This document shows, piece by piece, positions 1 through 38,896 of a stretch of 38,896 nucleotides of DNA (position 1 is its first letter; each line of letters starts with the position of its first letter). Below the pieces are notes generated by a model that made no database searches, was not told where the DNA came from, and saw only the letters and a list, made by a program, of their open reading frames with translations. This DNA is from a virus. The translations under genes and the position numbers were made by a program. The stretch covers positions 1-38,896 of IMG/VR virus record IMGVR_UViG_3300026320_000017, one strand, 5' to 3'.

Positions 1-910
1 CTTCAGGATTCATCAGAATTGCCCGATTATAAGCTTCTTCGAGAGACAGCGCTACTTTTCTTTTCGCTGAAACTTCGATCAAATCCGCAATATCGTCCCG
101 TACCATATCGAAATGTGGATACTTAGGATTTTGAGCCATAGCCTCCACGGTACGAACTTGCTCTTGGAAATCTCGTTGAGCCGCGGCCTGTTGAACTGCC
201 GTTTGTTGCTCAATAAATTGATTAAACGGCCTCAAGCGCTCTTGAACAATACGATCTACAATTGTTTCAGGCTTAGTATCTTGAACATCTTCTCCAGCTA
301 AGGCCGAATCAAGGTCAGCAATGCCTACTCCATAGTCCTTAACTAATTGAGCCATTTGCTTAGCCTTCTGGGCTGGGGTACCCATAGCTAATACATGGTC
401 AATTTGCATAAGGCCCCGAAGGGCCTGTACAGGGGAAACATTTAAAGCTTGGTACCGGGGAGCAAACGGAGCTACCGCTTGATGAAATTCGTTAGTGAAC
501 CGCCTAGCTTGAGCGGTATCCCCCATAGTCTTTTCAATCTCTCGCTCACGACGACGAATTTCCTGACGAATTTCAGGATCAACCTTGTCCCACTTAGCTT
601 TAGCAGGGACTTTCCAAGACTGAGGAGCTTTGTCCTCGCTGGGCGGCGGGGGAGCTACTGGCGGACCCGCTTCCGGTTGCCTACCTTCAAGCGGTTTCTG
701 TGACTTTTCGGAACCGCCCTCGGACGTAGGGTCAGATTTTTTAGCGAGCTCTTCTAATTCTTCATCCGGCGAGGCTGGAGCCTCGGCAGGGGGAGGAGCT
801 GGGGGAACTGAGGGAGCTGGCGAAGAAGCAGGCGCGGAAACAGGTTCCGGTTGCTTGGCTTCCTCGGCCGCCACTGCAGCTTCGATGGTGGAGCGAAGAT
901 CGTCAGACAT
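1..910 (-). CDS. Scaffold-like virion assembly protein (partial, C-terminus beyond window)
   Basis: An open frame runs from ATG at 910 to the window edge without a stop, giving about 303 residues. The first ~110 residues are Ala/Pro/Glu-rich and look disordered. Then comes a helical, charged part with a Trp-Lys-Val-Pro segment, an Arg-rich helix (EIRRREREIEK) and later a stretch of the type GTPAQKAKQMAQLVKDYG, which I associate with scaffolding or capsid-assembly proteins of podoviruses. The gene is the last one visible in the leftward head operon, where scaffold normally precedes the major capsid gene. It overlaps the upstream gene by one base (TAATG). The role is inferred from composition, order and remembered family resemblance. 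An internal head protein is the main alternative. Confidence 0.6.
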   Translation of the reverse strand, partial: MSDDLRSTIEAAVAAEEAKQPEPVSAPASSPAPSVPPAPPPAEAPASPDEELEELAKKSDPTSEGGSEKSQKPLEGRQPEAGPPVAPPPPSEDKAPQSWKVPAKAKWDKVDPEIRQEIRRREREIEKTMGDTAQARRFTNEFHQAVAPFAPRYQALNVSPVQALRGLMQIDHVLAMGTPAQKAKQMAQLVKDYGVGIADLDSALAGEDVQDTKPETIVDRIVQERLRPFNQFIEQQTAVQQAAAQRDFQEQVRTVEAMAQNPKYPHFDMVRDDIADLIEVSAKRKVALSLEEAYNRAILMNPE

Positions 911-1203
911 TACATATATCCTTTACGGTGAACGGTTTCTATGATTTTCTCCCTGATAGCTTCTCTGTCTGGTTTATACTCCTTGTTAAATGTTTCGTAG
1001 GGGAGACCCACTAATTCTTCATTATTAATGACGTTATGGCGTAAGTTGTGTTCGCGTAACCCAGTTCTACCACTATAGCGCTTACCATCAATGGGAGAGA
1101 TAAAATCAGGTAAGTCGCCATTGACCAATCGTCTTTGCGATTCATAGCTAGTTCCCTTTTCTATAACTGTCCCATCAGCTTTATAAATCCAAGATTTTTT
1201 CAT
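910..1203 (-). CDS. Small conserved phage head-operon protein
   Basis: This protein of 97 residues starts with a basic aromatic segment (MKKSWIYKADG). In its middle is a segment of the type FISPIDGKRYSGRTGLREH, followed by HNLRH. A 'SP-[IV]-[DS]-G ... R ... R' signature like this is familiar from small proteins encoded near scaffold genes in many podoviruses, but their function is not known to me. It overlaps its upstream neighbour by four bases and the scaffold-like gene by one, so it is translationally coupled within the leftward morphogenesis operon. No membrane segment or signal peptide is visible. It may be a head-assembly accessory protein; that is inference from position only. Confidence 0.6.
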   Translation of the reverse strand: MKKSWIYKADGTVIEKGTSYESQRRLVNGDLPDFISPIDGKRYSGRTGLREHNLRHNVINNEELVGLPYETFNKEYKPDREAIREKIIETVHRKGYM

Positions 1204-1505
1204 GGTAAATTATTTGCTATTTGTTTCAAACGAAATTTAATGAGAGTAGTCAAGGTTAACTTCCATAGCCATTCTGGGTGATTACGAGGGGGCATTTTAT
1301 CCCTAACCCAGATTACATCTGCAGCGGTAACTTCATAAAGTTGTAACTTAAGCTTCTCGGCTACAGTAAGTAAAATTTGTACTTTAGCCAAAGACTCTCT
1401 GGCTGCTTGTCTCATAACTAATCTACGTGCGGAGTCCGGGGGGTCGTCCCAAGCTGTAGCGTCGATGAAACTATCGCATTGATTATCGTCAAAATTAAAA
1501 GCCAT
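1200..1505 (-). CDS. Hypothetical protein of the head operon
   Basis: I do not recognise this protein of 101 residues. It begins with an acidic stretch (FNFDDNQCDSF), continues with a predicted helical region rich in Ala, Arg and Leu, and contains a Trp-rich end (NHPEWLWKLTLTTL). There is no transmembrane helix. The start at 1505 lies four bases past the stop of the lectin-like gene, and the end overlaps the next gene by four bases, so it belongs to the same leftward transcript. It could be a small virion or assembly protein, but nothing in the sequence decides this. Confidence 0.5.
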   Translation of the reverse strand: MAFNFDDNQCDSFIDATAWDDPPDSARRLVMRQAARESLAKVQILLTVAEKLKLQLYEVTAADVIWVRDKMPPRNHPEWLWKLTLTTLIKFRLKQIANNLP

Positions 1506-1509
1506 AATG

Positions 1510-2325
1510 TTAAGGGGTGAAAGCTGAAGACGGAGCAGTTATCGGATAACTACCATATACCGCTCCCCCTGTTTTTAAACCTGCTTCGTCCCAATACATT
1601 TCTGTTTCATTACCCAAGAAAATAGTGTAATCTATAAATGGGCATGCTCCAAAGGAGAATCGTCCACTAGGAGTATCTGTATACGCAACTGATCCAACCG
1701 TAATCATAGTCGTATTGCCCGCACAAAGATTTACTGTACCGCTAACTCGTTCCAAGATAACCCAACCGCCACTATCTATACCATTAGAATTGATATTACC
1801 CCTAATGAGGTCAGCGGCACCCCCAGAAGTTGATCTGGTAAACCAAATATCGCCACTACCTCCTGCCCAAGTTGGTTCATAGAATATATGCCAAGAATTT
1901 GCCGTATACAATATACCATGAGAGAATAGACAACAATTGCTACCTCCACTTGTAATTGATATAGGTTTCAACCAAAATATAAAAGTGAAATCTCCACTAA
2001 TTGTAAGCGTAGTTGAAGTAGATTCAACTCTATTAGCCTCGGCAGCTGCTGTATTTTGATAAACGGCAGAAGCTCCAAATTTCTTAGTGGTAGTTTGTTG
2101 AGCGGCAGTACCGTTACAAACAAAAGCAGGTCCGCCACCTACTGAATTAGTAATAATTGTACTAGCTGCTCCATTATCTGCATGAAGAGCAAATTGATTG
2201 TAAGTAGCTCCTCCACCGCCCCCCGCGATGGCCATAGTCAACATTACCGCTTGAACGATCTCCGGACGTTCTATTTGTTTGGGGAGCCAAATATCCCCCC
2301 TATTCGGAACCCAAATTTTACTCAC
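1510..2325 (-). CDS. Lectin-like (LamG/concanavalin fold) phage surface protein
   Basis: The protein has 271 residues. After an N-terminal adaptor-like segment with WVPNRGDIW and a Gly-rich linker (about residues 34-38), the rest looks like one beta-sandwich of the LamG/concanavalin type. A 'KFGASAVYQNT' strand is followed by 'ISGDFTFIFWLKP', the usual start of the LamG-like jelly roll, then regularly alternating strands to the C-terminus. Such domains bind carbohydrate. It directly follows the fibre gene with a four-base overlap, so it is probably a receptor-binding tip or a decoration of the fibre. The family assignment rests on strand pattern and motif, not on a search. Confidence 0.6.
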   Translation of the reverse strand: MSKIWVPNRGDIWLPKQIERPEIVQAVMLTMAIAGGGGGATYNQFALHADNGAASTIITNSVGGGPAFVCNGTAAQQTTTKKFGASAVYQNTAAAEANRVESTSTTLTISGDFTFIFWLKPISITSGGSNCCLFSHGILYTANSWHIFYEPTWAGGSGDIWFTRSTSGGAADLIRGNINSNGIDSGGWVILERVSGTVNLCAGNTTMITVGSVAYTDTPSGRFSFGACPFIDYTIFLGNETEMYWDEAGLKTGGAVYGSYPITAPSSAFTP

Positions 2326-4211
2326 GTTAAACCAGTTCCGTTAATTTGCCATTCAGTCGAAGTCACCTTAATTGCAGTAGCTATACCATTAGCCGCTAGG
2401 GTTCTAGAACCTGTAGTTCCCGCTCCAGCAAGTCGCATAGTATCCGTAGTAATTGCGATTGTAACAACTCCTGCTGCGTTCTGATTAACAAAGGTGAGCG
2501 TAGTACCGATTGCGTAAGCAACTGAAGAATTAGCGGGTATGGTAAAAGTTCGGGCAGTAGTATCCGCTGAAGGATGGAAAATGTGTTTTCCGGCATCGCT
2601 AGCTACCAAAGTATACGCTGCAGATTGACTATTCTGCGGTATTTGGGTAACAGCGGTACTGGCACTAGTAGAAAGGCTGGTAAGAGAACTATTAGTTGTA
2701 GATAGGCCAGTACTAAGACTAGTGATCGAACTAGTGGCAGTACTAAGTCCAGTACTTGTAGAAGTTGAAAGACTGGTAAGAGAACTATTAGTTGTACTAA
2801 GACCAGTAGAAAGACTGGTAATTTGACTAGTATGAGTCGATAGTCCGGTAGAACAACTAGTAGAGAGACTGGTTAGATTACTATTGGTAGTGCTAAGTCC
2901 TGTACTAAGTGAGCTAATGCCCGTACTAGCACTAGTAGAGAGAGAAGTAATTGAACTACTAGCTGTAGAAATAGATGTAGATAACGCGGAAGCACTAATA
3001 CCAGAATCTTTACCTAGTTTACCAGTAGTATTAGCAAATGTTACAATATTGTCTAGAACGGACGACGCCGGCCCAACAAAATCCCCAGAACCAGAAGGAG
3101 TAGTCCAAACGAGAGCACCGCCCGAAATCCCTAAGAATTGACCGTTGGAGCCTACTCCCAAACGTCCAGGAGCGCCCGAAGTTCCGCCAACAATAATATC
3201 TTGACTAGTCGTCATCGGATTCGTGAGAGCCGATGAGGTCTGCCAGCTGGGAAGTCCCCCAGATACCGTCAATATTTGATTAGAGGAACCAATAGCAAGA
3301 CGGGAAAGAGTTACGCCACTACTAGAATAAAGGATGTCTCCCGTAGTGGTTACTACGCTAGAATGTACGTGATCTCCTCGGGCATAGCGAAGGCTGGTCC
3401 CTACTGCCGCGGTACCAAGATTAGCTGGGGTCGCCGATGCCGCCTGACTAACGACAAAGGCCGTGGTCGCCACTTGTCCGGTATTGGTATCAACGGCGGC
3501 GGTGGGGGATGTGGGGACTCCGGTAAGGGCCGGGGACGCCAAGGGTGCTCGGGTGGAGTCGGTGTTGTGGACATGGTCCCCTCTGGCGTATTTGAGCGAT
3601 GAACCAGAACTAGCTGTACCGTCATTTTGAGGAGTCGCAGATGAAGCTTGGCCTATTACGTAGGCTGTAGTAGCTAATTGAGTAGTATTGGTATCCGCTG
3701 CTGCCGTAGGGGCCGCAGGAACCCCTGTAAACGTCGGGGAAGCAATAGGGGCCAATAGCCCCAAAGCCGTGTTTAAGTCTGTTTGCGCAGACAACGTACC
3801 TGTGATATTACCCCAAGGGATGGAACTGACGATAGGGGCGGCCCACGTACCGTCGGCGCGGAGGAAGTTGGTAGTACCCCCTGGATAACTAAGGGCAGCA
3901 ACGGTGCCCAAAGTAGGCTTGCCAGTAAGGTCATTGTAAGCCCCGGAGAACCCAACGGCGCTGATAGCGCTGGAGTTAGCTTTGAGATTAATGGCATTTT
4001 GAAGGTCCGTCTGGTTACTGAGGGTACCCGTGATACCGCCCCAAACCGATCCACCTCCCCCACCTGGGGGAAGAGCCCACACTCCATCATGTCGTAGATA
4101 CTTAAGCTGATCTGCTGGGTCTACAGTAAAGACAAAGTCGTTACCGGCGCCCGCTACTGACGGGCGGTCAGGGTTATCTGACGGCGGGGGAACAATGGTA
4201 GAGGTAACCAT
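2322..4211 (-). CDS. Tail fibre protein
   Basis: The protein has 629 residues and a repetitive fibre architecture. Residues ~150-260 carry two copies of a unit with 'FTGVPAAPTAAADTNT', 'QLATTAYV' and 'KYARGDHVH', a pattern typical of phage tail fibres. Residues ~405-540 are a low-complexity Ser/Thr/Leu tract built from repeats like 'SSLTSLSTSTSTGLST'. The C-terminal ~90 residues look like a small beta domain. It lies between portal and scaffold genes, an unusual slot for a fibre. It overlaps the portal stop by one base and the lectin-like gene by four. Low-complexity repeats make length variation by recombination likely. The role in host recognition is inferred. Confidence 0.8.
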   Translation of the reverse strand: MVTSTIVPPPSDNPDRPSVAGAGNDFVFTVDPADQLKYLRHDGVWALPPGGGGGSVWGGITGTLSNQTDLQNAINLKANSSAISAVGFSGAYNDLTGKPTLGTVAALSYPGGTTNFLRADGTWAAPIVSSIPWGNITGTLSAQTDLNTALGLLAPIASPTFTGVPAAPTAAADTNTTQLATTAYVIGQASSATPQNDGTASSGSSLKYARGDHVHNTDSTRAPLASPALTGVPTSPTAAVDTNTGQVATTAFVVSQAASATPANLGTAAVGTSLRYARGDHVHSSVVTTTGDILYSSSGVTLSRLAIGSSNQILTVSGGLPSWQTSSALTNPMTTSQDIIVGGTSGAPGRLGVGSNGQFLGISGGALVWTTPSGSGDFVGPASSVLDNIVTFANTTGKLGKDSGISASALSTSISTASSSITSLSTSASTGISSLSTGLSTTNSNLTSLSTSCSTGLSTHTSQITSLSTGLSTTNSSLTSLSTSTSTGLSTATSSITSLSTGLSTTNSSLTSLSTSASTAVTQIPQNSQSAAYTLVASDAGKHIFHPSADTTARTFTIPANSSVAYAIGTTLTFVNQNAAGVVTIAITTDTMRLAGAGTTGSRTLAANGIATAIKVTSTEWQINGTGLT

Positions 4212-6505
4212 TACTCACCCTTCTTAGGTTGGGTCTTAGCTTTGAGAGCGGCGGCCTTCTTGTCTAGATCGAGCTTTTGTTCCCCTTGTACTTTAGATTG
4301 TTGAAGCTGTTGCTCTCCTTGACGCGATTGAAGCTCTAGCTCCATTTGGCTTTGTTCTCTAGCAAGCTGGGCATTCTGAGCATGTTCCTCTTGTTTAGCT
4401 TGGATATCTTGTTGCTTCCCCGCCATATCCATTTGCATCTTGGCGGTGTCTCCACTCAATTTGAGACGTATCTCTTGAGACTTCATTTGAAGCTCAAGTT
4501 GTTTGATTTGCATATCAAGAGCAGCTAATTGCTTCTTGTTTTCAAGTTCCGCTTGCTTCATTTGAAGCTCCATTTGGAACTTCTGCTGCTCAAACTGCAT
4601 ACCTTGTTGTTGAGCTTGCATATCAATTTGAGCCTTGGCCTTATCTCCTTCAACCTTAGCCTGTACCGCGGCCATCTTAGGATCAGGCGGCGGGGGAGCA
4701 GGTGGTTTATTCTCTAGTCCATCGAGTTGTTTATCAATCATACCCTCGATGTCCGCGGCATTATGGAACCTAGATACGCCCCATTTGAGTAGGCCCAAGA
4801 CAATCGGCTTAGTTTCAGGAATCTGAGCCGTCATGGGGAGAGCATTTTGAAGATACATAGATACAGTACTGAGGAATTCAGTAGCATCCTTCTTCTCCAT
4901 ATCGTAATCCGCTTGGGCCATAGACCCAGCTTGTATCTTAATTCTCCATTGGAATCCCTCTTCTGACTTGAGAAGAGCTATAGCGCTGGGGATATACAGA
5001 TCATTATCGGTATTGGTAATTCCTGATTTGCGAATCAAGATTTCCGGCGAGAAGTGTTTAACCTGGATCTCAGCCTTGATCCTGAGTATCTCAGAGGCGT
5101 AGGTACCCACCTCATCCTGCTGCTTCTTGATACGGATGGAGGCGAATTTCGCCTTGATCTCCTGAGCCCCCAAAGTTTCAGAAGCTTTGGAAGCCCCCCG
5201 AACGATGTCCGAAATGCCCGTGAGCTCATAGATTTGAGCCTTAATTTGATCTCTGGAGAGCATCAGCCGCTCTTGAGCCTTGACTATCTCCTCCAGGGGC
5301 ATCCAAGTAACCGTCCCGGCGATCCCCCCTTGTTCCGCGAACATTGCCCAATTATCTACGGGGATCATTTGATTATCTGATCCAGCCATCATATTGGCTA
5401 GGGAACCATAATTCTTCTTGTCATAAACCCCTACAGCCTTAATAGCTTCATTGATAATGGAAATGCGATTATTAACCGTGTCTAATTCACTATATTGGTC
5501 CTGGACCATATAGTAATCTGGCCGGGGCATCAACTCATTAGTAAGGGTATTGGCAAATAGGGGGGTGGGACATGGCTCGAAGCACTCTAGATTGAGAAAA
5601 TCCTCACGAGTATCCAAAATCTCTGGGCATTCTTCAGTAAACCAAATAATCTTGCGCTCTTCTCGATCCCAAATCTCATAAATCTTGCACTTCTCAATAG
5701 CCTCATGTTGTACTACGCCTTTATCATTGTCACCAATGGTAGGGGTAGGGGCAAAAGACACTAATTTAGTCTTAGCTGAGCCAAAGCGCTTCTTCATTTG
5801 CGTTTCGCTCAGGTAAACCGCCCGCGCCGTCCATCGCCTCTCCGACCAAACTCGGCATGGGGACCAAAGGAAGTCACTAAAATGAACGTAATCCACTGCT
5901 ACCCGTTGATCTTTGATCCTCTTCAACGGAATAGCTTGCCCGGCCGGCTGGGGGTCACGAGTAGAGGGGTCTTGCTCCGCCGGGGGAGCAATAAACCCAT
6001 CGTTACCGCCCTCCGGGCCGGGAAATTGACTGTCTGTATCATTGGTAAGGGAACCCCCTTCAGTCTCCGGTATGTCCTCGGTGTCCGTCTCCAATCGTAG
6101 CCATGCCGTACCTAGTCCAGCTACTAAGCGATCTTGTACATTTAGCTTCATCACAGTGGAGAACGTGTCCATAGGATCATTAAGATCTTGTTGAAGCATT
6201 CTCTCCATGACTAGGGCTGCTACCCTAGCGACTTGATCTCTATAGTCTGGGTATTTCCTCGATACTGAAGCCTTAGGGGGCTGGGAGTATAGGGCCGACT
6301 CCATTATCCCCACGTTTGCCCAGAAGATATTGAACTTGCGGAATTCCGAATTGATAGCATCACGCTCGTCCAGGTACCGGTCCATGGAGTCCTTGGCCCG
6401 CCGTTCAAAGTTCTTGCGGGATTTCTTCGCATAGGTAATCTCCGTTGACCACCGCTCATGCGGGGTTAAAGAATCCGGATCACGAATGGGGGCAGATACG
6501 TCCAT
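4211..6505 (-). CDS. Portal protein (P22-type)
   Basis: The protein has 764 residues. The N-terminal part (SLTPHERWSTEITYAKKSRKNF, then a YLDERD segment and FNIFWANVGIMESALYSQPPK) is the characteristic start of P22-like portal proteins. A middle acidic Pro/Gly insert around residues 150-190 is probably a surface loop. The last ~170 residues are a long Gln/Lys/Met-rich coiled coil, consistent with the barrel or tail-ward extension of large podovirus portals. The portal forms the dodecameric DNA channel at one capsid vertex and docks the terminase. It follows terL with a one-base overlap, the standard order terS-terL-portal. Confidence 0.85.
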   Translation of the reverse strand: MDVSAPIRDPDSLTPHERWSTEITYAKKSRKNFERRAKDSMDRYLDERDAINSEFRKFNIFWANVGIMESALYSQPPKASVSRKYPDYRDQVARVAALVMERMLQQDLNDPMDTFSTVMKLNVQDRLVAGLGTAWLRLETDTEDIPETEGGSLTNDTDSQFPGPEGGNDGFIAPPAEQDPSTRDPQPAGQAIPLKRIKDQRVAVDYVHFSDFLWSPCRVWSERRWTARAVYLSETQMKKRFGSAKTKLVSFAPTPTIGDNDKGVVQHEAIEKCKIYEIWDREERKIIWFTEECPEILDTREDFLNLECFEPCPTPLFANTLTNELMPRPDYYMVQDQYSELDTVNNRISIINEAIKAVGVYDKKNYGSLANMMAGSDNQMIPVDNWAMFAEQGGIAGTVTWMPLEEIVKAQERLMLSRDQIKAQIYELTGISDIVRGASKASETLGAQEIKAKFASIRIKKQQDEVGTYASEILRIKAEIQVKHFSPEILIRKSGITNTDNDLYIPSAIALLKSEEGFQWRIKIQAGSMAQADYDMEKKDATEFLSTVSMYLQNALPMTAQIPETKPIVLGLLKWGVSRFHNAADIEGMIDKQLDGLENKPPAPPPPDPKMAAVQAKVEGDKAKAQIDMQAQQQGMQFEQQKFQMELQMKQAELENKKQLAALDMQIKQLELQMKSQEIRLKLSGDTAKMQMDMAGKQQDIQAKQEEHAQNAQLAREQSQMELELQSRQGEQQLQQSKVQGEQKLDLDKKAAALKAKTQPKKGE

Positions 6506-7935
6506 TATTGAATCCTCGAAGCGATTCGATTGAGATGGGCTTCTCTTTCTAGGTGAAGAGTATCGAGGTTGTACCCCGGCAAATATATTTGATGGCCGGG
6601 GAGGGACTGCAAGTGCCCACGTAGGTCGTCGTCCGCCCTGGAATAGTCTTGGATGAGTACGTGCGGGCTAGCTACTACGCACATGTACCCGAACGCATCG
6701 GCAAAGTCGCTGGCCCAATCGTGTATTGGTTGTTCGGAGAATATCTGCTTCTCCTCGTCCCATTCCCTCCGATACGCCTTCAGCGCCTCTAGCAAATCGC
6801 CAGTTACAGAGAGGTCTGGAACGTCAGGGGAAGCAGGAGTACAGTCAATCGTAATAGTGGGGAAGACCTTCCGTGTCGCCGCGATCCGATCCCTGACTTT
6901 ATGATTGGGGACGATCCTGGGGGAGATCCCCGCTAGAGCAAACTGCTCTAGTATTGATTTGCCTGTTTGGAGGTTCTTCGCCCTAGCATCATGGGGAAGC
7001 CATACCTCCCCCACGCCCCCGCCCTCTAGCCTCGCTGCATCGGCGAATGAGTGGAGGGAAGAGATATGGTAGTCTATGTCCTGCCCCGTAGTAGCTTCTA
7101 CATTTACAATTATAATTTGGCCATGTTTGTTTACTTGCCACGCTATCCGTACCGTAGCGTCAGTAAACCCTAGGTCATATACAAAATTCGTGGGGAGCAG
7201 GGGATCATACAGAGGGGCTAGGGGATCACCTTCAAAATTGTACGCTCGTTGCTCGCTAAATAGTGTATTGACCTCGTCCGCATATATTGCCCCCTTAAGG
7301 GCGCTATCAAACGAGCACAAATACTCTTGAGCGAACTCCTCTTTGTCTAAGTCCTTCCGTAACTCAGCTAGTTCTTGATCGGGGAGGATATTGGAAGTTA
7401 GTGCTGAGAGGTTAGTTATATGATATTCGGAGGGGTTGAGCTGGGCTTTACGGAATACTTCATGGAATAGGTTCCGTCCTCTGGGGGTAGAGGCAAATAC
7501 ACCCCACCCCATGCGGTCAGACAGTGCGGGGCGGATAATCTGACTGAATACCGAGGGTCGAAATAACGCGTACTCATCCAACACCGCCCCGTCCAAATAC
7601 ATACCCCGCAGGGAATCAGGATTGTCCGCGCCGAGGCAGTAGATAACGGCATCGTTTTGTAGGGTAATCTTCAGTTCAGACTCGCTGGGGGGCTTCTGCA
7701 GGAAGGGGAGGGAATAATCCTTCAAGTATTGCCAGCTGACTCTCTTCGACTGCGTAAACGTGGGGCCAACATAGGCATATTGCGGCCGGGGGAGCAATTG
7801 CTGTCTAGCATCTAGGATTAGATCATTTACTAAAGCCACGGTTTTCCCCGCTCTCCGATGAGTATTCAGTACCGCCCACCGTTGGCTACGGTTATGGAAG
7901 GGGAGGAACTGTTCCCGCGGTGCGTAGGGGAGCAC
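6505..7935 (-). CDS. terL: Terminase large subunit
   Basis: The protein has 476 residues, a usual TerL length. It shows a Walker A motif HRRAGKT at residues 26-32, a Walker B AVLDE at 117-121, and a coupling motif STPRG near residue 149. The C-terminal RNase-H-like nuclease begins at YDLGFTDATV, whose Asp is the first metal ligand, and ends with DWASDFADAF supplying the late Asp ligands. It pumps DNA into the prohead through the portal and cuts concatemers. It sits one base after terS and overlaps portal by one base. I cannot tell from the sequence alone whether packaging is headful or cos type. Confidence 0.93.
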   Translation of the reverse strand: MLPYAPREQFLPFHNRSQRWAVLNTHRRAGKTVALVNDLILDARQQLLPRPQYAYVGPTFTQSKRVSWQYLKDYSLPFLQKPPSESELKITLQNDAVIYCLGADNPDSLRGMYLDGAVLDEYALFRPSVFSQIIRPALSDRMGWGVFASTPRGRNLFHEVFRKAQLNPSEYHITNLSALTSNILPDQELAELRKDLDKEEFAQEYLCSFDSALKGAIYADEVNTLFSEQRAYNFEGDPLAPLYDPLLPTNFVYDLGFTDATVRIAWQVNKHGQIIIVNVEATTGQDIDYHISSLHSFADAARLEGGGVGEVWLPHDARAKNLQTGKSILEQFALAGISPRIVPNHKVRDRIAATRKVFPTITIDCTPASPDVPDLSVTGDLLEALKAYRREWDEEKQIFSEQPIHDWASDFADAFGYMCVVASPHVLIQDYSRADDDLRGHLQSLPGHQIYLPGYNLDTLHLEREAHLNRIASRIQ

Positions 7936-7936
7936 A

Positions 7937-8365
7937 TCAATCCTTCACTTTGGCCTCTACGTCTAGTGCAACTTGAGCTAGCTCGGGATGTAGTCTATAG
8001 GCTAGCCTTTGAGCAGATACCCAAGGCATATCATCTAATCTAGCTCTGTTATTAGTGGCTAACTCCTCTGATATGGGGTTAATTGTAGTGGGGATCATTC
8101 TAGCGTACAGAGTATAGAACCTGCCTAGGTTCTTATCCGCCCATAGAGCTAATCTGGGGATGCCCCCAATAATCTCGAAAGCTCGCTGAAATGATTCCGC
8201 AGCCTTAGCCCCTTTCAGTGGTTTAGCTAACTTGGTAGAGTGTAAGCCTCTCTCTATGAGAGTGGTTAGTTCTTTGCTCACACCTTCTTCTAGACCTAGA
8301 TCTTTCAGTTCGGATGCTAAGTCAGCGATTTGACTAGCTACGTCATCTTGGGGAGGATCATTCAT
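7937..8365 (-). CDS. terS: Probable terminase small subunit
   Basis: This 142-residue protein is mostly helical. Its centre (FEIIGGIPRLALWADKN, then GRFYTLYARMIPT) resembles small terminase-like proteins found upstream of terL in podoviruses. The N-terminus is acidic and lacks an obvious HTH that I can delineate by eye. It is the first gene of the leftward morphogenesis operon and ends one base before terL. No Shine-Dalgarno sequence precedes the ATG at 8365. Instead a promoter-like pair places the expected transcription start at or beside the ATG (see the promoter entry), so a leaderless message is possible. Assignment is mainly by position plus motif memory. Confidence 0.65.
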   Translation of the reverse strand: MNDPPQDDVASQIADLASELKDLGLEEGVSKELTTLIERGLHSTKLAKPLKGAKAAESFQRAFEIIGGIPRLALWADKNLGRFYTLYARMIPTTINPISEELATNNRARLDDMPWVSAQRLAYRLHPELAQVALDVEAKVKD

Positions 8366-8372
8366 GTTTCGG

Positions 8373-8401
8373 AGTATACGCGCGGTAGGGGAGCAAGTAA
8401 A
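8373..8401 (-). promoter_or_regulatory. Candidate late promoter for terS operon
   Basis: Reading the minus strand, TTTACT (8401-8396) is followed after 17 bases by TATACT (8378-8373), a good sigma70-like -35/-10 pair. The usual start point, about seven bases downstream, falls on or next to the first base of the terS ATG (8365). Confidence 0.45.
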
Positions 8402-8440
8402 TATTATTTTACGTTGGTTTTATACCCTCACAATCTTTAA

Positions 8441-8661
8441 CTATTTACTATGTAGTTGGTACTACCCATTTTTACCCTCTCATTTTTATAACCGTATCCT
8501 TCCACTATTTACTATGTAGTTGGTACTACCCATTTTTATCCCCACAATCGGCAAGTCTACCCCTATTTACTATTTAGTTGGTACTACCCATTTTTATAGA
8601 TATATTTGTAAAGTCTACTCACTATTTACTATTTACTATGTAGTGCGTCATTTTTACCCTC
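8441..8661 (+). repeat. Four iteron-like direct repeats
   Basis: A unit of about 38 bp beginning CTATTTACTATGTAG and continuing TTGGTACTACCCATTTTTA occurs at 8441, 8505 and 8563 (in the last, TTTAG replaces TGTAG), with a shortened, diverged copy at 8629. Spacing is 58-66 bp, about six helical turns. Each intact unit contains the inverted pair GTAGT-TGGT-ACTAC (TTAGT in the third). The position just upstream of the terS promoter and the spacing suggest operators or replication iterons. The intervening sequences are unrelated, AT-rich and without a convincing gene. Confidence 0.7.
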
Positions 8662-8757
8662 ATCTTTATCTTAGCCTTACATCCTACCCCTCCCTCATCC
8701 CGCCTCTTCACCATGTGTGTCGAAATATACGTGTGTCGTACTTTTCGTGAGAGTATC

Positions 8758-8938
8758 GTACGCTAGCGTACTATATCCTCCTATACCGTATCCTCCTATA
8801 CCGTATCCTCCTATACGGTACGCTAGCGTACTAATACCCGGCGCCTACTCTCACCCTAGCCTCTCCACCCACCCGGCGCTAAAGTACGCTAGCGTATAGT
8901 ACCGTACGCTAGCGTATCGTATACTCCTATACGATACG
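8758..8938. repeat. Palindrome and 15-bp tandem repeat cluster
   Basis: The perfect 14-bp palindrome GTACGCTAGCGTAC occurs at 8758-8771 and 8818-8831. One-mismatch copies (last C to T) lie at 8884-8897 and 8904-8917. Between the first two are three tandem 15-bp units TATCCTCCTATACCG at 8774, 8789 and 8804. The cluster ends in a perfect hairpin with 11-bp arms (8913-8923 and 8928-8938) around CTCC. No gene is visible. It resembles a protein-binding array or an origin/partition-type site; function is unknown. Confidence 0.75.
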
Positions 8939-9203
8939 GTGGAGAATGAAAGTTGGCGGCCGGGGGAGAAAAAACTCCTAGCGGAGCGCGAGCGAAAAGT
9001 AAAGCTTGAAATCGTAACTAAAAAAACGTTGGATAGAGAAATAGGACTTTAGGAGGGTTTTTCTCGTATCGCTATTTATAGACGATTTTTAGGGGTCGAA
9101 AAAGTATGAAAAAAATCCTCCTAAAACTACCCTCTTCCTTATATAAGATTTTAAATTATCTATCTATAATCCTATTCTACTATTCTCCCTATAGAATCCT
9201 ACT

Positions 9204-9240
9204 AGGAAGAACCTAGGAGCTTAGGAGCTTAGGAAGAACC
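9204..9240 (+). repeat. Short nested direct repeats
   Basis: AGGAAGAACC at 9204-9213 and again at 9231-9240 flanks two tandem copies of TAGGAGCT. No gene overlaps it. It is part of the AT-rich, CA/TG-free non-coding stretch 9109-9535, which also contains a hairpin around 9356-9375 (AGGACGAT ... ATCGTCCT). Confidence 0.6.
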
Positions 9241-9535
9241 TTTATAACTAAAACGATATAAGTTAATTACTTCTCTATCTAAGTAATTTAAGGGTTTCCC
9301 CTAATAAAATATCCTCCTATCCTCCTATAATAGAGGCTAGGAAGAAAAAGCTAGGACGATAAAAATATCGTCCTACGATCTACCTAGTTTTTCCGAGCTT
9401 TTTTCCTTACCCTTCTAACCCTTACTTACCTTTATAAAAACCTTAGACCTAGACCGACGCTCGGAGCGCTCTTCCCGAAGAGCTCTTTAGGCGAGGGTCT
9501 CTCCCCCGCGTAACCCTAACCCTAGGAAAATATCT

Positions 9536-10030
9536 ATGCGTAAGTTTATCCTCTCCTTCCCCGGCGCTGCTCCGCGGGAGTTCGTCGCTAAGACGTATTC
9601 GGTCTTCCCTAAGACCGGATGGTTCGACCTCGCGCTCGGCGACGGAGGCGCGACCGTCCGCGCGACGACGACCTCCGGCCGGGGGAAATCGAAGACGAAT
9701 AACTTCTACCTCCTTTTCGTAGAAGAGCTCTTCCCCCGCGGCTCCGGAAAGACCCTATTTTGGACGAGGTTATCGGCCGAGGAGTTCGCCCTAGCCCGCG
9801 ACGGCCGGACGCGGCTATACGATCCGCTCGTCTCCGTCCCGGCGGGGGAGGAGGCTCCCCCGGCCGCCGAGCCCTCTCCCGGCCCCGTAGAGCCCGCTAC
9901 GGCGCGTCCGGCCGGGTTCGGGGGTACGGAGACCGCCCCCGTCGGGGACGACCCCGTAGCGCTCGCGGCGCGGGCCGCGCGGGCGAACGGGAAGCGCGCT
10001 CGGCGCGTCCGGGAAGCGACGACGGTCTAA
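9536..10030 (+). CDS. Unknown protein with restricted amino-acid alphabet
   Basis: I do not recognise this 164-residue protein. Residues 1-100 look folded, with alternating hydrophobic strands and two Trp. Residues ~100-140 are Ala/Pro/Glu/Gly-rich, and the last ~20 are basic (ARAARANGKRARRVRE), a plausible nucleic-acid-binding tail. It contains no Cys, His or Gln and no Met after the start, because the gene lacks CA entirely and has TG only at the start, one Ala-Ala junction and two Trp codons. GC content is much higher than in neighbouring genes. An AGGAAA ribosome-binding site lies before ATG, after a CCCTAACCCTAGG leader. It is followed by its own terminator, so it is a one-gene unit. A longer overlapping frame at 9760-10317 is judged spurious. 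Confidence 0.7.
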   Translation: MRKFILSFPGAAPREFVAKTYSVFPKTGWFDLALGDGGATVRATTTSGRGKSKTNNFYLLFVEELFPRGSGKTLFWTRLSAEEFALARDGRTRLYDPLVSVPAGEEAPPAAEPSPGPVEPATARPAGFGGTETAPVGDDPVALAARAARANGKRARRVREATTV

Positions 10031-10037
10031 AGACCCT

Positions 10038-10060
10038 AGACCCTTCGGGGTCTTTACTTT
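10038..10060 (+). terminator. UUCG-loop terminator
   Basis: The stem AGACCC/GGGTCT (10038-10043 and 10048-10053) closes a TTCG tetraloop and is followed by TTACTTT. This is a classic stable hairpin eight bases after the stop of the 9536 gene. Confidence 0.75.
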
Positions 10061-10083
10061 ATCCTCCTATCCTCCTATATAAT
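10053..10083 (+). promoter_or_regulatory. Candidate promoter of the 10115 gene
   Basis: TATAAT at 10078-10083 is preceded by a weak TTTACT (10053-10058, spacer 19) and a doubled TCCTCCTAT motif. The following CTAG-T-CTTCCCTAACC is shared with the start regions of the genes at 11006 and 13966, which supports a common promoter-leader type. Confidence 0.5.
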
Positions 10084-10114
10084 CTAGTCTTCCCTAACCT
10101 CCCGAGAAACTACC

Positions 10115-10300
10115 GTGTACTTTACCGCTCCTACCTTTTCGACCCCGAACGGGATTTTCTCGAAGCCGGCGGACCTTTCCCTAGCGGAGGCGCTCGCCGA
10201 GGTCCGTCGCGTCCCCGAGCGAGCGATCTTCGACGAAGCCGGCCGGCTCGTCCGGGATACCGTCCCCGGTACGCTCCGAGTTCGGATCGAGCGCGCCTAA
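10115..10300 (+). CDS. Small unknown protein with GTG start
   Basis: This 61-residue protein is unrecognised. It runs MYFTAPTFSTPNGIFSKPAD, then an amphipathic acidic/basic helix (LAEALAEVRRVPER), then a short beta-like end. It contains no Cys, His, Gln, Trp or internal Met, in keeping with the absence of CA and TG from its reading frame. The only TG is in the GTG start, which follows a weak CCCGAG ribosome-binding stretch. It stands alone between its own promoter-like box and a strong hairpin. The low-TG constraint makes the start codon choice itself uncertain; an upstream non-ATG start after 10087 is possible. Confidence 0.55.
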   Translation: MYFTAPTFSTPNGIFSKPADLSLAEALAEVRRVPERAIFDEAGRLVRDTVPGTLRVRIERA

Positions 10301-10310
10301 TTAGACTCGT

Positions 10311-10354
10311 CGGATAAGGGCTTTAGCCCTTATCCGAATAGTTTACGCTATTCG
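10311..10354 (+). terminator. Paired hairpins after the 10115 gene
   Basis: A perfect 11-bp stem CGGATAAGGGC/GCCCTTATCCG with loop TTTA spans 10311-10336. It is immediately followed by a second stem CGAATAG/CTATTCG (10335-10354, loop of six), so the two compete by two bases. There is no long T-run, so this may be a terminator or an RNA structure in the leader of the next gene. Confidence 0.55.
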
Positions 10355-10395
10355 ATCCCCTAACCCCCCTAACCCCCCTAACCCTCTAGGAGAAT

Positions 10396-10749
10396 ATTAT
10401 CTCTTCCCCTTATAAATTCGCCGCTCGGCGCTCGGCCGACGGCGCCGTAGAATACGGTATTTCTTCCCTCCGTTCTAGGTCGGGACCGTTCGGAGGGATT
10501 TTCTATACCCTCTCCGAATTACGGTCCTACCTCGACGAGATCGACTCCGAGAATTCCGGTCTTACCCCGGACGAAATCGAGTTAGAAAAAGTCGAGACGC
10601 TAAAGGAAATAGAGGCTCTAGAAGCCTATACTAAGGAACGCGGGGAAATTCTCGCGGTCCTAGTCTATTCGACCGTTCCCCTTTCGGATACGCGCGATCC
10701 GGCCGCTATTCTTTACGAGCTAATTAACCGTTCGGCGAACGGCCGCTAA
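10396..10749 (+). CDS. Unknown protein with apparent ATT/ATC start
   Basis: A 117-codon frame ends at TAA 10747-10749 and is bounded upstream by an in-frame TAG at 10387. It contains no ATG, GTG or TTG before the last codons. The sequence CTAGGAGAATATTATC offers AGGAG (10388-10392) followed by ATT at 10396 or ATC at 10399, so initiation at an AUU/AUC codon is the simplest reading. The protein begins ISSPYKFAARRS; its middle is acidic and helical (DEIELEKVETLKEIEALEAY). It has no Cys, His, Gln, Trp or Met. Coding is supported by the long frame, coherent composition, the ribosome-binding site and the terminator after the stop. Function is unknown. Confidence 0.6.
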   Translation: MISSPYKFAARRSADGAVEYGISSLRSRSGPFGGIFYTLSELRSYLDEIDSENSGLTPDEIELEKVETLKEIEALEAYTKERGEILAVLVYSTVPLSDTRDPAAILYELINRSANGR

Positions 10750-10758
10750 CCCGCTCCT

Positions 10759-10798
10759 ATCGGCGCCGATCTACCCCCGATCGGCGCCGATCTTTTAT
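10759..10798 (+). terminator. Terminator from duplicated palindrome
   Basis: Two copies of the palindrome ATCGGCGCCGAT (10759-10770 and 10780-10791) are separated by nine bases and followed by CTTTTATT. Either copy can fold alone, or the two can pair as a 12-bp stem. It lies ten bases after the stop of the 10396 gene. Confidence 0.7.
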
Positions 10799-10805
10799 TG
10801 CCCTA

Positions 10806-10869
10806 TAGTTAGGTACTATGGTAGTTAGGTACTATGGTAGTTAGGTACTATGGTAGCTAAGTACTATGT
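10806..10869 (+). repeat. Four tandem 16-bp repeats
   Basis: TAGTTAGGTACTATGG is repeated exactly at 10806, 10822 and 10838, with a diverged fourth copy (TAGCTAAGTACTATGT) at 10854. The core GGTACTA is also found in the 8441-8661 repeats, so the two arrays may bind the same factor on both sides of the CA/TG-free island. The rest of 10870-10950 shows no gene. Confidence 0.8.
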
Positions 10870-10950
10870 GTGCGGCAGCGTAGCCAGCCTTTACAGGCGA
10901 ATTCAAAATTTTCATTTCCTCCCCAGGATTCCCCTCAAATAAAATCGACC

Positions 10951-10978
10951 CTGGACCCCTCCTGTTCCACGGTATAAT
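10951..10978 (+). promoter_or_regulatory. Candidate promoter of the 11006 gene
   Basis: TATAAT at 10973-10978 is preceded 16 bases upstream by CTGGAC, a fair -35. The downstream CTAGCTTCCCC matches the start region after 10083 and that before the 13966 gene. Confidence 0.5.
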
Positions 10979-11005
10979 CTAGCTTCCCCATTAAACGAAG
11001 TTTAA

Positions 11006-11182
11006 ATGAACAACCTGACCAAAGCCGCTCCCATGTCCTTTATGGCCGCTTGCCTCCATTATTTTGGTCAGGCCCCCGGCCAGACTAAGCTTCAATTCGC
11101 CCAAGAAGTGAAACAACTCACCGAGGAGGATCGAATGGAAATGAAAAAGGAACTTATTCAAGTTGGCTACAATGTCAACTGA
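11006..11182 (+). CDS. Small conserved-type phage protein
   Basis: This 58-residue protein is too short for many gene callers. It has a helical start (AAPMSFMAACLHYFG), then the signature GQAPGQTKLQFAQEVKQLT, an EEDRMEMKKEL helix and a final GYNVN. The pattern 'FG-x-x-PGQT-L-x-[EF]-x-x-E-[LV]-K-x-LT-x-[ED]-D-[RK]' recurs in small hypothetical proteins of many phages, as I recall, with no assigned role. The gene has its own promoter-like TATAAT upstream and a terminator 55 bases downstream. Unlike the three genes to its left it uses His, Gln, Cys and Met freely, so the CA/TG island ends before it. Confidence 0.7.
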   Translation: MNNLTKAAPMSFMAACLHYFGQAPGQTKLQFAQEVKQLTEEDRMEMKKELIQVGYNVN

Positions 11183-11236
11183 TACCTTATTTATTGCTTT
11201 GATCTATACTCTAATCAGCCTAGTACTGTAAAGAAA

Positions 11237-11257
11237 CCCCCTATATGGGGGCTTTTT
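11237..11257. terminator. Bidirectional terminator between convergent genes
   Basis: CCCCC-TATAT-GGGGG (11237-11251) is followed on the plus strand by CTTTTTCTT and on the minus strand by TTTCTTT. It separates the rightward 11006 gene from the leftward primase-helicase. Confidence 0.75.
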
Positions 11258-11262
11258 CTTGT

Positions 11263-13377
11263 CTAGAACTTGCTAACGCTAATAGCCCACTTAGCAGCTC
11301 GTTCCATTTCCTTAGTCACTTCCGGGCCGGACAGGCGCCTCATTTTGTCCCCATCTATAATCCAGGCCCATCGCTGGGTATTAGGATTGGCACCGTACTT
11401 GCGCCGTTCGTCTTTAATCCACCCTGCTTTCTTCATAACAGTAGTTACAGTTTTAGCTGCTTTCTTATCCATATCAGGGATTCCCTCTTTGCTCATCAAC
11501 AAAACTATAGTCTGGTAATCTACGCATATAAATTTCTCCTCACTTTCCTGTAAGTCCTTGAGAACTATAAATGCCGCGGCTTCCATAGAATTAGATGATG
11601 CCATAATTGCCCTCTGTCGTCTTTCATTCATCGGCGGGCGCCAGGTAGCGAAGTCTATGTGCTCCCCCTCTCGCACCCAAATTGAGAAATCCTCCATTAC
11701 TTCATCTATATCAATAATTCGATGAAGCTCCGACCAATCCTCCTCTGTTACAGTTAATTCATTAGAACATTCGATATACCACATTCGCCTATCCTCAAAG
11801 CCATCAGTGGGGACATCCTCTAGGGCATTACAAGTAATTATCATCCCCGCTCTATTCTCCACAGGATAACTGTCCATGCCCTTCGGCTCAATAATGATGA
11901 ATTCATCCCCTAGAAAACGTTTGATAGCGTTCATCGCCGCTACCTTGCTAGAAGAATGGGAACTACTAATCATGAATTCATTTAGTATTACCAACCGCTT
12001 ATTCTCTAATTGTTTATTGAAGCTACTCACGAATACGTTAGCATCGATACTACTAGTATTGGTAGCCCCTAACAATCTATAGGCTATCTTGGAGAACCAT
12101 CCCTTACCCACCCCTCGCTTACTACTGAACAAAACTGGAAACGATGTAGGTTTACCATTACTATACTTGAGATACCTAATATATGATCGCAATAGTTCTA
12201 AATCACTGGGGATGCACATATTGGCTAGTTGACTAATAACCCTATTTGCTGCCCCGGTACGGCCGCTTCCATTAGGCCAAATGCCCCCCGGTACGTACCC
12301 ATTATAGTAAACCCCATCCTCCCTTTGTATGAACTCCTCCCCCATATATTCATAAGCTGGATTCAATACCGTAATCTTCTTATTGCTATCCATCCATATC
12401 ATATGACCGTATACGGTGGTTACCGTCTTTCCTTTCATTATCTTCTTGTTAATACTTTGGTAGAAATCCCTAGCTTTGTTAGTACTGCGAACTACCTTAT
12501 CAGCTCGATCTAAGGTGGATCCTCCCCTAGTGCAAAATACAGCCTTATCGAGCATTCTACTAAGCAAATCTTCATGTTCCTCCCCTTGATATTCCTCAGC
12601 TTCGTCAACTATCCTTCTCAGTTCTTTGTTACCATGTTCTCGTAGATAGTCATCTGGGCCCCAGTCGAGTCCACTAACGGCTTTGGGCAAATTGGCTAAT
12701 CGAACATCTTTAACTCCCAGAATATGCCTAAGTCTGAAGGCTAAGGTATCCCGAGCTTGAGCAACTTCAGGTTTCCAAGTATTAGAGTCGAACAGAATTA
12801 CATTACAAAAGCGGCTGAAATCTACGTCATACTTAGCATGGAGTAGCTCCATCCCCTTCTTGGAACTGGCAAAGCTCCAAACTCCATTAAGACCTATACA
12901 AGGAAGATTAAGCCATCTATGAACGGACTTGGCCTTAATCATAGACTCTACGTGAATAACAATTTGCCCGTCAGGAAGATTGTACCAACTACGAGGCTCC
13001 CCATCGGTAAGTGGCCGTATAGGTTCGAAGTGAAGGACATTCGGTCGGCCGTCGGGGGCAATCACCTTAGGCGGTGGCTCTTTCCCGTGCCAAAGAGTAG
13101 GCGTACCCAAGAATCTAACTAACTCATAAGGGTCCGGATCGTCTTTGTTCTTAAAATATGGATTTCCGTGGGGATCCAAATACCGTAGCATAATGTACGG
13201 TCGGCCGGCGGCCAAGGCGTATCGGTACCCCCGTTGCTCTAACAGTATAGAGCTGGAGAATGGAACTAAACCATCGGGGAAGTCCGCAGGTTCTAAACAA
13301 CGTTCGTTGAGGTACTCCTTGAGTAATTTTACATCTTCGGGATTTATGAAAGTGGCATTCTTGAAGGGGGAGGGCAT
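11263..13377 (-). CDS. Primase-helicase (DUF3854 + DUF5906-type)
   Basis: The protein has 704 residues. The N-terminal half includes a TOPRIM-like DUF3854-type region around residues 140-215 (IVIHVESMIKAKS, then CIGLNGVW and NVILFDSN). The C-terminal half is a superfamily-3-like ATPase of the DUF5906 kind, with Walker A SSKRGVGKGWFSK near residue 420 and Walker B RLVILNEFM near 460, a downstream MIITCN sensor and an Arg-rich FEDRRMWYIE. It should unwind and prime phage DNA. It is transcribed leftward, opposite to all other replication genes. ATG 13377 is preceded by GGAGTAAGG. No other primase or replicative helicase is in the window. Confidence 0.85.
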   Translation of the reverse strand: MPSPFKNATFINPEDVKLLKEYLNERCLEPADFPDGLVPFSSSILLEQRGYRYALAAGRPYIMLRYLDPHGNPYFKNKDDPDPYELVRFLGTPTLWHGKEPPPKVIAPDGRPNVLHFEPIRPLTDGEPRSWYNLPDGQIVIHVESMIKAKSVHRWLNLPCIGLNGVWSFASSKKGMELLHAKYDVDFSRFCNVILFDSNTWKPEVAQARDTLAFRLRHILGVKDVRLANLPKAVSGLDWGPDDYLREHGNKELRRIVDEAEEYQGEEHEDLLSRMLDKAVFCTRGGSTLDRADKVVRSTNKARDFYQSINKKIMKGKTVTTVYGHMIWMDSNKKITVLNPAYEYMGEEFIQREDGVYYNGYVPGGIWPNGSGRTGAANRVISQLANMCIPSDLELLRSYIRYLKYSNGKPTSFPVLFSSKRGVGKGWFSKIAYRLLGATNTSSIDANVFVSSFNKQLENKRLVILNEFMISSSHSSSKVAAMNAIKRFLGDEFIIIEPKGMDSYPVENRAGMIITCNALEDVPTDGFEDRRMWYIECSNELTVTEEDWSELHRIIDIDEVMEDFSIWVREGEHIDFATWRPPMNERRQRAIMASSNSMEAAAFIVLKDLQESEEKFICVDYQTIVLLMSKEGIPDMDKKAAKTVTTVMKKAGWIKDERRKYGANPNTQRWAWIIDGDKMRRLSGPEVTKEMERAAKWAISVSKF

Positions 13378-13425
13378 CCTTACTCCGCATGTAGAAAATA
13401 AATTAAACTACACGGGCCTAGATCG

Positions 13426-13438
13426 CCTATAATATAGG
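13426..13438. promoter_or_regulatory. Palindromic -10-like box in the divergent region
   Basis: CCTATAATATAGG is a 13-bp palindrome holding TATAAT (13428-13433) rightward and TATATT leftward. It sits between the leftward primase-helicase (start 13377) and the rightward replication operon. The -35 regions are weak, so it could be a regulated divergent promoter, an operator, or both. Confidence 0.4.
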
Positions 13439-13476
13439 ACGGGTCTTTGGTCGGACTCATTTTCTCCTCTCCGTTG

Positions 13477-13510
13477 GCCCCTAATGAGTAATCATTAGGG
13501 GCTTTTTCTT
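13477..13510 (+). terminator. Strong terminator ahead of the rightward operon
   Basis: The perfect 11-bp stem GCCCCTAATGA/TCATTAGGGGC (13477-13487 and 13492-13502) with loop GTAA is followed by TTTTTCTTT. It lies 45 bases after the TATAAT box and 180 bases before the first gene, so it may act as an attenuator or end a short leader RNA. Confidence 0.75.
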
Positions 13511-13585
13511 TGGGGAGCTAACGGGTAGGACGATTCTAGGCCTATCCCCGGCCCGACGATAGGCCTCCTCAGCGAGGAAAGCGGC

Positions 13586-13652
13586 CTAGGAGCCGCGCGC
13601 GGACGGAGCTCGTCTCCCTATAGCGTCCTCCTCGAAAAACGGCTCTAATCGC
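13586..13652 (+). promoter_or_regulatory. Two-copy upstream element, copy 1
   Basis: CTAGGAGCCG (13586), GAGCTCGT (13606), then 25 bases later CTCGAAAAA (13631) and GCTCT recur in the same order and almost the same spacing at 26577-26645. Both copies precede the first gene of a rightward unit. The surrounding 13515-13681 is also poor in CA/TG (two CA, no TG). Confidence 0.6.
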
Positions 13653-13684
13653 CTCTATTCGATCCGCATTTTAGGAGCTAAATT

Positions 13685-13918
13685 ATGGCTTGGACCCCCG
13701 ACGACGAAGCAAAGTTACTAGACGCTCAAGGTAAACTTAATCAACTAATGACTCGTAAACAAAGCTCAGTTAGTAACCAAGCCGAGGCTGCTAGAAAGCT
13801 TATCGCTGCTCTACGTGAAGCTCCCGATGACGATATGGCATTAGCAGAGCATATGGCTATCAATGCCAAGGGGTACATCAGAATTCTTCAAGCGTTCGTA
13901 CTTCCTGAAAACGGTTAA
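13685..13918 (+). CDS. Small helical protein, first gene of the rightward operon
   Basis: I do not recognise this 77-residue protein. It is almost wholly helical (TPDDEAKLLDAQGKLNQLMT, a Gln/Ala-rich middle, then AEHMAINAKGYIRILQAF) with no membrane segment. A good AGGAG ribosome-binding site precedes the ATG after an upstream control element. Codon use is that of the main phage genome, unlike the genes in the CA/TG-free island. As first gene of the rightward region it is likely expressed early; a host-takeover or regulatory role would fit but is only inference. Confidence 0.6.
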   Translation: MAWTPDDEAKLLDAQGKLNQLMTRKQSSVSNQAEAARKLIAALREAPDDDMALAEHMAINAKGYIRILQAFVLPENG

Positions 13919-13924
13919 ACATAG

Positions 13925-13960
13925 TATATTAGAGCTTCCCGTAACCCTAACCCCTGGAGC
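13925..13960 (+). promoter_or_regulatory. Promoter-leader module before the 13966 gene
   Basis: TATATTAGAGCTTCCC is followed by GTAACCCTAACCCCTGGAG and the ATG. The CTTCCC and TAACCC parts match the leaders at 10084-10100 and, in part, those at 9510-9525 and 10355-10392, while CTTCCC also follows TATAAT before the 11006 gene. Confidence 0.5.
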
Positions 13961-13965
13961 TAAGT

Positions 13966-14442
13966 ATGAACCAAGCCTTGAGAGTTATCCAAGAACATGA
14001 ATTTGATTTGGTTAAGCTTCGTGAAGTAGCGAATAGCGACAAATTCAATAAAATTACTGAAGCTATTTTGAAGCACTACTCTAATTTTGCTTCCCCAGAT
14101 ATCCTGGGAAAGTTAATTTATTTCCACATTTACGCTTCCGATTTGGATCATTACGAAATTGAGTTAGTAGACGATCTTCGTAGTCTCAATCCTAGTACGG
14201 AGAATGTAGAAGAATTTCTCCAATACAATAACAAGGATTACTTCTTTGTATGGGAATTTGAAAAAGATTACAAAATCAAAGTTTGCGTAGCTACCTATCT
14301 CAAATCCGAGTCTCCTGAATATTGCCGCAAAGTTAAGGTAGGAACTAGGATGGTAGAAGAGGGCATCTATACTTTGGAATGCGCTCCCCCGGTAGAGATT
14401 GATCCAAGCGATCTTCCGTCCCCCACTATTAAGATCGACTGA
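13966..14442 (+). CDS. Acidic hypothetical early protein
   Basis: This unrecognised protein has 158 residues. It is acidic overall, with an N-terminal helix (ALRVIQEHEFDLVKLREV), a mixed middle (LIYFHIYASDLDHYEIELVDD) and a C-terminal beta-rich part ending in a Pro-rich acidic tail (PVEIDPSDLPSPTIKID). No catalytic motif or membrane helix is evident. Its start has a GGAG ribosome-binding site inside a leader shared with other small genes, so it probably begins its own transcript that continues into the HNH nuclease gene one base downstream. Function unknown. Confidence 0.6.
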   Translation: MNQALRVIQEHEFDLVKLREVANSDKFNKITEAILKHYSNFASPDILGKLIYFHIYASDLDHYEIELVDDLRSLNPSTENVEEFLQYNNKDYFFVWEFEKDYKIKVCVATYLKSESPEYCRKVKVGTRMVEEGIYTLECAPPVEIDPSDLPSPTIKID

Positions 14443-14443
14443 A

Positions 14444-14833
14444 ATGAACCCGAGACTGTTGCTCCCCCTCCTGGTAGCTAGCAGTCTCGCTAGCGCTCAA
14501 GAACTAGATCCCTTGAAAGAGTACCGCTATTGCGGCGCTCCTGATAGGGATAATCAAGGAATGATCCTACGTAGGGATGACGTCTTGATCGCCTTCCAAC
14601 GTATCCATCCTTGCCCCTCTACTGGCCTAACGTCGGGGCCGTGTAGAGGATGGGCTAAGGATCATGTGATCCCCTTATCATGTGGCGGATGCGACTCTGT
14701 TTACAATCTCCAATGGCTCTCTGACGCTCTCAAATCCGCCGGGGGAACCGGCCCCAAAGATAGATGGGAGCGGTTGGTTTATGCCAACAAGAATATCCCC
14801 AACCCCGCCTGTACATTTAGGGTAGTAAGATGA
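14444..14833 (+). CDS. Secreted HNH endonuclease
   Basis: Starting at ATG 14444, the 129-residue protein has a clear signal peptide (MNPRLLLPLLVASSLASAQE, cleavage probably after ASA). The mature part is a small HNH nuclease: DHVIPLSCGGCDSVYNLQWL supplies the His-Asn-type core, with further Cys residues (YRYCGAPD, HPCPSTG, GPCRGW) for disulfides or metal. Such exported nucleases act in the periplasm. In a phage they could degrade DNA of superinfecting phages or released host DNA. A longer reading from 14399 with a non-ATG start is rejected because it would hide the signal peptide. It overlaps the next gene by four bases (ATGA). Confidence 0.8.
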   Translation: MNPRLLLPLLVASSLASAQELDPLKEYRYCGAPDRDNQGMILRRDDVLIAFQRIHPCPSTGLTSGPCRGWAKDHVIPLSCGGCDSVYNLQWLSDALKSAGGTGPKDRWERLVYANKNIPNPACTFRVVR

Positions 14834-15171
14834 AGAGTGATCTTCCCTGGCGCGTCGGCCGCCAGGTCGGCCGCACGATCTACGACGCGCACGACACTCT
14901 GATCGGCGTGATGGACACGCGCGAGATGGCGGCGATGGTGGTCCAAGCGGTCAACGCAACGCCGAGCGGCGATGCCGCTACGCCGAACAAGCATGGAGTG
15001 CGGTTAATTTCACTTGATGAGAAACGTCTCGCGCTATGGCAAGCGATTGAGAGTATCCAAATCGGCAACAAGACCGATGACAAATCGATCATCAATCATT
15101 TGCACGCCGCTGGATACACCATCGTCGGCATCAATGCTGCCAGCCAGTCGAGCGTCAACGGGGAGGCGTGA
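14830..15171 (+). CDS. Conserved phage protein of unknown function
   Basis: This 113-residue protein starts with a motif I associate with many phage hypothetical proteins: WRVGRQVGRTIYDAHDTLIGVMDTREMA, then VVQAVNA. The C-terminal part is Ala/Asn-rich and helical. GC content and codon choice (GCG, CGC, ATC) are clearly higher than in the flanking genes, and this continues to about 15,590, suggesting a recently acquired block. It is coupled to the HNH gene through ATGA and to the next gene through TGATG. I can offer no function. Confidence 0.65.
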   Translation: MKSDLPWRVGRQVGRTIYDAHDTLIGVMDTREMAAMVVQAVNATPSGDAATPNKHGVRLISLDEKRLALWQAIESIQIGNKTDDKSIINHLHAAGYTIVGINAASQSSVNGEA

Positions 15172-15425
15172 TGTCTAGCTTCTGGATGATCGAGCACCCG
15201 ACAGAGCGCCCACACCGGTGGTTGCGCATCGTTGACGACAGCAAATGGGGATGCATTCGTGCCATGCTGACGTGGCACGAAATCCCAGCCCTTTGCATCC
15301 AATTCGCTCGGCGCGACGACGCGGTGCTGTTTCAAAAGCTGCACATCGACTGGTGTGCTCTATCTATTGTCACGGAACACGGCTGGGTGTCGAGCGCCAA
15401 CGGGGAGGATCGCAATGGCAAATGA
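15171..15425 (+). CDS. Small Trp-rich hypothetical protein
   Basis: This 84-residue protein is unrecognised. It contains many Trp, His and Cys (SSFWMIEHPTERPHRWLRIV, LTWHEIPALCIQF, LHIDWCALSIV), perhaps a compact beta protein. The ATG at 15171 shares one base with the preceding stop (TGATG), so coupling rather than a separate ribosome-binding site probably drives it; GTG 15168 is an alternative. The GC-rich composition matches its left neighbour. It overlaps the next gene by 11 bases. Confidence 0.55.
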   Translation: MSSFWMIEHPTERPHRWLRIVDDSKWGCIRAMLTWHEIPALCIQFARRDDAVLFQKLHIDWCALSIVTEHGWVSSANGEDRNGK

Positions 15426-15591
15426 ACCAACCGACGCCGAACTATTCGATCAGCCAGACACAATAGTTTCATGGGGTACGCCGCCAGACAATTGTGCCGC
15501 TACCCGCCGCGCAATCGTGCGCGCTGCCGCTGCGGTCGCTGGAGGCACCTGCCCCTCGAACACCAGCGAAGGGAATCGTGATGACAAATAA
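15415..15591 (+). CDS. Small hypothetical protein
   Basis: This 58-residue protein begins at ATG 15415, preceded by a GGGGAGGA ribosome-binding site; a frame extension back to 15355 is not supported. It is acidic at the start (ANEPTDAELFDQPD) and Ala/Arg-rich later (TRRAIVRAAAAVAGG). No domain is recognised. It lies in the GC-rich small-gene block and overlaps both neighbours slightly, as expected for a compact phage operon. Confidence 0.5.
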   Translation: MANEPTDAELFDQPDTIVSWGTPPDNCAATRRAIVRAAAAVAGGTCPSNTSEGNRDDK

Positions 15592-15805
15592 TGAATTCAC
15601 AATAAGCATTATCGATGGACTTCTCAATCCTTCCCAACTAATGCTTATCGCAGGAGAAATATCTCCCCGGGAGTTACGCACGGTCAAAGCGGTACTGGAG
15701 TATTTGAAAGGGCAAATCAATAATGATTACTCTGAAGGAAATGCAACGGATAGACCGCCTACATCGACATATAATGGAGATATGTACAAAGATAGCCATA
15801 GATAA
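15581..15805 (+). CDS. Small hypothetical protein
   Basis: ATG 15581 opens a 74-residue protein with a conserved-looking N-terminal half (FTISIIDGLLNPSQLMLIAG, then RELRTVKAVLEYLKGQ) suggestive of a small helical fold. The last 25 residues are polar and overlap, in another frame, the start of the next gene. An upstream in-frame extension to 15494 is rejected because it reads through the previous gene. Composition returns to the lower GC of the main genome. Function unknown. Confidence 0.5.
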   Translation: MTNNEFTISIIDGLLNPSQLMLIAGEISPRELRTVKAVLEYLKGQINNDYSEGNATDRPPTSTYNGDMYKDSHR

Positions 15806-15908
15806 AGCTTTCATTTTAGATGAAGAAGATACTAGATGCGACGAAGAGAAGTTGAAGAAACTACAAAGACAATGGATACGAGTATTGTTATCATTAACTC
15901 ATGTATAA
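15723..15908 (+). CDS. Small charged helical protein
   Basis: The 61-residue product is strongly charged and helical (TLKEMQRIDRLHRHIMEICTK, then DEEDTRCDEEKLKKLQRQW). It overlaps the previous gene by 83 bases, which is long for this phage. The start may therefore be the second Met at 15741, which has AAGGA just upstream. No motif is recognised. The 123 bases that follow hold no gene, only a TATACT box near 15960 and a small TCCCC/GGGGA hairpin at 15994-16008. Confidence 0.4.
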   Translation: MITLKEMQRIDRLHRHIMEICTKIAIDKAFILDEEDTRCDEEKLKKLQRQWIRVLLSLTHV

Positions 15909-16031
15909 GTAGTTACCCGGTACCAATAGAAATAAGGCTTCCCCTCAAATAATCCAGAGTATACTAGAATTTCTGTATCCCCCCGCTGATAAATCCCCGT
16001 ATTGGGGAAACGGCATAGGATAGGAGTTGAA

Positions 16032-16679
16032 ATGAAGATTGTTAATAAAGCCACTGGCGAAGAACTGGACGCCAAGAAGTACGCGATGCCTACTAGATCT
16101 TTGGCGGACGTTCCTCTGAAGGTTAACGGCGAAGACGTGGTTGGTAAGACCACAGAGGGTCGAGATCAAAAGTATACGTACTTCCTCTACAAGAACGTTA
16201 GCTTATACATCCCAGGTCACGCCGAACCGAATACTGAGTACGATTTGGATGTGCCCGACGACTTCGGTGCCGACGAGCCCCCGGAAGCTCGCAAGAGCTA
16301 TTACAAGTCCAAGAAAGCTAACGGTGAAGGTGGAGTCGAAGAACTGAACGAGGATGGTTCCATCCCCGCCGGTGGAGGCTCGAACGCTGGGGCTGACGAA
16401 ATGGCGGCTAAGACCGTGGACGAGGGTACGGATCAAGAGCGAGCTGAGACCCCCGACGGCACCGTAACCACGGAACCGGTCAGCGAGCGCGAAGCCCGAA
16501 CTGAAGAAGTGGCTGGGGAGCAAATTACCCCCCACGACGGCCCGGCCGAGGAGCAAAATGGGGCATCCCCGGTAGCTCCGAAGAACCGCAAGAAGAAGAC
16601 AGTGAAGGATGCAGCCGGTGGAGAAGGCGCTGAGGAAAACCAACAAAAGGAAGGCACTGGAGGTGCCGACCTACCTTGA
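16032..16679 (+). CDS. Acidic two-part hypothetical protein
   Basis: ATG 16032 follows an AGGAG ribosome-binding site and gives 215 residues; an upstream TTG at 16002 is less likely. Residues 1-85 look folded (MKIVNKATGEELDAKKYAMP, then YTYFLYKNVSLYIPG). From about residue 90 the protein becomes a disordered, Glu/Ala/Gly/Thr-rich tail that ends with a basic KNRKKKTVKDAAGGEG patch and another acidic run. Highly acidic tails are common in DNA mimics and in phage proteins that bind basic partners, but no family is recognised. It is followed by two hairpins and a tandem repeat, so the transcript may be interrupted here. Confidence 0.65.
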   Translation: MKIVNKATGEELDAKKYAMPTRSLADVPLKVNGEDVVGKTTEGRDQKYTYFLYKNVSLYIPGHAEPNTEYDLDVPDDFGADEPPEARKSYYKSKKANGEGGVEELNEDGSIPAGGGSNAGADEMAAKTVDEGTDQERAETPDGTVTTEPVSEREARTEEVAGEQITPHDGPAEEQNGASPVAPKNRKKKTVKDAAGGEGAEENQQKEGTGGADLP

Positions 16680-16698
16680 ACTCCTGTGGGTTAGGGGT

Positions 16699-16766
16699 AG
16701 AGTCGTGGCCTGACTCTTAAATAAATTGGCCCGGAGCCCCTTCAGGCAGATGCTTCGAAGGGGCTC
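16699..16766 (+). terminator. Two hairpins after the 16032 gene
   Basis: A small stem AGAGTC/GACTCT (16699-16704 and 16712-16717) precedes a 10-bp stem GAGCCCCTTC/GAAGGGGCTC (16734-16743 and 16757-16766) with a 13-base loop. No T-run follows the second, which instead abuts the 7-bp tandem repeat. A pause/terminator or processing site is possible. Confidence 0.5.
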
Positions 16767-16770
16767 ACGT

Positions 16771-16812
16771 TATACATTATACATTATACATTATACATTA
16801 TACATTATACAT
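16771..16812 (+). repeat. Six perfect TATACAT repeats abutting a start codon
   Basis: TATACAT is repeated six times without error at 16771-16812, and the start codon of the next gene is at 16814 inside a partial seventh copy (TATGGAA). No Shine-Dalgarno sequence lies between the repeat and the ATG. Each unit resembles a -10 box. Confidence 0.9.
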
Positions 16813-16813
16813 T

Positions 16814-17170
16814 ATGGAACTGCTTTCGCGTATTTATGAGCTCAATCGTGAGCGCGCTAAACTCTCCAAGCAAGTGCGAATCTTGGAAGAGACTGAGAAA
16901 AAGCTCATAGACGAGCTTCTCAAGACCCATAAGGATTCCTTCATTGAATCCGGCTACGCGGTCAATATCGCACGTACCGAAGAACCCTTTGTAGACCATT
17001 GGCCCTCACTAATGGCTCATATCAAAGAGACTGGCGACATCGACTTGTTCGAGAAGCGCCTGCTTAAAAGCGCTGCCAAGCTCCGCTTGGAGGAGGGGGT
17101 TACTCTCCCCGGCGTCATCACTGTAGAAAAGACCAAAGTTAGTGTAGAGTTAACCAAGGAACGAGCATGA
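16814..17170 (+). CDS. Conserved-type phage coiled-coil protein
   Basis: The protein has 118 residues. Residues 1-45 form a coiled coil (LSRIYELNRERAKLSKQVRI, then LEETEKKLIDELLKTHKD). A globular part follows with 'ESGYAVNIARTEEPFVDHWPSL', 'DLFEKRLLKSAAKLRLEEG' and 'LPGVITVEKTKVSV'. I recall similar small proteins, with the LPGV ending, in phage replication modules, but without a function. Translation initiation is odd because only heptanucleotide repeats precede the ATG. The stop overlaps the next start (ATGA). Roles such as nuclease inhibition or recombination accessory are possible guesses only. Confidence 0.65.
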   Translation: MELLSRIYELNRERAKLSKQVRILEETEKKLIDELLKTHKDSFIESGYAVNIARTEEPFVDHWPSLMAHIKETGDIDLFEKRLLKSAAKLRLEEGVTLPGVITVEKTKVSVELTKERA

Positions 17171-17526
17171 AAATCAAGACCGCTGACCTGATCGGCGACC
17201 CGCTCGACTGGGCGGTGGCCACGTGCGAAACAGTCGCGCCTGTCGGGAGCTTTCTCGACAACCTCACTGTTCATCCGGTGTTTCTCCAGAACTTCAAGCC
17301 ATCTACCGACTGGTCCCAAGGCGGCCCGATCATCGAGCGCGAACGGATCCACATCTGCCCCGTCTACTTCAACGGGAAAGCGGCGACCGAGGCGTGGCTC
17401 GGGGAAGGGCTGGGCCGGCATCAGACGTATCGCGGCCCCACCCCGTTGATCGCAATCATGCGTTGCTTCGTCGCGTCCAAGCTGGGCGACGAAGTAGACG
17501 TGCCTGAAGAGTTAACCAAGGAATAA
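17167..17526 (+). CDS. DUF2591-type phage protein
   Basis: The protein has 119 residues and carries the landmarks of the DUF2591 family: MKIKTADLIGDPLDWAVATC at the start, STDWSQGGPIIERERI in the centre, and GPTPLIAIMRCFVASKLGDEV near the end. The family is widespread in phages and prophages and its biochemical role is unknown. The gene is GC-richer and host-like in codon use compared with its neighbours, consistent with frequent exchange of this gene between phages. It is coupled to the upstream gene by ATGA and followed closely by a GTG-started gene. Confidence 0.85.
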   Translation: MKIKTADLIGDPLDWAVATCETVAPVGSFLDNLTVHPVFLQNFKPSTDWSQGGPIIERERIHICPVYFNGKAATEAWLGEGLGRHQTYRGPTPLIAIMRCFVASKLGDEVDVPEELTKE

Positions 17527-17528
17527 TC

Positions 17529-18467
17529 GTGGACGATCCTAAGAAACTCACCAAAGTAGCCCCTCAACCAATGAAAGGAATTGACGTGGGAAGTAAACCT
17601 GAAGATGTCACCCCGAAAGGGGAAACACCACCTAAGGTGGAAGAGAAAAAGCCTGGGGGCCAAGTTGTACACTGGAAGGACCGCATGTCCTCGCTAGTAG
17701 GGCAGACTCAACAAGCTGAGAAGCCGGCCGGGGGACTCATTTCCCTCAAGGGTGGGAGGATGTCCTACGGGGATGAATTGCTCCCCGGCGATAAAATCAA
17801 CGCAATCTTGATCGACTATCGCAAGGATAATGAGTTCTTCCCCGACAAGTACGATGCATCTAAGCCCCCGGTCAGTCCGGTATGCTTTGCTATTACTCGT
17901 GCTGATCCCAATGAACCTCAATCTCCGTGGATCCCGATCAATGGGACGGATGTCCCAGAGGGAGCTATGGAAGATGGCGATTTTTACACCGAAGCCGAAA
18001 AGCCCCAAGTAGAATCTGGGTCTACTTGCGAAGATTGTCCCCGTAATGAATGGGGGAGCGATCTGGGCGGGGGCCGGGGGAAGGCATGTAAGACTAGCAG
18101 ACGCCTTCACGTACTCGCGGCCGACGATTGCGCTACGGTCCAGGGAGTATCTAGAACTACCATGGCTTCTATGGTCCTCCCCGCCACCAGTGTGGATAAC
18201 TTCTCCAAGTTTATTAACCAAACTTCTAACGTACTCAAAACCCCGTACTTTGGAGTTAAGGTGGAGGTTAGCGTTAAACCGCATCCGAAGTTCTTGTTCC
18301 AAGTTCACTTTAAGATTTTGGAACAAATTACGGATGAGGACATTCTCGAAGCGCTTATGAATCGTCACGAAAAGCAATCTCAAAAGATTATTAGCTTCCC
18401 CAAGAATAGCGAGCGGGGGGAACAAGCAGATGCCGCTCGGGTTAATCGTGGATCTAGTAAATACTGA
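17529..18467 (+). CDS. Conserved phage protein with Cys cluster (possible ssDNA-binding/replication factor)
   Basis: The 312-residue protein starts at GTG 17529 after an AAGGA site. The first ~50 residues are disordered and Lys/Pro-rich. A core from residue ~70 (GGRMSYGDELLPGDKINAILID) leads to a Cys cluster STCEDCPRNEWGSDLGGGRG followed by KACKTSRRL, which could hold zinc. A later beta-rich part (FGVKVEVSVKPHPKFLFQV) and a basic/polar tail complete it. I recall comparable proteins in replication modules of podo- and siphoviruses, so a ssDNA-binding or recombination role is conceivable. No firm family name can be given. Confidence 0.6.
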   Translation: MDDPKKLTKVAPQPMKGIDVGSKPEDVTPKGETPPKVEEKKPGGQVVHWKDRMSSLVGQTQQAEKPAGGLISLKGGRMSYGDELLPGDKINAILIDYRKDNEFFPDKYDASKPPVSPVCFAITRADPNEPQSPWIPINGTDVPEGAMEDGDFYTEAEKPQVESGSTCEDCPRNEWGSDLGGGRGKACKTSRRLHVLAADDCATVQGVSRTTMASMVLPATSVDNFSKFINQTSNVLKTPYFGVKVEVSVKPHPKFLFQVHFKILEQITDEDILEALMNRHEKQSQKIISFPKNSERGEQADAARVNRGSSKY

Positions 18468-18477
18468 AAGGATTATG

Positions 18478-18708
18478 ATGACCGAACGAGAACTGACTTT
18501 TGGAGAAAAAGCCGTGGGGTTAACTTTCAATCCTAGCGGAGACGGAAACGTACATTTGATTAAGCAAGTTTTCGCAGCCGCTATCGATCAAATGGATAAG
18601 TTGCGTATCAATGCTACCAATAACGAAGTAAAGCGGATGCTATCTGTTGCGATTACAGAAACCCAAACTGCGCAGATGTGGGCCGTTAAAGCTATTACCT
18701 GGAAGTAG
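18478..18708 (+). CDS. acb2: Acb2-like anti-CBASS cyclic nucleotide sponge
   Basis: The 76-residue protein matches the Acb2/Vs.4 (DUF7681-type) pattern. There is an N-terminal VGLTFNPSGDGNVHLIKQVF, a helix with AAAIDQMDKL, and the terminal ITETQTAQMWAVKAITWK, where AQMWAVKA is the most conserved part as I remember it. Known Acb2 proteins form hexamers that bind and hide cyclic di- and trinucleotides made by CBASS (and Thoeris signals in some cases), protecting the phage. ATG 18478 is preferred over 18475 because of spacing from AAAGGA. Identification is from motif memory, with no search done. Confidence 0.75.
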   Translation: MTERELTFGEKAVGLTFNPSGDGNVHLIKQVFAAAIDQMDKLRINATNNEVKRMLSVAITETQTAQMWAVKAITWK

Positions 18709-18719
18709 CAAAATAAATA

Positions 18720-18751
18720 TCCCCGGTTACACCCGGGGTTCAACGTATAAT
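18720..18751 (+). promoter_or_regulatory. Hairpin plus TATAAT box before the 18779 gene
   Basis: CCCCGG-TTACAC-CCGGGG (18721-18738) is followed by TTCAACG and TATAAT at 18746-18751, then AGAATCGTACTAACC. The hairpin overlaps the expected -35, so it may be an operator or the terminator of the upstream unit. ATAATAGAAT recurs at 24077 ahead of another gene. Confidence 0.45.
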
Positions 18752-18778
18752 AGAATCGTACTAACCTTGGAGAAAATA

Positions 18779-19141
18779 ATGAAATTAGAAGATATTGAAG
18801 GCATTGAAGGCATTGAAATTTACAGTCTAGGTGATCTCAGCCCAGAGAATTTGCACAGATTGATGGATAGATTATTGGAAGAGAAAAATCCCAAATCTAG
18901 GTTCACTGGCCGTACTTTGAACGATCTCAAGAAAATTCCTATTGAAGAACGGAAGAAATTTTGGCAAGAGGAATTTGAAACTGCTCAAAAGACGTGGATA
19001 AAACATGACTCTAAGATGAGAAGCATGTTCGATGTATTGCTCACGGCTAACGAAGTTGGCGAACTGAACAATAAGAACTTAAAAGTGAAAGAAGCAGTCG
19101 AGTTTATCAATAAGTCTTTCTCAGAGATTGAAGAGGAATGA
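18779..19141 (+). CDS. Charged helical protein upstream of DNA polymerase
   Basis: ATG 18779 with a GGAG ribosome-binding site gives a 120-residue, Glu/Lys-rich helical protein. Near the N-terminus a tandem repeat at DNA and protein level (IEGIEGIE, from repeated GGCATTGAA) is visible, probably a recent slippage product. Later parts (LEEKNPKSRFTGRTLNDLKK, then KKFWQEEFETAQKTWIKHDS) have no known motif. It is separated from the polymerase gene by three bases and likely co-transcribed with it. A polymerase accessory role would be inference from position only. Confidence 0.6.
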   Translation: MKLEDIEGIEGIEIYSLGDLSPENLHRLMDRLLEEKNPKSRFTGRTLNDLKKIPIEERKKFWQEEFETAQKTWIKHDSKMRSMFDVLLTANEVGELNNKNLKVKEAVEFINKSFSEIEEE

Positions 19142-19144
19142 TTT

Positions 19145-20938
19145 ATGCCGGTCGTCATAGATTTCGAGACGGCCCCTATTATCAACGGGTCGGGGGTAGC
19201 TCCCCAGCCAGTTGGTGTTGCTATTCAACATTTGGGTAAACCATCAACATATTACAGCTGGGGACACCCGGGGAAGAATAGCCATACTTATGAGCAAGCT
19301 CGGCGAGCTCTAGGACAAGTATGGGGTAGCGGGGAAACCCTCATTTTCCATAACGCCAAATTTGATATTAGCGTAGCCGTGGAACATATGGGTCTAGAAT
19401 GGCCAAAGAAATTTGAAGATACAATGTATATGTTGTATCTATATAATCCCATAGCTACCACCCTATCCCTCAAGCCTAACAGTGAACTATTGCTGGGGAT
19501 GCCCCCCGAAGAGCAAAACAAAGTTCGAGATTGGCTTAAGTTTAACTTCAAAGGCCCATTTGTCTTAGACCATAAAACGGTAACAGACAATAACTTCGGG
19601 GCATATATCAGTTATGCCCCCGCTTCTATTGTCGGCCCCTACGCTCAGGGCGACGTTATCCGCACGGGGAAGATGTACGAGTTTTTGCTCCCCGATATAC
19701 AAAAGCGTAATATGTGGGAAGCGTATCAGCGCGAAATATACATGACCCGTATTGGTTATGAAATGGAATCGGTAGGGGTTAGAGTTGATCGATTCGCGCT
19801 TCAACGGGATTTAGTGAAGTACGAGGCTATCTATCTACAAGTAACCGAGCAACTTCGGAAGTACTTAGGAGACATAGACTTTGACAAGCCTACGCAAGTC
19901 GCTAGAGCGCTCGAAGCGTCCGTCCTAGCGGACCCCCTACCCCTAACCCCGAAGGGCCGTCTATCGACTGCAGCAAAGGCTCTAGACGGTGCCGTAAAAG
20001 ATCGAGGACTCCTCCGCGCGCTACGCTATCGGGCTACTCTCAAGACTCTCATTAGTACATTCTTTAAGAATTGGATTAAATTCTCGGCCAGGGACGGGTA
20101 TGTCCACCCCAGCTGGAACCAAGTTCGTGGGGAAGCATATGGAACCCGTACTGGACGATTTAGTTGTTCAGAACCTAACTTCCAAAACGTACCTACTGAA
20201 TTTGACGATCCAGTTATGGAAGGATTAGACATAGCCTTCATGCGTCAATATATTCTCCCCGATGAGGGAGAGGTGATAGTCCCGGCGGATTACAATGGCC
20301 AAGAAATGCGGATATTGGCTCACTTTGCTGAGGGGAGAGCACTTGAAATCTATCAAACTGACCCTCGCGCAGATTTCCATGAAGTAGCTGCTCGATTAGT
20401 CAATGAAGTTAGCGGACTCTCCATTAAGAGAAAACAAGCTAAAATTACAGGATTCTCTCTTATCTATGGAGCAGGAATTCAAGCCCTAGCTATTCAACTC
20501 GGAGTTGTTTTTGAAGAAGCAAGAGCAATTAAAAATGCTTACCTCAAAGCTATCCCCGGATTGGCCGACTTCCAGGATACATTTAACTATCGCAGCGAAG
20601 TCCGAACTTGGGGAGGTCGCATTATCCCTGTTGAACCCCCAAAGATGTTCAATGATGCTCTTTGGAACTTCAATTATAAACTTTGTAACTATCTTATTCA
20701 AGGGTCTGCCGCGGACCAAACCAAAGAATCCATGATTCGCTACGATGCAACTAGTGAGAATGGCAATATTCTTATGACAGTTCACGACGAATTAGTCATT
20801 AGTTGTCCCGAGGATAAACTCAAGACAGAAGTACCTATCTTGAAGGAAGCTATGGAGAAACAACCTCGTTGGGATTGTCCCTTTGTAGCTGAAGTCGAAT
20901 ATGGGAATAACTGGCACGACCTAAGAGCCTATCAATGA
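19145..20938 (+). CDS. polA: DNA polymerase, family A with proofreading domain
   Basis: The protein has 597 residues. The 3'-5' exonuclease domain shows Exo I VIDFETAP (residues 4-11), Exo II FHNAKFD and Exo III YAQGD. The polymerase domain has motif A PADYNGQEMRILAHFAEG, motif B KRKQAKITGFSLIYGAG and motif C MTVHDELVI. In motif A, Asn-Gly replaces the common Ser-Gln, and Met the common Leu, around the catalytic Asp. It lacks a 5' nuclease domain, as T7-like polymerases do. It replicates the phage genome and, given the neighbouring genes, probably uses hydroxymethyl-dUTP. It overlaps the next gene by four bases. Confidence 0.95.
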   Translation: MPVVIDFETAPIINGSGVAPQPVGVAIQHLGKPSTYYSWGHPGKNSHTYEQARRALGQVWGSGETLIFHNAKFDISVAVEHMGLEWPKKFEDTMYMLYLYNPIATTLSLKPNSELLLGMPPEEQNKVRDWLKFNFKGPFVLDHKTVTDNNFGAYISYAPASIVGPYAQGDVIRTGKMYEFLLPDIQKRNMWEAYQREIYMTRIGYEMESVGVRVDRFALQRDLVKYEAIYLQVTEQLRKYLGDIDFDKPTQVARALEASVLADPLPLTPKGRLSTAAKALDGAVKDRGLLRALRYRATLKTLISTFFKNWIKFSARDGYVHPSWNQVRGEAYGTRTGRFSCSEPNFQNVPTEFDDPVMEGLDIAFMRQYILPDEGEVIVPADYNGQEMRILAHFAEGRALEIYQTDPRADFHEVAARLVNEVSGLSIKRKQAKITGFSLIYGAGIQALAIQLGVVFEEARAIKNAYLKAIPGLADFQDTFNYRSEVRTWGGRIIPVEPPKMFNDALWNFNYKLCNYLIQGSAADQTKESMIRYDATSENGNILMTVHDELVISCPEDKLKTEVPILKEAMEKQPRWDCPFVAEVEYGNNWHDLRAYQ

Positions 20939-21603
20939 ACCGTCCTTCACGTTGGTCCTACTCTGCCCTTAGCACTTGGCAGGAATGTCCTGCTAAGTAC
21001 AGCTATTCCTATATATATAAACTCCCTTGGCCAGAAAGCCCCCAGATGATGCGGGGGAGCAGATTGCATAAACTAGCTGAGGACTATATCAATGAACCAG
21101 CTATGCCGGTTCCCTATGATTTGAAGAAAATTGGTCGGATCATAGATGATTTTCGTAACAAAGGGGCCAAGGCGGAGGAAACTTGGCTAATAGATGCGGA
21201 TTGGCTATATACTGAAGACATAGGGAAAGCCAAGTGTAAGGCAATTATTGATTTACATTATATAGATGGGGACGTACTACATGTCGTCGACTACAAATCA
21301 GGACGAGAATACCCATCGCATAGGGATCAATTGGAGCTTTATTCCATATTGGGGTTGCTCAAGTACCCACAAGCGAAACGGGCAGAAAGTGCGGCAGTTT
21401 ACATCGACGGGGGCTATACAGGGATGGAAAGCTCCATTATTCGTCCTATGCTCCCCATTCTTATACAATCTTGGAGGGAACAAGCCCAAAGTATGGAAGC
21501 TGACCAAGACTTCATCGCTAAGCCCGGAAGCGCTTGCCGCTGGTGTCCGTATGCGAAAAGCGCGGGAGGTCCATGCCAAGAATCGGCTAAAGCTGGATTC
21601 TAA
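20935..21603 (+). CDS. RecB/Cas4-like PD-(D/E)XK nuclease with Cys cluster
   Basis: The protein has 222 residues. It has the PDDEXK_1 layout: SYSALSTWQECPAKYSYSYI at the N-terminus, GSRLHKLAEDYI (the His motif), KCKAIIDLHYIDGDVLHVVDYKSG carrying the Asp and DYK catalytic residues, and RDQLELY as motif QhxxY. One N-terminal Cys (ECPAKY) and three C-terminal Cys (CRWCPY, then PCQ) could hold an iron-sulphur cluster as in Cas4 and AddB. It is coupled to polA through ATGA, suggesting exonuclease work in phage recombination or host DNA degradation. Confidence 0.85.
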   Translation: MNRPSRWSYSALSTWQECPAKYSYSYIYKLPWPESPQMMRGSRLHKLAEDYINEPAMPVPYDLKKIGRIIDDFRNKGAKAEETWLIDADWLYTEDIGKAKCKAIIDLHYIDGDVLHVVDYKSGREYPSHRDQLELYSILGLLKYPQAKRAESAAVYIDGGYTGMESSIIRPMLPILIQSWREQAQSMEADQDFIAKPGSACRWCPYAKSAGGPCQESAKAGF

Positions 21604-21605
21604 CT

Positions 21606-21932
21606 ATGTTGGAGAAGTCGGTTGAACAAGATAACGTAGAGTTTGCGCGCACTCTACGGATTATCTCCAGGAAGTTAAACTTCCATGGGGAAAGATCTTG
21701 GCCTGATCGATTGTTCCTCTTCAAAGGTTCTACGTTATTCATAGAGTATAAGCGTCCCAAAGAGAAGCCGACTCCACTACAGTTGTTTAATCACGAATCA
21801 CTTCGTAAGCAAGGCTTTACGGTCCATGTGGTCGACGACAAAAAGATCGGCCGCAAACTCATAAAGGAATGGTATGACTCAGTTAGTAGAGAAGTGGCAA
21901 GACTTCGCCCAAATATTGATCAAGACCAATGA
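21606..21932 (+). CDS. VRR-NUC domain nuclease
   Basis: The protein has 108 residues, the usual size of stand-alone phage VRR-NUC proteins. The core shows the signature in order: SWPDRLFLFKGSTLFIEYKRP, KPTPLQLFNHESLRKQGFTV, then HVVDD. The PD and E-x-K residues form the metal site of this PD-(D/E)XK branch, which acts on branched or flapped DNA. It follows the RecB-like nuclease by two bases and overlaps the start of the next gene by 59 bases, so all three are probably translated together. A role in resolving replication or recombination intermediates is inferred. Confidence 0.88.
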   Translation: MLEKSVEQDNVEFARTLRIISRKLNFHGERSWPDRLFLFKGSTLFIEYKRPKEKPTPLQLFNHESLRKQGFTVHVVDDKKIGRKLIKEWYDSVSREVARLRPNIDQDQ

Positions 21933-22701
21933 ATTAGATCCAATGTACCCCGTCATTAAGGGGTTAGACCAAACGCACGATAGAGAATGGATGGGAAAGT
22001 TCATTCTCTATTTTATTTTGTTCTATGATGCCGGGGGAGCAGCGACAGCAGCGGACGCGGGGGATGGAGTTTTGGACGAAGCCTGGTTCAAATATCTACA
22101 AGTCAAGGCATTTAATCCTATGACCATAAGGGGTGGGGCTCGTAGGCACTTCCGGGGGGAGAAAGCTATTTCTGCTATAGACCGTCTGAGTACCTTTGGT
22201 CTATCCCCTTGGGAGATTATTGAGGATATGTACCCATTTAATGGGCGTATTCTTCCCACATATTCTAAATTGTATAACCATATTACGTCTAAGTATGTTA
22301 AAACTCAAATGGGTCCCTACTTCATTTGGAAGTTGTACGATATCTTCAATGTTTGCCTAGATATGCCTCTTGATCTATGCTGGGAAGAAGCTATAAAGTT
22401 CATCCCTACCGAACCCCGCAAAGCCGCAATAAAATACTTTGGGGATTTTGAAACAGGATTGAGCGAAATCTACAAATATATCCAACAATTCGATCACCCA
22501 GTTAGACCTGGTAAGTGTGGGCTATCTGAAGCAGAGACTATACTATGCGGTATGAAAGTTAGCTACGGCAATCCTAACCATGGCTGGATCGGATTTGATA
22601 TTGAGCACCATAGAAATTCGCTGAAGGACTATCCTGAATTGGCTAAGTTTCTTCCACCCCCTATTACTAGGGGAGCATATACTGTAGGGGAGTTTAAGTG
22701 A
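21874..22701 (+). CDS. Amino acid:DNA transferase-like protein (AADT/ADDT family)
   Basis: The protein has 275 residues. Segments that I associate with the amino-acid:DNA transferase family of hypermodified phages appear in order: ELDPMYPVIKGLDQ, KFILYFILFYDAGGAATAAD, RGGARRHFRGEKAI, MGPYFIWKLYDIFNVCLDMP, and a late region with RPGKCGLSEAETILCG. In known systems these proteins replace the pyrophosphate on phosphorylated 5-hydroxymethyl-deoxyuridine in DNA with an amino acid or polyamine. The genes for the kinase, a second transferase-like protein and a dUMP hydroxymethylase follow downstream. The family assignment is from memory of patterns and needs a profile search; the substrate cannot be read from sequence. 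Confidence 0.65.
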   Translation: MTQLVEKWQDFAQILIKTNELDPMYPVIKGLDQTHDREWMGKFILYFILFYDAGGAATAADAGDGVLDEAWFKYLQVKAFNPMTIRGGARRHFRGEKAISAIDRLSTFGLSPWEIIEDMYPFNGRILPTYSKLYNHITSKYVKTQMGPYFIWKLYDIFNVCLDMPLDLCWEEAIKFIPTEPRKAAIKYFGDFETGLSEIYKYIQQFDHPVRPGKCGLSEAETILCGMKVSYGNPNHGWIGFDIEHHRNSLKDYPELAKFLPPPITRGAYTVGEFK

Positions 22702-24071
22702 AATGGGTTCCCCTACCCTACATGGAACGTGCGATAGAGTTTGGTGTGACCAGACCCAAAGCTGGGTTGATGTTGGATCCTGGGCTTGGGAAGACAGCGA
22801 TTTCCTTGGCAATTATAGCCCTATGTTTGGAGTCATCCGATGTATCTCGTATTCTGGTCGTTGCGCCGTTACGGGTAGCGGAGACTGTTTGGCCAACCGA
22901 AGTCAAGAAATGGGACGAATTCCGCCACCTAAGGGTGGCGAACCTATGCGGACAGCCGGAGGAAGTGAGAAAGCAATCCCTAAGGAAGGGTGCACCCTTC
23001 GACATATACGTGATCAATCCGGAATCGCTCCACAAAATACTGGAAATGATCAACGAAGACAGTGGCTTTGGAATGCTTATTCTGGACGAGAGCACGAAGT
23101 TCAAAGACCCCTCGACAATGCGATTCAAAGCATTGAAAAAGAAACTCCATTTGTTCAAGAGGAGAATTATCCTAACTGGTACTCCCGTGCCAAATGGTTT
23201 GGCCGACTTATTTGGTCAAATGTACGTATTGGACGACGGAAAAAGACTGGGTAAGTATATTACCCATTTCCGTATGGAATACCAATGGCAACCCCCCGGC
23301 CAATATTATAACTATGTAATGCGTCCGGGGGCAGATAAAGAGATTTACAATAAAGTCAAGGATGTCTTGTTAAGGATACAATGGAAGAACCACCTTGATC
23401 TCCCTGAGCTAGTCAATAACTTTATTGAAGTTGATCTCCCCGAGCAATGGAGGAAGAAATACAATGAACTTGACCGCCACTTCCTTACAACTGTGGAGGA
23501 GACGACCGTTGCGGTTTTCAATGCGGCTGCGTTGGGGACTAAATGTCGACAATTTGCCAACGGGTTTCTCTACCATCAAGCGAACGGTCCCAATTCGCCA
23601 AGACAGACCCTACGGATCCATGACGAGAAACTCTATGCTTTGGAAGAACTCATCGAGGAGATGCAGGGAAGGCCTCTTTTGGTGGCCTACGAGTTTGAGG
23701 CGGACGCGGAGCGGATTCAAGATCATTTCCCCGGAGCAATCAATCTTGGAAAGTCAAAGAATGTATCCAAGGTTATCAACGACTTTAACCACGGTCTCAT
23801 TCCGGTCCTTATCGCGCACCCTGCTTCTGCGGGGCATGGCCTTAATCTCCAAGAGGTTTGTAATACCGTTTGCTGGTTTGGTATCACGTGGGATCTTGAA
23901 CTCTACCAACAATTCATCGCGAGAACCTGGCGCCAAGGCCAGAAAGCGGACACGGTTATTGTACACCACATTATCTGCCGAGGAACCAGAGATATCAAAG
24001 TCATGGATGCGCTACGCGATAAAGATGTAACTCAAGAGAAATTTAATGCGGCGATAACCGCGCCGCTTTGA
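22698..24071 (+). CDS. SNF2-type superfamily 2 helicase
   Basis: The protein has 457 residues and starts at GTG 22698 with AGGGGAG upstream. RecA-like domain 1 has Walker A DPGLGKT (Lys32), motif Ia VVAPLRV, motif II LILDESTKFKD and motif III LTGTPVPN. Domain 2 has LLVAYEF, PASAGHGLNLQ and the final QFIARTWRQGQ (motif VI with Arg fingers). Such compact helicases are common in phage replication modules beside VRR-NUC genes. It probably remodels forks or helps recombination-dependent replication. A frame overlapping its 5' end at 22703-23254 is spurious. Confidence 0.9.
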   Translation: MKWVPLPYMERAIEFGVTRPKAGLMLDPGLGKTAISLAIIALCLESSDVSRILVVAPLRVAETVWPTEVKKWDEFRHLRVANLCGQPEEVRKQSLRKGAPFDIYVINPESLHKILEMINEDSGFGMLILDESTKFKDPSTMRFKALKKKLHLFKRRIILTGTPVPNGLADLFGQMYVLDDGKRLGKYITHFRMEYQWQPPGQYYNYVMRPGADKEIYNKVKDVLLRIQWKNHLDLPELVNNFIEVDLPEQWRKKYNELDRHFLTTVEETTVAVFNAAALGTKCRQFANGFLYHQANGPNSPRQTLRIHDEKLYALEELIEEMQGRPLLVAYEFEADAERIQDHFPGAINLGKSKNVSKVINDFNHGLIPVLIAHPASAGHGLNLQEVCNTVCWFGITWDLELYQQFIARTWRQGQKADTVIVHHIICRGTRDIKVMDALRDKDVTQEKFNAAITAPL

Positions 24072-24093
24072 ATCATAATAGAATATAGATATT

Positions 24094-24849
24094 ATGAAAC
24101 CCTTTCAATTTGAAGGCAAAGAGGTCACTCTAAACCTGACCCATAAGAACATTCTCAGCGATCTAACCAAAGCTCCCCCGTTCGATCCTAAGTTAATCGA
24201 CCCCTCCCACCCTTTCTACATGCTAGTTAAGCAAAAGGGACAGATGGAGGCATATCTCAATAAAGTAGTAGAATTACTCAAGGGGCTTCCAAAAGGTTTA
24301 GACGTATTTGAATTCTGCGGAGGAATGGGAATCATAGCTGAAGCTATGTGGGATTTGATTAATCCCCATTCTTGGACCGGAATAGATTTAGATCAAGCGT
24401 GTATAGATGTAAATATTTGCCATAGACTAGATTACAATATAGTATACGGAGATATGTACGAACCAGATTGGTTTATCCACTGGGTTTATCCTCCAGATAA
24501 TACTTTGGTATACATGGATTGGCCCACTATGACTCTACGCAAGATGTGGAACGAACCAAAGGTAAGCCAATTTATGGAACATCTAGCCGGACAGGACGGC
24601 CTTCGTCCCCAGTATATAGGTATCACCGACATCGAATGCGGGTGGATCCATCTCCCTAATCATTGGCCTCATTATATGAGACTGTTCGATATATACCTGG
24701 ATATTGATGAACGACCTTCAACTACTGGGCTACGTAATGGCTATACAGCCATATATGAAGGTTATATGAGGGAACGATTTAAGTATCAATTGATCAACCG
24801 TACCGTAGGCGGAGGTGGAGAATACTTCTTATTTGAAAGAATGCTATGA
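24094..24849 (+). CDS. Methyltransferase-fold protein with atypical motif IV
   Basis: The protein has 251 residues. VFEFCGGMGIIAEAMWDL resembles the SAM-binding motif I (D/E-x-F-x-G-x-G), and WTGIDLDQACIDVN the motif II acidic strand. Then VYGDMYEPDW precedes TLVYMDWPTMTLRKMW, in the position where DNA methyltransferases have DPPY or NPP(Y/W). Its reading DWPT is unusual. It lies immediately upstream of, and overlaps by four bases, the hydroxymethyl-dU kinase gene, so it may act in the same base-modification pathway or as a lesion-specific variant. No good ribosome-binding site precedes ATG 24094. Substrate and activity are unknown. Confidence 0.55.
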   Translation: MKPFQFEGKEVTLNLTHKNILSDLTKAPPFDPKLIDPSHPFYMLVKQKGQMEAYLNKVVELLKGLPKGLDVFEFCGGMGIIAEAMWDLINPHSWTGIDLDQACIDVNICHRLDYNIVYGDMYEPDWFIHWVYPPDNTLVYMDWPTMTLRKMWNEPKVSQFMEHLAGQDGLRPQYIGITDIECGWIHLPNHWPHYMRLFDIYLDIDERPSTTGLRNGYTAIYEGYMRERFKYQLINRTVGGGGEYFLFERML

Positions 24850-25421
24850 CTAAAATCATTAAAATACACGGCTGCTCCGGAGCGGGAAAGACTACAGCTG
24901 TGCGAGAATTGCTTCCCCTACTATATCCATCTGGTTATCATGATGGAGCTAAGGGCTATGTCGGATTTGTAGAGGGAGTGGAGAACCCTGTATACGTAGC
25001 GGGAAGTTACAAGAGTAACTGCGGAGGAGTAGATACAATTAACTCCGCCAAGGAGGTTATGAATTTGATAAACTTCCAAGTAAATGCTGGAAGTCATGTA
25101 ATATACGAGGGATTACTTCAATCCACTTACTACGGAATTATGGGTGAATGGTCGAAGCAATTTGGGGACAGATTCATCTATGCTTTCCTAGATACCCCTG
25201 TAGAACTGTGCTTGGAAAGAGTGTTAGCTAGGCGTAAAGCCAATGACTCTAAAAATAAATTTGATCCCCAACTGACTAGGGATAAATGGGAATCCATAGC
25301 TAGACTCAGAGAAAAGTTGTTATCGGGTAGCCTAGAACAATCCTCAGGCAAGAAGCACTTAGTAGTTGATCTTCGACATGAACATCCTATGCTTCCTCAG
25401 CTCCTAAATTTACTACAATGA
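24846..25421 (+). CDS. 5-hydroxymethyl-dU DNA kinase-like P-loop protein
   Basis: The protein has 191 residues. It begins with Walker A GCSGAGKTT (residues 9-17, Lys15). A conserved-looking HDGAKGYVGFVEG/PVYVAGSYKSNCGG region follows, then HVIYEGLLQSTYYG and FIYAFLDTPVELCLERVLAR with the lid arginines. This layout, including GSY-x-S-x-CGG-x-D, matches my memory of the P-loop kinases that phosphorylate 5-hydroxymethyl-dU in phage DNA. It would activate thymine analogues for the transferase-like proteins encoded at 21874 and 25729. An ordinary nucleoside kinase is the alternative, but the gene context favours the DNA kinase. Confidence 0.75.
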   Translation: MTKIIKIHGCSGAGKTTAVRELLPLLYPSGYHDGAKGYVGFVEGVENPVYVAGSYKSNCGGVDTINSAKEVMNLINFQVNAGSHVIYEGLLQSTYYGIMGEWSKQFGDRFIYAFLDTPVELCLERVLARRKANDSKNKFDPQLTRDKWESIARLREKLLSGSLEQSSGKKHLVVDLRHEHPMLPQLLNLLQ

Positions 25422-25498
25422 TAGAGTTACTCATTTACGTATGTATTTGGGCAATAATCATAATTCTTTGGATTTGGACCTTTAAATCTGGAAAGTGA
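25418..25498 (+). CDS. 26-residue single-pass membrane peptide
   Basis: ATG 25418 overlaps the preceding stop (ATGA) and opens a 26-codon frame. The product, MIELLIYVCIWAIIIILWIW followed by TFKSGK, is a single hydrophobic helix with a short basic tail. It fills the gap between the kinase and the next gene exactly (stop three bases before the 25502 start). Such micro-proteins can be membrane regulators or toxins, but no family is recognised. Coding status is inferred from coupling and the hydrophobic design. Confidence 0.5.
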   Translation: MIELLIYVCIWAIIIILWIWTFKSGK

Positions 25499-25501
25499 TC
25501 T

Positions 25502-25732
25502 ATGGATTCTATTCAATATAATCGATTGAGAAGATTAGAGCTAGCTATTGAAGATGAAAAGGAAACTATACTCAAAGAATGTGGTTGGAGTATAGTCAAA
25601 GATCGACCCACTTCCCCCGCTTATTGGGAGAAATTGTTATCAGAAAGCCTCAGAGGTAGGTGGACCGCTCCTGACGTAGATTGTGCTATTAGACTTGAAA
25701 AATTTGATCTAGATTTAGGGAGTATAGGATGA
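25502..25732 (+). CDS. Small hypothetical protein
   Basis: This 76-residue protein is unrecognised. It is helical and charged (MDSIQYNRLRRLELAIEDEK, then ETILKECGW) with a Trp-containing, acidic C-terminal half (WEKLLSESLRGRW, DVDCAIRLEKFDLDLG). There is no membrane helix. It sits between the small membrane peptide and the second transferase-like gene, overlapping the latter by four bases, so it belongs to the base-modification cluster by position. It could be a partner of one of those enzymes, but nothing direct shows this. Confidence 0.5.
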   Translation: MDSIQYNRLRRLELAIEDEKETILKECGWSIVKDRPTSPAYWEKLLSESLRGRWTAPDVDCAIRLEKFDLDLGSIG

Positions 25733-26568
25733 CTCTCCCCGATACTGAAACACTTAATCGTGTCCTTATTTATTGGATCGAAGAACGGGATCGCGTCCAT
25801 TGTCTTAAAGCAAGCGACGCCCCTAAGCCTTGGTCAAACGATCCAATATTCCAAACTACTAGATTTTGTAACGTTCGTCGAGAACAAGACAAAGTTACAA
25901 TATGGATCAAAGATAATTGGCGTAATCCTTATGAAGATCACCCCAATCTAGCTTTTGCTATGTGCTTAGCTAGAGTAGTAAATTGGCCCCCTACTCTAAA
26001 ACATATTGGATTCCCGTTAGTATGGAACTCCCCTACATTTGTTCATAAAATGGACGAACTACAAACTAGCGGAAAGGTCTGGGGAGGAGCCTATATGGTT
26101 ACAGGCGGCTATTCTGCCGGCGGGGAAAGCAAACAAGTTATCATAGGTAGAGTGCTCAATGCGGCCTATAAAAACACCGTGCCCTTTCCCAAGGGGATAA
26201 AATGCGAAGAAGCATTCAATATAATCCAAGCAACCCCCGGCCTTGGTACGTTCTTGTCCGCGCAAGTTATAGCCGACTTGAAATATACCCCCTTGCTAGA
26301 TACGTCCCCCGATTGGCAAACGTTTTGCGCTCCAGGTCCAGGGTCAATAATGGGTTTAAACTTCCTCCACGGTAGGCCGCCCACTCAAAGTATTTCCCAT
26401 AAGCGATTTATCGAAGAAGTTAACGATGTCTCTGATTGGCTTAGTTACAAAGAAATTGTTAGTCTAACTGCTCACGATACTCAAAATTGCTTGTGCGAGT
26501 TTAGCAAGTACGTGCGTATTAAATACCTTGGCGGACGGGCGAAGAACGGATATAATGGAACCGCGTAA
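25729..26568 (+). CDS. Alpha-glutamyl/putrescinyl-thymine pyrophosphorylase-like protein
   Basis: The protein has 279 residues. The signature 'FQTTRFCNVRREQDKVTIWI' followed by 'NWRNPYEDHPNLAFAMCLAR' and 'VVNWPPTLKHIGFP' is what I recall for the aGPT-Pplase domain of phages with hypermodified thymine. A helix-hairpin-helix-like segment (EEAFNIIQATPGLGTFLSAQ) then precedes 'DTSPDWQTFCAPGPGSIMGLNFLHG'. These enzymes are DNA-glycosylase-like and transfer an amino acid or polyamine onto the pyrophosphorylated methyl group of thymine in DNA. With the 21874 protein it forms a two-transferase set next to the kinase. The exact product cannot be deduced. Confidence 0.75.
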   Translation: MTLPDTETLNRVLIYWIEERDRVHCLKASDAPKPWSNDPIFQTTRFCNVRREQDKVTIWIKDNWRNPYEDHPNLAFAMCLARVVNWPPTLKHIGFPLVWNSPTFVHKMDELQTSGKVWGGAYMVTGGYSAGGESKQVIIGRVLNAAYKNTVPFPKGIKCEEAFNIIQATPGLGTFLSAQVIADLKYTPLLDTSPDWQTFCAPGPGSIMGLNFLHGRPPTQSISHKRFIEEVNDVSDWLSYKEIVSLTAHDTQNCLCEFSKYVRIKYLGGRAKNGYNGTA

Positions 26569-26592
26569 AACGGGGTCTAGGAGCCGTTTTTT
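26567..26592 (+). terminator. Terminator after the modification cluster
   Basis: AAAACGG (26567-26573) pairs with CCGTTTT (26584-26590) around a ten-base loop and is followed by TT. It begins inside the stop codon of the transferase-like gene. The following 130 bases hold no gene but carry the second copy of a shared upstream element. Confidence 0.65.
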
Positions 26593-26645
26593 CCCGAGCT
26601 CGTAGGGTAGTAGCTCCCCCCTCGAAAAAAGCGCTCTGACAAGCG
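26577..26645 (+). promoter_or_regulatory. Two-copy upstream element, copy 2
   Basis: CTAGGAGCCG (26577), GAGCTCGT (26596), CTCGAAAAA (26621, exactly 25 bases later as in copy 1) and GCTCT repeat the arrangement at 13586-13652. It precedes a strong AGGAGG ribosome-binding site and the lipoprotein gene, so it probably carries or regulates a promoter. Confidence 0.6.
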
Positions 26646-26722
26646 ATTTCGGGCCTGGCACAGGTATCTCTAGACCCTATCGGAACCCGCTTCGGAGAGA
26701 ATAAAGACTAGGAGGTTAACTT

Positions 26723-26896
26723 ATGAAATACACCATCTTTATCTTAGCTATTTTGCTTTCTGGTTGCGATACTCTAGGAGCCGCAGTTTATGCCTACGGC
26801 CAAGGGAGATATGCTTCTCCTAGACCATATTATGGTCCTATTCAGAAGCCAACTATCTTTTGCCGTAACGTATTGGGGGGAGTAGAATGCCAGTAA
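26723..26896 (+). CDS. Small lipoprotein
   Basis: This 57-residue protein begins MKYTIFILAILLSGCDTLGA, a signal peptide with lipobox LSGC (lipid on Cys15). The mature part is Tyr/Gly/Pro-rich (YAYGQGRYASPRPYYGPIQK) with two more Cys near the end. A strong AGGAGG site precedes the ATG. Asp after the lipidated Cys suggests inner-membrane retention by the usual +2 rule. Early-operon phage lipoproteins often block superinfection. An outer-membrane spanin seems unlikely because it is far from the lysis genes. It overlaps the next gene by ten bases. Confidence 0.7.
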   Translation: MKYTIFILAILLSGCDTLGAAVYAYGQGRYASPRPYYGPIQKPTIFCRNVLGGVECQ

Positions 26897-27165
26897 GACC
26901 TATTAACCGCATTGCCGCCGAGATCGCGGTAGCAATGAAGGATATTAAGTTGAAGTCGGACCCAATATGGATTAAATGGTCCATCCCCTACGTTCATGCT
27001 ATGCTTCAAATTAGCTCCCCTAGCGATCAATATGGTCTGGAACCGGGGGAAGACATTATTCTCAGATTTCTCTCTAACGCTCAGGCGTGGAGGGGAGAAC
27101 AGGCCCGCCGAATCAAGGCGGAACTTAGGCTAGCAATGAAAGAGGCTTCCGATGCCCACAATTAA
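26887..27165 (+). CDS. Hypothetical protein upstream of dUMP hydroxymethylase
   Basis: This 92-residue protein is unrecognised. It contains an Ile/Ala-rich start (RPINRIAAEIAVAMKDI), a Trp-rich strand segment (DPIWIKWSIPYVHAMLQI) and a C-terminal basic helix (GEQARRIKAELRLAMKEAS). It is embedded between the lipoprotein and ThyA-like genes with overlaps of 10 and 14 bases, so translation is coupled. The composition suggests a soluble helical protein. Function unknown. Confidence 0.55.
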   Translation: MPVRPINRIAAEIAVAMKDIKLKSDPIWIKWSIPYVHAMLQISSPSDQYGLEPGEDIILRFLSNAQAWRGEQARRIKAELRLAMKEASDAHN

Positions 27166-28147
27166 TGCTAACAACGTTAACGATGCCTATGCTAACGCCC
27201 TATGGTCGTTATCCATAGATTCTAACTGGATTGAATCGGACAGCCGTAACGGCAAAGTACGGAAATTCATCGAACCCGTGCTAACTAAATACCGCTATCC
27301 ACACGAACGAGTGCTATTCGATCCGGTCAGGGACGCTAACCCATTTCTTCACTTATTCGAGGCTCTTTGGATGCTTAACGGTGGTAACGATGTCATTTTC
27401 CCTGCCCAATTTACCAAACAGTTTTTGGAATACAGTGACGATGGGGTTACTCTCCATGGTGCTTACGGCCATCGCTGGCGCAACCATTTTGGTCATGATC
27501 AGCTCGATAGTGCTATATACGAGCTGGCGACTAATCCCTCCTCACGCCGAGTTGTCATCGGTATGTGGGACCCGTACATTGACGACCACGTTGGTTACGC
27601 AGGAGGGAAAGATGTACCTTGTAATAGTCACGTGTATTTTAACGTGAAGGATAAAGAACTAGATATGACAGTATGTAACCGTAGCAATGATCTAGTATGG
27701 GGATGCTACGGGGCCAATGCAGTTCATATGTCTATCTTACACGAATATATGGCTCTTTCGTCCGGCATCCCTATAGGGTCATATTATCAATTCAGCAACG
27801 ATCTTCATCTATACGAGACTCATTTTAAATTCTTGGGTAAGCCCCCTAAAGATGAAGAAGTGGATGACCACTACGCTACGGGGAGGGTGGCTCACCAGCC
27901 ATTGTTCCGAGCACCAAGCGAACGGGGAGCATTTGACCAAGATGTACAGGATTTCGTTGAAAATCCTATGCAGAACTTGTTTAGAACCACCTTTATGAAG
28001 GACACCGCTGGTCCTATGTACCGAGCTTGGAAGTACTTCAAGAATGGACTACTCGAATCTGCTTTGAATACCGCTCGTCAAATCGAAGCTACGGATTGGC
28101 GTAAAGCTTCTGTAGAATGGATTGAGCGCCGAGTACCTAAATCATGA
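27152..28147 (+). CDS. ThyA-family enzyme, probably dUMP hydroxymethylase
   Basis: The protein has 331 residues and the thymidylate synthase fold. The catalytic Cys157 lies in VPCNSHVYF. The phosphate-binding and dUMP-binding stretch is CNRSNDLVWGCYGANAVH (Arg177, Asp180, Asn189), and NDLHLYETH supplies the late His219/Tyr221. It differs from cellular ThyA by having Asn for the His after the catalytic Cys and WGCYGAN in place of the usual FLGLPFN. I associate this form with phages carrying modified thymine. With a hydroxymethyl-dU kinase next door, making 5-hydroxymethyl-dUMP is likelier than making dTMP; biochemistry is needed to decide. Confidence 0.75.
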   Translation: MPTINANNVNDAYANALWSLSIDSNWIESDSRNGKVRKFIEPVLTKYRYPHERVLFDPVRDANPFLHLFEALWMLNGGNDVIFPAQFTKQFLEYSDDGVTLHGAYGHRWRNHFGHDQLDSAIYELATNPSSRRVVIGMWDPYIDDHVGYAGGKDVPCNSHVYFNVKDKELDMTVCNRSNDLVWGCYGANAVHMSILHEYMALSSGIPIGSYYQFSNDLHLYETHFKFLGKPPKDEEVDDHYATGRVAHQPLFRAPSERGAFDQDVQDFVENPMQNLFRTTFMKDTAGPMYRAWKYFKNGLLESALNTARQIEATDWRKASVEWIERRVPKS

Positions 28148-28641
28148 AGGATATCCCCTATCTTCATGAAGCCGGCGCAGTTAAGCGTTGGCATACCAAG
28201 CCTACCCTAAAGGACCAAGACTTGGCCTCCCACAGTTGGGGAGTTGCCACAATTTTGATGTACATTTTACCGGGGAATTACAACGTTCTCCGGGCGGCCC
28301 TAGTCCACGATCTTCATGAGAAAGAGGCTGGGGACATTCCATATCAATTCAAAAAATCGAATCCGAATGTATCCCACCAATATTCTCTCCAAGACCATTC
28401 GTTCCAGGAGAAATATGAGATCTCTACTGAGCTTCTAGAATTTGAACAAGAAGCCCTTAAGTGGGCCGATATGATGGAGTTACTCTTGTTTTGCCATAGA
28501 GAACTCCGTATGGGAAACCAATACTTCTCATCTACCCGTCAAGTAGCGGAGAAAACTTTGCGCGATATGGGTCATCCTAACGAACAAGCAAGAACTCTTT
28601 TCAACGAAGTAATCCACCATGACCGAGACTACCAAACTTAA
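28144..28641 (+). CDS. HD-domain 5'-deoxynucleotidase (YfbR-like)
   Basis: The protein has 165 residues and matches the YfbR layout: Arg15-Trp16, His30 (ASHSWGVA), the pair His55-Asp56, then Glu59 and Asp64 in HDLHEKEAGDIPYQFKK, with a later ALKWADMMELL supplying the last Asp. YfbR-type enzymes remove the phosphate from deoxynucleoside monophosphates. In a phage with hydroxymethyluracil DNA it could destroy dTMP so that thymine does not compete with the analogue, as specific dTMPases do in some hydroxymethyluracil phages. It is coupled to the ThyA-like gene by ATGA. Confidence 0.8.
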   Translation: MKDIPYLHEAGAVKRWHTKPTLKDQDLASHSWGVATILMYILPGNYNVLRAALVHDLHEKEAGDIPYQFKKSNPNVSHQYSLQDHSFQEKYEISTELLEFEQEALKWADMMELLLFCHRELRMGNQYFSSTRQVAEKTLRDMGHPNEQARTLFNEVIHHDRDYQT

Positions 28642-28864
28642 TGAGCACTACCGAACTTTGCCGGGGGAGCAACATCATCAAAGGGTGGCTAGGCTACAAC
28701 TTAACTGGTACGCTGCTAATATTACCAAGTACGCTGAGCGGGCCGAAGTCAAGGGCAAGAAAGTGGAGGATATCAAAAAGATTATTGACTATGCTAACTT
28801 ATGGCTAGAGGAGACGAATAAATATGAAGAAGCTACCAAAGAATACGTCAACCAGGATAGATAA
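28619..28864 (+). CDS. DUF3310/T7 gp1.7-like small protein (possible nucleotide kinase)
   Basis: This protein has 81 residues. An N-terminal HYRTLPGEQHHQ is followed by WYAANITKYAERAEVKGKKV and EDIKKIIDYANLWLEE. This resembles the 'N-x-x-KY-x-x-R-x-x-x-KG-x-x-x-ED-[IL]-x-K' core of the DUF3310 family, which includes T7 gp1.7, a small dTMP/dGMP kinase. In this context it might phosphorylate hydroxymethyl-dUMP, filling the step between the hydroxymethylase and DNA polymerase. The resemblance is modest and the N-terminal part is shorter than gp1.7. It overlaps the HD gene by 23 bases and the next gene by one. Confidence 0.5.
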   Translation: MTETTKLNEHYRTLPGEQHHQRVARLQLNWYAANITKYAERAEVKGKKVEDIKKIIDYANLWLEETNKYEEATKEYVNQDR

Positions 28865-29061
28865 TGGCTACACGTATGAAAGCCCCCCTCGACCATAACT
28901 GGACTACTCAACGCTTCCCCAGTCGCTCTCTTAGCGCTGACGATTTTAATCCTTTGGATCCTCCACCGCCCCTATCCCCTACCCACTATATTTCTTTGAT
29001 CTTAGCAGTTATCTTTGTTATTGTATCCGCTATAGGGGTAATAGTATGCCTAATCCAATAG
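28864..29061 (+). CDS. Small C-terminal-anchored membrane protein
   Basis: This 65-residue protein has a basic/polar first half with a Pro-rich turn (DPPPPLSP) and one hydrophobic helix near the C-terminus (YISLILAVIFVIVSAIGVIVCLI). That suggests the N-terminal part stays in the cytoplasm, anchored to the inner membrane. The start shares its first base with the preceding stop (TAATG). No family is recognised. It overlaps the last gene of the operon by 16 bases. Confidence 0.55.
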   Translation: MATRMKAPLDHNWTTQRFPSRSLSADDFNPLDPPPPLSPTHYISLILAVIFVIVSAIGVIVCLIQ

Positions 29062-29228
29062 ATACCGAACCGCTACCGCCCCCGGTAGTATTGAGCGATC
29101 CTCCAACGGTAAAAGAAGCGGCTCAGCTGATTCGCTATTGGGCAAAGTTGAATTATAACAATAAAAGTATGGCTTTCCACCAGTTTATGGGGCTAGCGGA
29201 TAAGCTCGATCCGTCGGTGAAGAAATAA
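29046..29228 (+). CDS. Small hypothetical protein, last of the rightward operon
   Basis: This 60-residue protein has a Pro-rich start (PIDTEPLPPPVVLSDPPTVK) and a helical end (EAAQLIRYWAKLNYNNKSMA). It is unrecognised and has no membrane segment. It terminates 17 bases before a strong hairpin that separates the rightward operon from the convergent lysozyme gene. Confidence 0.5.
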   Translation: MPNPIDTEPLPPPVVLSDPPTVKEAAQLIRYWAKLNYNNKSMAFHQFMGLADKLDPSVKK

Positions 29229-29245
29229 CAACCGTTCTAGGGAAT

Positions 29246-29280
29246 ATAGGCGGGCTACCGTACGCGACCCGCCTATCTTT
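29246..29280. terminator. Terminator between convergent operons
   Basis: ATAGGCGGG (29246-29254) pairs with CCCGCCTAT (29268-29276) around a 13-base loop, followed by CTTTTGTTG. It lies between the end of the rightward operon (29228) and the end of the leftward lysozyme gene (29291). Confidence 0.75.
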
Positions 29281-29290
29281 TGTTGTAGAA

Positions 29291-29791
29291 CTAATTGTCC
29301 GCAGCATCCCAAAGGTCTTTAACTTCGTGCTGCCGTCGTCTAGTCAATCCCCTAGTAACTTTCGTACCAGGGGAAACCCACTTTAAGAATTCTGCTCTAG
29401 CTCCGACATAATCCATCTCGTTGAGCTTCCTCAACAAAGTAGATGTGTAGCCATTCTTAAGTCGGACAATTCCATCTTTCTTGCGGCTACCCTCCCCGGC
29501 ATTATAAATGATAGATACCAAGGCATCGAACATACCTTGGCTAATGGGTACGTGTACGCTTATATATACCAAACGTTCTCTATATCTGAGATCGGCTTCA
29601 AATCTACTATCAGCGTAATCTTGAGTCCATTCGGTTTTTGAATCTACGTCTGATCCGGTACTTCCCCAGCCGCAAGTCCAAGGTTCTCCCCCTGTCTTGG
29701 GATCAGGGTAAGCTTTGAGCTTACAATCTTCAAAAGACTTAATGAATTCTCTACCCACTTTACTGGTACGGAATTCAATAGCGGATCTCAT
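29291..29791 (-). CDS. Endolysin, T4-lysozyme family (GH24)
   Basis: The protein has 166 residues. The catalytic triad of the family is visible: Glu21 in SFEDCKLKAYPD, Asp30 in the same stretch, and Thr39 in GEPWTCGWG. SQGMFDALVSIIYNAGEG and the C-terminal VTRGLTRRRQHEVKDLW are further family landmarks. It cleaves peptidoglycan at the end of infection. There is no signal peptide, so it needs a holin, and two membrane-protein genes lie directly upstream in the same leftward unit. Confidence 0.93.
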   Translation of the reverse strand: MRSAIEFRTSKVGREFIKSFEDCKLKAYPDPKTGGEPWTCGWGSTGSDVDSKTEWTQDYADSRFEADLRYRERLVYISVHVPISQGMFDALVSIIYNAGEGSRKKDGIVRLKNGYTSTLLRKLNEMDYVGARAEFLKWVSPGTKVTRGLTRRRQHEVKDLWDAADN

Positions 29792-30144
29792 AGATTACTC
29801 ATGATTTTGTGAACTAGATGTTGCCAAAAAGCAATCCTTCTCCTATACTCAAAATCTTGAAAATCTGTTCTGACGTCTAGGGGAGCTCTCCCCTTCCATC
29901 TGTGAGACCCAGATATTAATAAAGCTAGTACGCTGACCTCTGCGAATATATAAGCCCAACCTGGCCATTCTCCAAATAGGGGGGATATCCCCACTACTGC
30001 GAAGCCTGCTCCTAACAAAGAGTAAGCTACCCTCACTCGGAGCAATACGTCTATAGTGGAGACGGTACATCTGCATAGGCAGATGTAAGAAACGGTCCAG
30101 GATAGTATCCAAGAAACCAGAGCAAAAATATAGATATCATTCAT
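29788..30144 (-). CDS. Membrane protein of the lysis cassette
   Basis: This 118-residue protein has three predicted hydrophobic segments (residues ~5-25 IYIFALVSWILSWTVSYICL, ~37-56 and ~63-80) and a charged, Arg-rich C-terminal tail (RTDFQDFEYRRRIAFWQHL). It overlaps the lysozyme gene by four bases and the upstream membrane-protein gene by eight. Size, topology and position are right for a holin or antiholin, but no holin family motif is recognised. Confidence 0.6.
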   Translation of the reverse strand: MNDIYIFALVSWILSWTVSYICLCRCTVSTIDVLLRVRVAYSLLGAGFAVVGISPLFGEWPGWAYIFAEVSVLALLISGSHRWKGRAPLDVRTDFQDFEYRRRIAFWQHLVHKIMSNL

Positions 30145-30544
30145 TTTTGCTCCCCCGGTTTAGCACCGCTTCTAACCACTTAGGAGCTACGAACCTAACT
30201 ATAGACATAAGCACAGTAGGCCACCGGAATCCTACCCCACCTAAGACCAAAGCTACAATCCCTAATACCCATCTAACTTCAATATCTTGGGATACATGGC
30301 TACGTACTAACATAGAAATTGGAACGGTAGCAATCATAGCTATACCGTTCATACTAAGAAAGTACATGATCCCGCCCCTACGGGTTTCCACTTTCTTAGC
30401 TGAGAGGGATAGATAAGCCCCCACGGTAGAGCCTACCCAAATAATAATATATGGCCCCACCAAAACTGATACCTTCGGAGAGAATATCAGCGAGGATATA
30501 AGTATGGCTAAACTTACGGGGTCATAATCAATATGCTCGGGCAC
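30137..30544 (-). CDS. Membrane protein, candidate holin
   Basis: This 135-residue protein has about four hydrophobic stretches (AILISSLIF, VGPYIIIWVGSTVGAYL, GGIMYFLSMNGIAMIATVPI, and VLGIVALVLGGVGF) and a basic C-terminus (LEAVLNRGSKNE). Together with the neighbouring 118-residue membrane protein it probably forms the holin/antiholin pair that releases the lysozyme. Which is which cannot be told. It overlaps the upstream gene by 17 bases. Confidence 0.6.
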   Translation of the reverse strand: MPEHIDYDPVSLAILISSLIFSPKVSVLVGPYIIIWVGSTVGAYLSLSAKKVETRRGGIMYFLSMNGIAMIATVPISMLVRSHVSQDIEVRWVLGIVALVLGGVGFRWPTVLMSIVRFVAPKWLEAVLNRGSKNE

Positions 30545-31193
30545 CGCCAGCCCTCAATGCTTGTAGCAATCCCTGCGTATCATCTACTTTGGGAGTAGTC
30601 AAATCCGCCAAACCCCCTTGGCCCTCCCAATTTTGAGGCTGTAACCGCCTTAGTGCGTTGACCAAAGCTACCGGGGTAGATTGCTCTGTTCCCGACTGGG
30701 GAAGCCCCTCCCATTGCCCGGCCCCGGAAGTGTCGGAGGGAACAGACGAGGCCGGAACCCCGGGCATATTCCCGATCATGTTACCGACCACATTACCCGC
30801 TACACCCCCGAAGGGACCCAAAGTAGCTGTTCCTATCATTCCTAAAATAGCTGCTGCAGCAGCTGAGGGGTCCCCCGTAGTGGCAGATTGGGCAGACCCC
30901 ATAATGGCCGGACCAAAGGGTACACCTATAGACCCCAATGCGGCGCTACCTGCACCCCGGATAAGGGCAAGTACTGCGGGGGGAAGACCACTAATAAATG
31001 AACCTATACCTGTGGAATCCGTTGGATCTGGAGCAATAGCGTCCGCAGTTACCGTGGTTTCCCCAAGAGTACCCATAGAAGGTGTACTAGCGTCTGAAGC
31101 AAGGCTACCATCTGAAGCGTCCCCCTCTCCATCCCCATCCCCGCCATCCTCCCGATAGCGTCTGGCTCCTAATTTGAGGAGCAATAAGTTCAT
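30528..31193 (-). CDS. Gly/Ala-rich virion-associated protein
   Basis: This 221-residue protein begins with a short basic helix (MNLLLLKLGARRYRE). An acidic Gly/Ser region (GDGDGEGDASDGS) follows, then a long Gly/Ala/Pro/Ile region (PPAVLALIRGAGSAALGSIG, PFGGVAGNVVGNMIGNMPG) with the look of a glycine-zipper membrane segment. Such proteins are seen among ejection or internal virion proteins of podoviruses. It sits between tail-module and lysis genes. No family is recognised and the assignment is tentative. Confidence 0.5.
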   Translation of the reverse strand: MNLLLLKLGARRYREDGGDGDGEGDASDGSLASDASTPSMGTLGETTVTADAIAPDPTDSTGIGSFISGLPPAVLALIRGAGSAALGSIGVPFGPAIMGSAQSATTGDPSAAAAAILGMIGTATLGPFGGVAGNVVGNMIGNMPGVPASSVPSDTSGAGQWEGLPQSGTEQSTPVALVNALRRLQPQNWEGQGGLADLTTPKVDDTQGLLQALRAGGARAY

Positions 31194-31194
31194 A

Positions 31195-31479
31195 TTAAGC
31201 CTGGCGAGAACGAAGAATTTGAATCAATTGGTTAGCTCGTTGAGCTTGTATATCCGGGGGAACTGATGCCCCAGTAAAGCCTTGTTGCGGAGGGGGAGCC
31301 ATACCCATTCCTGGAGGGCTCATCCCAGGCGCTCCCGTACCGGGGGGAGCTCCCGGAGGCCCCTGCCTAGACTGCTGCATAGCCTGTAACTGCTGAATCG
31401 CTTGGGGATTCCCCGCAGCCGCGGCGGCTTGTAACTGTTGGAGCGGATTAATTTGTGGGGAGGGTTGGGAGGGGATCAA
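31195..31479 (-). CDS. Pro/Gln/Met-rich small protein
   Basis: This 94-residue protein is low in complexity: Gln/Ala-rich near the start (NPLQQLQAAAAAGNPQAIQQ), Pro/Gly/Met-rich in the middle (PPGTGAPGMSPPGMGMAPPP) and a basic helix at the end (RANQLIQILRSRQA). It is probably disordered except for the terminal helices. It overlaps the upstream small gene by 32 bases and ends one base before the next start. It may be a minor virion or assembly protein, with no direct evidence. Confidence 0.45.
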   Translation of the reverse strand: MIPSQPSPQINPLQQLQAAAAAGNPQAIQQLQAMQQSRQGPPGAPPGTGAPGMSPPGMGMAPPPQQGFTGASVPPDIQAQRANQLIQILRSRQA

Positions 31480-31630
31480 TCTTGCTCTCCTGCGGTTGAT
31501 TATTAGCCTGATGAATGATCTTCATCAATAGGGGGTTGACCTCGTTCCAAGGTCTGAGTCCTACGGCGATACAAACTTGATCCAACTCCTGGGGAGTTAA
31601 TTCAATCTTAATTGTCGTGGGCAAATTCAC
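31448..31630 (-). CDS. Small hypothetical protein after tail spike
   Basis: This 60-residue protein contains IKIELTPQELDQVCIAVGLR, then PWNEVNPLLMKIIHQANNQ, two short helices like those of small phage chaperone-type proteins, and a polar Pro-rich tail. It overlaps the tail-spike gene by 23 bases and the next gene by 32. It is unrecognised. A spike-assembly helper would fit its position, but this is a guess. Confidence 0.5.
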   Translation of the reverse strand: MNLPTTIKIELTPQELDQVCIAVGLRPWNEVNPLLMKIIHQANNQPQESKIDPLPTLPTN

Positions 31631-32978
31631 GATACATTTCCTTCATTGCTTGGATAATTAGGCCTATAAGGGCATTGTGGTCTACGAAAAGTGTTCCCAT
31701 TTCGTCGTTCCCCACGGTCACTGCTTCGGGGAGAACTTTTTGAACTTCCTGAGCTATGTACCCTGCTTTACGAGGAGGATGACCTTGGTACGTTACTTCA
31801 TCTAATTTATCGAACGTGTACCCGCTCAAATCGAACAACTTATTAAGCGCTCCCCCTATTACTTGTAGCTTATCTTTGACTCTAATGTCGGAAGTAGCTA
31901 CCCAACCAGCGGAGGATTGTCCTTGTCCCCCGCCAGTCATATCGAATAGTTGATTTTGGGATATAATACGAACCCGAGCATCCACCCCCGGATTATGAAG
32001 AAATTGGATATTATGAGTAACCCCAAATCCAGAATTAGCAGAGTTAGTATCTACTATTGATTGAATTCTAGTAGAACCAGAAGTAGTATAACTATTGGGA
32101 AGTAGAGCATTACCCGTACCAGCCCAAAGATAAATACCGCTTCCTTGTAAAATAACACTCTTTCCTGAAGCTAAGGTAACGTGCCCACTAAAAAGAGCAT
32201 CCCCAGTATTTCTTTGAAAGAATAGAACGTTGCCTATTTGCGACCCATTATCCGCCCAACGATCTATAATAAAATCAGAACCTACATTACTACCCGTTTC
32301 GCTAGCAGTATTGCCTAGACTAATCCGCCAACGATTATTGCCGCTAGTTCTACCTATGAGGTCTAAAGCTTGACCAGAAGCGGGTTTATCAAGCGCTAAT
32401 TGAGCTGCTCCAGAGGCAGGCTTAACTTGGATAATTTGAAGGAATTTATGGTATTCGGCAGAATAAATGATGGGCTTAGCTACTCCTGTACCTATGCCTA
32501 CCGATTCAACCCTACCTTCAGTAGCATTTTGTAATAGTTGGAAACCTGTAGTATTGGCAGTACCGTATACGTCTGTATTGAATCGAATGCCGCTGTTCCC
32601 CGCCGTTCTGGGATATAAATATTTGAACGAGCTAACTGCGGATACCGCGTCATTAAATTCTATCACCTTAGTAGCCATAGCTATGGCTAATTGAGACGTA
32701 CTAGGGCGATACCAACCATTACCGGGTTCGCTATTGAAGGCTAGCCCAGGAGCTGCCGCGGATCCATCTGTAACCTTGAATGGCTGTAGAGGGCCAAGAA
32801 CTCCGTCGCGAGTCAAGACATTATTGAATTGAACTGCTACATCGGACATCGTATCGTTAGCCCAATCGGCTTCGATAACTGTATCCGTAACTACTGGGTT
32901 ACCAATAGGGAGCGTATAATTACCTGAACCGTCACGAGGCATAGTATCACCTACGTTTCTTGTCGTCTGCTGATTCAA
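31608..32978 (-). CDS. Tail spike/fibre with S74 autoproteolytic chaperone domain
   Basis: The protein has 456 residues. The first ~350 residues are Asn/Ser/Gly-rich beta repeats suited to a trimeric fibre (for example RDGVLGPLQPFKVTDGSAAA). The C-terminal ~100 residues are an intramolecular chaperone of the peptidase S74 type: SDIRVKD carries the Ser and Lys of the self-cleavage dyad. YTFDKLDEV, AGYIAQEVQKVLPEAV and the final LIGLIIQAMKEMYREF helix complete it. The chaperone trimerises the spike and then cuts itself off. It is the second, independent receptor-binding candidate besides the 2322-4211 fibre. Confidence 0.85.
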   Translation of the reverse strand: MNQQTTRNVGDTMPRDGSGNYTLPIGNPVVTDTVIEADWANDTMSDVAVQFNNVLTRDGVLGPLQPFKVTDGSAAAPGLAFNSEPGNGWYRPSTSQLAIAMATKVIEFNDAVSAVSSFKYLYPRTAGNSGIRFNTDVYGTANTTGFQLLQNATEGRVESVGIGTGVAKPIIYSAEYHKFLQIIQVKPASGAAQLALDKPASGQALDLIGRTSGNNRWRISLGNTASETGSNVGSDFIIDRWADNGSQIGNVLFFQRNTGDALFSGHVTLASGKSVILQGSGIYLWAGTGNALLPNSYTTSGSTRIQSIVDTNSANSGFGVTHNIQFLHNPGVDARVRIISQNQLFDMTGGGQGQSSAGWVATSDIRVKDKLQVIGGALNKLFDLSGYTFDKLDEVTYQGHPPRKAGYIAQEVQKVLPEAVTVGNDEMGTLFVDHNALIGLIIQAMKEMYREFAHDN

Positions 32979-34857
32979 CCGCGGCAGCGCTACCCTTGGC
33001 AGTATTTCGGATTATACTCCCCAGTCGCTCGGCGTCGCTAGCGGAAAGATTCTTGTTCGCCGCCAAAGCTGCTTCTACGTCTCTCCATCCTACCTTATCA
33101 AGTAGAATATCGTCAGCTGCTTGTAGGGTCTTATCAAATCTACCCCCCAAAGCCCTATTTGTAGCCTTGCGAAGTACATTACTAAGCCAATAACTCTTAA
33201 CTCCAGGTAAGCTACCGCCACTCTCTAAGGGTACCCTTGCCCAAGGAGCATCCGTATCTATTTTACCCCCTGTCCCTATTTGAGGAGCCTTAGCTTGGCG
33301 CAAAGCTCTGACTAATTCATCTAATTGATCTCTAGTTTGAGTAGTCAATAAATCTATAGTAGGCTGATCCCCTTTGCCTTGTATAGAACCATACTTAACC
33401 ATGGCATTTTGTAGCTTGTCCGGATCAACAATAGGATCCCCAGCTACGTTCACCTTACCCCTAGAAACTCCCAAATCAGTTTGGAATTCTCTCAGGATAT
33501 TCCGACCAGCTTCTGCTCTTTGGAGAGCCTCATCTGCTTCGTTTCTCATAGCTAAGGATGCCGACCATACTCCTCCAGAGTTAACATCGATATGCTTCTT
33601 AATGACGTCTCTAACCCGTCTTGTTTGCTCTCCGCTCATTTTACCAAAGTACTCTTGACCCGTATGAATATTGGCTAGGGTACCCGCAGTAAGTCTTTCA
33701 CCTTCCTCTAGTGAAAGCATTCCCCTAATGTCGTTGATCGCATTATGACCCGCTTTACTGCCCCTGAACAATGGATCTTTAACCAATTCCTTTAAATCAT
33801 TATCAAGAAATTCCTTAGCACTCTTGCTAAGATTAACTTTATTCAAATAAGCTTGAGCTTCACTAAGGGCATCGCGCTTCTCTGCCGCCCTTACTTGAAT
33901 ATCGGCAATGTCGTCCCCGACGGCATTTTGAAGAGATTTATTGGCTGATTCATTGGTTTCCCAATCTTTATTTTTCCACGCCGCATCCCGACTAAGATCA
34001 GCTCGTCCACGACTAATTTTCTCCAAAGAGTTAACTTCGGGAACCCCAACCCGAGCCGCTAAACTCATAGGCAAAGTAGTGGGGAGATCGGCATTGTTAG
34101 ATATAATCTCCATGTTCTTAGGACCAAGTGCTTTTTCAAAATACTTAGCCGCACGAGTAACTGGATCTAAACCAAGGAATCGCTTAGCTGCGGTATAGGA
34201 TTTGACTAATCCCCCGACGGCCGGACCCGCTACACCTCCAGCTAAACCCCCTTGCAAAGCGTTTACGCCCCTGTTCTCGCCTTCGTCCGGGGCCGCTAAG
34301 GCGCCAGCCGTTGCGCCGCCGGCCGCGCTCTCTAGGGGAATTGCTAATGCTTTACGAAGTAATCCTGGAGCTTGTCCTCTAATAGCATTCCCTGCTACAG
34401 ACGCAGCTTTACCTGCTGGACCCCAAGTTAGACCAATGTCCCCAAGAATTTTACCTGTTTCGCTACCAGGCAAATCTTGAGCATATTCAGATTCTGCTAG
34501 GGCTTTGAGATCTGGTCCCCCCTCCAATTTAACCCCAGATGGGGCTACATCTTTCAAACCCGAAGCCTCTACGGTATTGGATAATGACTTCAATAAACCA
34601 CTACGTATTCCCCGTTGAAGTTTAGGTTCTGTATTAATGGTTTGTCTAAGACCTGCTAGTTCGTCTTGTAATAGTTGACCCTTAGTAGGGGTAGACAAAG
34701 GACGATTGTGCCCCTCATTAGAATACGATGCCTGAGAAGGCGCATCTAATTTAGAAACGTCATAGCCATTAGAAGCCAAACGACTTCTCATTTCTGCCTT
34801 AGAAATATTGTCGGGGATGTCCTCGACAATAGTACCATCCGGCAATTCGAGATTCAT
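32947..34857 (-). CDS. Internal virion (DNA ejection) protein
   Basis: This protein has 636 residues. The first ~45 residues (MNLELPDGTIVEDIPDNISK, then AEMRSRLASNGYDVSKLD) form a small domain common at the start of large podovirus virion proteins. Residues ~135-225 are Gly/Ala-rich with zipper-like runs (GGATAGALAAPDEGENRGVN, GGLAGGVAGPAVGGL) that could insert into membranes. The remainder is long, charged and helical. This design fits a protein ejected into the host envelope with the DNA. It overlaps the spike gene by 32 bases. The assignment is by architecture and gene order. Confidence 0.65.
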   Translation of the reverse strand: MNLELPDGTIVEDIPDNISKAEMRSRLASNGYDVSKLDAPSQASYSNEGHNRPLSTPTKGQLLQDELAGLRQTINTEPKLQRGIRSGLLKSLSNTVEASGLKDVAPSGVKLEGGPDLKALAESEYAQDLPGSETGKILGDIGLTWGPAGKAASVAGNAIRGQAPGLLRKALAIPLESAAGGATAGALAAPDEGENRGVNALQGGLAGGVAGPAVGGLVKSYTAAKRFLGLDPVTRAAKYFEKALGPKNMEIISNNADLPTTLPMSLAARVGVPEVNSLEKISRGRADLSRDAAWKNKDWETNESANKSLQNAVGDDIADIQVRAAEKRDALSEAQAYLNKVNLSKSAKEFLDNDLKELVKDPLFRGSKAGHNAINDIRGMLSLEEGERLTAGTLANIHTGQEYFGKMSGEQTRRVRDVIKKHIDVNSGGVWSASLAMRNEADEALQRAEAGRNILREFQTDLGVSRGKVNVAGDPIVDPDKLQNAMVKYGSIQGKGDQPTIDLLTTQTRDQLDELVRALRQAKAPQIGTGGKIDTDAPWARVPLESGGSLPGVKSYWLSNVLRKATNRALGGRFDKTLQAADDILLDKVGWRDVEAALAANKNLSASDAERLGSIIRNTAKGSAAAVESADDKKRR

Positions 34858-36299
34858 TTAAGGTCACTCCACTTGACCGTCTTAGGTTTCTCTGTAGGTA
34901 CACCGTTGGGGAGCCTATCGGTGCCAGGCATAGTTTCCTCCGTTGTCCCGCCATCCCTAGCAATTTCTCTCTTCAAACCGTCAATGACCCTTTGAAGATC
35001 GCGCTTACCTTCAATGTTAGTTGTACGAGCTAGCTCGGCTTGAGCTTGTCGAAGTTCATTTCTCTTAACCTCAATCGCTCCTTGATTACGCTCAGCTTGA
35101 ACCGCTGGAACTACCCTCTCCTCAGGCGATCTAGCTCCTGGGGAGGTACCTAACAAGTTTTGACCTCCGGTTCTGTAAGTTTCCTTAGCAATCTTGTAAT
35201 GGCGATCAATGGATTCTTTACGTTGACGAATAATGTCTTTGACGAAGTCTGGATTAGACATCTCAAACACCGTAATCTTACGCCATGCCCGTTCTTCTCC
35301 TGCTGTCAAGGCAGACCCAAATAGTTCGTGACGCTTAGCAATGTCCCCACTATTGAACTGCGACCACCATTCTGCTACTTCACGAGAGTGAGGATCGTTC
35401 ATTAAAAGAGTACCCCCTAACTTAGATTCGCCCCAAGCTTTGAAAGTACCGGCATAGTCATCTTTGAAGCTATTCAACAAAGATTCGTGACCTTGCTTCT
35501 CATTTTCATATCCTATCAACTTCTCTTGTTGAGTCGAAGTTAACTTGGGTCCTGCCACATTTTTTGCTGCAGCCGTCGCAGCGGCTCGATCAGTCGCCCC
35601 AGTTACCATACGTTCATCGTGAGTTGCTTGTTGAATACCTCTAAGCCTCAAAAGCTCAACCCTATTCTCTTGACGTTGTCTTTCTAGCTCTACAGGATCC
35701 CCACCTTGCTTTTTAGCTAGATCAATCTTGTATTCTAGTTCGGCGTCTCGTTGATTAGCTCGATCAATATTGGCCCGTTGGCGCTCAGCTCTATCCAAAT
35801 CAAATCTACGTTGATTCTCGTCCATCCGCTCCCGAGCTAACATAGACTTCTCTAAGCGAATGGGAGCATTGACTAAAGTGTCCTTAGTAACATCCATAGC
35901 TAGGGCTTTAGCCAATGGGTTATTCGCCCCCTTAGCAGCCCAAACTAATCTATCTTGATCCGTGGGCTCCGTAGTAGCCATAGTGGGACCTTCTTGACCG
36001 GCCCCATAAGTTGTCTTAGCAGTAGGGGCAGACTTCAGCCATTCCCCTAGAGCCTTTTGTTGGTTTTGCTGAAGAGCAGTTTGACGTTCAAGAGCTTTGT
36101 TCTCAACTGTATCCGCCGCCAAATTACTCAACGTAGGCATAGCCATTTGAAGTTTGGACGGGGGAACATAGATGCCCTCCCCAGTAACCATTTGTCCCTG
36201 GGGAGTCTTAACATTCCTCAAAGCCTGCGCGCGGGCAAGCATAATCTTAACCGCAGGGTCTTCAAGATCGTAACCGGTGTAGTCGTCCATGATTACCAC
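34854..36299 (-). CDS. Coiled-coil internal virion protein
   Basis: This 481-residue protein is strongly charged, with long Arg/Glu/Gln helices in the middle (RFDLDRAERQRANIDRANQR, DPVELERQRQENRVELLRLR) and another near the end (VQAERNQGAIEVKRNELRQA). A central more globular part contains Trp-rich WWSQFNSG and AWRKITVFEM. It is unrecognised by name, but its size, coil content and place between the tail protein and ejection-protein genes suggest an internal virion or ejection component. It overlaps both neighbours by a few bases. Confidence 0.55.
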   Translation of the reverse strand: MVIMDDYTGYDLEDPAVKIMLARAQALRNVKTPQGQMVTGEGIYVPPSKLQMAMPTLSNLAADTVENKALERQTALQQNQQKALGEWLKSAPTAKTTYGAGQEGPTMATTEPTDQDRLVWAAKGANNPLAKALAMDVTKDTLVNAPIRLEKSMLARERMDENQRRFDLDRAERQRANIDRANQRDAELEYKIDLAKKQGGDPVELERQRQENRVELLRLRGIQQATHDERMVTGATDRAAATAAAKNVAGPKLTSTQQEKLIGYENEKQGHESLLNSFKDDYAGTFKAWGESKLGGTLLMNDPHSREVAEWWSQFNSGDIAKRHELFGSALTAGEERAWRKITVFEMSNPDFVKDIIRQRKESIDRHYKIAKETYRTGGQNLLGTSPGARSPEERVVPAVQAERNQGAIEVKRNELRQAQAELARTTNIEGKRDLQRVIDGLKREIARDGGTTEETMPGTDRLPNGVPTEKPKTVKWSDLK

Positions 36300-37330
36300 T
36301 CTGTGGGATAAACCCCGTTATCCCAGCCTTCAGTAACTCCCGCACCTGCACCTGTACCTGAGTAATCCCAAGTACCTACTGAACTTTGATCCCCTACTCC
36401 AACATCCCCTCTCATCCAATCGTATACACTTCTAGCTCCGTTAAATAATCCACCTAAACCACTAAGCCCACCTAGGGAAGATAGCCCCAATCCCGCCGCA
36501 CTTAGATTACCTTGACGATTATTAGCTTGAGCCTGTAGAGCCGCATTGTAATTCGCCCGAGCAGCGTCAAATTGCTTTAGACCTGCGCTAAACTGATCTT
36601 GACCCGCTTGGTAGACATTAGTGGGAGTAGGAGCCGTAGCCGCTGAGAAGTTTTGGAACGTAGGATTGAGACCCGTTCTAGCATTACCCAATTGACCAAT
36701 GGCTCCAGTTTGAGCACTACGAAGGGCCGTCAAGAGATTTTGACGCTGAACATTCTCGCTCACTCCTTGCTGTCTAGCTTGGAGTCCGCGGTTGAAAACG
36801 TTTCCGTATTCAGTAGTGCCGGCGAGGATAGCTTTGAGATCGGCGTCATTAGCGGTACGCCCCAAAGTATCTTCAGATGCATCCGAAGCTGCCGAGCCCA
36901 ATGTAAGGCCCATAGCTGCCATACGAGCACGTTCCGCATCTCGACTTTTATCCAGCAAGGGTTGCTGTAACCCCCGCATTGCGTCGATAACGGATTGGGT
37001 AGCCCCAAATCCGCTGTCCGGCATACCGGGGACTCCAGCCGTGACATCTTGACTTTGCCAAAGACCCGGAGTACCAACTTGGGACCCAAGTTGTTGCATC
37101 CCGGCGGTATACGTATTCCAAAGATCTTGATTAGCCCCGTTGAGAGCTACGTTTTGAGTCCAACGATTACCTGTAGGATCGTAATTCCAAGTAAGGGAAC
37201 CATTTTGATTATATTGATCCGGCCTATTTGCCGAAGTAGCGTTCCAAGCAGCTTGTTGATTTATATTTCCTTGCTGCTGAGCTAAAGCATTAAAGTCTGG
37301 CGCTGCGGGGATGGCGATAGGATCAGCCAT
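36293..37330 (-). CDS. Virion protein of unknown role, Asn/Gln/Ala-rich
   Basis: This 345-residue protein begins MADPIAIPAAPDFNALAQQQ and continues with NQNGSLTWNYDPTGNRW, a stretch I recall at the start of virion proteins in several podoviruses. The middle is helical (LDKSRDAERARMAAMGLTLG), and a C-terminal Gly-rich part (SLGGLSGLGGLFNGARSVYD) may contact membranes. It lies between the gp10-like tail gene and the coiled-coil protein, so it is probably part of the ejectosome or tail. It overlaps the upstream gene by one base. Confidence 0.55.
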   Translation of the reverse strand: MADPIAIPAAPDFNALAQQQGNINQQAAWNATSANRPDQYNQNGSLTWNYDPTGNRWTQNVALNGANQDLWNTYTAGMQQLGSQVGTPGLWQSQDVTAGVPGMPDSGFGATQSVIDAMRGLQQPLLDKSRDAERARMAAMGLTLGSAASDASEDTLGRTANDADLKAILAGTTEYGNVFNRGLQARQQGVSENVQRQNLLTALRSAQTGAIGQLGNARTGLNPTFQNFSAATAPTPTNVYQAGQDQFSAGLKQFDAARANYNAALQAQANNRQGNLSAAGLGLSSLGGLSGLGGLFNGARSVYDWMRGDVGVGDQSSVGTWDYSGTGAGAGVTEGWDNGVYPTEW

Positions 37331-38892
37331 TATAGTGGCCCTCCAGAAGTATTTACAAAGTCCGTACTAACCCAAAGTACCTCAGACCTAGACCTAGCTA
37401 CCATAGCAATAGAGGTGGAGTATCCCATACCCTCTCCTATTACCCAATCATTTTGAGTTCTCAACGACCCCGACCATTTAGAAATATCCCAAAGAGCACT
37501 ATCCCATTTAGCGTCAGGAATGGACGGGGAAGCCATAGTAATTTGGGGGAGGGTGAAATCATAATCATAGGTAATTTGAGAAGCGTATTCTACACTACCA
37601 TCAGTTACAAAAGTAGGGCGATATAACCCAACTTGCTTATTAACTCCTGGAGCGCCGAGGAAATTGTACGCTTGTTGAACATCTGCGGTTACATAAGTTC
37701 CTGCTGAATCTAAAAATGTAACATTATCAGCGTTACCACTCCAAGCTTGATAGACAGTCCCATCCGCTCCTCCAAAGAATGGGAGACCATTAAAAGTAGC
37801 GAAACATTGAGCCTTGTACCCTCTAAATTGAGCCCATTTAGAGTTAATGGTATTCTCGACAAACTGTAGGGGACCAACTGTAGTCACCGACGGTATGTTG
37901 ACTAGCAACATATTCAAAGGATGACAAAAATGAAGTTGCCATCCGAATAGAGAACCCAATGAACTAGCTGCCTCCGATAAGGGTTGCTGAACCATTTGAG
38001 CTTCAGTAGTACTTTGAGCCGCCGTTACCTTGGTCGAAACCAACATGGCGTTAAGAGATATGAGACCTTGATAAGTAATGAACTTAACATCCCCCCCTAC
38101 CTTATCCCAAAAACGATGACCAGATACGGGAGCCCCCATAAAATATACGCCGTCAAGAGCCCAGGTAGTTGAACTAGAAGGATCAATACCAGAGTAGACC
38201 GCCACTTCGCCCATAGTACTGATAACCACAAGCTTATCATCAGACCCCGAACCGTCATCCACTGTCCAAGTAGCGAGGCCGGCAATAGTCCCACCTTTCT
38301 TGAATAGGGGACCAAAATCAAACTTAGTGGCGATACCGTAGACTTGATCTGGTGGTAGATACCATCCAAATGTGGTATTTTTCTCTGCAGCCCATAAACG
38401 ACGCTGATGCGTCATAGGGCAAATCAAAGTAGCCGGATTGACATTCTTCCAGGTAGCGTTAGTAACCCCATCGCCCAAAACTAACCGTTGAATACTAGAT
38501 GGGCCTATCCAAATACCATTATCCGATCCACTGAAACAAATAAGATGGGTTCCTGCTGAATTAGCAAAGGTCACGCCTTCCCAAATATCCTGTACTAGTG
38601 AAGTTAAGAGCGCGGCGCCTACTGCCCCCGGAGTAGTGCACTCGAACATTTTAGCATTGGCAAATGCGTAGAGTTTAGTGACCCCGGCTGAGGAATTGTA
38701 GGGAATGAGACTCTTAACACTACCGCCAAGACCTGTAACGTGTTGTTGGTATCCCCGGCGCATAATACATCCATAGGCCTGGGGATACCAATTAACCATA
38801 GCGATCGCGTTCTCTTGGGGCATAGCTACCAAAGAATTATACGCATCTAATCCCCCCACGGGGGATGGGGACGTAGAAATCTTGGCCGGCAT
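37330..38892 (-). CDS. P22 gp10-like tail/packaged DNA stabilisation protein
   Basis: This 520-residue protein has the family opening: VGGLDAYNSLVAMPQENAIA, MVNWYPQAYGCIMRRGYQQH, then GLGGSVKSLIPYNS and KLYAFANAKMFECTTPG. The rest is beta-rich with repeated Trp/Gly strands (QDIWEGVTFANSAGTHLICF, GIWIGPS), as in beta-propeller tail hub proteins. It plugs the portal channel after packaging and connects portal with tail. The ATG at 38892 is four bases inside the window edge, so its ribosome-binding site and upstream neighbour are not visible. Confidence 0.8.
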   Translation of the reverse strand: MPAKISTSPSPVGGLDAYNSLVAMPQENAIAMVNWYPQAYGCIMRRGYQQHVTGLGGSVKSLIPYNSSAGVTKLYAFANAKMFECTTPGAVGAALLTSLVQDIWEGVTFANSAGTHLICFSGSDNGIWIGPSSIQRLVLGDGVTNATWKNVNPATLICPMTHQRRLWAAEKNTTFGWYLPPDQVYGIATKFDFGPLFKKGGTIAGLATWTVDDGSGSDDKLVVISTMGEVAVYSGIDPSSSTTWALDGVYFMGAPVSGHRFWDKVGGDVKFITYQGLISLNAMLVSTKVTAAQSTTEAQMVQQPLSEAASSLGSLFGWQLHFCHPLNMLLVNIPSVTTVGPLQFVENTINSKWAQFRGYKAQCFATFNGLPFFGGADGTVYQAWSGNADNVTFLDSAGTYVTADVQQAYNFLGAPGVNKQVGLYRPTFVTDGSVEYASQITYDYDFTLPQITMASPSIPDAKWDSALWDISKWSGSLRTQNDWVIGEGMGYSTSIAMVARSRSEVLWVSTDFVNTSGGPL

Positions 38893-38896
38893 TATT

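Follow-up and report, generated by a model that had tools for sequence, protein, structure and literature searches.

The 38,896-nt IMG/VR phage contig IMGVR_UViG_3300026320_000017, the whole of which was analysed and is referred to here as the window, contains an island from which the dinucleotide CA is absent and in the core of which TG is almost absent as well. The depletion, the DNA-level selection behind it, its match to one predicted transcription unit, its conserved position beside the gene for the small terminase subunit (TerS) and the accompanying gene set for thymidine modification are all observed. The reading that we consider fairly probable is that the island is a transcription unit exempt from the phage's own thymidine (T) hypermodification, most likely an immediate-early operon; the link between the island and T modification is strongly inferred, and the immediate-early role moderately so.

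The CA dinucleotides at 8870 and 10876 flank 2004 nt of plus strand with zero CA, a stretch with a chance of ~10^-45 at the genome rate, in which 18 TG are present. Between 9109 and 10798 there are five TG (9537, 9568, 9620, 9761 and 10116), two in start codons (ATG 9536 and GTG 10115), two in Trp codons and one elsewhere, against an expectation of 91 CA and 91 TG, ~182 together, at the rate outside the island. An earlier sequence-only reading had reported no CA from 8872 to 10875 and five TG from 9109 to 10798, four of them in start or Trp codons, and its counts are exact. It had also held that neither composition nor the codon bias of one gene was an explanation. For ORFs A, B and C together the proteins and the phage's codon usage predict ~35 CA and ~61 TG against 0 and 5 observed (ORF A, 16.7 and 30.8 against 0 and 4; ORF C, 10.8 and 19.4 against none). 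The longest CA/TG-free run in the window is 683 bp, where ~77 is expected, and the same statistic is near expectation for the other symmetric dinucleotide pairs tested. In sliding windows CA/TG content falls sharply and only locally, the record as a whole being just mildly poor in CA/TG (0.82), so that the genome-wide depletion which would have refuted the earlier reading is not seen.

In the core zone CG (1.50) and TA (1.60) are both raised, as expected from simple redistribution if CA and TG are banned and their share is spread over the other steps. Avoidance is limited to CA/TG: TC/GA is not avoided in the islands and no trinucleotide is missing from the core zone beyond those containing CA or TG, on which grounds, and because one unit only is affected, restriction-site avoidance was rejected. 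A mutational origin or an artefact, whether CA-to-TA decay (RIP-like or by a deaminase), odd foreign DNA or an assembly error, would accord with the raised TA and the mild overall poverty in CA/TG, but CG is up as much as TA, GC stays as high as 68%, with ORF A at 69%, the island frames are open and conserved, and the rule holds in orthologues that diverge and come from independent metagenomes. We give such an origin next to no credence: the depletion is not due to composition, codon bias, mutation or assembly.

The minus strand of the window encodes terminase, portal and tail genes and the plus strand PolA, an SNF2 helicase and nucleases, and the island lies between TerS and a primase gene (11263-13377, minus strand; Table 1). 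Transcription is expected to start near 9338, an inferred position, and on the right flank the first TG, at 10799, is one base past the T run of the strong predicted terminator. The lack of ATG, GTG and TTG in ORF C implies a rare start codon (ATT or ATC) if it is translated; AGGAG lies upstream of ATT (10396) and ATC (10399), a frame of such length arises by chance at ~0.03 per strand, and its GC by codon position resembles that of other genes. The palindromes and 15-bp repeats at the left edge are candidate regulator or initiator sites. No match for the island proteins was found in PADLOC, NCBIfam, Pfam or PHROGs, structure prediction for ORF A was unsuccessful (pLDDT 45), and the protein of family A', found in relatives, gave a moderate structure model with no significant fold match. 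With ORF A lacking a known fold or function, its early role is not shown.

Table 1. Coordinates of the island, its neighbours and the modification genes in the window.
Feature	Position	Strand	Evidence or remark
Large terminase subunit TerL	6505..7935	-	PF03237 E 7e-8, phrog_2
Small terminase subunit TerS	7937..8365	-	position next to TerL and synteny; divergent from island
Palindrome TACGCTAGCGTA (four copies) mixed with 15-bp repeats TATCCTCCTATACCG	8758..8932	.	left edge of CA-free stretch
CA-free stretch	8872..10875	+	equals minus strand without TG; minus strand is template of ORFs A-C
Possible 37-aa ORF, GTG start	8939..9052	+	TG present, CA absent; gene status uncertain
Core zone	9108..10798	+	no CA, only five TG
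Predicted promoter -10 region CCTATAATAGAGGCTAGGA	9324..9342	+	TATAAT 9326-9331; motif common to relatives' island units
ORF A, 164 aa, ATG start	9536..10030	+	without His, Gln, Cys; remote A' family homologue
ORF B, 61 aa, GTG start	10115..10300	+	no CA; sole TG is start codon
Inverted repeat	10302..10345	+	gap between ORF B and ORF C
ORF C, 117 aa	10396..10749	+	without any ATG, GTG, TTG
Predicted intrinsic terminator	10759..10798	+	13-pair stem, then CTTTTATT
Secondary CA/TG-poor patch	13511..13667	+	runs of 59 and 97; leader of rightward operon
5hmdU DNA kinase	24846..25421	+	PF18748 HMUDK_HMUD1, E 5.7e-7, score 29.7 against Pfam cut-off 27
HMUDK_hel / aGPT-PPlase-type hypermodification protein	25729..26568	+	PF18723 E 2e-36
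Secondary CA/TG-free run of 81	26556..26637	+	directly after HMUDK_hel gene
Thymidylate-synthase-like pyrimidine hydroxymethylase	27152..28147	+	PF00303 E 1.7e-20, phrog_5131 E 1e-107
YfbR-like 5'-deoxynucleotidase	28144..28641	+	PF12917 E 1e-15

Of the secondary CA/TG-poor runs, the leader patch is followed by an operon beginning with a 77-aa ORF at 13685, and the run after the HMUDK_hel gene has a counterpart directly after the same gene in relative G002. A promoter-wide rule was rejected, since intergenic avoidance across kinase-bearing phages is only weak.

With the island as a DNA or protein query, no relative was found among phages, plasmids or IMG/VR; relatives were recovered only through TerL and HMUDK_hel searches of IMG/VR and later through family A'. 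A primase-based search gave no match, and a pattern scan with the common -10 region recovered only already known islands. Four long relatives (G004, G014, G015 and G019) have CA/TG-free runs of 187-369 bp directly upstream of TerS, which places the island upstream of TerS in 5/5 island-bearing genomes having TerS (these four and the window), with the island gene on either strand relative to TerS and with variable cargo in the slot. Ranked against every other gene of the same genome, the island genes of the window, G004, G014 and G019 deviate most in CA. Four close relatives with the same kinase genes (G007, G008, G009 and G021) have no island.

Querying with the G014 island gene (family A') added loci L159, L160 and L161 from further records, each CA/TG-free too. 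In these four A' genes the only CA is in an invariant His codon and the only TG in the start codon. The A' orthologue pairs compared have 22-89 differences over 450-480 nt and no new CA or TG, where random synonymous change is expected to give 6-10 CA/TG-bearing codons, a comparison which shows that purifying selection keeps these genes CA/TG-free. The A' profile aligns collinearly with ORF A of the window (hhalign E 0.0022, probability 13%). The relatives with an island come from independent metagenomes. The sequence-only reading had proposed selection on a DNA property across genes and non-coding sequence, with conservation in relatives as its check; the depletion recurs at the same place in diverged sequences, and this, together with the local nature of the drop, supports the proposal.

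A -10 region (TATAATAGAG) is common to the A' and window units, with CTAGG after it in most of them, and the motif occurs at the same place with small variations in G014, G015, L159, L160 and L161. In these five loci the zone without CA and TG begins 14 nt ahead of the -10 box and extends to 0-8 nt past the terminator, so that the zone corresponds to one predicted transcription unit. Elsewhere in G014 and G015, promoters of the same type (TATAATAGAG) drive units of normal CA/TG content, which must therefore be used later or tolerate modification. The GTACTACC motif found near several islands was rejected as a common element because it is not present in all. The extent of the zone over one transcription unit, the stricter ban on the template strand and the 5hmdU DNA kinase gene all lie beyond what the sequence-only reading had noted.

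These limits also bear on whether the island could be a packaging or replication site, at which a terminase or initiator would have to bind unmodified DNA, or cut it, upstream of TerS. Its constant position beside TerS is that of a cos/pac site, and repeats and palindromes are present at the left edge. The contigs of G001 and G008 end a short way upstream of TerS, no more than a hint, since the records are without end information. However, a length of 0.6-2 kb fits transcription and not a binding site, the limits coincide with the -10 box and terminator, the gene occurs on either strand relative to TerS, and the strand bias of G019 fits transcription, which together make such a site very unlikely.

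That strand bias is seen in the ORF A orthologue of G019, with 1 CA against 16 expected and 24 TG against 19 expected, so that its template strand is nearly TG-free while coding-strand TG is normal. Taken with the 0 CA against 18 TG in the 2004 nt of the window, this indicates that TG on the template strand is under the stricter ban. TG depletion in ORF A of G021 and in the 152-aa gene of G004 was considered as an opposite strand rule and rejected: CC is raised in both, and TA and AT are low in G021, a preference for C-ending codons because of which neither gene is counted as strand evidence.

A rule acting on RNA would also follow the transcript, if the island mRNA avoided CA (and UG) because an RNase of host or phage, a toxin or an RNA-targeting defence cuts there, and the gene had to stay expressed while other mRNAs were destroyed. 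In favour of such a rule, the zone and the predicted transcript coincide, and CA is the dinucleotide most strictly banned from the mRNA, and the only one banned in G019. Most members avoid both CA and UG, however, which would need two unrelated RNA rules against a single rule on duplex DNA; UA is enriched in the island, and we know of no RNase that cuts CA and UG yet spares UA; and the CA-free stretch of the window reaches 456 nt upstream of the common -10 box. The start of the zone is close to the predicted transcription start, so the zone data alone do not fully discriminate between rules at the DNA and the mRNA level, and we retain the latter as unlikely.

Exemption from T hypermodification rests on the genes downstream in the window, where the gene set for 5hmdU-derived hypermodification is met by a thymidylate-synthase (TS)-like hydroxymethylase, whose best solved structures are CMP 5-hydroxymethylases, a 5hmdU DNA kinase and HMUDK_hel. 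The YfbR-like 5'-deoxynucleotidase is a probable nucleotide-pool enzyme, and kinase orthologues are present in the relatives covering that region. For the sequence context of such kinases and the effects of such groups on polymerases we draw on the literature and not on our own data. In DNA of M6, ViI and phiW-14 the resistant sites suggest hypermodified T at TG/TC, and TG in SP8 DNA is modified by purified 5hmdU kinase of M6, an unpublished result cited in the same work (PMC6449724); SP8 DNA after kinase treatment shows resistance at TG/TC sites (PMC7653180). Transcription by E. coli RNA polymerase of a kinase-treated 5hmU template is 10% of that of untreated 5hmU (PMC6457204), and T7 RNA polymerase is inhibited when bulky or charged uracils lie in the template strand but copes better with them in the non-template strand (PMC11550810). 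The strand rule of the island is the one that these polymerase experiments predict.

Because the islands do not avoid TC, we expect kinases in this clade to act at TG only; for the window kinase this is an inference, neither its sequence context nor the DNA chemistry having been measured. The agent could instead be another DNA-modifying enzyme of the phage that acts on CA or TG, such as the product of ORF 24094-24849, which resembles a SAM methyltransferase, with methyltransferase-like motifs by eye, and adjoins the kinase gene. This ORF has no family match, and no copy is detectable in G004, which nevertheless has an island, making such an enzyme a highly improbable source of the pattern.

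In the mechanism proposed here for a unit exempt from hypermodification, the TS-like hydroxymethylase would make 5-hydroxymethyl-dUMP for incorporation into phage DNA, and the 5hmdU DNA kinase with HMUDK_hel would then load bulky or charged groups onto the T of TG. Each TG lies opposite a CA, so a CA/TG-free unit would be without hypermodified T on both strands. Groups of this kind on the template strand would hinder RNA polymerase; the operon of ORF A (with B and C in the window) would be read from fully hypermodified incoming DNA, the unaltered host polymerase transcribing it right after entry, and the remaining genome would wait for the ORF A product or for freshly replicated DNA. The simplest reason for such an exemption is a need to transcribe this small operon before all others, on the hypermodified DNA that enters the cell. 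That a strand-resolved exemption is encoded in the sequence at the level of a dinucleotide, keeping an immediate-early operon readable while start codons and amino-acid choice are bent to it, is a claim that we favour by a narrow balance.

The exemption could also be driven by a host glycosylase or type IV restriction enzyme directed against hypermodified T, the unit, perhaps an anti-defence gene, being kept intact or readable under attack. This would fit the absence of the island from close relatives with the same kinase and the variable cargo in the slot, and the strictness on the template strand would be explained if the damage consisted of abasic sites. No host system of that type has been identified, the island proteins have no PADLOC or other match, and a nuclease would still kill the phage by cutting other parts of its genome, so that we regard host attack as a doubtful driver. 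The absence of an island from YuA, ViI, phiW-14, G007, G008, G009 and G021 also means that an exempt operon is no general need of kinase-bearing phages.

Pseudomonas M6/YuA, Salmonella ViI and Delftia phiW-14 resemble the window in having a TS-like hydroxymethylase, HMUDK and HMUDK_hel, but the kinase-bearing phages examined outside the clade (e.g. YuA, ViI and phiW-14) have no CA/TG-free transcription unit. The comparison set comprised 15 named phage records plus four control loci (~1.1 Mb). Its longest CA/TG-free run, of 112 bp, lies at the start of one record, where every tested dinucleotide class is absent; this start aside, the longest run in kinase-bearing phages outside the clade is <=97 bp. 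No CA/TG-free unit was found in YuA, PaMx11, Sonora, ViI, phiW-14, Pam3, RHph_TM26, Golden or the others examined.

Partial parallels exist in other phages. In T7-like phages the region expressed early, before an antirestriction protein is made, is free of host restriction sites, and as proposed for the island a first-expressed region is thereby exempt by sequence from an agent that affects the rest, but there a few host restriction sites are missing, whereas the island lacks a dinucleotide on both strands and the phage's own modification is the inferred agent. In SPO1/SP8-type phages 5hmdU replaces T (PMC6449724) and transcription is under temporal control, which ties base modification to transcription control as proposed for the window, but the modified base is uniform across the genome and no modification-free operon has been described, whereas the window has one unit inferred to be exempt. 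Avoidance of palindromic restriction sites in phage genomes is, like the island, selection against short DNA words, but it is genome-wide and concerns words of 4-6 (4-8) bases, whereas the island concerns one dinucleotide in one transcription unit. The sequence-only reading was aware of no phage element with such a property, and none emerged from the open-access literature searched, in which no modification-exempt or CA/TG-free unit is described; within that literature a CA/TG-free, hypermodification-exempt unit is without precedent.

How an unmodified host polymerase reads the first genes of a hypermodified phage is an open question, to which this locus suggests an answer: the first operon is written without the modified dinucleotide, most strictly on its template strand. 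Such a genomic signature might reveal in which sequence context an unmeasured DNA-modifying enzyme acts without growing the phage, and might likewise reveal the first-expressed gene and its transcript boundaries in phages that have not been cultured.

The promoter-like element of the small terminase subunit gene (TerS) is conserved 5' of that gene in the window and in the related IMG/VR phage genomes G004, G014 and G019. Because this element lies so near the start codon, the TerS mRNA is likely to be leaderless or nearly so. Its -35 hexamer is without the TG and CA found in TTGACA. The promoter-like element TATAATAGAG/TATAATAGG occurs in about ten copies per genome in G014 and G015, several of which sit 5' of structural or replication genes.

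Features located in the window and in related genomes
Feature	Genome	Position	Strand	Remarks
TerS promoter-like element	window	8373-8401	-	TTTAC(T/G)-N17-TA(T/G)A(A/C)T, pattern shared with G004, G014 and G019
Repeat array, one island flank	window	8439-8659		outside CA/TG-free core
Repeat array, other island flank	window	10806-10868		outside CA/TG-free core
Short CA/TG-free runs	window	13511-13667, 26556-26637		intergenic operon leaders
Short CA/TG-free run	G002	6013-6105		intergenic operon leader
Short CA/TG-free run	G003	6468-6615		intergenic operon leader
Small protein	window	14399-14833	+	signal-like N-terminus, Cys motifs
251-aa ORF	window	24094-24849	+	adjoins kinase gene

The cores of the two arrays flanking the CA/TG-free island are related (TAGTTGGTACTACCC, n=4 copies; TAGTTAGGTACTATGG, 16-bp period). 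Across nine genomes, seven CA/TG-free runs of at least 75 nt were observed outside islands, some of them in coding sequence, against fewer than one expected. Both window runs contain TAGGAGCCG..GAGCTCGT..CTCGAAAAA.

The small Cys-motif protein has weak similarity to HNH_5 (E 0.024). Visual inspection alone suggested methyltransferase-like motifs (FEFCGGMG, GIDLD, GDMYE and MDWPT) in the 251-aa ORF beside the 5hmdU DNA kinase gene, for which no family match was found; orthologues are present in G002, G014, G015, G019 and G021 and were undetected in G004 and G007-G009.

The slot of G004 carries an additional CA/TG-free unit with a 76-aa gene, absent from its close relatives G007, G008 and G009. 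Judged from sequence comparison of G004 (30733-33671) with these three, the slot 5' of TerS is variable.
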